A stretch of DNA of 64,000 bases from Selaginella tamariscina (taxonomy: Eukaryota > Streptophyta > Lycopodiopsida > Selaginellales > Selaginellaceae): positions 219,291-283,290 of the forward strand of contig PUQB01000054.1 in NCBI GenBank assembly GCA_003024785.1, given 5' to 3'. Of this stretch, positions 1 through 64,000 are shown piece after piece. Positions within the stretch are counted from its first letter, which is position 1. Every line of letters starts with the position of its first letter. The notes under the pieces were generated by a model. It was not told where the DNA came from. It searched no databases and saw nothing but the letters and a program-made list of their open reading frames with translations. The translations under genes and the position numbers were made by a program.

Positions 1-963
1 AGATTTCATATACCTGCGTGTAAATGTGTGCATATCCATCTGTAGATATATACACGCGTACGCAGAAAATTTTGACTTGTACACACACAGGCAGTTGTGT
101 AACACGCTTATACACCGCAGTGTAGGTTTCAACTTTAAAATTATTACGATAAAGCACACACGCACGAGTACATGTAAAACAAATACAGTATGCATACATC
201 GTATATATATATGTACATGTGTGTATGTACGAAAGGCACGCCACCATATGTGCGCACGTCTTATTTCTTACGTGTCGGCTATTAGCTGGTTCTTTCTACA
301 ACTGAACGTCTCCCGCGTATATATATAATTTACATCTTAGTATTTATTCTGGAACATAGCGGTCGCTTGTTTGTTTATTAAAAAATAATATGTCATGATC
401 CAGAACCTCATGCTTTTTGTCTTGTTCAGGCTATATGGGACCCTGCTGATGTCATCTCCGTTGGCTTGTGATTGAATGTAAGACATTGACTGTGTAGCCA
501 TTGTGAGGTATTATTAATGTATTTAATGAACTTGAATATAAGTAACTATGATCGGTGAATTAATCACGTTTGATAAGATACTGTTTTCTTTAATCGATAT
601 GATGCTTTTTTGTTCTTTAGTATGATAAACAGACGACATTGACCGAGTGCGGTGATGATGACATATATCAGTGGCTTAATTAAGTACGTTATGCAAGGTA
701 ATGCTTATACTTGAACAGTAGTCCAGTATGACATTTGTACCAATATTCACCATATTTTATAACTCATTTGACTCCGACATCCTTGGTTTACGTACGTTAA
801 TCAGGTGTATAAACTGTTCATAAAACGAGTACGTGGTAACAGGGTACTCTTTTAAAGTTTTATGACAACCGAATCTACAAGACTCTCAGCTAATGCGCCT
901 ACGACAGAGTCTATGAAACAAAAAAATTAGAGGTTTTTTTTATACAAGAAAAGAAACAACATG
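1..963. other. Intergenic, no gene recognised
   Basis: AT-rich DNA with short TA/TG-rich stretches around 205-230 and 315-330. No coding similarity is visible in either strand. The far end would be the 3' flank of the minus-strand U-box gene, which stops at 964. Confidence 0.6.
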
Positions 964-2183
964 TTAAAAAGGCATGGTAAATGCAAAATTTTGTAAACAC
1001 TCTTGTGAGACTGCCGTTCTAAGCATCTTCATCAACTCCCTTGCACGCTGCACAGTGTGTATCGTGTTGTCCGCCTGTATCAGAAGTAGCATCTGTGTAA
1101 AACCTCCCTCATTCGCCACTGCTTCAACTACACTCTCGTCTGACTTACACATTATCCACAGTATGTTCACTGCCCGCTCGGATGCCAAATCCGAGACAGT
1201 GAGTATGATCTTTACAAGTATCGGAGTGCTCAATGCGTGCTCAACCAGAGCTGCTCTTCCCTCTGCACACCTCACAAGGCGCTCCAGAACCGCTAAGGAC
1301 AGCTCTGTATTCTGCCTGTTGGTTTCTGCAAGCAACTCCACAAGTGGTGGAATGGCTCCTTCAGTTATGACAGCCTTTGGCACACTCTTCCTTCCCGATA
1401 CCACACCCATTAAAGCTCCCAAACCGGCCTTGATTGCTCTAGGATAGCCATCCTTAAGAAGCTTTACCAGTCCGGATACTACTCCTTTGGTTTCGCCTAT
1501 ACAACTATCATCTAGCTCTGCAAGCGCCTCTAAAACTCTTGCTGCAGAGATTTGATACTCGATGCTACGGTTGTTCAGGATCCACGAAAGCATTCTCAAG
1601 AGAGATACAGTGACCTTGAACGAGATCAAGCTGCTGTGGTGTGTTCGCACCAGCATCGAGACGATAGTAACAGATAGATCACAGCATTCTAGATCATTGC
1701 AGGAAGTGTCAAAGGAGGAGATCAGCCCCAAAAGCACATGGATAGCTCCTGCTTCTGCCATGCATTTCCGGTTCTTCTCACTGTCTCTTGCGAAGCTCCT
1801 GAGGGTACGCACCAAATGGATCCTCTTCTTGCTGTCGAGTGAACTGTTTGACACCTGATGGAGCATCTGCTTTGCATGGTCGATCTCAAGTGGCTGTTTT
1901 GGGGTGGGAATTCTCTCGACACCTTTGCTCTTGTTTGCCACACACCACTCCTGGATGAGCCTCCTCAACGTATGATTGGGTACAAGATCGAGTGTGGTCA
2001 ATACCTGCATGGTGGCCGGCATGTATTGTGGCCGTCTTCAAACCACTTCTCAATGTTGCACCGATCATATGTCAATCCTGTACTGAGAGTAACCGGATCC
2101 TTCATGAGATCCAGAGAGATTGGGCACCTGAAAAGAGGTGGGATCCTTGCTTTCTGTATGTTTAGACCCTCTGTAATCGCCAT
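964..2183 (-). CDS. ARM-repeat U-box E3 ubiquitin ligase, PUB22/23-25/26 type, one frameshift
   Basis: The single-exon gene encodes a plant U-box (PUB) E3 ligase, which binds an E2 through the U-box and substrates through C-terminal armadillo repeats. The N-terminal 60 residues carry the U-box start ([20 protein letters not shown], then GLTYDR and IEKWF). The rest of the U-box ([20 protein letters not shown]) continues in another frame from 2022, followed by leucine-rich ARM repeats to residue ~400. The frames join if one C is restored in TGCCGGCC near 2020; the span then gives about 406 codons, the usual size for the PUB22/23/25/26 group. The break is therefore one base in an otherwise open gene and could be an assembly error. 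These PUBs act in stress and immune signalling in other plants; here that is inference. ATG at 2183 is chosen because the U-box follows at once. Confidence 0.9.
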
Positions 2184-3289
2184 TACTGGGGGATCTCCAA
2201 CTAATACTACTGCGGATTGAGAATTCTATCTATGTCTATACAATTTTTATATGAAGATATCTATCTGTCTATGTTGTTCTTATCAAAAAAACTCACAGCT
2301 GTCTAGTCTCTGAACCTGAAGCTCTGAGAGAAGGACATATGTAGAGAAAACAAGGGAAGGACCCATTCCAAATTAATTGTATAGACGCCGCCAAATCGTT
2401 CCAAAATACGATTCAAAGTTATGTGGGATAGTCCGTAATACAATAACGACTAACGACAGCCGCTTGATTATTTCAAATGAACGGATAAGATTGCATTCCA
2501 CGGTCCTGCTGGCGGTGGTCCTGGTCAAATCGGCCGTTGATAGATTCGAGCTCTCACTCACCCGACTTGACCGCTGAGGTCCTTGACTGCGTGACACGTG
2601 GACGGTTCCGCGTGACTGCCGGAGTTACGTGGTTTTTGCAATGCGTTGCGCATGATTTTTCTGCATGTGATTATTTAAACCGACGCCATTATGTATATGA
2701 ATAGTTTACCAGACGGTTGGTAACTATTAAATTTCAAAAGTCCAACTCTGTAGAATACTCTAGCTGGACGCGTGTTTTATTTTTCGGAAGTTTGACTTTT
2801 CTTTTTTAGGTTTCGACTGCGTTTTGGGTAACTAAAAGCATGAACTACCTGTGGGTGGGAAGGTGAGTCTGAATAGATCTTTGAACAGACATAAGATGTT
2901 GAATTCCAAGCTGTCTATTTATGAAAACTGTGTGTGCGCGTGTTCACCATATTCTCACCGTTCAGGAACCAAAACGGAAGCTGGTTAAATAATGTTCTCC
3001 AATTGTGGGATAGACACATAAATGTTAGTTTCAATGTTTGCTGTGGCCCTACATTACATGCCTAATGACATTAATAAAAATATATGAAATGAAACCCTTA
3101 ATCTTTATAAGACGACTGGTTTTCAAGAAGTTTGTGTACCTTCTACAAGATTAATAAGATAAATAGTGGTCGCTCTATTAGCTTATTATTCTTGACACTA
3201 TTGAACACATCAATCGAATCTTTATGTTGTTAGAGCACAACAATAAATCTATGGAACATTCAAAAGCTACATATCAGAAAATATTCTTA
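2184..3289. other. U-box gene upstream region, no gene
   Basis: No coding similarity is seen. The part next to 2183 is the presumed 5' flank and promoter of the minus-strand U-box gene. It contains one G-box at 2595-2600. Confidence 0.5.
2595..2600. promoter_or_regulatory. G-box / ABRE-like CACGTG
   Basis: The sequence GACACGTGGAC holds a palindromic CACGTG core in an ACACGTGG context, the form bound by bZIP (ABF-type) factors. It lies about 410 bp upstream of the U-box ATG. A single hexamer can occur by chance, so this is only suggestive. Confidence 0.3.
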
Positions 3290-4530
3290 ACATGGTAGAG
3301 ATACATTTTCATTTGGAACGGACAACAGCAGGCAAACCTCCATCAATCTGCAAAGTAAGGTTCACTTTCTGCCTTGGTTCAGGCAACACAAAGGAGAACC
3401 TTCGGACCCGCATGATATACAGGGGACTTGTAGACATTCTCGTTAACAAGCTGCCCATCTTTCAGCCACCTCTCCGACCGAAACTCAAGGCAAACGATTC
3501 CCCACAAATACTCCATTCTCCCCGCAAAATAGGTCACTTTTTCACCCTTTTTAACCCCTTGTCCCATCCGGGGGTTGCAATCTTAAAGACTCCATTAAAC
3601 CATTAAAGCACTGTGCAAGTAGTGTATGTCCTTTAGCTTATCGAACGTGATCTTCTCTTTACCTCCGGATGTTATATCGTTTATTTCCGACACAATCTTC
3701 TCAATCGCATCAGGATGAGTCAAAACAAGTCAGAAAAACCACGCTAATGCAGCTGAAGACGTATCTCTCCCTGCTAGCAGGAAGCTGACGACTATATCAC
3801 GGAAAAACAAATTTGGAAACTGGGCGTTCTGGATCTTGCACGAGTAAAACCGTGCATCTTTACTTGCATAAACCTGGACAGCAGAGATCAGCTTGAGCCC
3901 TCCTTGCCTCTATGATGGATTCAGCAAACTCATGGACTGCTTGGATAGCTTCATGGAGCTGCCTCTCTGATCCAATGTTGAAGAGTTTCTTAACCTTCCA
4001 GATATAACTGGTGTATAGTATAAAACCTTGCATTAGACAAACTTGTTGCTTCGTCAAACACTTTCATGAACTTGATCTCTGGGCGGTTTTGTATATAGTT
4101 CCAGTCCAAATGCCAGCTTACATATGTTATTAAATGCAAACCTAATGAAGATGTCTTGCAAGTCGACCACGGTACCACTTAAGGAGTGTAGAGTGGGAAG
4201 GAGCCGCTCTTGAGTCTCCTGCTCTAATGCCTCCATGACATAGTCACGAAGGGATCGAGTAGTGAACTCGAAGCTTGAAATCTTGCGTTGAATCTTCCAT
4301 AGACGTCGTCTACGTTGAAGATGCCACCCCCTAGGAGATCAAACTATCTCTGAAAGTTGTTCTTGAGTATATGCTTCACATTTGGTGGATATGTAGTGTG
4401 GACGTTGTCGGTTGCCCCAGTCGAGGAACCTGTCCTTATTTTGAAGCATATTAAATGGGTGCCCGTTGTAGCCATAGATGAAGAAGTGCTTAAACACATA
4501 AATAGCTGTGATTGTGGTAATAACCACCGT
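3290..4530 (-). pseudogene. Cytochrome P450 pseudogene, CYP86 clan (CYP86/94/704-like)
   Basis: Successive minus-strand pieces match a fatty-acid omega-hydroxylase-type P450. Near 4450 is an N-terminal piece (LQNKDRFLDW); 4290-4230 reads WKIQRKISSFEFTTRSLRDY; 4230-4060 reads DLQDIFIRFAFNNICKLAFG; 4000-3890 reads NIGSERQLHEAIQAVHEFAE; 3820-3740 holds the I-helix (AGRDTSSAALAWFF); 3500-3400 holds the PERF-like region (FRSERWLKDG). The gene is dead. The I-helix is followed by an in-frame TGA where Trp is expected, pieces lie in different frames, and the heme loop stops after HAGPK with the Cys ligand region missing before a C-terminal remnant (LQIDGGLPAVVRS). This is more damage than the single-base breaks of neighbouring genes. 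Confidence 0.85.
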
Positions 4531-4948
4531 ACAGAGAAATGTACTCCATTAGAATTGATACTTTCTAACAGAAATTATTATACTGTTGTACCTTGTGTTG
4601 AATTTTGATAACAACATAATGTGGGTGGTAATCGGAATATGCGGCAGAATATGCATGGGCACCAGAATATGCCGTAAGGCACAAGTCGTCAAATGGATCT
4701 TTGTTTATGAGTTTGTGATTGACATTAACCATACTATAAGAAAGTGCATGTCATAACTGATCCCACGTGTTTATAATAATTTTGTTAATGTAGCACGTAC
4801 TTATCTATAGCAAGATTGAGACATGTCACAAACTAGCTAGTTCGCATATCTCTTGTTGGAGTTAGTGTTCATGAATATGGCCATCCATTTATACAATGAA
4901 GACTTCCCCAAAACTTAGCTCATCTGATGATGTTGTCAATCTACCAGC
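4531..4948. other. Intergenic, nothing recognised
   Basis: AT-rich sequence between the P450 relic and the first copia LTR. No ORF or repeat of note. Confidence 0.5.
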
Positions 4949-5095
4949 TGTAGATAAATACATCACTTAAAACTTCTTTATATTAAAACATCTTTTCCAA
5001 TCTCATTATATATATATCAACTAATTTGTACGATTTTAACTTCTTTGCAATAAGAACACCACCGGTTACTTAATCCACTTCACCTAGTTTTAACA
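4949..5095 (-). repeat. Copia 3' LTR (short, ~147 bp)
   Basis: Read on the minus strand it starts TGTTAAAACTAGGTG and matches 12892-13034 over its length (shared blocks include AAGAACACCACCG-type and TTTTAAGTGAT sequences). A purine tract just upstream (5096-5105) fits a polypurine tract. Confidence 0.75.
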
Positions 5096-5368
5096 CTCCC
5101 CTTCGGCCATAGTCATTGCCATGGTTGAATCTTCACCAAGATCATCCAACGTCAATCTCACCCTATTCATCTTGAAACAAAAACTTGTAATGCCTTGGTA
5201 AATATATTTCTCACCATCTTATCTATGAAGACAATACTCTAGCTTAATAAACTTCTTAGCCACTTCTCATGAAGGAATTGAACTCATACTTACATATACC
5301 AAGTCAAATTATTATATCTTGAATTATTTGCTAACATTATAGTACCAATGTTATCACAAAAAGCTTTA

Positions 5369-8300
5369 TCATAGTTTTTATTATGAATAAACCTTTTACT
5401 TTGAAGGTTGACTGTTACCTACTAGATTATGTGATAAACCCTAGGTGTAGAAGAAACAAGCTACTTAATACACTTGGGTATATAATAATGGTCCCGTTGA
5501 GTGTCATTATGTATTTACAAGAAACCTTGAGCAAAGCTAACACTTCCATCTAGAAAAGTCTCTTTTGATTTTGACATCCTAGTTAGGTTTTTTGATTAGT
5601 GCAGATAAGTTTGGCATTGTTAAATATGGTTAAGAACACCTTTAGGGTTGCCCTAACCCACGTCCTAAATCCCTACCCTTCAAGTAGGGTTTAGGAGTAG
5701 GAGTTACGATAAGTTAAAACTCATCTGTTGTGCTAGCTCACTTAGGAAGAAGGGGGGGGGGGGGGGTAAATAATGTAGGGTATATGTAGGAGAGTTTCTG
5801 GGTTCTAATAAGAGCTTGTTAATTTTACCAGTGCAAGCTCTAGTTTGTGTTATAAGATAACCTTCTATTATGCTGCCTTAACTTTTAAACAATAGGGGTA
5901 TGTTCTACTTTCAAGGTAGCCTACCTTAACGTTGGCGAATCATGCCCAGGAAGTCTTGTTGGACTACATAATCCAAGGGTCAAAGGTTGAGGCTGCCTTC
6001 TCCTCCACGTCAAGCTAAGAGTAACACTCACCGCTAAGCAGGGTACACTCGTGTCCTTGTCCAATTGTGGACATAGAACCTTAATTGACAGGTTTTCCTT
6101 ATGAGTTCCTGAGGGATAATAGAGGGGTCTAGAGTTGGCATTTAAGAGTCACATTTGTGACACTTGGTGCAACTCTTAATCTAAGGGGCTATGGTATGAT
6201 AGCCCATATTTGGAAAATAGTGTCACATGAAGATGTGACACTAGACGAGATGGCACAATACAATGCCTAAGGCACACCTTTTGAAGTTGTCTCATGGGAT
6301 TAACATTAAGGGTTGGATACTCTAATAAGTAAGCATACTTGACTAGGGGGTGTTCTCCTTAGGATCTAAAGGTTGAACAACTTAAGTTTATTAGTAGAGC
6401 CCTTTTGTGAGACACTTGTGGGGTTGTGTACTTAGGATTACTGGCCCTAGACTAAGGTATAACTTAACCACTAAAACCCTTAAGGATTAGTCGTGGTTCA
6501 TGGCACCCCTTATCACCTTAAAGGGGTTGTACTTCTCGATAAGTGTGATTTTCAAGGGGTAAGTCCCTTAGCTCTATCATAGGGGTATGTGCTAAGCATG
6601 TCTTCTTAGCGGGGTTGGGACATGAGTTGTTTAGGTCTTTTGGGGCAAGGATCCTAAAGTTTACTCGAAATATCTTTTAAGGTTCGAAGGATAGTCATTC
6701 TAAAGGACTTAGGGTATTGCCCTAAATCTTGTGCCTATTTAGGCATTTGAGTCAGGCTCTAAGAGGCATTGCTCACATGGGAATTGATGTCGAAAGGTCA
6801 CTTGGCAACCACGTGTTGCCACATGTTAACCCTCTAGGTTAAAACTTTAAAAAGTTTGATTGGTGACTACTCCCCCTAAGTTAAAACTCATCTCGTTGTG
6901 CTAGCTCACTTAGGAAGAAGGGGGGGGGGGGGGTAAATAATGTAGGGTATATGTAGGAGAGTTTCTGGGTTCCTAATAAGAGCTTGTTAATCTTTTACCA
7001 GTGCAAGCTCTAGTTTGTGTTATCAAGATAACCTTTTATTATGCTGCCTTAACTTTTAAACAATAGGGGTATGTTCTACTTTCAAGGTAGCCTACCCTTA
7101 ACGTTGGCAAATCCATGCCCAGGAAGTCTTGTTGGACTACATAATCCAAGGGTCAAAGGTTGAGGCTGCCTTCTCCTCCACGTCAAGCTAAGAGTAACAC
7201 TCACCGCTAAGCAGGGTACACTCGTGTCCTTGTCCAATTGTGGACATAGAACCTTAATTGACAGGTTTTCCTTATCGAGTTCCTGAGGGATAATAGAGGG
7301 GTCTAGAGTTGGCATTTAAGAGTCACATTTGTGACACTTGGTGCAACTCTTAAATCTAAGGGGCTATGGTATGATAGCCCATATCTGGAAAATAGTGTCA
7401 CATGAAGATGTGACACTAGACGAGATGGCACAGTACAATGCCTAAGGCACACCTTTTGAAGTTGTCTCATGGGGTTAACATTAAAGGGTTGGATACTCTA
7501 ATAAGCAAGCATACTTGGCTAGGGGGTGTTCTTCTTAGGATCTAAAGGTTGAACAACTTAAGTTTATTAGTAAGAGCCCTTTTGTGAGACACTTGTGGGG
7601 TTGTGTACTTAGGATTACTGGCCCTAGGACTAAGGTATAACTTAACCACTAAAACCCTTAAGGATTAGTCGTGGTTCATGGCACCCCTTCTCACCTTAAA
7701 GGGGTTGTACTTCTCGATGAGTGTGATTTCTCAAGGGTAAGTCCCTTAGCTCTATCATAGGGGTATGTGCTAAGCATGTCTTCTTAGCGGGGTTGGACAT
7801 GAGTTTGTTTAGGTCTTTTGGGGCAAGGATCCTAAAGTTTACTCGAAATATCTTTTAAGGTTCGAAGGATAGTCATTCTAAAGGACTTAGGTATTGCCCT
7901 AAATCTTGTGCCTATTTAGGCATTTGAGTCAGGCTCTAAGAGGCATTGCTCACATGGGAATTGATGTCGAAAGGTCACTTGGTAACACGTGTTGCCACAT
8001 GTTAACCCTCTAGGTTAAAACTTTAAAAAGTTTGATTGGTGACTACTCCCCCTAAGTTAAAACTCATCTCGTTGTGCTAGCTCACTTAGGAAGAAGGGGG
8101 GGGGGGTAAATAATGTAGGGTATATGTAGGAGAGTTTCTGGGTTCCTAATAAGAGCTTGTTAATCTTTTACCAGTGCAAGCTCTAGTTTGTGTTATCAAG
8201 ATAACCTTCTATTATGCTGCCTTAACTTTTAAACAATAGGGTATGTTCTACTTTCAAGGTAGTCTACCCTTAACGTTGGCGAATCCATGCCCAGGAAGTC

Positions 8301-9226
8301 TTGTTGGACTACATAATCCAAGGGTCAAAGGTTGAGGCTGCCTTCTCCTCCACGTCAAGCTAAGAGTAACACTCACCGCTAAGCAGGGTACACTCGTGTC
8401 CTTGTCCAATTGTGGACATAGAATCTTAATTGACAGGTTTTCCTTATCGAGTTCCTGAGGGATAATAGAGGGGTCTAGAGTTGGCATTTAAGAGTCACAT
8501 TTGTGACACTTGGTGCAACTCTTAAATCTAAGGGGCTATGGTATGATAGCCCATATCTGGAAAATAGTGTTACATAAAGATGTGACACTAGACGAGATGG
8601 CACAGTACAATGCCTAAGGCACACCTTTTGAAGTTGTCTCATAGGGTTAACATTAAAGGGTTGGATACTCTAATAAGCAAGCATACTTGGCTAGGGGGTG
8701 TTCTCTTAGGATCTAAAGGTTGAACAACTTAAGTTTATTAGTAGGAGCCCTTTGTGAGACACTTGTGGGTGTTGTGTACTTAGGATTACTGGCCCTAGGA
8801 CTAAGGTATAAACTTAACCACTAAAACCCTTAAGGGTTAGTCGTGTTCATGGCACCCCTTGTCACCTTAAAGGGGTTGTACTCCTCGATGAGTGTGATTT
8901 CTTAGGGGTAAGTCCTTAGCTCTATCATAGGGGTATGTGCTAAGCATGTCTTCTTAGGGTTGGGGCATGAGTTTGTCTAGGTCTTTTGGGGCAAGGATCC
9001 TAAGTCTACTCGAAATATCTTTTAAGTTCGAAGGATAGTCATTCTAAAGGACTTAGGGTATTGCCCTAAATCTTGTGCCTATTTGGGCATTTGAGTCAGG
9101 CTCTAGAGGCATTGCTCACATGGGGAATTGATGTCGAAAGGTCACTTGGCAACCACGTGTTGCCACATGTTAACCCTCTAGGTTAAAACTTTAAAAAGTT
9201 TGATCGGTGACTACTCCCCCTAAAAT
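5369..9226 (+). repeat. Family-A LTR inserted in the copia element, body triplicated
   Basis: The left end (TCATAGTTTTTATTATG...) and the body match, in reverse complement, the family-A LTRs at 24248-25968 and 44734-46504. The right end is GTTAAAACTTT...GGTGACTA. Inside, a unit of about 1.17 kb occurs three times in tandem (see the separate entry). Poly-G runs of 10-15 bases begin each unit. No protein is encoded; the 77-residue ORFs on the minus strand at 7082-7315 and 8254-8487 are the same LTR sequence in two repeat units. Confidence 0.8.
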
Positions 9227-9236
9227 GGCTCAAGAA
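5713..9236 (+). repeat. Three tandem 1.17-kb units within an LTR
   Basis: Unit starts at 5713, 6890 and 8056 share GTTAAAACTCATCT and the following G tract (periods 1177 and 1166 bp). Each junction reads CTACTCCCCCTAAGTTAAAA. The last unit ends CTACTCCCCCTAA and runs into copia sequence. The bases CTCCCCCTAA at the junctions therefore look like host flank carried along in the duplication. Confidence 0.85.
6219..6242. repeat. Conserved 10-bp-stem hairpin in family-A LTR
   Basis: AGTGTCACAT and ATGTGACACT flank a GAAG loop. The same hairpin, with small changes, recurs in every family-A LTR copy (near 7397, 8567, 22000, 45610 and 47347), so it is a conserved LTR feature, perhaps regulatory. Confidence 0.6.
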
Positions 9237-10300
9237 AAATTCACAATCAAATTGTCTCATGTGCGCTAGTAATGTTGTAGCCACATACTCTACATATGTT
9301 GAGGATAGAGTAGTGATCTATGACGCTTACTTCTCCAAGTGATCAAATTCCTACCAAGGAAGAAAACAAAATCGGAAGTAGATCTACTTGAGTCCATGTC
9401 CCCAACCCAATCTACATTCGAATATCCTTAGAAATGGAGATCCTCCTCATTAGAACAACCTATGTAAACAAGGATATGCTCTTTAGATCCTTCTAGGTAG
9501 TGAAAGATGCATTTCACAACCTCCCAATGCATCCTACCTAAATTGGCCATGAATTATGAAACTTGCCCTACCACATACACCAATTCAGGCCTTGTGCAAA
9601 TGACCAAGTAGATGAGGCTACTAACAACCTAGCAATAAGGCACTGCCTCCATGTGCCTAGCCTCCTCATTGTCACACATCACCATGTCTTGATTAAGTCT
9701 CACCACATGATCTATTAGTGTAGAATCCTTCTCCCCTTGTGTCATTGGACTTCAAACCATGTAGATAGGCCCAAATTCTTCACTGAGAGTTGTATCTTCA
9801 ATTGTTGAAGAAGCACACTGTTGTTTGAGAACAGTAAGCAATCGTTCACATACAAGGCGAGGATCACCATGGATTTGCCAAGATACTTGAAGTAGATATT
9901 CTAGTTAGAATTGTTCCTAGTGAAGGCCAAAGAGACAAGAAGTTTATCCATTCGACAGTACTAGGTGCAAGGCAACTTTTTCAACTCATACAAGGTCTTA
10001 TCTTGCAAACCATGTCCTGAGAGCCGCTTTGCATATAACCCTTCAGTTGAGTCACATAAACTTCCTCCTCCAGTTCACCATGAAGAAAGGCCATGTAAAC
10101 ATTCATCTATCCAATCTCCTAGTCGAATTATGTTGCCAAAGCCATGAGTAATTGGATAGATGGCATACATACCACATGAAAAAATGTCATAATCATAATG
10201 AAATGCCAGCCACATGGTTGAAACCTCTTGTTACATATTGAGCTTTAAACTTTTCACCACCTCCAATTAAGGACTTAACAAAAAAAAATCCACTTAGTTA
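9237..10300 (-). pseudogene. Copia reverse transcriptase / RNase H remnant
   Basis: On the minus strand around 9880-9800 the sequence reads VILALYVNDCLLFSNNSVLL, the RT active-site region; the usual YVDD box is YVND here. Around 9610-9500 it reads VICTRPELVYVVGQ and MANLGRMHWEVVKCIFHYLE, typical of the copia RT-RNase H connection. Frameshifts separate the pieces and the inserted LTR cuts the remainder. Confidence 0.8.
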
Positions 10301-10685
10301 TGACCACATTGCATCCAAGAGGATGCCACATGAGATGCCAAGTCCAATTTCAGAGTAGGAACCCAACCTATCCTGAATGTGTTGTTCTCTCACTGGCACA
10401 ATGTTTTGGGTTGAAGAGACTAGTTTGGAATGACTTCTTTAGACCCAAGAGCTTGTTATAGAAGCTCCCCTACCATTGTAAGAGAAGTTGAGCTATCACC
10501 CACCTCATAGCCAATCAAGGGAACTGTTGCCGAGATGACAACTCCATGCAATGGAGTGTGTGCAACACCTAAATGGTCTGGGAACTTGTGACTTGGTTTG
10601 AGCTGCCAGCCCTAGATGACACCATAAGTTTAGAACCATCATTACACCATTCATCCACCAACTCAAAGTCATTCACTCATTCTAG

Positions 10686-10967
10686 TCACAAAAGCCCAGT
10701 CTGGGCACCTGTTACATAGATGGCTCCCCAAAAAACTTCAACCTCATTGAACTCCACATCCCTACTTACGATGATTAAGTGGTTGTCCAAGTGCAAAAGC
10801 TTGTAAGCCTTGGATGTTGGAGCGTAGCCTAGAAGTATGCACTTGGTGGCCCACTCATCCAACTTCTTGCGCAACTTCTTAGGAATGTGTGCAGACGCCA
10901 CACACCTAAAGATTCTTATGTGTGCCACACTGGGATGGTGACATGTCCAAGTCTCAAAGGGTGTCAC
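10686..10967 (-). pseudogene. Copia integrase C-terminal fragment
   Basis: A 93-residue piece has the classic end-of-integrase pattern: TPFETWTCHHPSVAHIRIF, then AHIPKKLRKKLDEWATKCIL, LGY.PTSKAY and SRDVEFNE. It lies between gag and RT in the same direction, as in Ty1/copia pol. Confidence 0.9.
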
Positions 10968-12647
10968 ACCTCCAACTGTTGTTGTGGAAAGTTGGTTCTA
11001 GAGATATGTTGTAGTCATCATTACCTCACCCCCATACATCTTGGGCATCCCCGCATAGAAGAGCATGCTATAAAATGCCTCCTCCAATGTCTTGTTCATC
11101 CTCTTAGAAACCCCATTCTAGAAAGGGCAATGAGGAGCAAAGTATTGGTGCACAATCTCATGTGCTGCACAATAGTTGGCGAATGCTCCACTCACATACT
11201 CACCACCATTGTACCAAAGCATGTGTTCTTTTTACAACTTTGCCAAACTTTAGAAAATAAGAGAAGACCTCTGATTTTGCTACCATGAGAGCCACGGTGA
11301 CAAAATGAGGGTAATCATTATGAATGCTACAAACTATGCCTTCTTGCTTGGTGTGAGCATATCCACTGCTCCACACAGATTTGAATCCACTAACTCAAGG
11401 GGTGCAATCGTCAAATCACTTGTAGCCTCCGAATAGGGCTTCTTTGCTTACTTGCTTAGCACATACACCTTGCAAAACTCTAGTGTTTGTCCTTGCTGAA
11501 TGGTGATACCGTCAACCAATGACTGCTATGCAAGGGTGAGGATTGCTTGAGCATGAGCATGTCTTGAATGATTGTGCCATAATTGCAAATTATGGGGCAA
11601 TTGTTGGATGATCACCACCATAGCATGATGGGCGATTGACATGCAAAACTTAACATCCAGTTGGCTTGCCCTCCGTAACAAGTGACGCATGCTACAATTT
11701 GATAAGCCAAGTTGAGTACCTCATAGCTGTTCTTATCAAAGTTGATCCAAAAGCCAACATCTTAGATCTGTCCCACATAAAGGAGTGTCTTTGTTAGCCA
11801 TGTCACATGGTAAGCTCCATTTATTGTCCTAACAATGCTATGTAGTTGTACATGAACACTACCAATGGCCACCATCTAGAGTGAGGAGCCCTCTACTAAG
11901 TTGACCACATATGTTGTTGTGAGCGGCCAATACATAATGAACACTTCACAAAGAGGTGTGACGTGGAGATTGGCCCTGTAGTTGAGCTAAAGCACTGGCG
12001 ATAACATGGGCTCTCCTTGGCAAGCGTGTATGTTGCTACTATTGCATGGGCCAATTGCAATTGTTATGTGGCTACTGTTGACTTCATGTGCACCAAGGGC
12101 AATCACGAGCAAGATGCCCCATCTGCTAACACTCATAGGATGTCGTTGGCCTTGCAACCCTTCTTGATGTCATCTATGCAGTTGTTGCTGCCGTCCACCA
12201 CAGTGATGCTACTGTTGTCTTCTCCTCTCACGTATGACAAAGAAAATCATGTTCCCAACAGCAAGTTGAAGGTTAAAAACCTCCTCGTTCACAACAAAGA
12301 CCTTTCCTCAAAGTGTGGTTCACACTCCTCTATGTGCCTCAAGTAAGCCATTGAGGAAGACAACCTTTTAATTACCTTTAGTTGGGGCTACTTGCACTTG
12401 GACTAGTTGCACCACAAGCCCCTTTAGGTGGCTCAAGTACTTTCTCATTTGCTTCCATCTTCAAGTCGAAAAACTGTTGTTTTAGGCTCAACTCACTAGC
12501 AATGCCTACTCCCCCAAAGGATTGGACAAGGCCATCCTAGTTGTTTTTTGCTGGCTTGGCAAGAGCAATCAATTCCACAAACTCTTGTCCCAGTGCTAGA
12601 TTAGTCATGGTCAATGCCTTATGATCACAAGCATCCCAGGCTACTTG

Positions 12648-12869
12648 CTATGTTGGGTCAGTAGTGGGACATACCTCATTACTGTCCACCACTCTCCAAT
12701 TCCCCTCGCGCATAAGCACCAATTGAACCTTTATACTCCATGTGTGAAAGTTCTCACTAGTGAAGCTCTCTAGGAACTTGTCCAAGAATTTGCCGAAGAC
12801 ATGGACATCAAGGAAGAAGTCATTAGTGCTTGATCGAGAGACAATAAAAGATACTAACACAACTCTCAA
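12648..12869 (-). pseudogene. Copia gag fragment
   Basis: A 73-residue open stretch contains FHTWSIKVQLVLMREGNWRV, the typical copia gag (UBN2-type) motif, just downstream of the PBS as expected for gag. Further gag-like sequence continues to about 12.0 kb but is broken by stops. Confidence 0.75.
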
Positions 12870-12879
12870 TAAATCCTGA

Positions 12880-12891
12880 GCTTTGATACCA
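12880..12891 (-). other. Copia primer-binding site (initiator-Met tRNA type)
   Basis: The minus strand reads TGGTATCAAAGC, one base from the common plant PBS TGGTATCAGAGC that pairs with initiator methionine tRNA. It lies directly inside the 5' LTR. Confidence 0.75.
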
Positions 12892-13034
12892 TATAAAGAA
12901 ATATATCACTTAAAACTTCTCTGTATTAAAACATCTTTTACAAGCTCATTATATATTAACTAGTTTGTACATCTTCAACTTCCTTCCAATAGGAACACCA
13001 CCGATTGCTTAATCCACATCACCTAGTTTTAACA
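12892..13034 (-). repeat. Copia 5' LTR (short, ~143 bp)
   Basis: It is a homologue of 4949-5095 and starts TGTTAAAACTAGGTG on the minus strand. It is followed directly by the primer-binding site at 12880-12891. Confidence 0.75.
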
Positions 13035-14739
13035 TGGCCCCCATTTGGCTCTTTCCTTGCTCTCTTCTTCATCCTTATGCTCATGTTCCTCTAATCGTGG
13101 CCATAACACACTCTCTAATCCAAACTTGCTCCTAAGTTTCTTACCCCATTTCAAGTTTAAAGACTAACGAGAATGTAAGACTCTAAAGTTTAGGACTTAA
13201 TTCAGATTGCAAAAATTTACCTCTTTGTCCTCGCCTTCTGCTTTCTTGCCCTCCTTGGTTCTCTAATGTGAATGATGTCTTGCATGTCATTCTTTAGCCT
13301 TTCTCTTCTTTACTCTCTTTTGCTTATTTTTTGTATCTTGTTTTACCATATGCTAGAAAACAAAATTTGTTATACATTTTGCAATATAATGATCCACGTT
13401 CATGTTTTAATATTAGACAGAGAACACATAAATTCTAGTTGACTCAAAAATCAAATTTACCTCATCCATTTCCTTTCCCAAGCATCTCATGTTTTGCTTT
13501 TTTTTGTCACCAAGTTGTCACATTTCATCATAAGCTATGTGCCATTGCTCTAACTCCTTACACTTTGTTTCATTAGAATAAGACTCATAAAAACTATGAT
13601 CCATATCTCTTTTTGAGTGCAACTCACTTGTTGTGTAGCTTTTTACAAAGGTCCATGCCAAAGTTTATTTTTAAGATTCTATAGTTGAGTGCTCATTATC
13701 AAACTCTAAACTTTGAACTCTTACCTCCCACTTTTTTGAGATGGTTTTTTTCACATGCATTCTTTGCTTTCTCCTGTGCTAAACTTGAAGAACGTTAGTT
13801 TCTCCTTATTATGGATCCTTAACCTATGTAGATCAAGATTGTCTTTTTGTGTGAAAGGCTCATCACAACTTCTTCTTAGGTCTAAAAGTGCCATAATGTC
13901 TAGTAGTCGAAATTAAAACATGTGAAAATTAACCTAGGTGAACAAAATCATAAACTTATAAAAATATGTATTTCCCTTTTTCTCACATTCTTCTTTGTCA
14001 TTAAACTGAAGTCCTCTTCCTTAGTAGAGCTAGAGCTCATGGCATTGCCAATCGTTCACAATATACCCTTAAAAGGAGAATTAGAAACACTTCTAGTGAG
14101 CCCTTACAACATTTAGAAATAAAAGATAAATGATTAAAATTACATAAAATTAAAGAAAGAAGCAAATACAATAATAAAAAGAACACTCTTAATGCACCCT
14201 TGAAAGAAGAAACAAATCCTAATGTAAATTCAAGAATGTGAATTAGAAAATGCAAAATTGAAAAAAGAGTTAAAAAGAAAAAAGAAAAGAAACCAAAAAA
14301 TAATTAAGAGGTGGTTTACATGTGCCCTCACCCTTATAAGATGAGGGTAAAGATGAAAGCACATGTGATCTTTCTTTAAATGCAACATTAACTTAAGGGT
14401 AATTAATGAATGTGGTAAAGTCATTCATCCTTATGACAGTGAGGGTAAGAGTAAGAGTAACATGTAACCTAATTTTTATGTCATGTGAGCAAAGACAAAT
14501 TGTAAGGTAGGTTTAAAATTTTTATGGAATTACATAATTTTGATGATGCAATGGAAAAAGATGAAAATAAAGATGATAACAATTATTAAAAAAAGGACTA
14601 GGTCAAACTTGTAAGATGCAGAAAGAATCACTCTTTTGCACATTCAATTATAAGCATTTGTTATATTACATTATTTTAAGTTCTATTTGCTTAAAGTGAA
14701 ATTTACAATCAACGTTATTTTTTACATGCTTTCTTCAAG
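13035..14739. other. AT-rich DNA, no gene recognised
   Basis: Poly-A/T-rich sequence with only short ORFs and no motifs I recognise. It sits between two copia relics and is probably more decayed repeat DNA. Confidence 0.4.
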
Positions 14740-15640
14740 GGTAATCTCTATGAGAAAATATATGGAGCCTTAAAGTGAATGATCAAGAACACAAAGTTTA
14801 TAAGTTTCACAAGGGAGCATGGCACAAGAAGATTGACACAATTATGGTTTTAACTAGTTTTCATCTAATGTTGCTAACTTCATCTTGTACATTGCTTGGT
14901 GTTTAAGAGTTTTCTCCCTCATTGCTCTATATGTCTTTAATGATGTTAAGTTTTTACTTAATAATGTGAAGGGGTTGATGTCCAAAACTTTCGAGACGGT
15001 TGACTTGGGAAATATCAATTTTTGTTTCGATCTTCAGGTTCAATGTGACATGCAAAGTGGTTGGTTGTGACTTAATCAAAACAGATATATTAGAAAAATA
15101 TAATATGTTGGATGCAAAATGCTCCTCCTTCTCCATTGGTTGTGAGTTCTTGACAAGTTGATGATGTCATCACGACTATGAAGAAGTTTCCATATGCAAG
15201 TCTTAGTGGGGTTCTTATGCATTTATCTTATGCTACTTGACTAAGAATCAATTATGTAGCAACACCTTGGGACAAATTATGACCAATTTTGATTTGAAGA
15301 CTAGAAGGCAGAAAGGGACACAAGATGGTGGTATATTGTATCATCACATTTTTTATTTCTTAAACAAGTGATGATGCCTCTAAAGGGTTAATATAGTGAT
15401 GCTTGATTGGGGAGGTTGAGTTGACATGCTTCACTTTATAAGTTATAGTTGTTTCTTCTTTAATAACTCTTTTATCTCTTGGTATGCCAAAAACAATTAG
15501 ATTAATATTAAAATTTCATTAATTAACAATAAAAAACAATCCTATATCTCTGATTAACAATGTGTTGTTGTGTCTACTGTTGAAGCTTTATATATTGCTA
15601 CATTCAATCTTGGAATTGAGGCGATTACATTAGTTATTAG
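14740..15640 (+). pseudogene. Second Ty1/copia relic (RT/RNase H)
   Basis: Plus-strand fragments follow the order of copia RT-RNase H: NNVKGLMSKTFETVDLGNIN and a QVQ segment (14950-15060), LNQNRYI (15070-15090), KFPYASLSGVLMHLSYAT (15180-15235), and a degenerate SKKQ...TVEALYIAT RNase H motif (15520-15610). Many stops and shifts interrupt them. No LTRs were identified around this copy. Confidence 0.6.
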
Positions 15641-15944
15641 AGTGTTTTCAACGACCACCATGGTTCTCACTAGTGAAAGGACAAATTGCCGCCTATTATA
15701 GAGTCTCCTCGCACACACTCCTCACACTCCTTCCTGCATATATGATTGAAATGTTAATCCCTTCTTGAATATTCTTTGTATTTTATTAAAATGTGAAGTA
15801 AGAGTAGCTTTTTGAGTTTCAAGTACATTATTAAAGCGAGAATCCAATACATATACTGAATATTCTTTTAGGTTTCTTTGCCCTAAAGAAGAAAAATGTC
15901 TATATCATCATGCAGATAATTAATATTAATTATAAATTCTTAAA

Positions 15945-15979
<35 letters not shown>

Positions 15980-18849
15980 TGTATATAATATGTATATATA
16001 ACACATTATCCAGAACCTTTGTCTTAGTTCATAAAACTTAAGTTTATATAAGTCCGTATGTGTCTAATGCAAGGCCTTGAACTGGCTTTTTTTTTTTTAT
16101 AAAAACTGATATATGTTTAAATAAAATAAAATAAAACTAACTTAACAATTTTGTGTAAATTGTAATTTCTATTCATAAAACAATGTATAATGTGGTTCGC
16201 TCTTTTGCATCAGTGGAACTAAATTTGCTTCATCTATATTTTATTATTATTTTCTAATTTGTAATTAATTCAAATTATTTTATTAGAATCTAGTGTTGAC
16301 GTGAAACGAATTACTAGAATATGCATTGTTGATGCTCGAGATGGCAGACTTATAGATTCTAAACCAACAAAACACACACATCGTAATTGAGATATTATTT
16401 GTGTAAATGCACATTTAACCAGTGGAATATGCCGTAGTCAAAAAATGCTACGGAAATGTTTAATTATTAATTTACTTTATTATTAATCTAGTTTAATTAT
16501 TAATCCGTAACTACAAGGTATTTTATTACATCTAACGAACACATTGTTTTTAGATTTGCAATTTCTTTAAGGTAACTATTTTATACACATATACATATAC
16601 ATGTAGTTTGCAACATACATGTGTAGTGTGATGTGATGAATGTGTTGGAGATGTTTTCCATTTTTATTTATTTTCTTATAGGATAATGTGTCTGTAGCAC
16701 ATGTGTTTATTAATTTAATTTTTGTCCCTATGGTATACAGCCCATTTGTGTAGGTGGTAATTAAATAAAATTTCATTAATTAGCAAATATTAAAAATCAA
16801 AAAATGTATTGAAGAAAATTTATATATATCAAATCATATATATAAATGAAATGCATTAGAAGATATTTTAAATGTATATTTAAAATCATTAAAATAATTA
16901 ATTTAATTAACTATGATTAAGAGAAGTTAATTTTTCACTAATCATGCAAGAAGTATATCTCCTAACACATAGTTTTGCACATGAATTTTTTCATGTTATT
17001 GAACTGAGGCTTTGATTAATGAAAAGAAGGTGGAGATGCTTATGGTGCTAAGATCTTTTTGGGATGGATTATATTAAAGAGTCTTTCTTTAAAGACATGG
17101 TTGACCTGGTGAATGAAACATGAAGATCACATCTTCATGATAGAGATATGCAACTTCAGTCCAACAACGTACTAACCACAAACAATTTGAAGAGAGCAAG
17201 AGGGTGTGATTAACAAAGCGTGTACCCTTACTTGAGACTACAATGTTGAAATAGACGGAGTTTTGCAAAGTGCCAAGGTAAAAGCAACATTAAAAGGAAG
17301 ATTTATGGGATTTGGAAGACCTTCCAAGGATATGCTCGTTGACAAAGTCTTCACCTATTAGTGTTATCAACCTCATTGACATGGAAGAAGGTGTAATTTT
17401 GCTTGTTCAACTCCTTCTAGCTTGAATCCTACTTCTTGCACTTCTTTACTATTACGTTTGTTCCTTTATAAACAAGCCACACATTAGGCACTTGAACAAC
17501 CTTTTTTTGAATGATCTTTACATAAGAATGTTTGTAACTTGTAGAAGGACGAGGGCAAAATCATAGTCACATGTTCCACGTTCTTAAAGGCATTTATATA
17601 CCATCTGTGCCAGAGAATCTTAATGCCAAAATATGTTATGGATATCCAATCAAGCACTCGTAAGAGTCTCTTTCTCTTCTATATTACCCAAACACTTCAC
17701 TTGGTTCAACTTTTCGATTCTTCATATAGCCTAGTCCATTGGGTGTACCTCTTTTTCTTGTACATCCTGAAATTTGACTTTTTCCTTTTGGAGTGCTTTG
17801 CATAGTGGATGTGAATGGAGTTCATTAATGTTGTTCAAACCAATAGAAGTCATGCACATCATGGGGACATGAACAATAGTTAATGAAGTGAATTCAAGAC
17901 TTGCCATGTGTAGCTTCCACACTTAGGGAGAAGAATTCGTCACCACCAAAAGGATCATATGTGTGTCTAGTTGTCACACTTGGGAAGAAGACTCTATTAC
18001 CATAGAGAGGAGCATAGAATGCTTAAGTGCCAAGTTACAATGGCCGTTCTATTAGAATGCCCAACAAGATGTGAAAAGAGCATGAAAGAATTATAACCAA
18101 GTAAAAAAGTTTGAAGGATAGATTATTGGTATGAATGTGGAACAATAGGGAAGGCAAAAATCATTCATTGTCTTCTATATTAGTCATATGTTGAAGGTTA
18201 CCATTTTTAAGTTTCCATCTTACACTTGCACATGCTTTTAAAAGGCAAAGAGCATTATGTATTTTGTATGCAATTGAGTTATTGGACCGAACCCAAATGT
18301 TACATTGGTGTGTTCTTAACAACATTGAAGTTTATTACTTACTAATTGGTTATCACATGAATTATTAACACTTAGACAATTTAATAGGTAAATGGTTGAT
18401 TAAACTTCACTATTTTTTCCACTAGCAAATGTAAATGGCAACAATCACTTGAATAAGTAAGATTACATAATTATAAGTCTTCACCATTTTGTTCTTGAAT
18501 ACATTACTATAGGTGTTCACCATTTTGCGTTATTTATAGCATCTGTATTGGATTTTTTTTTCTATTATGAATCCTCGTTTTATGGATCATCCTAGGCAGT
18601 GTCTAAGTATATTCTTGAATAAGCCAACACCCTATAACATAACCGACATTCTCATACTTATTAATAAATTTTTAATAATATTTAATATTAATAATGCCTT
18701 AAAAAGGTTAAGTCATGAAGAATATAGTTAAAATAATAATTAATTCAATATATATTATTAATACACATTATTTTTAATTTAAATATTAGTAAGCTGGATA
18801 ATAAAAACAAGTCGAATAAACAGATTTACATGCCCATTCACAGGGAGGC
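15641..18849. other. AT-rich DNA, no gene recognised
   Basis: Contains a (TA)n run at about 15947-15974 and many short repeats. None of the short ORFs shows a recognisable domain. Probably decayed transposon DNA. Confidence 0.4.
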
Positions 18850-19545
18850 CGATAAGTGTGGATTTGCTTCCCATGTAGATGCACACCTTATTGGACATGT
18901 ATAAAAAATGCAGGGGCATGCAACGTGTGTTTGTCCCTCGACGGGATGATCAGTAGGAATGTTGTTGTATTGACTATTACCATTTTAGATAGGATATGTG
19001 AAAAATGGGACAGCTTAGTACATAACTTGTTCAGGAGCAGGGACTGTGAAGCAATGTAATGCATGTGCAGGCTTGGCTACAGAGAGTGTCAGAGAAGCAG
19101 ATTTCTTTGGAGAAAAGATTTCCATTCTGAAGTCGATACGATTCTAATGTAATTGTGGCAAACACCTTGTTATAAATGTTTAGTAAATGCAGGAACATGA
19201 GACATGCCGAGGAGATGCTCGACCAAATGATAAATAAGGATCTCGCTGAGTGGACCTGTCTCATTATGGGATAGGGAGGCCTGGACTTGTTCACGAGCAA
19301 GTCTCTTTTGCATGTGCGCTTAAAGGCATGCGAAGTCTAGCTGCACTACCAGCTGGACCACTGATTCATGGTAGAATTTGCAAGCTTGGACTGGAACAGA
19401 ACTGCCTTGATGACAGGGTAAAGCTCAACTGCGGACGCATATCAGCTGTTTAGTCTTGCAAAAAAAGGTACAGGAACTTATTGCATTCTTACGGCTTGCA
19501 GCGAGTGGAGGAGGTTAAGAACTATTTCGAGTTCATGCCGGGGAG
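18850..19545 (+). pseudogene. PPR-protein relic
   Basis: Short plus-strand pieces in different frames resemble PLS-type PPR repeats. Around 19185-19260 the sequence reads SKCRNMRHAEEMLDQMINKD then EWTCLIMG; around 19300-19400 it reads FACALKGMRSLAALPAGPLI and HGRICKLGLEQNC. Stops (for example after LIMG) and frame changes show a dead copy. It may be a fragment of a gene like the PPR at 57.8-60.9 kb. Confidence 0.6.
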
Positions 19546-20073
19546 TTTACTACCTTAAAACCCTTGCACCAACACTTAATAAAACCCCTTATCTATGAAA
19601 CTCCTTTGTTAATTAATTTAACACCTCATTAACATAAATATACAAATATATTTTATAAAATTGAGCCCATATAACCTCCCTTATGTTCATTTACACATGT
19701 GGCTACGTAAAATCCAAACCCTTCCCGTTCATCCGCAAACAAAAATCAAAAATGTGAGAACCAATAAGTAAAACACATAAATTTATTAAAAAGAATACCC
19801 CACGCCCCCATACGTTAACGTACGGAAATCTCAAAAAAAAAACCCATGCCGTGCACGCACCTGTATATATTTAAATGAACTACCCAGGAGTTCATGTACC
19901 GATGTGGGATAAGTCGCAGTGTTCTAATTGCCTGGTTGACCTCTTGTCTCTGTTGTTAATGGCATTGCATTAGATGACTCTGTTAGGGAACTGCAGGAAA
20001 TGCAAATCTTCACAAATGTGTGTGTGAAACTTTAGTAGAAAGTAATGAATGATTCCTTACATTAACACCTTTG
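19546..20073. other. Intergenic, nothing recognised
   Basis: AT-rich spacer between the PPR relic and the 3' end of the minus-strand membrane-protein gene. Confidence 0.5.
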
Positions 20074-21627
20074 TTATCTAGGACTTAACTCCATTTCATC
20101 CTCCAAGGCTTCACGAATGGAAGAGGCGAAAGATGAAGTAGCAGTGATGTACCCTTCTTCCTCGTAAACATTCACTATAATGTCTTCTGAGACAGAAAAT
20201 GCTTGATCATCTTCCTCCTTGATCGAAGTCTTGTCAACCTTGTCGTCTGCAACTTCCGTTTCGTCAACTTTGCCAAGTTCATCATTGAAAGTGTTGTCAA
20301 CTTGAACACGATGAGTTGATACATTTTGTTCTTCTTCATGGTTTGTAGTGCACATTACCGGACCGCACTGTGCATCAACAGTGATATACCATCCAAGACA
20401 GAGAATGTATCCTGCAGCGGAAACCGATGAAACTACCAAGTAAGGAACACGAAGAGTACCCATCCGGTAAGTTATGCATACTACCACTATAACAAGAATG
20501 TGAAGAACACCAATGAATAGGAGTCGTACTTCAAATGTATGAGTTCCCAGTTGATTCATCTCCCTTGCCTCACTCACCATAGGATACAAGGGCCCAATGA
20601 TGATGCTCATGCATGCAAAAACTAAGCTTGTTAAGCATTTCTTAAGTTGGTGGAACCCTCTAAAGAATGGACTTTTGGACTGGAACAACCAATAAAAGAG
20701 CCAAAAAATCCCACATTCGTGACCAGAAAGATTGGTGGAATAGCGTCTGAAAGGTGAAATCTAGCCTTGGACCTTACTGATCTATTCCTCTGAAAAAAGT
20801 CGCGCATGTGGACCACAATGTTGACATAAGTTAGGCCCCTTGAAATGCCAGCGAAAATGTAAACATTCCTAGTCAAACAATTGGTTGACCACGACATTAC
20901 TAGTACTACCATTCTAAGATGTTATTTACCCTGAAATAATGGACACCTCGATCCGTCTTGAAAAAGAATTTGCGTTGGTACTGATAGATTCAATTGAAGA
21001 GCCACCATTGTACGCTGTAGATAATAGTGAGGCTACCACTGAGACTTTGAAGATTATAGAGGTTTCATGGAGGTGCACATTTGCCTTGACCAGTGCCAAA
21101 TAAGCTGAATATTGAAGGATGAGAATGGGCATGCTTTCAAATGAAACTCCAAGAATATTGTATAAGCCATTCACTTGTGGAGATCTTAAGTCTTTTATTC
21201 TGAGACATTAAACAAGTGTGTTAATAAGCTTGTAGAGATGGAGATGAATATAAAAATTACCCTTTGCAGCTCAATGTGTTCCATAAGAGATATAACAACC
21301 TCCAGAGGTGTATAAGAGGCAAGAAATAAGCAGATTTGAAAGGATCATCTTCCTTGTGGACTTTGAACTTAAAGATTAGAACATTCAATGTATGAGAGCA
21401 AAAAATATTCCCATCATAGCCCAGAAATAACCCGCCAATTCACTTCTTCCTTGCTTGCATACATCATTACAATTGTTATTGTGGTCTTGCCGAAGAAAAC
21501 TGAAGTAATACTTACCATACTTCTCTGCGATTATAATATTGCTGATAAAATCAAAGAGATATGTGATTGCAGAGACTATAATACTTGTTGCTACTAACAA
21601 TTCCATAACTACGAAGTGGTCGTTCAC
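20074..21627 (-). CDS. Unrecognised multi-pass membrane protein, split into several frames
   Basis: Four consecutive minus-strand open stretches (21627-21385, 21174-20926, 20912-20631, 20688-20074) look like parts of one protein. The first three carry hydrophobic segments (for example VVMELLVATSIIVSAITYLF and GVSFESMPILILQYSAYLAL). The last begins with hydrophobic helices (LVFACMSIIIGPLYP, LLFIGVLHILVIVVVCITY) and ends in a ~90-residue acidic, Ser/Glu-rich tail that would be cytosolic. The third and fourth stretches overlap in different frames at a T6 run near 20702, where a one-base shift would join hydrophobic sequence to hydrophobic sequence. Introns may explain the other gaps. I do not recognise the family, and neither start codon nor exon ends are certain. 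Confidence 0.5.
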
Positions 21628-21965
21628 GAGACAAAATGAAAACTTGACTTTGAAAGTGATGAACTTTTACTATCCAATGCTCTATTGGACTATAGCAAGG
21701 GTTTACAAACATAATGTTACAACCCTATTTTTTGCCCTTGGGTTTAAAATTAATTTATACATACAAATAGTTCAAACTGTTTGTATTTATTAATCACCGT
21801 GTCATAAACGCAACATTTTAATTTATGACCAAGATCTGTCCCTACATATGTTATTTAAATCTGATGTACACTACTACACTATTGAAAAGATACACAGAAT
21901 TCCTACATATGTTATTTAAAATAAAATTAATTTAAACTCTCCATTAAAATTAATTTAAATTGTCC
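21628..21965. other. AT-rich, nothing recognised
   Basis: No gene; may include the 5' end of the membrane-protein gene and decayed repeat DNA leading into the level-0 LTR. Confidence 0.4.
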
Positions 21966-22315
21966 ATGTATTGTGTATCGTCTAGCCTAGTGTCACATCT
22001 TCATGTGACACTGATTTCCACAATGTGGGCTATTATGCCATAGTCTTTAAGTTTAAGAGTTGCACCAAGTGCCACAAATGTAACTTCTAAATGCAACTCT
22101 AAAACCCCTCAGTGAACCCTTAAGAACTGGATAACATAAACTTGTCAACCAAGATTTCACGCCCATGGTTAGATAAGGACACAGATGTGTCTTGCTTAAC
22201 CGGTGCTACACCTAGCTTGATGTGGAGGAGGAGGCTGAGACATGCCTCAACCTCTGTCCATTAGAATGTGCATTTTAATAATACCTTCCAGTTATAAATT
22301 TGCCAATGTTAAAGG
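21966..22315 (-). repeat. Level-0 LTR, left half (family A-like)
   Basis: Matches the middle of the family-A LTR (the GTGTCACAT...ATGTGACAC hairpin, 'gttgcaccaagtgccacaaa', 'gtggaggaggaggctgag'). It breaks at AAAGG (22311-22315) where the gypsy element enters. The matching right half continues at 50763, so this LTR was the target of the gypsy insertion. Confidence 0.75.
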
Positions 22316-23194
22316 TGTCAAGCCACAATTCATGAACAAAGAAGATAACAGGATTTTGAGAAAAGGAGGCTTGACTCAAGAGCAGGACAAGGGACAGGAT
22401 AGGAATAAAGAACTTAGGAGCAGGATAGCAGGACAAGGAATAGAATAAGAATTGGAGCAAGATAGCAGGACAAGGAGCAAGATAGGAATCGGAACAGGAT
22501 AGCAGGACAAGGAGCAAGATAGAAATGGAGCAAGATAACAAAACAAGGAGCTGGATAAAAACTGGAGCAGGATAGCAAAACAAGGAGCTGGATAAGAACT
22601 GGAGCAGGATAAGGAATGGAACATGATAGTAGGACAAGGAACTGGATAGGAACCGGAGCAGAATAGCAGATAGGAGCATGACTAGGAATAGGACAAGGGG
22701 CAGGACAAGAACTAGGAACTCAGGAGTAGGACAGGGAGCAGGACAGAAACTAAGAACTCCAGAGCAAGACCAAGCGCAGGACAGGATCCAGGAACAAGAC
22801 AGGAACGGGACAGGATTTAGGAGCGAGACAAGGAGAGAACAAGAAGCAAGGAGCAAGACAAGAACAAAACAAGACAAGATTGATCGTAGAATGACTGGTG
22901 TTGATAGTAACTGATTATATAACAATTAGGTCAGAGCTTTTATGCTCACAACTCCAAGCTAATCTGGTCATGAGTCTAATTTAGTCATGAGTTAAGAATA
23001 GTGACCCTTATCCTCTAGGCATATCCTGTAGCATATCCTATAGGCATATCCTATAGGAATATCCTTAGGTATATCCTGTAAGAATATCCTGCAGGCATAT
23101 CCTGTAAGTATATCCTGTAACCCATATCCTATATCATGTATAGAGAATCATGTATCTGTATTCGGAATCTTGCATTCTGTATCGGGTTGTGATA
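22316..23194 (-). repeat. Gypsy 3' LTR
   Basis: Homologous to 49970-50757. It contains a purine-rich minisatellite (22380-22900, units like GGAGCAGGATAGCAGGACAA) and a CATATCCTGTAGG-type repeat run (23020-23120). A purine tract (GGGAGGAGG, minus strand, ~23196-23210) abuts its start, consistent with a PPT. Confidence 0.85.
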
Positions 23195-23205
23195 GCACCT
23201 CCTCC

Positions 23206-23750
23206 CTAAGGACGAGTTTCACGAGTCTTGGGACCTAGTTTAGCAGGATAATGCCGATGGAAAGTAGCAACTTTGGAAGAAGCATGGAGTAAGTTGGATA
23301 TAGGTTCCCAAGTGCGATCGATAGGTAAATAACATGTCCAATCCACCAAGTATTGAAGTTGGCAGAGATGAAGACAAGAATCAAGGATGGCTGCAACTTC
23401 GTACTCAGGTTTATTGTTAATGACCACAGGAGGGGAGGAGAAGAAGCACAACCAGGAAGAGAAGAAGGATGATATGGCTCCAACAAAGAGGTGTGAAACA
23501 CAGGATGAAGTTTCACCGTCGATGGTAACTCTAGTTGGAAAGCTACAGGATTGACCTTAACCGCAATCCTGTAAAGGCCCAATCTTTAAAAATCCAACTT
23601 AGAAGAAGGCATGTTGGTGCGAATATGTCGACGAATAAGCCACATGAGATCACCAACCTTGTATACAGGTGCGGGCTGATGGTGAGCATCAGCATGATGC
23701 TTTATCGTTCCTGTGTCTGATGAAGATGAATCCGAAGATCATCTTGTACC
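23206..23750 (-). pseudogene. Gypsy integrase C-terminus plus chromodomain
   Basis: In pieces in neighbouring frames: the integrase tail (LGPYRIAVKVNPVAFQLELP, KLHPVFHTSLLEPYHPS) at 23600-23450, then a chromodomain (PEYEVAAILDS, LQYLVDW, DRTWEPISNLLHA, FHRHYPAK) at 23400-23210. In chromoviruses the integrase-linked chromodomain guides insertion to chromatin. One frameshift splits the tail from the chromodomain. It ends just before the PPT and 3' LTR. Confidence 0.9.
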
Positions 23751-23822
23751 TACGAAGATGCTGGAGATGATCTTGTATTGCAGGAGCGGAAGAAGGAGAA
23801 GTAGAAGGAGTAACCTATAGTG

Positions 23823-24208
23823 CTGATGAACTGACAGGAGGTGAATCAGGAGTGGAAAGAGCTTACGGATGTGCTGAGGAATGGACATGAGGTGAATCAG
23901 GGGTGGAGAGAACTTGCGGATGTGCTAAGGAACTGACATAAGGTGAATCCTATCGAGGAGGAATTTTCAACATTAATACAGAATTGGAAGAACCCTGTAC
24001 ATGAAACCGTGAACTGAGGAGAGCCTAAGAATGTGTTGACAAACTGACAGGAGGTGGATCCTGTTGAGGAGGAACCTTCGACACTGATATAGGATTGGAA
24101 GAACCCTGTATAGAAAACCGTAAACTAAGGAGAGCCTGAGAATGTGTTGATGAACTGACATGAGATGGATCCTATTGAGGAGGAATCTTTGGAAACCGCG
24201 AACTGAGG
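23823..24208 (-). repeat. Gypsy linker repeats, left part
   Basis: Degenerate ~110-bp repeats (blocks like 'ggaagaaccctgtat', 'gaactgaggagagcctgag', 'gaactgacaggaggtg') continuous in type with 47909-48420. The last five bases, TGAGG (24204-24208), are duplicated at 47904-47908. Confidence 0.8.
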
Positions 24209-24247
24209 TGTTAAAGTTTTAACCCAAAGGGCCAACACATGGCAACA
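24209..24247 (-). repeat. Level-2 solo LTR, left tip
   Basis: The 39 bases TGTTAAAGTTTTAACCC...GGCAACA are the plus-strand start of a family-A LTR. The rest lies at 46510-47903. Outside, TGAGG (24204-24208) matches 47904-47908; at the inner break, CAACA (24243-24247) is repeated at 46505-46509. Confidence 0.8.
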
Positions 24248-25968
24248 TGTCAGAGTTTTAACCCAAAAGGCCAACACGTGGCAACACGTGGCTGCCAGGT
24301 GGCCATTCGGCGTCATCACCCTGTGTGAGCAACGCTAAGTTTCCTAGAACAACCCCAATGACCCCTAGGTTAGACTCTAATGCCCAAGTGGACAGGAGAC
24401 TTAGGGTTTAGCCTAAGTCTCCCTAGAATGTCTCCCCCAGAACCCTTGAGGGATAACCTCAGTTGACTTAGGGTTTAGCCTAAGTCTCCCTAGAGTGTCT
24501 AACCCCAAAACCCTTGAGGGATAACCCTAGTTGACTTAGGGTCTTGCCCTAGAAGACCTAGACAGGCTCATGTCCTAACCCCCATCAAGGAGACGTGTGT
24601 CCACACATACCCCCATGACAGAGCTAAGGCATCGTCACTTACCCTTGAGGAATCACCCTCATCGGGAGTACAACCCTTTAGGGCGACAAGGGGTATCCTG
24701 AACCACGACTAACCCCTAAGGGTTTGAGTGGCCAAGTTATACCCTAGACCTAGGCTAGTACTTAGTGAGGCCACGAGTGTGTGCCGTAGGCGGACACGAG
24801 TTTTGCTAAGCAAACTCCCTAAGACTAGGTTTGGGATAACCCTAAGCACATGACCTTGCGAGTGCCTCACGAAAGGGCTCATGCTAACACGCTTAGGTTG
24901 TTCAACCTTGAATTCCAAGGAGAACACTCCCCTAGCCAAGTGTGCAAAGCACACCTAGTTATGAGACCTAACCTCCCTTGAGCAAATGCCCAAGGCTTAG
25001 CACCCTAGCGCAAGCACAAGCATGTCTATTTGTCAGAGTATCCAACCCCTTAACAAGCCCATGACATACCCCAAAGGGGGCTCAGGCGTTGTACCATGTG
25101 ACACTGCCTTCCCCGATGTGGCTATCATGCCATAGCCCTTAGATTCAAGAGTTGCACCAAGTGCCACAAACGTGGCTCCTAAATGCCAACTCTAGAACCC
25201 CTGTGAACCCTAGGAACTAGCAACGTGAACCTGTCAAACAAGATCCCACGCCCACAGTTGGACAAGGACAGGATGTGCCTTGCTTGGCCATGAGGCTACA
25301 CCTAGCTTGACGTGGGGAGGAGGCTGGAGACAAGCCTCAACCTCTGCCTCTTGGAACGTGCATTCCGACAAGACCTCCCAGGCATGGATTCGCCAACGTT
25401 AAGGGTAAGCTACCCCGAAGGTGGGACGTACCCCTGGCATCTGGAAGTTAGGGCGGCACAACAGAGGGTTGTACCTTGACGACACAAGCTAAGCTTGCAC
25501 CGGCAGAAGAGCAACGAGCTCTTCATGAACCCAGGACTCCTACTATATACTACCTTATTTATGTGACAGAGGCCCCCCCCCCTGTTTTCCTGTTTACATA
25601 AGTGGGCTAGCACTGAAATCTCATTCCCAGAGGGAACATACTTGGTGAGTTATCCATCGACCCCTAAACCCTAACCTGTCAAACCTGGGGGTATTTCTAA
25701 GCATATCCGACATGCCGAACTCACCGGAACTAGCCATTAATCCAACCGGGACACGGAAAACGAGGGTAAGAGTTTTTCTAGAAGGTAAGTGCTACCTTCG
25801 CTTAGAGTTTCTCGAGATATCTAAGGACAGCCGGCCGGACTACCCCTAAACACCTAAGTGCACTAAGCGGGGCTGTTTCTCACTACATCTAGGGCTTGTC
25901 AACATAGTACAGTAGGTAACAACAGTCAACGTCCAAAGTAAAGAGGAGTCATAGTAAAAACTATGACA
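24248..25968 (-). repeat. Family-A 3' LTR
   Basis: 1721 bp, nearly the same as 44734-46504. Most differences are one-base changes in homopolymer length (for example ACCCTT against ACCCCTT, CATCGGG against CATCCGGG). Confidence 0.85.
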
Positions 25969-25970
25969 CA

Positions 25971-25982
25971 CTCCCCGCCTTT
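25971..25982 (-). other. Polypurine tract of the family-A element
   Basis: The minus strand reads AAAGGCGGGGAG and is followed after a TGTG link by the LTR start TGTCATAG. Position and composition are those of a plus-strand primer tract. Confidence 0.8.
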
Positions 25983-28915
25983 GAAAATGTCAACGTCCTC
26001 GTTGACGTCCAACTCCAAGACTAGATAATGTTAGAAAAAATTAACCAAAAACTAACATATCACTCTATGAGTTAGCCAAAAGTTCACATAAGTTTTATTA
26101 CCCCCCTTGCATTACGCGAAACCAAGTACTTCAGAACCGTCGTTCACTGAGTGTAAACCCAGCTGCCGGAGGCACCACCTGCGACATGAAGTCACTTGGA
26201 GACCTTTTGCACGTCTGCAAAGTCTGTCACCCGACGCACACAACACTGGTTAATTTCTTTACTTAACTAGAATTTATATTGGAGGCCTCTAGTTAGTGTT
26301 GTTGCCGGCCCCTTGGTTAATAAGAAATAAAGACTTGCTTTATTCCTTATATTAAATGCTGTTGACGACCTCTGTCGTCTAACACACAACAAGCACTTTT
26401 CAAATGCTTGACCAAAACACCTTCGCATTTCTTTTGATTTTCCAATGGTCCCACATCTCCAATGTTACGATATTATAGCTTACATCTCTGCATCCCTCGG
26501 TGCTTCTCATTACCCCTTTTCATAAGGGTCTGCTACTATACCTATCTCTCATTAGTATATAGCTACGCCAGACTAAGTATGAGACTTTTATCGGAATCAA
26601 GCTCTTTTCCGATATAAGAGTACAAGTCGTAAAACCCTGTTCTTTGTAAACATGTCAATCTGGCCAGAGGCGATCACAGAGGCGCATGGCTGTACACATG
26701 TATACAACAAGGTCTTGCCAATCTACCAACTGCCATTCACTTGGTGTGTTATTAACATAAATTTATTCCCGATAGGAATCAAATTCAGTCAAATCCTGAC
26801 CAAGTGTGATAGCCTTACCATTCGTCCTTCGCAACCATCTTTGTACTCTTTCATAACACCGACCAGTTCAGGGACCAGATAAGCTAACATACCTTTCTTA
26901 TAAACTAATGTGGAAACCAGGAAATTCAACCCATCTCTAGTGCCTCAATCGACAACCTTTAGATAACACGTCTCTTAATTGTCATCTCATTGTACTCATT
27001 CCCCAAAGAGCACATCATACTAGATGCCGTTCAATACTTCCTAACTTTATCTCACTAAGTTCAAAATACCAAATTTTAAGACTTAGTTTCCACGATAAGA
27101 GTCTCTGAATTCAGAATACTGCACGCCTCCATAACATTATATTTATTTCCAACTCTTAAACTGATTTCGTAAATGTTTCTCAACACTATACCGAAGTATA
27201 GCATTTTCACTAATTCAAGCAATTAGTGTTTTTGATAAACATCTTTTAAACTAATCCTTATTCATAAACAATATAATTTCGATATTGATACTCTTGAATG
27301 GATAATGATCGTTTTAACGTTCAAATCCTAAGTTTATCAACTAGTTGTTATACTAGCGGATATAAACTTACAATCATATCAATCTATCAAAATGCTACAA
27401 CTATAATATAGACATGGTCTTAGTTTACATGAACCGAACTTGAGTTTGAGATGGACATATAATGTTATGACAGTATTCGAGGAACTTGTTCAGAGACTAA
27501 GAGGAATCATGAACTAGTGTCTGGTTCATCTAATTGATTTAGTAAGATATCAATCTCCACATAAATGTTATCATAACACTGAAGTGTTATATCAACTTCA
27601 TGTTTTAGTCATACCTTATAATTCAATAGATCTCCCCAAACATGAATAAAATATCTAGTTCAGTACATTGAACTAAGATACATTATTCACTCTAGACACC
27701 TAGCAATCCAGAAAGTATCACATTGCCCCTCAAGCAATGTATTGAGAAATGTCTCATTTCTCAACTAACTTGAAAACACGTTTCAAGTTATAACACTAAG
27801 GTAGTGCCTTACCAAAGTGTCAGACTCACTTGAGTCTTTATATTATATGATTACGGCCACCTCATGTGATCATAACCAAGTTTGATATTGAGCGCTCCAA
27901 ACTCAATATTGAAGAGATATCATACTATACTTTGACAAGTCATTTATAACCAATCTTGAAAAGATTGTCAAATTCTCAAAGTTTAGAATATAAATATCTC
28001 AACAGATGAGGTGATAGGAAACCTCATATTCTCGAACCGGATATTGGACGAACCTTGAACTACAATCATCAAGAAGGGACACCATCTTCTTGAGCTAATA
28101 TCAATACTTACAAGAATATTGAACCAACTCAAGGAACACCATCAAACCTTGAGATAGAACTAACAACTAACCCAAGGAATACAATCAAACCTTGAGTCAA
28201 GATAGTTCTATTTTTCAATATTCCGAAAGATTGAAGATACATACTTTATTTGTTCTTTAAGTGCCCACATTTTGACCATGATGCAAGTCAAGAAACCGTC
28301 TTTGAATAATCGTATTCGACTCTAAAATGAAATTGATATTGAAAATCAATATCAACTTCTAATTCTCATCGAACACCGACTCTCTAAGGAGGTACATGCA
28401 CTTAAACCTCCAATGGAAATCCGACTATTACTAGCTCATTGGTAATTCTCAACATAAGTTATCAAACTTAGCAAGTTTCCTTACTTAGCCGATAAACAAA
28501 GTGAAGAATCCCAAATCATGCTCTTCTTAACCAAGGAATCACCCTTGTTCAAGAACTTCCCCACATTGCAAACAACGTTACAGTTTCAAGATTAAAGAGT
28601 TAACAATGAAAATGCACAAGTGTGCGCCGAACGCCTTCACTATGCAAGTTTTTCATTACTCAGTAAACTAAAAATGTAAACGTATGTTTCCAACATTACT
28701 CTTTCTGATAGATCATGCCATCTATCCCAAAAGTTGCATTGATAGGGATGCAACATTAAATCCGTCTACTGCCAAAATATATTATTCTATCCCATTCTTA
28801 AGATCCCACATGAGATAACTTCATAATCAAGTTAGTTGAGTTAGCTAACTTGAATACAAAGTGCGCGCCTACAACCAACTAAGGTTTCAAGTTGTACTTT
28901 GTTCAAAATCAGACG
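25983..28915. other. Family-A internal region, left part, no gene recognised
   Basis: 2.9 kb with only short ORFs in all frames. I see no gag zinc knuckle, protease, RT or integrase motif. It is internal retroelement DNA by position. Confidence 0.5.
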
Positions 28916-28919
28916 ACTT

Positions 28920-28946
28920 ATGCACGTTGTAACTAAAGTGGGCATG
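28920..28946 (+). repeat. Left terminal inverted repeat
   Basis: 27 bp; 25 of 27 positions match the reverse complement of 43888-43914. Preceded by ACTT. The true end could be one base further out (TATGCA), but then no target duplication is seen. Confidence 0.75.
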
Positions 28947-29207
28947 ATACGTGAAAATGGGAATATAAAATAAATTACTAATTAATACTTAAGTTTTAAT
29001 TATTAATTAATCATTTAATTAATATGTAATTAAGCCTTAAATATTAATTAATTAATTAATTAATCCTTCAATAACCTTACTTAGTAAGGAATATTCCTAA
29101 AATATCTTAGAATATTCATATTATTCTAAAAATAGTTTACAATAATGAAGAAATACTATCAAACATAATTACAAATGAAATCATTTTCTTATCAACATGT
29201 TAATTTT

Positions 29208-30383
29208 TTATAAATACTTTCTTTCTATCATACAAAGAAATCTTTTCATTTTGTCTAAATCATCACTCTCCGGATTAATCAAATCATTTTGGTCAATATC
29301 TTGATGTTGTTGCCACCACTTAACACTCTCACGAATGCAATTGGGAGTTGCCATCCTTGTTAATACATAAGATGTGATAAGAGAAGGTCTGCATAAAGGC
29401 TCATCTAAAAACTGACGTTCCTTAAGAATAATATTATAAAGCGCCCGGTTGCTATCCTTCATTTTATAAAATTCAATATCACGAGAAAGAAAAGCTTCAG
29501 GAAATGTATGATACGGTGGATACTGCTCACAAAAATTTTCGAGATTCTTCTTTCTGAGGCACGTATCCAAGTAGTTCACTAGCTCATCCATGATATCGGT
29601 ATCAGAATATGGATCGAAAGTGATTGGATGAATACAAGCAATGTTTTGGTTGAGCATAGCCTTCTGAGGAGAGTCGTCTACTACTAAGATATGTGCATTC
29701 TTCATTATCCTTAAGCGACTGATCTCCCCATGAGTCCCAATTATTCTTTCATTCTTGAAGAAGTATGGCTTGCTTTCCTTTCTTATATTGTGAAATTCGA
29801 GAGGTTTATAACACATTCGCTGGTCAAAAATCCAATCTTTACGAATCACCTCTTCTGCAACACTACAATGTTTCTTAAGTAAACTCAACAGCGGTGTTAA
29901 GTTATGAATCTGCATGCATGACCAAATCCCCACAAGCGCACCCATCTCCTTAAGCTTTTGAAAGAGACGATCCAACCCTGGACGAAAAATAATATCATAT
30001 CGAAATTTACCATGACAAGGAATGAAATCTCCTTGTTTGATTTCTGTTTTTCTATCCTCGGGCCTTTGTCGATGAAGCAGAACACCATTGACATCCAACA
30101 ACACAATATGGCCATGAGTAACATGAGATAGCGTTGCCTCTTGAATACTTTGCAAATCACTTGTTTGCTCCCTTTCACATTTATCCGTTGCCACTATTTC
30201 GTTGCCTATCCCTTCATCATTTAATTGTACATCATCCTTACAAGATTCAGATATTGCATGCGCTGAAGAAATTGATTTCGGAACTGAAGCCAATAAAAAT
30301 GATGATGCAAAAACTGAAGTGGCCCCCATGGTAACGATGTTTTGAGCTGCATTATTATCCATTTCCTGCATGAACTCTGTCAT
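29208..30383 (-). CDS. FCP1/SCP-like HAD-family protein with DxNG motif
   Basis: An open frame of about 390 codons inside the left arm of the DNA transposon. After a variable N-terminus (~95 residues) comes an FCP1-homology (NLI-interacting-factor) domain. Motif I is HIVLLDVNGVLLHRQ, motif II is GIWSCM, a basic segment is CYKPLEFHNIRKESK, and motif IV is ILVVDDSPQKAML. FCP1/SCP phosphatases use DxDx(T/V), where the first Asp is the nucleophile and the second the acid/base; here the second Asp is Asn (DVNG), so normal phosphatase activity may be lost or weak. The frame extends upstream to 30398 without another ATG, so I take the ATG at 30383; a second ATG follows at 30371. The gene stops 290 bp from the left TIR. 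Whether it is a captured host gene or an element component is unknown. Confidence 0.75.
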   Translation of the reverse strand: MTEFMQEMDNNAAQNIVTMGATSVFASSFLLASVPKSISSAHAISESCKDDVQLNDEGIGNEIVATDKCEREQTSDLQSIQEATLSHVTHGHIVLLDVNGVLLHRQRPEDRKTEIKQGDFIPCHGKFRYDIIFRPGLDRLFQKLKEMGALVGIWSCMQIHNLTPLLSLLKKHCSVAEEVIRKDWIFDQRMCYKPLEFHNIRKESKPYFFKNERIIGTHGEISRLRIMKNAHILVVDDSPQKAMLNQNIACIHPITFDPYSDTDIMDELVNYLDTCLRKKNLENFCEQYPPYHTFPEAFLSRDIEFYKMKDSNRALYNIILKERQFLDEPLCRPSLITSYVLTRMATPNCIRESVKWWQQHQDIDQNDLINPESDDLDKMKRFLCMIERKYL

Positions 30384-30666
30384 TCTGACATGTGGCACAA
30401 GAAATTGTCGCCAAACCCCTCTCTTACCTCATGGCAATGCTGAAAATCCATGTTCTCAATTATTTCATTACATCTGCAAAATGATAATTAGCTGACCTTA
30501 AAATTATCAAGGTATATTATTTACCTTGTTAATGTGTGACCCATGTTTGAACTAAAAGCTTCATTAATCCTTGAGAATTTATTTTCTGTACAAATATAAA
30601 AGAAATATACAAAAATGCCTTATGTTACACTCATTTACAACTATTCATCACTCTATCAATTCATTA

Positions 30667-33600
30667 TCAATTCTTCTTCGCTATTACCTTCTGATGAGGC
30701 GAAGAAGGTCTAAGCCGCTTGTGAGATGGTTCAAGATCTTCTGCATCTTCTATTGATGTTTCCATGGGTCCTGGAGTGTGCGAATGTTCTGTACTCCTCG
30801 AGATAACTTCCGGTCTAATATCTGATTGAAGTTCGTTCTCAGACTCCGAGATTGAACCAGATTCACCTTCAGAGCTATCGCACTTATCTGGAGGGAACTT
30901 TCTCAAATACGCCTTTATGGAATCGTTGGGGTACTCAGTTGAGACCCAATCTATCCACTTGTTCAGGTCCTCAACCATGGTCTTATCCTTTCAACGGCAA
31001 ACACACATGTATGCCGAAGGTAACACTCCTTCAAGACGGACCCCCTAGTGCAGTAGTCAAAAACCCACGCATCACTGTGAGGACCCCTGATCAAGTTGAC
31101 GATGCTCCGTGCCGCTTGACTTGTAATGTTTGGATAACGTACATTGCCGAATACGTCACTCATACCTATCGGTGTATCGGATGGAGGTTCAGGGCCGTTG
31201 GAGTGCAAACAGATGCCTGGCCAGTCATTTGGAAGCTTGAAATTGTTTGGCGCATTCCTAACAACCAAGTGAACAAGTATCAATGCACTTGGGATTAGCA
31301 TCGTTCATATAAAATCCTGTCCAACGATGTCTATTCTTCTTGGCGAAGGCGAAGGCAAAAGTATCGGTGACATGAGCAAGAATCAAGAAATAAATACCTG
31401 AAAAAGTAGGTATCAGTGAAGAGCGCAAGCATGAATTCAATAATAAATACCTTCTATGTATATGCTTGCACGGCTAAGTTTCTCCACCAGATCCTCTAGT
31501 GCCCTATCTGTCGAAAGATTTTTTGACACCCGCCGATCCATCACGAACAATTGAAACGGTTTCCTACAAGCAGTGATGTTACCCATAAATCTCCGAATCT
31601 AACAACAAACATCTGTAGGGCTTGTCGTGATTCGTAGCATCCTCCTTTATAAGGTTCAATTCGGTTCTCCGCTGCTGAAGGACTGCCATAAGAGAAGGCG
31701 TCATCCCAATGTTCTCCTTTTTGGCGTTGGCGTGCAATAGATTCTTGCCTAGATCTTCCGATTGGTTCACCCATTCGACAAGCATATCATCGTTCGTCAC
31801 ATGCAAATATTTGCTAACCTCTTCATATGTTGAAGTCGAGGTCCAACCCAGTTTGTGGCAGTGTATTCCCAACCACTCCTTGAAATGCCTGACCGTCTTC
31901 AACTCCATTGCCTTGAGATGAAAAGGAGAGGTTGGGCTGCTGTTATTGATTTGTAGTTTGCCATCGATCACCAAATCAGCCAAGACTTCCATCTCCTCCA
32001 TCGTTGTTCCATTTAAAGGCTTCAACCATGTGAGCTTGAAATCGTTGTCTACATCCTTTGTAGATTGAACAGACTTAGCCTTCGGCGTCTTACTGGGTTT
32101 CTTTGCAGACTTTTCTGAGGGCTCCCCTTCACTTGTCTGCTTCTTCTTCAGTGTTCCTTTTGAAAAGGATTCCATAATCCCCAACCATTTGGCAAAGATC
32201 CTATCTTCGGGGCAAGAAATCAACATCATCAGAAATGATGTTTCCTTCCCGCCCACCTGGGCAAAATCAACTGCTGCAATTTCTTCAACTCTCTGAGGAA
32301 AAAGACAGATTAATATACCGGCGAGATAAATCCCGCCCAAACAATTTGCTTACCCGGTATTCCGCAGATTGTGTATTCCCTGCGGTAGCTCTTTGTGGTC
32401 GCTGAAGAGATTCCCACACGGCTCGCGTGTGTTTAAACTTCTCCCATATTTTGCTGTTGTAGTGGTTGGTGTCGGCAGCGTCCCATTCCGCCGATAACTT
32501 ATGGTACTGCTCGATTGTGAGATTCGGCTTAGCTAAAAACGCCGATCTTTTTGTCAGCTTCTCACGGGTATGCTCGGAAAGTTTTGTTGCCATCGTTCCT
32601 TTGTTGTGTTCTTCGAGAAGTCGTTGGGCTGCCGTTATTGTGTGCTGGCCACTAATGATGTAGTACTTGATAGATCTTTTATTCTCCGTCTGAATCTTCA
32701 TGAGTTGTTCTGGTGTTGTGATCCAGACTTTGTCAGCACCCTTCCTTCTTTCATAGTATGGACACAAAACAGCATTATGTGGAACGGTATAAGAATTGTC
32801 GTCCTTCATCTTCTCCATGAGCTCAGCTACACGTTCCTGGTTGAGTGGCCTGTAATTGAAGTTTGGGTTGACGCTGCAATATTTAACCCTACAAGGATAA
32901 ATCTTATCATCCAACATCATTTCCTTGTGACTTATTGCAGCATGAGATGCCACAGGTGCAGCTGACAAAACGATTGATGATTTTCTTTTGCGATCCGAAT
33001 CAACATGTGTGATCCCCGACTGCAGCTGTTCTAGTGTTCTCGGCACACTGCTCCAGCTCCCGAAGCTTCCTAAGCAAATTGAACGTGATCTGTAGAGAAC
33101 CTGAGACCGAGCCACCTTCTCAATCTCCCTTATGATGTCGCTGTGTTCTTCTTCAATGTCAAGAGGGAAGATTGCTCCACTTGCTGATTTTCTGTATTGT
33201 GAAACAATATCTCCTGACAATACACCTACTCGATGAGTCTGAAGATCTTCGAAGTAGACATCCAGATGGATCCCCTCCATAGATGGGCTTTCGTTGAGTT
33301 GAAGAAGAACTCCAAGGTCAACATCATTAGTGAACACGTGAACGTCATTATCCACAAGTCGACAAAACCACCCGAGATTAATGTTGTAACTGACGACCTC
33401 TGGATCCGAGAACGTGACATTGGATGGAACAAGGCATATCTGTCGAGCATCGTCCAATCTGGGTTCGCAGCCTGCTTTCGGGTGCTTGACTAGCGAATCA
33501 ACTTTCCATTGTTTTGCTTGTCCATGAGATGTGACAGAGGTTAATTTGACAGCAGCCATGGTTGCTCCAATGCGCTTCCCATTTATCTTAAAATATGGCC

Positions 33601-33753
33601 AAGTTGATTCCAGAATCCCCCTGCCCATCTCTTCTCCTGCTCTTGTCTTTAATGTCACCAATTCCACATCTGAATACAAAAATGATTAGTTCAAGTATCC
33701 GAGTATAACAGATTTTATTTTAATTCTTACCCAGAATTTGACGACGACTCCAT
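30667..33753 (-). CDS. ParB-like domain protein with degenerate N4/N6 methyltransferase-like C-terminus
   Basis: Predicted exons: 33792-33731 (ATG 33753), 33669-32354, 32292-31451 and 31397-30667, each bounded by fitting splice sites. N-terminus: a beta-rich module (VELVTLKTRAGEEMGRGI) shared with the gene at 40.3-43.4 kb. Residues ~270-360 of the second exon look like a ParB/sulfiredoxin fold: RPLNQERVAELMEKM, then YYIISGQHTITAAQRLLEEH in place of the bacterial GxRRxxAA helix. Then comes a Lys/Ser-rich linker. The last exon resembles the end of a class-beta N4/N6 methyltransferase: SQAARSIVNLIRGPHSDAWV (HPTQKP-like region), FDYCTRGSVLKECYLRHTCV (motif I position) and FAVE followed in another frame by KDK (motif II). 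No DPPY is visible and motif I lacks FxGSG, so catalysis is unlikely. Single-base shifts occur near 31586, 31300 and 30978. It ends in an acidic tail with a basic KRLRPSSPHQK patch. The ParB call is fair; the methyltransferase call is inference. Confidence 0.6.
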
Positions 33754-33792
33754 ACTAATGACTCGATCTCCTTGTTTGATCAAATCGTCCTT

Positions 33793-34093
33793 CTGCAAAA
33801 TAATACACTATAAATATAAATTATATAAAAACGCACACACACTTGTATAAACCCGAATATACAAAAATAATACACAGAGAGAAGTAGACGTAATTAACTG
33901 TCCGAAGCTCACATTTGTGTTAGTGCAAAAGAAAGATAACATTTCGTTTTAGAACCACCACAAATGTGAGCTCTGGACAGTTTTACATAGATTCCTAGCT
34001 TTTACTCGAAATAATATGAAGATGATAAAAGTAAATAAAATGAGATATGCAACTTATATATACTAATACACATATATATTCACATGGAAGGTG
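33793..34093. other. Intron, 3' part
   Basis: Predicted to lie in the long first intron of the minus-strand ParB-like gene. AT-rich. A short inverted repeat, 'ctgtccgaagctcacatttgtg' near 33900 against 'cacaaatgtgagctctggacag' near 33960, forms a ~20-bp-stem hairpin. Confidence 0.45.
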
Positions 34094-35600
34094 CGGCGGG
34101 ATTAATCTCGCCACCCCTTCAATGCCTCCTGAAAGAGTGGGCGGGATTAATCTCGCCACCTTTCTGGAGGCCTTGAACGGGAGTGCGGAATTAATCTTGC
34201 CACCCTTCTCGGTCTCAGAGAGAACTGGGCAGGATTTATTTCTCACACCCCTTCAGTGACTCCAGAAAGGAGGCGGGATTAATCTCGCCCACCATGTAAG
34301 GGATGGTTAAATGAATCTCGCCACCCTTCCCAGTCCCCTCCATTGGTATGTTGTAAACCTTCTACGTCTTAGACAGAAACGTTTGGGATTGGTCCAACTC
34401 ACCAATGGAGGAAAAAGGGAAGGGTGGCGAGATTCATTTCTCCAACAGGCATTGAAGACTCGGCGGGATTAATCCCGCCGCCCAGGGCCTTCACTCGGTC
34501 CCTATGCGGCGGGATTAATCCCGCCGGACGCCAATTCCCTGCGCGGAATCGGGCGGGATTAATCCCGCCGCCTAGGCACTTCAGGCAGGCCAATGGCGGC
34601 GGGATAATCCCGCCCGATTCCGCGCAGGGATTGGCGTCCGGCGGATTAATCCCGCCTCCCAGGCCCTTCACTCGGGCCTTAGTCGGCGGGATTAATCCCG
34701 CCGAACGCCAATGCCCTGTGCGAAATCTTGCGGGATTAATCCCGCCGCCTAGGCCCTTCAGGCAGGCCAATGGCGGCGGGATAAATCCCGCCCGATTCCG
34801 CGCAGGGCATGCGTACGCGGCGGGATTAATCCCGCCCACCATGTAAGGGATGGTGAAATTAATCCCACCACCCTTCTCGGTTCCCTCCATTGGTATTTTG
34901 TAAACCTTCTCCGTCTCAGACAGAGTTAGTCGGGATTGATTCAACATACCAATGGGGTAATGAAGGTTCGGAGATTAATCTCGCCACCGGGTAATGAAGG
35001 TTCGGAGGCTAATCCCGCCGCCCTCTCGTAAATCATGCGCTCACACATATATATTGGCTGCGGCATTTTTGAACAGGGATGGGTGGGGGCGGGATTAATC
35101 CCGCCGCCCAGGGAATTCACGCAGGACATGAACGGCGGGATTAATCCCGCCGCCCTCCGCGAAGGGCATGAGCGTGGGGCCGGATTAATCCCGCCGTTCA
35201 TGTCCTGCGTGAATTCCCTGGGCGGCGGGATTAATCCCGCCGCTCTACGACAAACCGAAGAGCGGCGGGATTAATCCTGCCGCCCATTCCCTGTAAATGC
35301 CCTGCGCGGAATCCGGCGGGATTAATCCCGCCCATTAGAACCTTCACACAGGCCATTGCCGGCGAGATAAATCCCGCCGCATTCCGCGCAGGGCATGGAT
35401 GAGCGGCGGGATTAATCCCGCCGCCGAGGCCCCTCACGCAGGCTATGGGCGGCGGGATTAATCCCGCCGCTCTTCGGTTTGTCGTAGAGCGGCGGGATTA
35501 ATCCCGCCGCCCATAGCCTGCGTGAAGGGCCTCGGCGGCGGGATTAATCCCGCCGCCATGGCCCCAACTATATAGCGGCGGGATTAATCCCGCCGCTCGA
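34094..35600. repeat. Palindrome array A (~30 copies of GGCGGGATTAATCCCGCC and variants)
   Basis: Perfect or near-perfect copies of the 18-bp self-complementary sequence recur with centres about 40-51 bp apart, mostly alternating 44 and 46 bp (for example 34470, 34516, 34560, 34606, 34647, 34693, 34737, 34783, 34827; and 35096 to 35585). Outer bases often extend the palindrome to 20-22 bp. The first part (34094-34320) has weaker copies with GATTAATCTCGCC. Spacers of ~24 bp are of a few kinds that recur in both orientations. The palindromes are GC- and CpG-rich in AT-rich surroundings. The array lies upstream of the second exon of the ParB-like gene. Confidence 0.95.
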
Positions 35601-35603
35601 GGG

Positions 35604-36292
35604 GCTTAGCGAGATAAAAACACACACATATATATGTGTGTGTGTATATATATATATATTATGTATGTATGTATGTATGTATAGGAGTGTACGTGTGTGT
35701 GCAAGAGATAGATAAATAAATAAACTTATACAGTACTGGTACACCTAATATATGTGTGTACATAGGTATATATATGTGTGTATATGTATATCGTGTGTAT
35801 GCGTGTGAGCGAAACAAATAAAATCATACAGATAAACAAACACACACACACACATATATATATACACAGGAGTGTGCGTGTGTGTGCAAAGATAAAACTA
35901 ATAAATAAATAAAATTATACAGATAAAACACACATATATATGTGTGTATATAGATATATAATCTATAGAGAAAGAGAGAGAGTCTGTGAATATATAAGCA
36001 TATATATAAACTAGTGTTGTATGTATGTATATATGTATATAGGTATATATATATGTGTATATGTATATTGTGTGTATGCGTGTGTGAGCGAAACAAATAA
36101 AATCATACAGATAAACAAACACACACACACACACATATACATACACAGGAGTGTGCGTGTGTGTGCGAGAGATAAAACTAATAAATAAATAAAATTATAC
36201 AGATAAACACACACATATATATATGTGTGTATATATGAATATATAAGCATATATATAAACTAGTGTTGTATACTATTTGTTAATATGCATTG

Positions 36293-36335
<43 letters not shown>

Positions 36336-36422
36336 GTGTGTGTGTGTGTGTGTGTGTAAAGCAGTGCGCGTGTGTGTGGGAGAGATAGATCAATAAAAAA
36401 AAATTTACAGATACTGGTACAC

Positions 36423-36486
<64 letters not shown>

Positions 36487-36703
36487 GCAAGATCAATAAA
36501 AAAAATTTACAGATACTGGTACACATAATATATGTATGTATATATATAGGTATATATATATATATGTGTATATGTATATCGTGTGTATGCGTGTGTGAGC
36601 GAAACAAATAAATCATACAGACACATATACATACACAGGAGTGTGCGTGTGTGTGCGAGAGATAAAACTAAGAAAAAAATTATACGCACACTCCTATACA
36701 TAT

Positions 36704-36734
<31 letters not shown>

Positions 36735-36735
36735 G
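35604..36735. repeat. Microsatellite block, TA/TG/CA-rich
   Basis: Long runs of TA and TG/CA, including (TA)n near 36296-36332 and (TG)n near 36335-36357 and 36454-36482. A larger unit containing 'gcgtgtgtgagcgaaacaaataaaatcatacag' recurs near 35800, 36075 and 36585. ORFs here are low-complexity artefacts. Confidence 0.85.
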
Positions 36736-36742
36736 ATCTCAC

Positions 36743-36800
36743 CTGTGTGCACAGCCGCCGCCGCCGATTTCACAGCCGCCGCCTCTTGAAACCCTAAGAA
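36743..36800 (-). other. Candidate 5' exon of the ParB-like gene
   Basis: On the minus strand a GC-rich stretch (GGCGGCGGCTGTG...) ends CACACAG followed by GTGAGATC, a strong splice donor. If used it would be a non-coding first exon and would place array A in a ~2.9-kb first intron (36742-33793). No in-frame ATG is present. Confidence 0.35.
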
Positions 36801-36910
36801 TATACCTAAACCCTAAAGGAATTAAATATATATATCAACCCTAATAGAATATTCCTTCTGAGAATATACTTAAACCCTAAAAAGAATAAAATATAGATTC
36901 GCCCTAAACG
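36784..36910. promoter_or_regulatory. Cluster of telo-box-like AAACCCTA motifs
   Basis: AAACCCTA or close forms occur near 36787, 36808, 36836 (AACCCTA), 36872 and 36901 (GCCCTAAA). In plant promoters such boxes bind telomere-repeat-binding factors. They lie next to the candidate 5' exon of the minus-strand gene. Confidence 0.4.
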
Positions 36911-37105
36911 AATATTCTTTCATTATATTATTAGCGCGTGCGTGTGTGTGGGTATCACATACACCTCAAAAATATAAATCATGCAGGGATTTAACATGTG
37001 TGTGTCCATGAGAGTGTTAAAGTTTCATGTGTACACATTGCATATATTAATACACATAATATATACATACACACGTGTATACACACAGACATACACACAT
37101 ATTAC

Positions 37106-37136
37106 ATGGGTTTAGGGTTTAGGGTTTAGGGTTTTG
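37106..37136 (+). repeat. Interstitial telomere-type repeats (TTTAGGG)n
   Basis: About four consecutive TTTAGGG units (plant telomere repeat), with variants at the end. Confidence 0.9.
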
Positions 37137-37142
37137 GATTTA

Positions 37143-37470
37143 GGATGGATCATGCATGGTGTGTATGTATGAGAGAAGAGAGAGTGTTGAAAAATTATTT
37201 TTGTACACATTGCATATATTAGTACACATATATACTTACACATATTATACACAGATATACATACATAGTATATGAGAGAAGAGAGACAGTACATATTAAT
37301 ATGGATCATGCATGGTGTGTATTATACACACAGACATACATACATATTAGTACATAATATTAGAGAGACCGAGTACATATTATAGATCATGCATGGTGTG
37401 TATGTTTGAGAGAAGAGAGACAGTACATATTAACATGGATCATGCATGGTGTGTATGTATGAGAGAAGAC
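37143..37470. repeat. Short dispersed repeat with GATCATGCATGGTGTGTATG
   Basis: Four copies (near 37147, 37302, 37386 and 37439), most followed by 'agagaagagaga'. They lie between the two telomere-type tracts. Confidence 0.75.
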
Positions 37471-37587
37471 AGAAAGTACACATATATACATACATATATA
37501 CATACAGAGTACACATATATACATGCACACGTGTATACACACAGACATACATACATATTACATGAGTAAATTCATTGTGTTACATAT

Positions 37588-37618
37588 TAGGGTTTAGGGT
37601 TTAGGGTTTAGGGTTTGC
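37588..37618 (+). repeat. Second interstitial telomere-type tract
   Basis: About four consecutive TTTAGGG units starting ATTAGGG, 480 bp from the first tract and in the same direction. Confidence 0.9.
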
Positions 37619-37870
37619 TCCCAACAAGCTTAATATAAATATTACACATGTAAATTCAATGTGTTACATATACACAGATTGAGTACATATATCATACATG
37701 CGTTGAACATGATGTTTTCAATAAAGAAGCAACATATTTCTTCAGTTTGGTTTAGGGTTGTGCATGTGTGTGCATATGTGTTTTTGTAAGTTCTTGTAAT
37801 GCGTGTGTAAATTTATGATTGTGTTTATATATGTGTGCAAAACAAACATCGAATAATTAAGAAAATAAAA

Positions 37871-38292
37871 TTAATAAACACACTAGGAACATATTTTAAA
37901 TTATACATAATAATATATGATTTTATCTAATATATAGCCATATATAGTTTTAATAATATATATTAATTTAATATTGATAAAAAGGTTTAACATTGAAATA
38001 TTCTTGAAATAATAAGAAATTAATTGAGAAAATCCCATTAATATATACAAATGTAAATTAAGTACTCAAATAATTAACTAAATTAATTATCATAATCATG
38101 TTTAATATTGGAATATTCTTGGAATAATAAGAAAATAATAAAGAATATCCCATTAATATAAAGAAGATTAATTACTCAAGTAATTAAGGAAATGATATTA
38201 ATATATATATTATTAAAACTATATATGACTATATATTAGATAAAATGATGTATTATTATGTATAATTTAAAATATGTTCATAGTGTGTATTA
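37871..38292. repeat. Large inverted repeat, ~100-bp arms
   Basis: The arms at about 37871-37972 and 38194-38292 are reverse complements with few mismatches (AACATATTTTAAATTATACA against TGTATAATTTAAAATATGTT). The loop of ~220 bp itself holds two copies of a ~115-bp AT-rich unit (GGAATATTCTTGGAATAATA type), which recurs near 38310 and 38435. Confidence 0.8.
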
Positions 38293-38879
38293 ATTTAATA
38301 TTGATAATAAGGTTTAACACATGAATATTCTTGAAATAATAACAAATTAATTGAGAAAATCCCATTAATATATACAAATGTAGAATAATTACTGCAATAA
38401 TTAAGAACAAGACTAATTTAATTATGATAATCAGGTTTAATATTAGAATATTCTTCAAATATTAATAAAATATTAAAGAATATCCCATTGATACTAGGAA
38501 ATGAAAACTAAATACTCGAGTAATTAAGAAAATAATAATAATAAACAGACTATGAATATATTTTAAATGATACATAATAATATATCAATTTATTTATTGT
38601 ATAAGTATATATTATATATAATATATAATATAAAATACTTGAATACTAAGAATGTAGAATATAGTCTAAAATTTCGTAATATTAAACAGCTTGAATCACT
38701 TGAATAACATTAAATGCAATTTTAAAATACTCATTGGAACTGGAGAGTATATATGTCAGAGTGTCGGATATTTGTGTCAACTCATCTTAAATTTTATTTT
38801 CTGTTCTTTTTAAAAAATTTGAATTTCTGACATATGTATTGTCGGTCTGACATATAAATTTGAAAATGCATTTAATTTC

Positions 38880-39044
38880 CCACTCAAATTCAGATCTGGT
38901 TCTTTCTCCGGCAAGGGTTTCTTCATTTCTGTATTTTTCACTCTTTAGATCTTCTTTTTTCTTCATAGTGATCATCTCAGGAGCGAGATTAAATTGGGTG
39001 CTATTCTTTATAGGAAAGCACGGCGCCTTCAGTGCTGTTTACAA
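38880..39044 (+). other. Candidate 5' exon of the DUF7869-type gene
   Basis: Less AT-rich than its surroundings and ends TTTACAA followed by GTAAGT, a consensus donor. If joined to the acceptor before 40299, array B lies inside the first intron (39045-40298). Its start is not determined. Confidence 0.35.
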
Positions 39045-39211
39045 GTAAGTATTATAAACAAATTTAAAAATACTTATTAAGATTCACTCTCTTACATTCT
39101 CTCTTAAAATTACAATTTAGGGGTTTAGAAATGCATTAGGATTATAATATATTCCGTTAGGGATTTATCACGTTTAAATATCCTTTTAACTTAATATTCT
39201 AGGTTAACCGG

Positions 39212-40160
39212 GGCGGCGGGATTAATCCGGCCATTTCTTTTTCGCCTCTTTGAAGAAGTGGCGGGATTAATCCCGCCACCATCTCCCGGGCAATGCTTCT
39301 CCGCCACTGAAAAAGAGTGGCGGGATTAATCCCGTCGATAACCTTCTCAACTGATGAAGAGTTACCAGAATTTATTAGAAAGAGTTGTCGGCGGGATTAA
39401 TCCCGCCAACCATTTTAGGAGGCAGGGAAGGGGTGGCGGGATTAATCTCGCCACCACTTCACTGTTTTAAAGATTTGGGGACAGGATTTATCCCGAGATC
39501 TCTTTGAAATCATAGTTTTGGAGAGAGTTATGTGCGGATTTAATCCCGCCACCCATTCCCCGTCGTAAGAATTGTGGCGGGATTAATCCCGCCTTGGACT
39601 CCCTCCGACAAGGAAGAGCCGGCGGGATTAATCCCGCCGCCTCTTCCTCCGACGAGGAAGGGAGTCCGGCGGGATTAATCCCGCCGACTCTCTCCGGCGA
39701 GGATGAGTCGGCGGGATTAATCCCGCCGGACTCCCTTCCTCGTCGGAGAGAGTCGGCGGGATTAATCCCGCCGGACTCCCCCCGAGGAGGAAGAGGCGGC
39801 GGGATTAATCCCGCCGCTCCCGGAGGAAGAGGCGGGATTAATCCCGCCGACTCTCCTTGTCGGAGGGAGTCCAAGGCGGGATTAATCCCGCCGACTCTCT
39901 CCGAAGGGGTTGAGTCGGCGGGGATTAATCCCGCCGGACTCCCTCTCGTCGGAGAGAGTCGGCGGGATTAATCCCGCCGGACTCCCCCCGAGGAGGAAGA
40001 GGCGGCGGGATTAATCCCGCCGCTCTTCCTTGTCGGAGGGAGTCCAAGGCGGGATTAATCCCGCCGACTCTCTCCGAAGGGGTTGAGTCGGCGGCGGGAT
40101 TAATCCCGCCGACCGTTCCTCGTCGGAGGGATTCGTTGGCGGGATTAATCCCGCCCATCA
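39212..40160. repeat. Palindrome array B (~21 copies)
   Basis: The same palindrome as array A, with centres mostly 42-47 bp apart from 39584 to 40147 (39584, 39629, 39676, 39718, 39763, 39806, 39839, 39883, 39926, 39969, 40012, 40056, 40101, 40146). Copies from 39223 to 39541 are looser. Spacers differ from those of array A (for example CCTCGTCGGAGAGAGTC and its complement) but also recur in both orientations. It lies just upstream of the first recognisable coding exon of the DUF7869-type gene. Confidence 0.95.
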
Positions 40161-40298
40161 GTTGTATTAATCAAACATGAGATACTCTAAACATAATTAT
40201 GTATTATTGCATATGCAATTATTAAGTAACCGTAATTCAGATTTCTTAAAAATATTGCATAAACAGATATCATAAATAATACAATTATTTATGTGCAG

Positions 40299-43200
40299 AC
40301 AATATGTTTAATACTGGAGATAAAGTATGTCTTCTTCGGAACAACGAGATTAGTTGGCACTGGAACTGTGGAAGTTCGAGATAATAATGCTCATGTCACA
40401 ATATTTCCCAAGGATCTTGTGTGTACGTATGGGTGAACACCATTTTCAAGCATGTTGAGGTTCTGGGAATGGAATTGAGGAGGTTCTCCTGTATTGTGGA
40501 ATTTGGATGAATCAAGGCTGACACAAAATATTGCAGAGTCACAAACAAATAGTAGCACGATGATGGCTTGCCTGCTGTGATGGATGAGGTGATTCTCTTT
40601 CTTCGTGAGATTGAAGTCGGAAGAGGCATCATCACAGCTATAAATCCAATGGAAGCAGTGTCAGAAGAGAAACTAGGGTCCGACTTCGTGGGTGTAGTTG
40701 TGACAGAGGTTTCACCTAATGGCACATTGTATCCTGGATCCCTCGTGAGGTGGCGAACATCTGAATTAAGACGGCAAGATGGTTCAACATATTCTGGGTT
40801 GGATTTCAATAATAACAACCCGGAAGAACAACTCATATTTGAAGAGGTTCCTTGCATTGGTCCTATTGTAAGAAAAAGGCGATTCATGGGTTGTAGATCT
40901 TCCCCTGCAAGTTTCAGCAAGAGGGTAAAGATGGATCCTACATCTTCCGAAAGTGTTACGAGCATTTCCACGATTGACTGTTGCAAGAAGAAGTGTTGTC
41001 AGATGGCAGACCGGAATGAAATTACCCAATGTAGACATGTCTTTCGTATGCTCACCCAAAAGCAAAGGCATGAGTTTGTATATGCTGCACTAACTGGGTG
41101 TATTGATGGAATGGCCTCGGACACAGGTTATCAGAGTACATCCATGGTATTTAATAAGGTGGCCATCTGCTTCAAAGCTTGGTACAGTATATACGGGATC
41201 CCAAAGACCACGTTCTACCGTCGGAGGGATGAGTGGCTAGATGGAGCGCGAACCTCAGTTCATGGGAACACTCGCTTGGTCAAAACCCGCTCTCACATCA
41301 TGGCAGCCATAGAGATACTCAAGGCTTTTGTGGAAGCAAATGCAGACAGGATGCCTCACAAATGCCGAACCACAAATGCAGGGGTCAGGGAAAATCTCAA
41401 GGTTTTACCTTCAATCTACACTCAATTGAAACTGTGTGAACATGTGAACAAGTGCCTCAGTTTGATGGGGCTCCAAGCAATCTGCACTGGTACCTTCAAC
41501 AACATATGGAATACTCATTTTAAGGATGTGGAGATTGCAAAACACTCTAGCTTTTCTAAGTGTGACACTTGTACATCATTGAAGGCTGCAGAGGCTTGTG
41601 CAAAAACCTTGGTGGAGATCACTACCATTCAAAGGAAGATGGAGGCCCACATGATTGCACAACAAACTTGTCGGTCTCAGTACTATGCACACCGCATGCT
41701 TTCTGTGTCACGCCCATCAGAGTACTGTGCTTGATCCATGACAAGATGGATCATTCAAAGACCAGCATTCCAAAGCTCTTTGCAACACCAAAGTGCCTTG
41801 GAAATGTCATGAAACTTCCGATTTCTTTAACAGGTGTGCTAACACATGGACACGGTTGTGAGTCATATGGACACTTTTCACTTCCACATTGGTCTAGCGA
41901 CTCCAATTTCACTATTGGGTCGTTAGCCATGTGTTTCAGAAACCTTGAAGCCCACTCACAGACAATCCTATCAGTGATCTCAAAGTGAAGAAACAACACC
42001 TTCAACCTTTACATAATGCTCTCATGAACACGTCTGCACTTGAGGCTACTTGGGAATATGAGAGGCATTGTCAGCAACCTGCACAAAAAACAGATGGCCC
42101 TGTTGAGAGTTCAGGTTCAGTGGAGGGATCTAGCTCAAATAGTGTACATGTGTCCTCAACATCAAATAAGCTTCCTCGTCATTTGCTTTTACAGATGGAT
42201 AATTGTGCAGGCGAGAACAAAAATAGGTAAATCATTTTACTTAAGGGTTTCTCAAGCTCATACTTACTTTTATTTTCTAGATATGTGCTAGCATACTTGT
42301 CAATGCTTGTTGCCAAAGGTGTGTTTGAAACAATCACGCTCAGTTTCCTTATGGTTGGTCACACTCATGAAGATATTGATGCGTTCTTCAGCAAGGTCTC
42401 CAACTCTACAAAAAGGACAAGTGCACTTACCTTACCGCATATGATGAATCTTTTTGAAAATTGCATCTCCAAAAAAAGTTGTGCTTTGCTTGTGACTGAG
42501 GTGCCAGACTTCAAAAAATTTCTCAAGGAGTATATAAAAGAAGGGAGTGATTCTTTAGTTGGTCACCTTGTGCCGCTACAATTCTTTTTCTCCATACGAG
42601 ATGGTATACCTATTATGCAGTACAAGTTACGGCCATCAGAGCAGGAGTGGTTACCGAAAGAGGGCTTAATGCTCTTCAAAAGTGGAGAGGATGGAAAGCC
42701 ACTTCTCCCAGAAGGACAACCAGACCCTATTCCATTGAGTGCCCAGCTCAAGGAACAAGAGGTTATTATTGATGGCATCAAAAAATATGTGGCATGGGTT
42801 CAAAAATCGATGCCAAAGAATTCTGATAAGGCAACTGGTTACTCAGAACTATATAAGCATGTGGTCAACTATTGGGAGACTGTTGTTCGAGAGTTGGAAG
42901 GGCCTACTGTCACAAGTACAGAATTGCAACACCCTTTCTGGCCTAAAACAAGGTGGCGAGAGGAGATTGAAATGACATCACTGAGCACAGACGACATAGA
43001 AGCCAGTAGTGATGTGGAAGTGCAAACCCCACACTTTGTTGGACAAAGGAACCAAAAACCTAAAGCATACTTTGATTGCTGCAAGGATCTTCAAAAACTA
43101 ATGATGGTTCTCATTACTCCAGATGCGTCATATAATCAGCCTATTTGGATGGGTCAAATTATCGACACACCTGAAGTAATCACAAAAAATAGTATTGTTA

Positions 43201-43409
43201 AGGTTGCATGGTTCAAACCACAAAAAAGGCGACACGAGAAGGAGAGCGAAAGATATAATGGATGCCTAGAGAAAACATGGTCTCCCAATCAAAAAGACCC
43301 AGCATGTTTTATAAATGTTAAATCCATTCGATATGGGTGGATGTCAAGAAGCGTTGATAAAGTCACGATTAACAAAACTGCAAGGGAATGTATGTTTTCT
43401 GAAGCTTAA
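40299..43409 (+). CDS. DUF7869-type protein, candidate RNase-H-fold transposase
   Basis: Coding pieces: from 40304 (MFNTGDKVCLLRNNEI, quickly shifted), 40568-41734, 41723-41985, 41985-42226, then after an intron (GTAAAT...TTTCTAG, 42227-42280) exon 42281-43409. N-terminus: the beta-rich module VILFLREIEVGRGIITAIN shared with the ParB-like gene. A middle region with paired Cys (FSKCDTCTSLK) precedes the probable catalytic core: LIHDKMDHSK (~41740), LLQMDNCAGENKNR (~42190) and MVGHTHEDIDAFFS (~42350). The conserved Asp/Asp/(His-Glu-Asp) set suggests an RNase-H-like nuclease, as in DDE transposases; that assignment is inference. The C-terminus (PIWMGQII, VAWFKPQKRR, SIRYGWMS) looks like an SH3/BAH-type barrel. 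One-base breaks near 41730 and 41950, plus stops between 40380 and 40560, leave it uncertain whether this copy is active. It points at the right TIR. Confidence 0.7.
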
Positions 43410-43887
43410 AGCAATTACAAAATTATAAAATATCATATATTTAATATTCATAATTATTATAAACTCTTTAATAATAGTACCAAATTGTATACTTAACTAT
43501 ATAAATTTAAAAAATGATATGGAAGATTGACTATATTATTATAGGATTTATATATATATTATTACTACTACAAATTTTTAATTAATAATGTTATATTTAA
43601 ATATTAATATTTTAATAACAACATCAATATTTATATAATGTACCTCTTATGCTCTTCCTTAATTGTTATATTAGGCAATATATTATATAATTTAATACAT
43701 TCTACTTTTTAATGTTATTAATTTTTGTTCAATGAATGCTATAATTTATTAAAGGGTAGAATACAAAATAGAATATTCTAAAGAATATTCTCTTTTCAAA
43801 CATATATTCTAAAGAATATTCCTTTAATATTAGAAAATGCTAATTAAATAGCTAAAATTGCTAATTATTAGGAAATGGGACTATAGC
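43410..43887. other. AT-rich right arm of the DNA transposon
   Basis: 3' flank of the DUF7869-type gene up to the right TIR. It contains two AAAGAATATTC-type repeats (43780-43825). No gene. Confidence 0.6.
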
Positions 43888-43914
43888 CATGCCCATTTTA
43901 GTTACAACTTGCAT
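43888..43914 (-). repeat. Right terminal inverted repeat
   Basis: CATGCCCATTTTAGTTACAA then CTTGCAT, complementary to the left TIR with two mismatches, followed by ACTT. Confidence 0.75.
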
Positions 43915-43918
43915 ACTT

Positions 43919-44719
43919 GAACTTAGTAAACTATTTCACCTAATGTTACTTGCAGCTAGAGTCATCAAAGTATTGCGAACATCGGACATACTTTGATTAC
44001 ATTGGATGTTCAAACCAACTGCTTAACATATTCATTATATGTTAATATTTGACATTTTGTTTGTATTACAAGTTCAACACCATAGTCTGCTTCTAGAGTC
44101 ACACTCTCGGAAACATGCACTATAATGAGAGCTTATTAACACTTTTATGTCAAAATGTAGTGTTCACTCTTATGTTTGAATATGCCCATTCTTTCAAAGT
44201 CAAAGATGCACTTCTGAACATAAGCCTTTCCCCGTTTGAAACACTATTGCTGAACCTGATATTGAATCTTGACATAGGTCAAAACTCAAAGGACATTGTC
44301 ACGTTCTCAGTCATGTGTTATCCCAAATTCAAACACTTAAAGAAAAAGAAAAATTTTCAATAATGTGTAGACTTAGGATATCACAAGACACACCTCACAA
44401 GACTTAGTTTGTAAGCCAGAACAAACTAACATGCCACATCTTGTGGAGTATATGGTAAGTAACATGAACACCCCTAAGGTAAAGTAACCTAGCATACAAC
44501 TTGGAAGTTGCCTTCCAAGTGCTACCTTTGACATTCGAGTCCATAACCCACACCCACTTATTAAGTAGATGTTCTTTGAAGAGTTATAGATCTCAGGACC
44601 AACTCTCTGCGCAGAATTCAGACGTTAGCCAAAAGTGATAAAGTACTTTAAAAATTTAGAACTAACTAAACCCTGAAACACACTACAACTTTAGGCAATC
44701 CTACTAACCACAAAGAATA
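43919..44719. other. Family-A internal region, right part, no gene recognised
   Basis: 0.8 kb between the DNA transposon's right end and the primer site. No domain recognised. It would be the leader/gag position of the element but is not open. Confidence 0.5.
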
Positions 44720-44731
44720 GCTCTGATACCA
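44720..44731 (-). other. Primer-binding site, initiator-Met tRNA
   Basis: The minus strand reads TGGTATCAGAGC, the standard plant PBS complementary to the 3' end of initiator methionine tRNA, two bases from the LTR end. Confidence 0.9.
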
Positions 44732-44733
44732 AT

Positions 44734-46504
44734 TGTCAGAGTTTTAATCCAAAGGGCCAACACGTGGCAACACGTGGCTGCCAGGTGGCCATTCGGCATC
44801 ATCACCCTGTGTGAGCAACGCTAAGTTTCCTAGAACAACCTCAATGACCCATGTTAGACTCTAATGCCCAAGTGGACAGGAGACTTAGGGTTTAGCCTAA
44901 GTCTCCCTAGATGTCTCCCCAGAACCCTTGAGGGATAACCTCAGTTGACTTAGGGTTTAGCCTAAGTCTCCCTAGAGTGTCTAACCCCAAAACCCTTGAG
45001 GGATAACCCTAGTTGACTTAGGTCTTGCCCTAGAAGACCTAGACAGGCTCATGTCCTAACCCCCATCAAGGAGACGTGTGTTCCACACATACCCCCATGA
45101 CAGAGCTAAGGCATCGTCACTTACCCCTTGAGGAATCACCCTCATCCGGGAGTACAACCCCTTTAAGGTGACAAGGGGTATCCTGAACCACGACTAACCC
45201 CTAAGGGTTTGAGTGGCCAAGTTATACCCTAGACCTAGGGCTAGTACTTAGTGAGGCCACGAGTGTGTGCCGTAGGCGGACACGAGTGTTTTGCTAAGCA
45301 AACTCCCTAAGGCTAGGTTGGGATAACCCTAAGCACATGACTTTGCGAGTGCCTCACGAAAGGGCTCATGCTAACACGCTAGGTTGTTTCAACCCTTGAA
45401 TTCCAAGGAGAACACTCCCCTAGCCAAGTGTGCAAAAGCACACCTAGTTATGAGACCTAACCTCCCTTGAGCAAATGCCCAAGGCTTAACACCCTAGCAC
45501 AAGCACAAGCATGTCTATTTGTCAGAGTATCCAACCCCTTAGCAACAAGCCCATGACATAACCCCAAAGGGCGTGCCTCAGGCGTTGTACCATGTGACGT
45601 TTAGCCCAGTGTCACATCTCCATGTGACACTGCCTTCCCCGATGTGGGCTATCATGCCATAGCCCTTAGATTTAAGAGTTGCACCAAGTGCCACAAACGT
45701 AGCTCCTAAATGCCAACTCTAGAACCCCTTTAGTGAACTAGGAACTAGGCAACGTGAACCTGTCAAACAAGATCCCACGCCCACAGTTGGACAAGGACAC
45801 GGATGTGCCTTGCTTGGCCATGAGTGCTACACCTAGCTTGACGTGGAGGAGGAGGCTGGAGACAAGCCTCAACCTCTGCCTTTTGGAACGTGCATTCCGA
45901 CAAGACCTCCCAGGCATGGATTCGCCAACGTTAGGGGTAAGCTACCCCAAAGGTGGGACGTACCCCTGACATCTGGAAGTTAGGGCGGCACAACAGAGGG
46001 TTTGTACCTTAACGACACAAGCTAAAGCTTGCACCGGCAGAAGAGCAACGAACTCATTCATGAACCCAGGAGCTCTCCTACGTATACTCTACCTTATTTA
46101 TGTGACAGAGGCCCCCCCCCTTTTTCCTGTTTACATAAGTGGGCTAGCACTGAAATCTCATTCCCAGAGGGAACATACTTGGTGAGTTATCCATCAACCC
46201 CTAAACCCTAACCTGTCAAACCTGGGGGTATTTCTAAGCATATCCGACATGCCGGACTCACCGGAACTAGCCATTAATCCAACCGGGACACGAAAAACGA
46301 GGGTAAGAGTTTTCTAGAAGGTAAGTGCTACCTTCGCTTAGAGTTTCTCGAGATATCTAAGGACAGCCGGCCGGACTACCCCTAAACACCTAAGTGCACT
46401 AAGCGGGGTTGTTTCTCACTACATCTAGGCCTTGTCAACATAGTACAGTAGGTAACAACAGTCAACGTCCAAAGTAAAGAGGAGTCATAGTAAAAACTAT
46501 GACA
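44734..46504 (-). repeat. Family-A 5' LTR
   Basis: 1771 bp. On the minus strand it begins TGTCATAGTTTTTACTATGA and ends GTTAAAACTCTGACA. The primer-binding site follows two bases after its end. Confidence 0.85.
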
Positions 46505-46509
46505 CAACA

Positions 46510-47903
46510 TTGGCTGCCAGGTGGCTATTCGGCGTTATCACCCTGTGTGAGCAACGCTAAGTTTCTCAAAACAACCCCAACGACCCCTAGGGTTAGACTC
46601 TAATGCCCAAGTGGACAGGAGACTTAGGGTTTAGCCTAATCTCCCTAGAATGTCTGCCCCCAGAACCCTTGAGGGATAACACTAGTTGACTTAGGGTTTA
46701 GCCTAAGTCTCCCTAGAGTGTCTGCCCCAAAACCCATGAGGGATAACCCTAGTTGACTTAGGGTCTTGCCCTAGAAGACCTAGACATGCTCATGCCCTAA
46801 CCCCCATCAAGGAGACGTGTGTTCCACACATATCCCTGGACAGAGCTAAGGCATCGTCACTTACCCCTTGAGGAATCACCTTCATCCGGGAGTACAACCC
46901 CTTTATGGCGATAAGGGGTACTCTGAACCACGACTAACCCCTAAGGGTTGAGTGGCCAAGTTATACCCTAGACCTAGGGCTAATACTTAGTGAGGACATG
47001 AGTGTGCACTGTAGGTGGACACGAGTGTTCACTAAGCAAACTCCCTAAGGCTAGGTTTGGGATAACTCTAAGCACATGACCTTGCGAGTGCCTCACGAAA
47101 GGGCTCCTACTAACATGTTTAGGTTGTTCAACCCTTGATTTCCAAGGTAAACACTCCCCTAGCCAAGTGTGCTAAAGCACACCTAGTTATGACACCTAAC
47201 CTCCCTTGAGCGGATGTCCAAGGCTTAACACCCTAGTGCAAGCACAAGCATGTTTGTTTACTAAAGTATCCAATCCCTTGGCGACAAGCCCATGACATAA
47301 CCCCAAAGGGCGTGCCTTAGGCATTGTACCATGTGACGTTTAGCATAGTGTCACATCTCCATGTGACACTGCCTTCCCCGATGTGGGCTATCATGCCATA
47401 GCCCTTAGATTTAAGAGTTGCACTAAGTGGTGCTTATTTATGTGACGGAGCCCCCCCCTCGCTTTTCCTGTATGTGTTAGTGGGCTTGCACTGAAGTTTA
47501 GCCCCTTAGATAAATTAACAATATGAGCCTATAACTCACCCTTACTCCTACCCCTAAACCCTACCCAAGGGGGTGGGGGTTTTAGGGCGTGGGTTAGGGC
47601 AACCCTAGGGTTAGGTCAACCTTAGGAGTGTTCCTAACTATACTTAACACGCCAAACTCATTTACAAAGACCAATCAGCCTATTCAGGATGTCAAAATTG
47701 GGGTGGGTTTTTAGAAGGTAAGTTCTAGCTTCGTTTAGAGTTTCCTGCAAATACCTAATGACACCCACCGGACCATCACCAGATACCCAAATGCACTAAG
47801 CAGGCCTGTTTCCTACTACATTTAGGGTCCATCAACATAGTACATTAAGTAACAACAGTCAACGTCCAAAGTAAAGGGTCGAGTCATAGTAAAAACTATG
47901 ACA
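46510..47903 (-). repeat. Level-2 solo LTR, main part
   Basis: It is a family-A LTR resuming at TTGGCTGCCAGGTGG, with an internal deletion near 47430, ending in ACTATGACA and followed by TGAGG. With 24209-24247 it makes one LTR of about 1.43 kb with a 5-bp target duplication, inserted in the gypsy linker. No internal region of its own remains, hence a solo LTR. Confidence 0.8.
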
Positions 47904-47908
47904 TGAGG

Positions 47909-48420
47909 AGAGCCTGAGAATGTGCTGACGAACTGACAAGAGGTGGAATCCTGTTGAGGAGGAACCTTCGACACTGATATAGGATTGGAAGAACCCTGTA
48001 TAGGAAACCGCGAATTGAGGAGAACCTGAGAATGTGTTGACGAACTGACAGGAAGTGGATCATGTTGAGGAGGAACCTTTGGAAACCGCGAACTGAGGAG
48101 AGCTTGAGAATGTGTTGACAAACTGACAAGAGGTGGATCCTGTCGAAAAGGAGTCTTCAACACTGATACATAATTGGAAGAACCATGTATAGGAAACCGC
48201 GAACTGAGGAGAGCCTGAGAATGTGTTGACAAACTGACAAGAGGTGGATCCTGTCGAGGAGGAGTCTTCAACACTGATATAGGATTGAAAGAACCTTATA
48301 CAGGAATCTGCGAACTTACAGGAGTGGAAAGAGCCTGTGGATATGCTGAGGAACTGACATGAGGTGTTTCCTATCAAGAAGGAATCTTCAACTCTGATAC
48401 AGAACATGCATGGTCAATCC
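47909..48420 (-). repeat. Gypsy linker repeats, right part
   Basis: Four to five copies of the ~110-bp unit seen at 23823-24208. On the minus strand they encode repeated Ser/Gln-rich peptide (for example GSTSCQFVNTFSGSPQFAVS). They follow the protease region and look like a low-complexity spacer. Confidence 0.8.
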
Positions 48421-48436
48421 TGAAGCTTGTACTGCC

Positions 48437-49860
48437 TTAAAACACTAAGGATGTATCCTGCACATAGGAAGGTACAAAATTGATCCTGGTTGCCGGAGAG
48501 GAAAACGTGAGCGTCCTAGACCTCCAGTCGATCTGAGGATTTGCAACCACGAACCATAGCATGCCCAAACTGATGGGAGTTGACTGAGTCTTGATCAAGT
48601 TGAAGGAAATCGAATAGTTAAATCCGCCATGATTGCAAGAGAGAGGTGTGGTAGCATGAGTAACTATGCCTGAAACAATTAGACGACCATCGGCCACCTC
48701 TACAGGAACTGCACGCTTCAACTTCACCACCGGAATGCCAATGTTGAGTTTCAAAAGTGTTATCCATGAAGCATGCATTTGCACCAGTGTCTAACAGGGC
48801 AAACTTCTTGAGCTCTTGATCGTAAAAGTGAATGTGTATAGGAAACTTGAGTGATGGAATGGTATGAACAACACCAATGGAGCTTGCACTTACGTCCAAC
48901 TTCGCGGCTCCTAGACGGAGTGCACATTGAACTTCGGCTTCAACTTCGCACGTCTTGAACTTTCTGGCTTTAGCAGGACATTTCGCCACCTTGTGTCCTG
49001 CTTCACCACAATACAAGCATAAGTTCTCACTGCGACGACGTTGCTTTTCCGCAGCTGAAAGTGGACCACATTTGTATTTCTCAACCTCCATAGGGACTAC
49101 TCTAGAAGGTGTCACAAGAACATGTGCTACAGCTGCAGGATTGACTTGCAGGAACTGCTGACTGGATTTTTCCTGATGACGCTCGAACAAACGGTTGTCA
49201 TGGCGAACGGCCTGTTGCATGATCTCCGCTAAGGTTTGGGCATCCGGTAACGTAAGAAGAAGGTCCTTCACATCATCCCTCAACCCAAAACGGAAATGTT
49301 CGATCAATGCAGTCTCGTCCCATAGAACGTTCATGCAAAGTTGCTGAAATTCGGATGCATAGACAGAAGCTAGTCTAGATCCTTGTGTGAGCTTGCGTAA
49401 CTTCGTGCATGCAAAATGGTACTTATCAGGATCTCCAAAGCAAGCTTCAAAGGCAACCAAGAATCCTTCAAAGTCGTCCATCAATGGGTCGTCACGCTCC
49501 AGTAAAGGGGCAACCCAAGCCCGTGGAGATCCAACTAGTAAGGATGCCAAAAGGCCAACCTTTTGTGCATCAGTTGAGTAACGGCGTGGTTGCATGCAGA
49601 TCAAGAGCCGGATCTGATTCAAGAAACCTTAAAAATCGGCACGATTGCCACTGAACTTTTCTGGCATGCTGATCTTTGGCTCTAAAGAAAAGTTCGATGA
49701 AGAGGAAACCACCGATGCTTAAGAGAGAGCCTACGCAGCAGCCTTGGAGGATGCATCAGCAGCTGCATGTGTCGCATTGGTGGAACCTTGCAGATCAGTG
49801 ACCACTTGGCGCAAAGTGGCCAGCTCATGAAGCAACATTTGGTGCTCACATTGAAAATGC
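48437..49860 (-). pseudogene. Gypsy gag and retropepsin
   Basis: The main open part (49622-48618) carries a retrotransposon gag domain (SPRAWVAPLLERDDPLMDDF, TQGSRLASVYASEFQQLCMN), a CCHC zinc knuckle (CLYCGEAGHKVAKC), then the protease active site ALLDTGANACFMD. After a frameshift the protease continues at 48784 to its end (PQIDWRSRTLTF). Upstream, 49860-49640 is coding-like (LATLRQVVTDLQGSTNATHA) but has at least three in-frame stops. The element could not make Gag itself. Confidence 0.85.
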
Positions 49861-49969
49861 TCAAACTCAGTTATGATCTATGAAAGAAAAGGAGGAAAAC
49901 GAAGGAAAAGAATCAAGGAAAAAAAAGTAGCTGGAAAACGGAGAGTTATGAAGGAAGTTATTATCAAAT

Positions 49970-50757
49970 TGTCAAGCCACGATCTAGGAACAAGGAAGAT
50001 AGCAGGATTTTGAGAACAAGGAGGCTTAACTCAGGAGCAGGACAAGGAACAGGACAGGAACTAAAAACTTAGGAGCAGGATAGGAACTGAAGCAAGATAG
50101 CATGACAAGGAGTAGGATAAGAACTAGAGCAAGATAGTAAGACAAGGAGCAAGATAGGAACCGGAGCAGGATAGCAGGACAAGGAGCAAGATAGGAAATG
50201 GAGCAGGATAGCAAGACAAGGAACTGTGGAGCAGGATAGGGAATGAAACATGATAAAGAATGGAACAAATAGTAGAACAAGGAGCTGGATAGGAACCGGA
50301 GCAAGATAGCAAGACAAGGGGTAGGACAGGAACTAGGAACTCAGGAGTAGGACAGAGAGCAGGACAGGAACTAGGAACTCCGGAGCAAGACCAAGTGCAA
50401 AACAGGATCCAAGAACAAGATAGGAATGGGACAAGATTTAGGAGCGAGACAAGGAGAGAACAAGAAGCAAGGAGCAAGACAAGAACAAAACAAGACAAGA
50501 TTGATCGTAAAATGACTAGTGTTGATAGTAACTGATTGTACAACAATTAGGTCGGAGCTTTTATGCTCATAACTCCAAGCTAATCTGGTCATGAGTCTAA
50601 TCTAGTCATGAGCTAAGAATAGTGACCCTTATCCTTTAGGCATATCCTGTAGCATATTCTATAGGAATATCCTGCAGGCATATCCTTTAGGTATATCCTG
50701 TAATCCGTATTCTGTATCCTGTATTCGGAATCTTGTATCCTGTATCGGGTCGTGACA
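49970..50757 (-). repeat. Gypsy 5' LTR
   Basis: On the minus strand it starts TGTCACGACCCGATACAGG and ends GTGGCTTGACA. It has the same purine-rich minisatellite (50035-50510) as the other LTR and is flanked outside by AAAGG (50758-50762). I could not identify a standard tRNA primer site next to its inner end. Confidence 0.85.
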
Positions 50758-50762
50758 AAAGG

Positions 50763-51290
50763 TAGGCTACCCTAAATGTGGGATGTACTCATATTAATTG
50801 GAAGTTAGGACGGCACAATAGAGAGTTTGCCTTAACGACACAAGTTAAAGCTTGCACCAACAGAAGAATAACAAACTCAGTTATGAACCCAGAAACTCTC
50901 CTCTTACATACATTATCTTATTTATGTGACAGAGCCCCCCTTTATATGTGTTAGTGGGCTGACACAAAATGCCAGCCCCTTAGTTAAATGAGATGAGTTT
51001 TAATTAACTAATTCCTATCCCTAAACCCTATCCAAGGGGGTGGATATTTAGGATGTGGGTTAGGTCAACCCTAGGGGTGTTCCTAACCTTATTTAACATA
51101 CCAAACTCATCTGTATTAACCAATTGCCTGGTGAGTTTTTTAAAAGGTAAGTGCTACCTTTATTTAGAGTTTCTCACGATAGCCGGCCGGACTACCCCTA
51201 AACACCTAAGTGCATTAAGCGGGGTTGTTTCTCATTATATTTAAGGTCCATTAACATAGTACAATAGGTAACAATAATCAACCTTTAAAG
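50763..51290 (-). repeat. Level-0 LTR, right half
   Basis: Continues the family-A LTR exactly where 22315 leaves off ('taggctaccc', 'tggaagttagg', 'cttatttatgtgacagag', 'gccggccggactacccctaa'). The two halves flank 22316-50757 with a shared AAAGG at the break. Confidence 0.75.
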
Positions 51291-51299
51291 TAATTAAGT

Positions 51300-53200
51300 G
51301 GTGATACTAGTCACCATAACTTCCCACATGAAAGTATGATAGACCCATACCCTACAAGTACCTTCATTTAGAAATAATACTTGTCATTTACTTGGCTATC
51401 TTGCTCAAAAGTTGATATTGACTTATCACTAATTTGAAGTGAAAGGTAGTGACATAATGGACAAGAAAAAAAAAGCTAAATTGAGGTTGCGAGAAAGGGA
51501 CCCCATTTGCCCAAGGTGAGGAAAAGTTTGAGTTTATAGTAGTTGTATGGAGTTGGTAAAGTGTGGGTGTAACAATTAAAAGTGCTAATTCATTCTATGT
51601 TAAGACCGAGTTTTCCTTGGTTGTTGTTGCATACACCAGTTTATATGGATTGGCTCCACATTGTACTATTTAAATGAAGGGTGCAACACATTAATGCATG
51701 CCCAACCATGTGATTATCATTGCATGCAATGTTCTAGTGATTTTGAGCAATGCAATAGCTTTTATAGTAGTCTCGTATAGTGTTGGATTCTGCTTTTTAT
51801 AAAGACTTCTAAGGTAGAGCATGCATCAGTCATTATGTGCCCAACTTTGTTGTGGGTATCTGTGGACTAGGCCATCTTGTGTTTTGTGCAAAAGATATTG
51901 GTTGTGATAAGAAGGCTACAAAGTTGGTAGAGCATCATATGTCATAAAGAGATTTATTCATGAGCTTTAAATGTATCTGAGATCATTCATTTCTCATGCA
52001 TGACAAAGTAAATCAGTGAGGTTAGTAAAATGTATTAAGCCGGCTGAAGAAGTTACAAATAGCTTCACAAATGAATTTGAGAACACATGTACATAATGTC
52101 AGAAATGTTGTTATATTTTGGGAGTGCTTGGATTTTGAATGAGGGTTTGTCTCGATTGAAGATGAAGATCCAATATGTATGGATTTGTCTCAGTGAGAAT
52201 GTTTGAAGACAAATTATGAAGGTTGACTTGTGCAATATGTTGAGTTAAGACCACATATATCCTCCATGCATTAGAGATGAATCTGTTCTCAACAAATTCG
52301 TGATGTATTTATAAGTTTACTGTTTTAAAGAAAATATCAATCTTATTAAAAAATAACCCTAATCCTATTTAAATCTTAAGCATACATTAAAACACGCAAG
52401 CAACAAGATCGCAACTACCCAAAGCCAAATCTAGCACAATTGCTTTCCATATAGGTTGAATGCCATCTAGATTTGAAAGTGATTAACAAAGCTTAACGAA
52501 AAGAAACTTCCGTTCTTTTCTGAGTCTTTGCTTCTTGAGTAGCTTGCTTAATACAAGCTGCATCCTTCTCACTCTAGACTAGCTGGCATTCTCTCCATTT
52601 GCTCTCGTACTTCTTCTCCACTTCTTTTTGCCAATGAATCTTTGAATATCACGTTCAATTTGTCTGCTAGCTACCCATGCATCATCTCGAGCCTTCCTAA
52701 CTCTATGTGCAAGGCCCCATAGCCAAAACCAATTCTGTCACTAACATTCATCATGTCTGCTTTGCTTGGTCTCGCTATCCATCATTCTTCTGCCAAAGTT
52801 TGCCGAAACAGCCCAGTCTACGCTCACCTTCAGCTACGCAAGAACATTAGCCTTAGCAAAAGTGTAGAGTTGGACTCCGGTTGACAAACTGATGTTGAAG
52901 TAAACTTTGTATCTGGGTTTCACGTAGTGATGTTTAAGTCCAGTAAAGTAAACTTACATCTGGGTTTCACATTCCGTTGGACTTAAGTTACGAGGAGCAT
53001 GAAATTATCACGAAGATGAAAATAAGCATGTGTAAGCACATGGTGTATGGGTTTAATATTAATTATTTTTAATTAGAACTAACTGCATAGAATAATATAT
53101 TCTTAAGTAGTGGGTGTTTAATAATCAAATAACTCAATGTGGTCAATAGTTTAGCACCCATAGCTATGGGTGTGCTAGTTAAGGGACTCATGCGGTATAT
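51300..53200. other. Intergenic, no gene recognised
   Basis: Mixed-composition DNA with short ORFs only. Nothing matches a family I know in either strand. Confidence 0.4.
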
Positions 53201-53320
53201 ATTTCTATTCTCTATTATACAAATCTAAGCTAATGCAACCGAAAAAGAAGGAAATGGTTTTAGATGTTATATATTTGATCAACATTTCATATATAATGGG
53301 TAAGCTTACAGAAGTTATAG

Positions 53321-53368
53321 GAAAATATATATATATATATGGAGAGAGAGAGAGAGAGAGAGAGAGAA
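53321..53368. repeat. (TA)n(GA)n microsatellite
   Basis: A run of TATATATA is followed by about 14 GA units. It lies about 410 bp downstream of the ESF1 stop. Confidence 0.85.
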
Positions 53369-53780
53369 AGAATGAATGTACATATGCATATGAGAATTTA
53401 CTAACAGATTCTAGGGATAGAGATTCACTTGTGTTCTTAATCAGCTTTGAGAACTTAAGGTCACCCAGTGTGATTCCAAGTCTGTAATTCCTCGTGGTGT
53501 TACCCATCATTCTGAGCGTGGGAATACAACTTAAACAGGCATCGTTTCAAGAGATTCTAAGTAATTGTCATGCATTACGAGATGCACTGAGATAAGGAAT
53601 GCCAGCATTTTCCCGATAGCTCTTCAACTATGTATCATTATATGTCTAAAGAGGTCTGATTTAATGGGAGTGGAGGTTGTTTGTAAGTGTATTGCTAACA
53701 TATATGAGTGTTTAGTATCATTATAACATGGGCTTGTAAAATTCTGATTCAAATAATGTAAGCTCTTAAATAATCTTACC

Positions 53781-56700
53781 TCAAGTTTTCACTTGAGATT
53801 TTCTCTTAAGAGAACGCACCAAAGAAGATAGTTCCAGATTTTCTTTCTTGTCCTCGGTTGCTTGTGTCATTTTATTCTTCGCCTCACCACCCTCATTCTT
53901 TTGGAACCTTCGTTGTTGCATTTCCGCAATGACCCTTAGCTTAGAGGCAGACCTGTGTAATAGAAAATATAAACTGTTAATACGATAAACTGGCGTGCGT
54001 TTTTGCGTGTGCGTGTGCATGTAAATATGTATGCACACGACATAATATCAATGTCGATGCTTCTCGGTGTATAAACGTACACTAACTCCAAAAGGCGTTT
54101 CTCTACTCACAGACCCATATCTATCTACGTAATGTGTCCATGTATGTACGTACGTACGTAAGTGCTTATACCAATGCATGCATGCATGCATGCACAAAAC
54201 TGTGGCATACCGTCTGAACTGAGGATCTGTAGGATCAATAGCAAAGTGATGAGAATTGAAGAGCTGAGAGAATCTGGGATCGTTGAAATCCGCAGTCGAA
54301 ATAACATCCAGTTTCTCCGTGTTCTTTTCTTTAGACTTCTTGTTCTTCTTCTTTTGTAGGTTGTACCCTTTCGTGGCACCCGCAGTACCATCTTGATCAT
54401 CCAGTAGCAAAAGCTCCAGCTCTGCACGGCTGCGATCTTCCTCCAGTTTCTTCTTTTCTCTCTCCTCGCGTTTCTTCTTACGTTCTTCTGCATCTGACTT
54501 CTGTACCACCTTCTTAACGTTTTCCTCTGATTCTGAATTCACAGTCTCACCCTCCTACAACACATAAATAAGTAGTCAATAGTATGTGTGTGTGAGTCTA
54601 TACGCATGTAATGCAATATGGAGAAAATACAATACAGCTACAAATAAGGTATGTTACGAATTCACATGCAAGGATAAGTAGAAGAGAAGAATAGATATGT
54701 AACATCCATATATATGCAAACATGAGCGTCATATCAATGAGAGAGAGAGAGAGAACTAATCAATTAAAAAACCACCGTAAATCATATATTATATGTGATA
54801 AACACATTAAGCAATTACATTATGAAACACCTGATGTTGACCATTCTATACACATAGAATATACAGAAGATACACATGCAATGCATAGTTATCCATGCAA
54901 CACAGCACAGACACACGCACATGCACGCCCAAATGCTTAAATTGCAGATATATACAGACACACGCACATGCACGCCCAAATGCTTAAATTGCAGATATAC
55001 GCCAAGACACATGTGGGGTAAACTAACCTGGTCAGAGTTGAAGAAAGGATCGTCAAAACCATCATCTGCAACTGGCTTCGTAGACACTTGTGCATCCACT
55101 TTCTTTTGTGCTTTTTCTTTCTCTCTCTGTTTCCTGAGTTGAGCTTCCCACACTGTTTCATCTTTTTCCTTCTTGCTCTTTTGCTCCATATATTTCTTGC
55201 TCAATTCATCCAGACCACTCGGAATGTTATCTCTAAGTCCACATCCTGCTCACAAAAGATAAAATAAATAAAACTTAGTACATATATAACTTACAACATA
55301 CATGCTCATATAGTATATGAACCAGGTTGATATTGACGATACAACTTAACAGTATATGAAACAAATTATTGATATGAACATGTACATAGTGAATATATGT
55401 GCTGTGCTGTGCTTTCTGTGTGTGTACCTTGGCCTGGAACCTTCTTGAGGTTCAGCATCTTCGAGGAGCAAGGACCTGAACTTGTCTATTTTCTTCTTTT
55501 TAGTCTCCTCATCAAATTTCCTCTTCACCTTCGTCATCCTCCTCCGACGCTAGATAATCTTGAAAGTCCATCTCATTAAGCTGAAAAAACAGTTAAACCG
55601 TATACAACCAATATAACACACATGCATACACACATACACACACCTGGTCGGCATTCAATTTCCTCCGCAATGTTTTCGTACGAACTGGCTCGTCATCATC
55701 CCAAGTAATTTTTACGTTGCTTAGCTGCAAGGCCCGCGTTTGGAAATCTGGTGCTTCAAAACCAGGAACAACCTCATAATTATGTATGTATATCAATTCA
55801 GAATTATATAAACAACTACATTGACTGTTAATACCTCTGAAGCAGAGTCCCGAGGCTCCACAGTGAACTCCATATCATCAGGAATATATCTCAAGTCCAA
55901 TATATTTGATGTTCGCTCAAACTCTATTCCATCACAATTTTTGTACAGTACAGAAGCTGTATTCACGCTATCACACGTTATAACTGCAAAATAGTACCTG
56001 CAAATAGTCACAACAAAATAAGAAAACAAATAGCATTATTAATATTAACATTGTCTTTATGCTGATGATAAAGAACCTGAGCTTTGATTTTTCATATTCT
56101 CGTAACTTCTCCATGTCTACTTCTTCTTCATCATCTTCATTATTGAAAACACTGGGGCCTTTAACTTCCTCTTTTCGCATCTCCTCTAAACCAAATTGTG
56201 ATGGATAAACAACCAGAGAAACAATTTGGCCGCCTTTGGGAAGAAAAGAGTTAAACAGCATAAACAAGTCCGAGGCCTGCATTAACAAAAGAAAAAAAAT
56301 GCCTTATTATTGTTATTAACAGTTATGTGCAGACCCACCCCTAATTATCTGTTATTTGACGCATCAAGACATTTACCCTTAATATCTCAAATTGTGCGTG
56401 TGGCAAGCTAAACATGAAACTTTAAGTTCAAAGTCATATGCACACATCTATTTAGCAATCCAGGGGTATATATCTAGTTTTGCAAATGTATCACTATATA
56501 TCTTAATTTGCAGCACCTTAATACAGCTCCAATCCATGTTAACTAGAGCGAGTCTTTTGGTTTCCGTCTCAGTGGTAGCTATCTTCTCCTCCTGCAAAAG
56601 AGTAAAAAAATATTAACTGACTAAACAATATATACATGTGACAAAAAGATCGTACCTTCGTATCTACAGCATCTTCAACATCCGAATCTGAAGAAGAACT

Positions 56701-57167
56701 AGATGAAACACTTGAAGAATCTTCTGTTTCAGATTGCTCTTCCTCTACTTCACTACTAGAACTCTCCACATCCTGCTTCAAAACTTCTTCTTGCTTTTGT
56801 TTCTCGCATTATCGTTTCTTCGATCTTCTTTACTTCTTCCTCATCTCCAATCTTGTAATAGCGCTTCAGTATGTTACTGCTACATGATATCTTATTAGAA
56901 CATGCACACACGCTCACACGCACGCATACCTCTTGTTTTTCTTTTGCATAGGCCGTCCGCGCTTGTCCACACTGAATGGATCAATGAATTCCTTGTCTGT
57001 GAACATACGCTCGAATCGTGAATCGATCGGAACCTTGAGGCGAGACCGCCGCAACTTATGAAATCTAGGATCCGAATGCGCTCGCTTGAACCTGGATCCT
57101 CAATGATGACCCTGCCATCGTCCTCCTCGCCGCTAAGCTTCCTCCTCTTGCTGCCGCTCCCGGCCAT
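53781..57167 (-). CDS. ESF1: Pre-rRNA-processing protein ESF1 homologue, ten exons
   Basis: ESF1 is a nucleolar protein needed for 18S rRNA maturation and 40S assembly. Exons fitted by splice sites: 57167-56930, ~56893-56656, 56591-56517, 56276-56077, 55997-55835, 55772-55644, 55580-55428, 55245-55028, 54554-54211, 53952-53781. Diagnostic blocks in order: AHSDPRFHKLRRSRLKVPID and FERMFTDKEFIDPFSVDKRG, an acidic Ser/Glu tract, TKRLALVNMDW, LFMLFNSFLPKGGQIVSLVV (RRM-like core), PSVFNNEDDEEEVDMEKLRE, KITWDDDEP, MDFQDYLASEEDDEGEEE, a Lys-rich region, and the C-terminal FNDPRFSQLFNSHHFAIDPT, then DPQFRR and SASKLRVIAEMQQRR. Single-base shifts are needed in exons 1, 2, 7 and 8. For a normally essential gene this looks like sequence error rather than decay. 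It diverges from the PPR gene. Confidence 0.9.
54908..55000. repeat. 47-bp tandem duplication in an ESF1 intron
   Basis: The block beginning CAGACACACGCACATGCACG and ending GCAGATATA occurs twice in a row (54908 and 54955) inside intron 8 of the ESF1 gene. Confidence 0.9.
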
Positions 57168-57841
57168 AAGCCCTAAACCCGATAAAACCTAATTAGGGCT
57201 GTACTCTCCCCTGTTTTAGGGCTTCATTCAGATGCGTTTGCAGCGTTTGCAGAGGCGAGTCTTTAATTATTTATCATCTATTTATTTGAATAATTATGTG
57301 TTCATATGCGCAGATTACTACAAATGTATGTACTATAATGTGCAATAGGTAGGCAATTTATGTTGTATAGTTTTTTTTTTTATATATGTATATATTGTAC
57401 ATATTTTATATGTCCTCATACACATGTATACATATATATTATGCTCTATATATCTTTGAAATTCTGGTAGGTCGTGAGATCGATGCCGTGATTCACACAC
57501 ACACGAATGAACGAACGAACGACGAACATGCATGGAGAACATAAGAAGGTATGTATATTCGCCATTTCGTAGCCTGCATATATATATTCATATGTTTTGT
57601 GATGTATATGTATTTAATAGTTACATTGTATGTGAATCCAGTAGTAGATGTATATGCATATATCATAGTTTATATGTAATTGTAATGTAATACTACGTTT
57701 TATAATCTTTAAACAGGTCAGTTGTCTTTCTGACAGTTGCTAGTTCCTAGGCCGTGAGAAGTTTCACATGGCAATGCAACAAGTATCAAGAAGACTACAT
57801 TTTTTAGGTATCTTTTACCTAAAACATACACATGCTAGTAA
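57168..57841. promoter_or_regulatory. Shared upstream region of ESF1 (-) and PPR (+)
   Basis: 674 bp between divergent genes. The sequence near 57168-57200 holds AACCTAATTAGGGCTG and 'ccctaaacccgataaaacc', telo-box-like elements common upstream of plant ribosome-biogenesis genes. The rest is AT-rich with short TA/TG runs. Confidence 0.45.
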
Positions 57842-60556
57842 ATGTATGTGTGCGTGGTGGGCACGTGCATGACATCCTTCTTTTTGCTTAATCTCAGTAG
57901 AATTTCTACACGGAAGGAAGTCTGTTTCGCAAATGCACTATGTATCTGGAGAACAAATTCTATTCAGATCGAGTTTACTCAAACTCTAAGCATTCACCTT
58001 CTACTAGCTGCATTGAAGGCATGCAGCCACACGAAGGAGCTAGAGCTTGGCAGGCTAATACACACAGACTCAGTGAGAGCAGGTTGCATCTCGGACACAT
58101 ACACACGCAATGCATTAGTGAACATGTATGGAAAATGTGGCAGTTTAACAGAAGCACACACTGTTTTCAGCAACATGCATCACCAGAGCGTGGTCTCCTT
58201 CACTGCAATGATGCTGGTCTACGTAGAACACAACAAAGAGGTATGATCATCTAGTCATATACATATTGTGTAAGTGTGTGTGTGTGATGTATATACACAT
58301 ACAGGAGGATGCTCTGGACTTGTTTTCAAGAATGAGCTGCTCACCAAACCCCAGGACGTTTTCGGTTGCATTGAGGGCATGTACAGGTCTAGCCTTGAAG
58401 GAACAAGGAAGATTGGTCAATGGTCAGCCAATCAAAGTCAACTCTCTTCAGAAAGGCATGAATGTCCATTGTCAGGCGGCAAAGTCATCCCAGTTTGATA
58501 TCTTTGTTGCAAGTGCTGCAGTGGAAATGTACGCCAAATGTGGAGCATGTTTGGTGCTAGAGCGACCTTTGATATGATGCCCCAGCATGATGTGGTCTCC
58601 CTTGTCTCCTTGATACTGGGATATGTGGCCAATGGGAAGGCCCAAGAAGCTCTTTCTTTATCTGCTTGTTTCCGACAGGACAGTGCTTGTGTCTTTGCTG
58701 CTGCAGTCAAGGCATGTGCATGTCTAGCATCTGAAGAACAGCCCTGCAACACTTTGGGAGTCAAAGTGAAGTCTCTAGAGAAGGGAATGAAAATTCATTC
58801 TGAGGTTGAGCAACTTCACCGGCTTGAAGTACAAGGGATAAACAGCTTGGTAGACATGTACGCAGAATGTGGGAGCATGTATGACGCCCGGATGGTCTTT
58901 GACAGGATGGAACACCACACACTTGTCTCCTGGAACTCCCTGATCATGGGATACGTGGAGGATGGGGAGGATGCTGTGGCCATCGAGTTATTTGCTTGCA
59001 TGAAGGAATGCTTCATACAACCAGATGCTAGGACGTTTGTGGGAGCACTGATGGCTTGTGGTAGCCTTCTTGCAAACTCTCACGGGGAGTTTATTGATGG
59101 GAGGCTTGTCAAAGCAGGGAAAATCATTGAAGTCCAGCCTGATACAGTTATGGACCTCTTTGTAGGAAACACACTGGTGGATATGTATGCGAAATGCGGG
59201 CGTATGGTTGAGGCTCAAAGAACTTTTGAACTGATGCCATGCCATAATACTGTTTCCAGAACTGCTTTGATGCTTGGATATGTGGAGAATGGGAATGAGA
59301 AGCTGGCTATGGGGCTTTTCTTTAGATACTTTGAAGATGCAGGTACTGATCCACTTGATTTTGTAGTGGCACTTAAGGCATGTTCAAAGTTTGCTGAGAA
59401 GGAAGACTTCAATGGGGACATTGTCAAATTGGACTCTTTGGAGAAGTGCATGGAGATACATCATTTAGCAGCGGAGAGAGGCTTGGATACGGATCTGCTC
59501 ATTGAGACGGGGCTTATTGAAGTATATGCAAAATGTGGCAGCATATTCGACTCAAGGAGGATCTTCGACAAGATGGCTTTCCGGACTGTAGTCACATGGA
59601 CGGCTCTGTTGCAGGGATACGTAGAGAATGGAGAAGCACATTATGCGTTAGATCTGTTCGCATGCATGAGATGTCGTGAAAAACTCACAGCAAACGCTCT
59701 CACGCTTGTGGTGGTGTTACAGGCGTGTTCAGCTCTTGCTGAGAAGGAAGAAGCGACCAAAGTTGATAACCACTATGTGAAGCTGGATTCTCTAAGGAGA
59801 GGTATGGACATTCACTCCCAATCCTTGGAGACTGGATGTGATCTAGATGTTTTTGTTGTGAGTGGGCTTCTTAAGATGTATTGGAAATGTGGAGCTTCTG
59901 TAGATGCTCGACGTGTTTTTGATAAGTCAGCGGTACATAATGTCGTCCTGTGGAATAATTTGATACTTTGCTATGCGGAGAAGGATGAGGAGGAGCTGGC
60001 TCTACAGTTATTCTCGTGCATGCGAGGTACTTAATTATTTCTGATTCGATGTCCACAGTATACAACATATACGCATATCGTACGTATCTGTATCAATAGT
60101 AGTCTCTATATTAAATCTTGCGTGATTTGTATATATCTTTTACAGCTGAAGGTTATGCAACAGATGTTTGGGCATACACTGCAGCGCTCAAGGCAGCAGG
60201 TGGTAAGGCAGCCCCGGAGAGAATAAGAGGAATCCACGCAGAAGTATGTACAAGTGGTGCTGAGAAGGATGAAGTGCTAGCAACTTGCCTGGTGGATACC
60301 TATGCCAAATGTGGAAGCCTTGTTGAGGCTCGATGTGTTTTTGATGGGCTAGTTCTTACCAAATCTTCTTGGTGGCTTGGAACGCAATGATTGGTGGATA
60401 CAGCTGCCAGGGATATGCTAACCAGGTGTTCGAGCTCTTCTGGGAAATGCAGGATGGAGGTGCTTATCCAGATGAGATAACTTTTATTTGTCTTCTCACT
60501 GTCTGCAGTCGAGCTGGTCTTACCGATAAAGGGAAGGAATTCTTTAATTGCATGAG

Positions 60557-60617
<61 letters not shown>

Positions 60618-60915
60618 CTTACATTTCTTCAGGTCCATGTTTGGGGTTCGGCCTGGTGTAGAGCATAAATTATGCATGGTTGATATGTTGGGAAGGGCAA
60701 AACAGGCTTGAGGAGGCAGTGACGATTGCAGAGAGCGTTGGATTGATGGGGAAGACAAAGTGGCTTGGACTATGATGTTAAGTGGATGCAAGAAATGGGG
60801 GAATCTGGAGTTGGCCAAGGTGGCATTCGATAAGCTGGTGGAGATTGGGGCAGAGGATTCTGCGGGCTTTACGATGATGGCAAACATCTATCAGAATCCA
60901 GGTACTAGTCTATAA
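57842..60915 (+). CDS. PLS-type pentatricopeptide-repeat protein, four exons
   Basis: Plant PPR proteins bind organellar RNA and act in editing, splicing or stability. Exons by splice sites: ?-58240, 58305-60026, 60146-60556, 60633-60915. The repeats are typical: NALVNMYGKCGSLTEAHTVF, ILGYVANGKAQEALSL, NTLVDMYAKCGRMVEAQRTF, VVTWTALLQGYVENGEAHYA, KLDSLRRGMDIHSQSLETG. At least 13 PPR motifs are seen, and the C-terminus (MLGRA, then EEAVTIAESVG, GCKKWGNLELAK) is E-motif-like; no DYW domain is visible. The start is not certain: 57842 gives an ATG but the true first Met may be downstream. One-base shifts are needed at ~58545 (GG for GGG), ~60360, ~60705 and ~60750. Intron 3 begins with a (CT)n(TA)n tract. 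Confidence 0.85.
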
Positions 60916-61103
60916 CATTACGTAGACATACATTTTATGTCTTTACACACACACATACAGCATAAATATGTTATAGCACTATACTGGTTTCTACACAATG
61001 AGCAAGTTTTGACCTGCAACATATTACATGTAGAAAGAAAAGTGTATATATGAGAGAAACACTAGTTATTGATCTCCTTTGAAAATATAAACTTCCGTAG
61101 AGC

Positions 61104-62584
61104 TTACACACTGCGGTGTGAAATGGTAAACCGGCATTCCATGGGCTGGTACCAGCAGGGGATTGGCTGCTGCCAGTCTTCATTAGGTTCTAGCAAGCTC
61201 CAGTTGAACTGGAGAATGCAGTAGTGCAAGAACACCAGAATTTCCATCTTTGCAAACTCGTAACCTGGACACATTCTTGCACCTGCTCCAAACGGAAAAT
61301 AGGTGTATGGAACCAAATCTTTCTTCAAACCTTGAAGGGTTGAACTTGTGTGGCTCAGGAAAGAATTCCGGTTTATAATAACATATACACAGACCATTGT
61401 AACTACAAAGCCATGTTAGTAATATAAACACAACCGAGCTTAAACAACTTACTTTCCATCCTTTAGGAATGACATATCCCTGGATCTGTAGCCAGCACCT
61501 GCCGGAGGTTTCAATCGCATTGTTTCCTGAACAACTTGCCATGTATACTTCATCTTCCTCAGGTCCTCCAGAGAGAGCTCCTCATTTTCACCTTTCTCAT
61601 TCCTGATATGTATTTCTCTGTGCATATACACACTGGTAAGTTTAAACCCTGTAAAACCACGAGTGTTTACCTTGAACCACTTTGTCTAAACAAGATGGAT
61701 TCTCAGCTAAGTACTTGAATGCCCAGGTAAGAGCCACGCTCGAAGTGTCATGCCCAGCAAATAGAAAGTTTACGATGTTATCCTTGATGGTGGAATCCGA
61801 TACCGTTAAACCATTCTCATCCTTTGTGTTTAGAAGTATTCCCAGCATATCCCGATTCATGTTCACGCTCTGTCCCTTCCTACGGTGGATATGTCTGTCC
61901 AGCAAATGATCCAACCTTCTTCGGGCAGCCTTGGCCTTGTGAAACGCAGTCCAGGCAGGTCTATAGGTACTTGAAGGAAACCTCTCACTAGAGTCTCAAA
62001 CTCCTTTGCTAGAACGTCCATCTCTTGCTCACCAACATTCAACCCCATGAACAAATTGCAAGCTAATGTGAATGTAAACTTCTTCACAAGCGGATATATC
62101 CGAAGCACCTCACTAGTGTTCTAGCCCAATCTCTTCCAAGTGTTCTTTTGCAACCTCACTCGTACGCCCCACGAATTTCTGCAGTGTTTCTGGTCGAAGA
62201 AATGCCATGAGTGTAGATTTGGATCGTCTGTGTTCTTCCCCTGTTAAAAATGTAAGTGAATGATCTCCAAGTGTGACCTTAATACTACTTGGCCAACAGT
62301 TCTCCACAAGCTTGTTCTCTGACATTAAGGCAAGTCTGTTTCCCTCTGGAGCTGGAAGAACAACTGTTTTAGAACCAAACAGTGAAGTCTTGAACATGGG
62401 TCCGTATCTGGCGACTCGTTCTTCATACCAACTAGTATATCCACCAAGGAAGCTGGGGTCTCTCCCACGATTGGCCAGCCCAAACTACCTGGTGGAAGTC
62501 TTGAATCGTTTCTGTTATATTAATAAGAAAGAGTGTGATCAATCCAGCAACTAAAAAACTCGCCAAGATCATTAGCAGCTCCAT
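61104..62584 (-). CDS. Cytochrome P450, CYP85 clan (CYP716-like), with several frameshifts
   Basis: Three exons by splice signals: 62584-61671, 61617-61453 and 61402-61104. It starts with a membrane anchor ([20 protein letters not shown]), then [36 protein letters not shown] and [20 protein letters not shown]. The I-helix is [15 protein letters not shown]; the ExxR is [12 protein letters not shown] is FNPSRFE; the heme loop [12 protein letters not shown] contains the Cys ligand. The pattern matches CYP716/CYP85-clan enzymes that oxidise triterpenes, steroids or diterpenes; the substrate cannot be told. At least six one-base shifts break it (for example near 62500, 62120, 61945 and 61480). All key motifs survive, so it is either a recent pseudogene or an intact gene in error-prone sequence. 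Confidence 0.8.
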
Positions 62585-64000
62585 TATTTGTATACAAATT
62601 TCTGCACCCTTGCGGTTATGTTATCTGCAGTAGGCACATCAATTGGTGAAAAAATCACACGCGTTAAATGTTCAAAGTGGTTTATAGCGCTATCTCAGCT
62701 CCTCACCACATGTATAAAGTTAATAGTGATATATTTGACTTGTGTATTGATACAGCTAATACCACCATTTTTGTGAACAGTGAATTTGGGATTAAAGTCG
62801 TAGATACGTGGACTACAAGATGTTACATATACATGTACGTAAATGAGGAATATGCTAACGTAAACATCACCGAGTAGAACAAATATGCTTGGACTTACTC
62901 CGATTGTCATATCTGATCGACGCTAAACCTGACCCTTACTTTTTGGAGTAATCAATTAGTAAGAATAACGTTTAACATTTAACATGAATTTTCTTTTGGC
63001 AACATCTTTGCTTACAAATGTAAGTGACAATTATAATATTATAGGAATATATATCATATATAATGTATATGTTGATATACAGATATACAGGAATTTAAAA
63101 TAGTTATGAGTCTAGAAAGCCCCCAGGTTGAGTTTGAATTGGTGTATTAAATAACGTTTAAAGTGAAATATTTTACATATTCTTAAGAAACATGTATATT
63201 TTGCAGCTTACATTAATTATAGTTCTTTTAAAATATTAACAATATAGATAAAATAAATAAATAAATAAAAGCATATATTAAGTCATAGATTAGGACAAAA
63301 AATATTAAATCAAATAAATAACATATTACGGAATAAATTATATCAACATATTAACATCTACAAATTCATTATGACTTCATAATAATTTTATGTTTGAAAT
63401 GGAAGTGCATAAAATGAAAATGAAAATGAAAATCCCACTACAAAACTTTACATTCTAATTTTAAATTAATAATGTGTTTTTTTAACATCTACTTATATAT
63501 ATATATATATATATATTATATACTGATGTTTATTAATGAATATAATATATTATAAATAAAGTTTAAAATATATAAATAAAAATTATTATAATATATAATT
63601 TATAAATAAAAAGATATAATTTCTTTCTAAATTAGGCAAAATATAGTAGTATATTTGCTCATGTGTCAAGTAGTAAGAGCATTCCACCCGTATAGCTGAA
63701 GATCTAATGGTAGTGCACATTATTCTCACAAGTGATATTTGTGAGTTGGCCACAGTTGGGCCGCCGAACAGTCCCTCCATTTGGTTGCCTAATTGGAGTT
63801 TCACCCGGTGGATGTATGGCTTCATGTGATTTTTTGTTGACCCTGCTTTCCAGGCTTAGCAATACTATCCCATTTCCAAAGCTTTGAGAATCTTACCTCT
63901 AAGTTTAAACTTGCCTTTTATTCATATGTACTGTGTGTACGTCACACGTTCACTTAACACTCTCACATAAACCCGTGCTTGATTCATATGTACTGTGTGT
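62585..64000. other. P450 upstream region and AT-rich DNA, no gene recognised
   Basis: Very AT-rich, with a (TA)n run at 63496-63517. The sequence ATTCATATGTACTGTGTGT occurs twice (~63920 and 63982) near the window end. No domain is recognisable in the short ORFs. Confidence 0.5.

Follow-up and report, generated by a model that had tools for sequence, protein, structure and literature searches.

En/Spm (CACTA) transposons encode TNPA, a protein that binds many copies of a short subterminal motif and has been reported to relieve methylation. Elements of the Sola superfamily have 4-bp target duplications. Sola1 is listed for Physcomitrella (PMC9033089). In the MULE-type VANDAL elements of Arabidopsis (VANDAL/VANC), an accessory gene lies beside the transposase gene and a short motif is described in tandem repeats, within introns and upstream of the element genes, with fast repeat turnover (PMC5735166, PMC10398659). 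In VANDAL21 genes, the motifs that VANC21 binds are described as forming tandem repeats, both within introns and upstream (PMC5735166). Anti-silencing by a sequence-specific protein that the element itself encodes has been described for VANDALs, and its authors suggest that the strategy may be more widespread than has been assumed (PMC10398659).

We analyzed a 64-kb stretch of Selaginella tamariscina DNA (hereafter the window) in which two arrays of an 18-bp palindrome are part of one abundant, ~15-kb DNA transposon with terminal inverted repeats. Comparison of the ends identified a left 27-bp repeat starting with ATGCA (28920..28946, + strand) and a right repeat (43888..43914, - strand); the first-pass annotation had placed terminal inverted repeats at 28920 and 43888, and these are real, with 26 of 28 bases identical. 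The flanks, read by eye, carry the target-site duplication ACTT on the left (28916..28919) and right (43915..43918), neither with an assigned strand. Among five copies showing both ends, four had 4-bp target duplications by eye (ACTT in the window, ATGT in R4, TTAT in R7 and ATAA in R8); the element, with its terminal inverted repeats, resembles Sola in the length of this duplication. The order within the element is a phosphatase-like open reading frame (ORF), gene 1, array A, ~3.6 kb of intervening DNA, array B and gene 2. Genes 1 and 2 are divergent, and each of these main genes has an array near its start. Like VANC/VANDAL-type systems, the element has a short motif in dense tandem copies in non-coding DNA near its genes. 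However, the VANC21 motif is described as 9 bp long and in one orientation, whereas here it is an 18-bp palindrome at a ~45-bp pitch, and gene 2 is of the DUF7869 type rather than a MULE-type transposase. The many copies of a short motif also recall En/Spm, in which the TNPA-bound sites are subterminal, whereas here the sites are internal, near gene starts, in an element with 4-bp target duplications.

The phosphatase-like ORF (29208..30398, - strand) encodes a NIF/FCP1-type HAD phosphatase domain (Pfam PF03031, E 3.5e-12), and a PF03031-type ORF also lies within element copies R2, R4-R8, R9c and L082. Gene 2 (40304..43409, + strand) encodes a DUF7869 transposase-like protein (Pfam PF25273, E 3e-25) whose frame is broken in the window copy; 11 relatives carry PF25273, several of them also PF26133, and the Pfam search that gave the DUF7869 match gave no match to a MULE model. 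In comparison with two close copies, gene 2 showed 12-13 mismatches but 30-41 gap openings over ~4.1 kb, and as gap openings far outnumber mismatches, we suspect indel errors in the assembly. For this reason we reject, in part, the frame breaks as proof that the element is dead.

The coding exons predicted for gene 1 (30670..33753, - strand), also frame-broken in the window copy, encode an orphan protein: homology searches found no homologues, and searches against Pfam, NCBIfam, PHROGs and PDB sequences gave no domain above threshold, only sub-threshold matches to assorted families. An unaided AlphaFold2 model of its longest exon had a mean pLDDT of 32.9 and was uninformative. The coding sequences of gene 1 and gene 2 look constrained; dN/dS of gene 1 against family copies with dS of at least 0.04 was 0.06-0.11 in exon 3 and 0.28-0.41 in exon 2. 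A suspected resemblance of gene 1 to a ParB-like protein joined to a degenerate DNA-methyltransferase found no support in Pfam, NCBIfam, PHROGs or PDB sequences. Alignment by hhalign to eight phage ParB-methyltransferases gave probabilities of 0.2-0.4% (reversed control, 0.6%), block profiles did no better than shuffles, and tblastn against phages returned nothing in one search and, in another, three weak hits (E 2-3), all of them unrelated proteins. The weak best profile match of gene 1 fell at a methyltransferase motif, and the reversed control scored above it. A viral origin or spread of the element was likewise rejected, as gene 1 exon 2 has no relatives in viral contigs and the C-terminal piece of gene 2 has none in viral contigs or phages. 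Elsewhere, the exact 18-mer was seen in one viral contig and in 49 stretches of prokaryote DNA; 48 of these have just one site, and nine come from one Prevotellaceae assembly.

A site scan of the window found 44 sites within 3 mismatches of GGCGGGATTAATCCCGCC, where none is expected by chance (100 shuffles; largest count, 0). Perfect copies number 29, with 14 in array A (34095..35594) and 15 in array B (39215..40155; no strand is assigned to either array). Within the element we counted 50 sites at up to 5 mismatches with a median pitch of 45 bp, and 36 of the 42 pitches no longer than 60 bp measured 40-47 bp. These counts bear out the first-pass annotation, which had described two arrays of about 50 copies at a ~45-bp pitch, 3.6 kb apart, and had noted one core shared by blocks with differing spacers: the spacers of arrays A and B are unlike and occur in both orientations. 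It had also called the sites CpG-rich relative to their surroundings, and CpG observed/expected is indeed 1.05 and 1.14 in the arrays, compared with 0.60 and 0.69 in their spacers alone and 0.56 in the window. The palindrome is an 18-bp symmetric unit centred on ATTAAT, and it resembles host factor sites. The literature searched yielded no mention of the 18-mer or of three shorter forms. Beyond the range 34094-40160 covered by the first-pass annotation, the scan found a solitary variant (32320..32337, + strand), the one palindrome inside predicted intron 2 of gene 1 (32293..32353, - strand; GTAAG...CAG).

From splice signals, we infer that each of the divergent genes has an array in its predicted first intron, a short way upstream of the main coding exons. 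The predicted first intron of gene 1 (33793..36742, - strand) would hold array A; its donor, GTGAGATC, was present in 8 of 11 copies searched, and its acceptor, TTTTGCAG, was found with at most 1 mismatch in 7 of 11. Array B would lie in a predicted 5' intron of gene 2 (39045..40298, + strand), with the donor CAA|GTAAGT in 10 of 11 copies searched (R2 is without that side of the element) and an acceptor matched in 5 of 11.

The host assembly contains 27,128 exact copies of the 18-mer (reversed control, 0). We sampled 24 host stretches of 10 kb (240 kb), 17 of them picked for sites and on one contig. With up to 3 mismatches allowed, these stretches hold 309 sites, and 283 of them have sequence of gene 1 or gene 2 no more than 2 kb away. 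Two copies account for the remaining 26: one begins at the end of a contig, and the other is old and seems to have been split by an insertion. Among the seven stretches picked without regard to sites, two have sites together with element genes and five have neither. Both arrays are visible in eight element copies, the window's included, and sit near gene starts in all eight; R2 and R3 are truncated elements in which the missing part includes one array, in R4 the expected place of array A is masked, and the L082 stretch ends before array B. Array copy number varies among elements, and an older, rearranged copy (R9a) has kept the palindrome, with symmetric variants, at other spacings. In the 24 stretches we saw no arrays apart from element copies; this rules out ordinary satellite DNA within a sample of which 17 stretches were chosen for sites. 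The first-pass annotation had named a genome-wide satellite unlinked to the element, or the absence of arrays from other element copies, as findings against its view, and we observed neither.

When the window was aligned with 11 host stretches, in partly core-anchored alignments of copies that share history, cores differed at 157 of 5494 positions (2.9%) and spacers at 860 of 8091 (10.6%). Cores changed less than spacers in all 11 stretches, with a near tie in R2; the difference was small in R2 (12/288 vs 18/427) and L082 (15/247 vs 32/386). Information content falls from 1.2-1.9 bits within the 18-mer to 0.1-0.34 bits immediately outside. The centre of the palindrome is most constrained (A7 98.9%, T8 99.3%), CpG positions rank among the less conserved, and the commonest change, at position 5 (89 of 740 half-sites), is also carried by the usual intron-2 site. 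That site is identical in eight of nine copies examined, within an intron that is nearly invariant throughout in these eight, so the site shows no special constraint; in the ninth, L082, three of the few intron changes fall in the palindrome, all G-to-A. The earlier proposal of selection to bind a dimeric protein thus gains support, short of proof, from slower core change and sharp information edges, with its "dimeric" part reflecting the symmetry of the site. Gene conversion could also keep cores alike.

As the cores change more slowly than the DNA between copies, we read the palindromes as docking sites. We put it at just short of an even chance that the arrays serve as platforms to which a regulator, in all likelihood the element-encoded gene 1 product, binds and so maintains expression of both genes. 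The protein, sequence-specific and probably a dimer, would bind many closely spaced palindromes, a multivalent docking platform, and once bound might keep both gene starts expressed through activation or through exclusion of host silencing (DNA methylation). The gene 1 product, as the element's non-transposase protein, is the likeliest binder and would serve every copy in the genome, in the way that VANC acts on VANDAL elements; we infer both this binding and its effect on expression.

The main rival, which we judge unlikely, is that the element exploits host transcription factor sites (E2F-DP via GGCGGGA/TCCCGCC; GARP-type or homeodomain factors via GGATTAATCC), so that both genes would be expressed in suitable cells. 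GGCGGGA resembles the E2F core, and the centre of the palindrome is its most constrained part; however, the commonest change, at position 5, falls inside the E2F-like core, the T-tract of the E2F consensus is absent beside CCCGCC, and a symmetric unit of 18 bp whose edges are sharp goes beyond a simple E2F site. In Brassicaceae, amplification of E2F sites by transposons has been reported, with CCCGCC-type half-sites in very many transposon-spread copies (PMC12595863), whereas here the sites form ordered arrays of a palindrome centred on ATTAAT near the element's own gene starts.

It is improbable, in our judgment, that the arrays are tandem repeats of a passive or selfish kind, in which palindromes promote inversion, slippage and conversion and the core spreads and is homogenized without a binding function. 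One core common to two arrays with unrelated spacers, the placement of both arrays near gene starts, their occurrence only with element copies in our sample and the slower change of cores all argue against such a history, although the two spacer orientations, the variable array copy number and the three changes taken by the solitary L082 site outside the arrays are in keeping with it. We find it very doubtful that the transposase (gene 2) binds the sites either as enhancers inside the element or to assemble a transposition complex: En/Spm TNPA offers a precedent for an element protein binding repeated short motifs, but the arrays lie ~5.2 and 3.8 kb from the ends of the window element, and no site occurs in the terminal regions.

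Returning to binding by the gene 1 product, we put forward tentatively, as a possibility, that this DUF7869 transposon carries a second, independently evolved anti-silencing or self-regulation system, in which an orphan gene 1 protein would recognize a palindrome in both first introns; it would have tens of thousands of docking sites throughout the host genome, and the system would enable the element to attain a very high copy number. Any protein that binds the palindrome, whether from the element or the host, faces a very large pool of sites. With one 18-bp site, one candidate protein and about 27,000 exact genomic sites, the element would offer a simple test system. If the proposal is true, the same layout, an accessory gene with tandem site arrays near gene starts, would recur in an element whose transposase is of a different type and whose site is a palindrome bearing CpG, and the strategy would have arisen more than once.

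The arrays of an 18-bp palindrome, GGCGGGATTAATCCCGCC, described in the first-pass annotation are present in the window, where we found 44 sites at ≤3 mismatches (29 of them perfect) compared to none in 100 shuffled versions of the same sequence. At ≤5 mismatches the carrier element contains 50 sites, in agreement with the earlier estimate of about 50 copies, and the reported ~45-bp pitch was also recovered (median 45 bp; 40-47 bp in 36 of 42 short pitches). Array A (34095-35594) lies by gene 1, an orphan non-transposase gene, and array B (39215-40155) by gene 2, a transposase-like gene running divergently from gene 1. The spacers between palindrome cores are mostly 22-29 bp long (range 15-103), occur in both orientations and, as had been proposed, are unrelated between the arrays. 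A further site, beyond the coordinate range first annotated, is located in predicted intron 2 of gene 1 (32320-32337). Our literature searches, covering few subscription journals, did not find the 18-mer or its shorter forms.

Both arrays lie inside a terminal-inverted-repeat element (28920-43914) whose ends match at 26 of 28 positions, upholding the terminal repeats noted previously, and which is bordered by a 4-bp target duplication, ACTT. Among four other copies showing both ends, three have 4-bp duplications (ATGT, TTAT and ATAA) and the left end of the fourth is altered, as judged by eye. From left to right, the element contains an ORF resembling HAD/NIF phosphatases, then gene 1 and array A and, beyond a middle of ~3.6 kb that is AT-rich and includes microsatellites, array B followed by gene 2. 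Within this middle, the interval 37878-38627 carries long inverted repeats, one of 86 nt at 95% and one of 97 nt at 75%. A separate repeat family, composed of tandem units of about 1.17 kb with inverted and direct relatives, flanks the transposon on both sides (5710-9223, 21967-25970 and 44734-51293), and TTTAGGG-type repeats were noted in the window; together with a liverwort relative of gene 2, these would fit a land-plant host.

In the host assembly (300,702,823 bases, 1391 contigs), we counted 27,128 exact 18-mer sites and none for the reversed control. The 100 positions among the matches listed are all on contig C1, and all fall within 17 chosen stretches of 10 kb; 7 unchosen stretches (3 accompanying the 17, plus 4 later) bring the sample to 240 kb. 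Across this sample, 283 of 309 sites (≤3 mismatches) and 110 of 113 exact sites lie ≤2 kb from gene 1 or gene 2 sequence, supporting the suggested tie to the two divergent genes. The 26 sites outside this limit belong to C300, a copy whose contig starts within array A, and to R9a, which is old and rearranged and seems to have been split by an insertion. The ordinary satellite envisaged as an alternative in the first-pass annotation was not borne out, as the two unchosen stretches with sites (C300 and L082) also have element genes and the other five have neither. Absence of the arrays from other copies, also raised there, was seen only in part: both are in view and present in eight copies (the window, R1, R5, R6, R7, R8, R9c and C300, array A being partial in the last), and R2 and R3 each lack one. 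R2 has array A alone, its likeness to the element ending there, and R3 retains the middle and array B, with array A and gene 1 missing. R4 has 2,500 bases of N at the expected place of array A, and the L082 stretch stops short of array B. R6 and R7 probably derive from a single insertion that was duplicated, as their right flanks are shared; two copies about 18 kb apart with an identical right flank (L068-L071, C1:895001-935000) are probably a segmental duplication. Exact sites number 29 in the window copy, 12 in R1, 25 in R5, 7 each in R6 and R7, 9 in R8 and 17 in R9c, and from their mean of about 15 and the 27,128 exact sites we roughly infer some 1,800 copy-equivalents in the host genome. 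This 18-mer was also seen in a Prevotellaceae metagenome assembly, with a single site in each of nine stretches (L013, L022, L026, L027, L033, L035, L037, L039 and L050), often near a contig end.

The core was claimed to be conserved, and on comparing the window with 11 other stretches (each aligned over ≥1500 columns, with the cores themselves as partial anchors) we observed differences at 157 of 5494 core positions versus 860 of 8091 spacer positions, with 101 gaps in cores and 405 in spacers. Core difference was below spacer difference in all 11 stretches, with practically equal values in R2 (12/288 vs 18/427) and close ones in L082 (15/247 vs 32/386). Spacer difference in R1, R6, R7 and R8 (10.8-14.2%) was similar to the rate at silent sites in gene 1 (dS 0.096-0.155, exons 2 and 3); it was above dS in R5 (6.3%; dS 0.011-0.021) and below it in R2 (4.2%; dS 0.11-0.12). 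Inside the window, 11 overlapping segment pairs differed at 11/604 core versus 140/786 spacer positions. Conversion could add to this core likeness. A profile of 370 sites (≤5 mismatches, 12 copies) carries 1.2-1.9 bits per position within the 18-mer versus 0.1-0.34 in six positions outside, with A7 and T8 almost invariant, CpG positions C3 and G4 at 89.5% and 88.4%, and G5 most often replaced, by A. The intron-2 site provides no evidence of special constraint, because the site, unchanged in the 8 copies first compared, lies there in an intron that is nearly invariant throughout, and because the L082 site (5060-5077) has three G-to-A changes, two at CpGs, with one change in the rest of the intron. 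These changes look like decay of methylated CpG.

Splice signals were found on both sides of each array. Of 11 copies searched, 10 have the gene 2 donor (CAA|GTAAGT at 39045), R2 being without that side, and 5 match the gene 2 acceptor (TTATTTATGTGCAG, ending at 40298); the gene 1 donor (GTGA(G/A)ATC at 36742) and acceptor (TTTTGCAG at 33793, ≤1 mismatch) were found in 8 and 7 of 11. From these signals, both arrays probably lie within introns, and transcription would start in the central region. A 35-nt imperfect inverted repeat (33896-33982; 83%, 17-nt loop), possibly forming a hairpin, lies in the predicted first intron just upstream of the gene 1 coding exons, and several telobox-like AGGGTTT/AAACCCT motifs (36743-37150) occur within the predicted 5' exon of gene 1 and above it.

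In comparisons with family copies at dS ≥0.04, gene 1 dN/dS was 0.06-0.11 in exon 3 and 0.28-0.41 in exon 2. A short third piece gave 0-0.43, resting on 2-9 changes. The values for exons 3 and 2 were 0 and 0.74 in R5, the closest copy, with very few changes, and 0.20 and 0.18 in R9a. Searches for gene 1 homologues (requiring shared 5-residue words) and for domains above threshold gave no match, and profile comparisons failed to support a ParB/methyltransferase protein; in the same literature searches, no paper brought together DNA transposons, ParB-like proteins, plant genomes and palindromes. Gene 2 dN/dS was 0-0.32 in the first part and 0.13-0.26 in the last, apart from 0.54 (R3) and 0.67 (R9a). 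Gene 2 contains a DUF7869 domain, a name absent from the literature so searched, and at least 11 relatives at E up to 0.001, including the liverwort Riccia sorocarpa and the anemone Exaiptasia, were scored among the best 7993 word-sharing candidates. Small indels outnumber substitutions between the window gene 2 and close copies (L066-L067, L076-L077), which points to assembly indel errors. The NIF/FCP1-type HAD phosphatase ORF (29208-30398), also in R2, R4-R8, R9c and L082, has dN/dS of 0.46-0.73 in five comparisons out of seven, the other two being partial and giving 0.17 and 0; constraint on it is only weak, and it may have been captured from the host.

In more distant relatives, R9a, whose gene 1 pieces are 41-69% identical, carries 5 copies of GGCCGGATTAATCCGGCC alongside the same palindrome, with pitches of 44 and 29 bp. 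R8b, a more distant gene 1 relative (32-49% by segment, 63% in one 19-residue piece), shows degenerate versions of the palindrome, centred on ATAAAT, upstream and around the position of the intron-2 site; as two element-free stretches also match at these thresholds (4 and 7 at 7 mismatches, 17 and 20 at 8), a degenerate palindrome kept in R8b is suggestive only.

We favour reading the palindrome arrays as docking arrays for a regulator, because the palindrome is sharply bounded, slow-changing and repeated by both gene starts, and because its carrier is abundant with near-identical copies. A host factor, rather than an element protein, may bind the palindromes. In VANDAL21, the short motif bound by VANC21 forms tandem repeats that lie within introns for two genes and upstream for the third (PMC5735166), and silencing and anti-silencing of VANDAL elements are described as targeting the same non-coding regions (PMC10398659). 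The likeness to VANDAL21, with motif repeats in non-coding DNA near element genes, is one of layout; gene 2 belongs to a different family, which rules out the element as a VANDAL. With a constrained non-transposase gene retained in the element, and with this shared layout, a regulator encoded by the element itself would fit the docking array, and this candidate is predicted to dock on the arrays near both gene starts.
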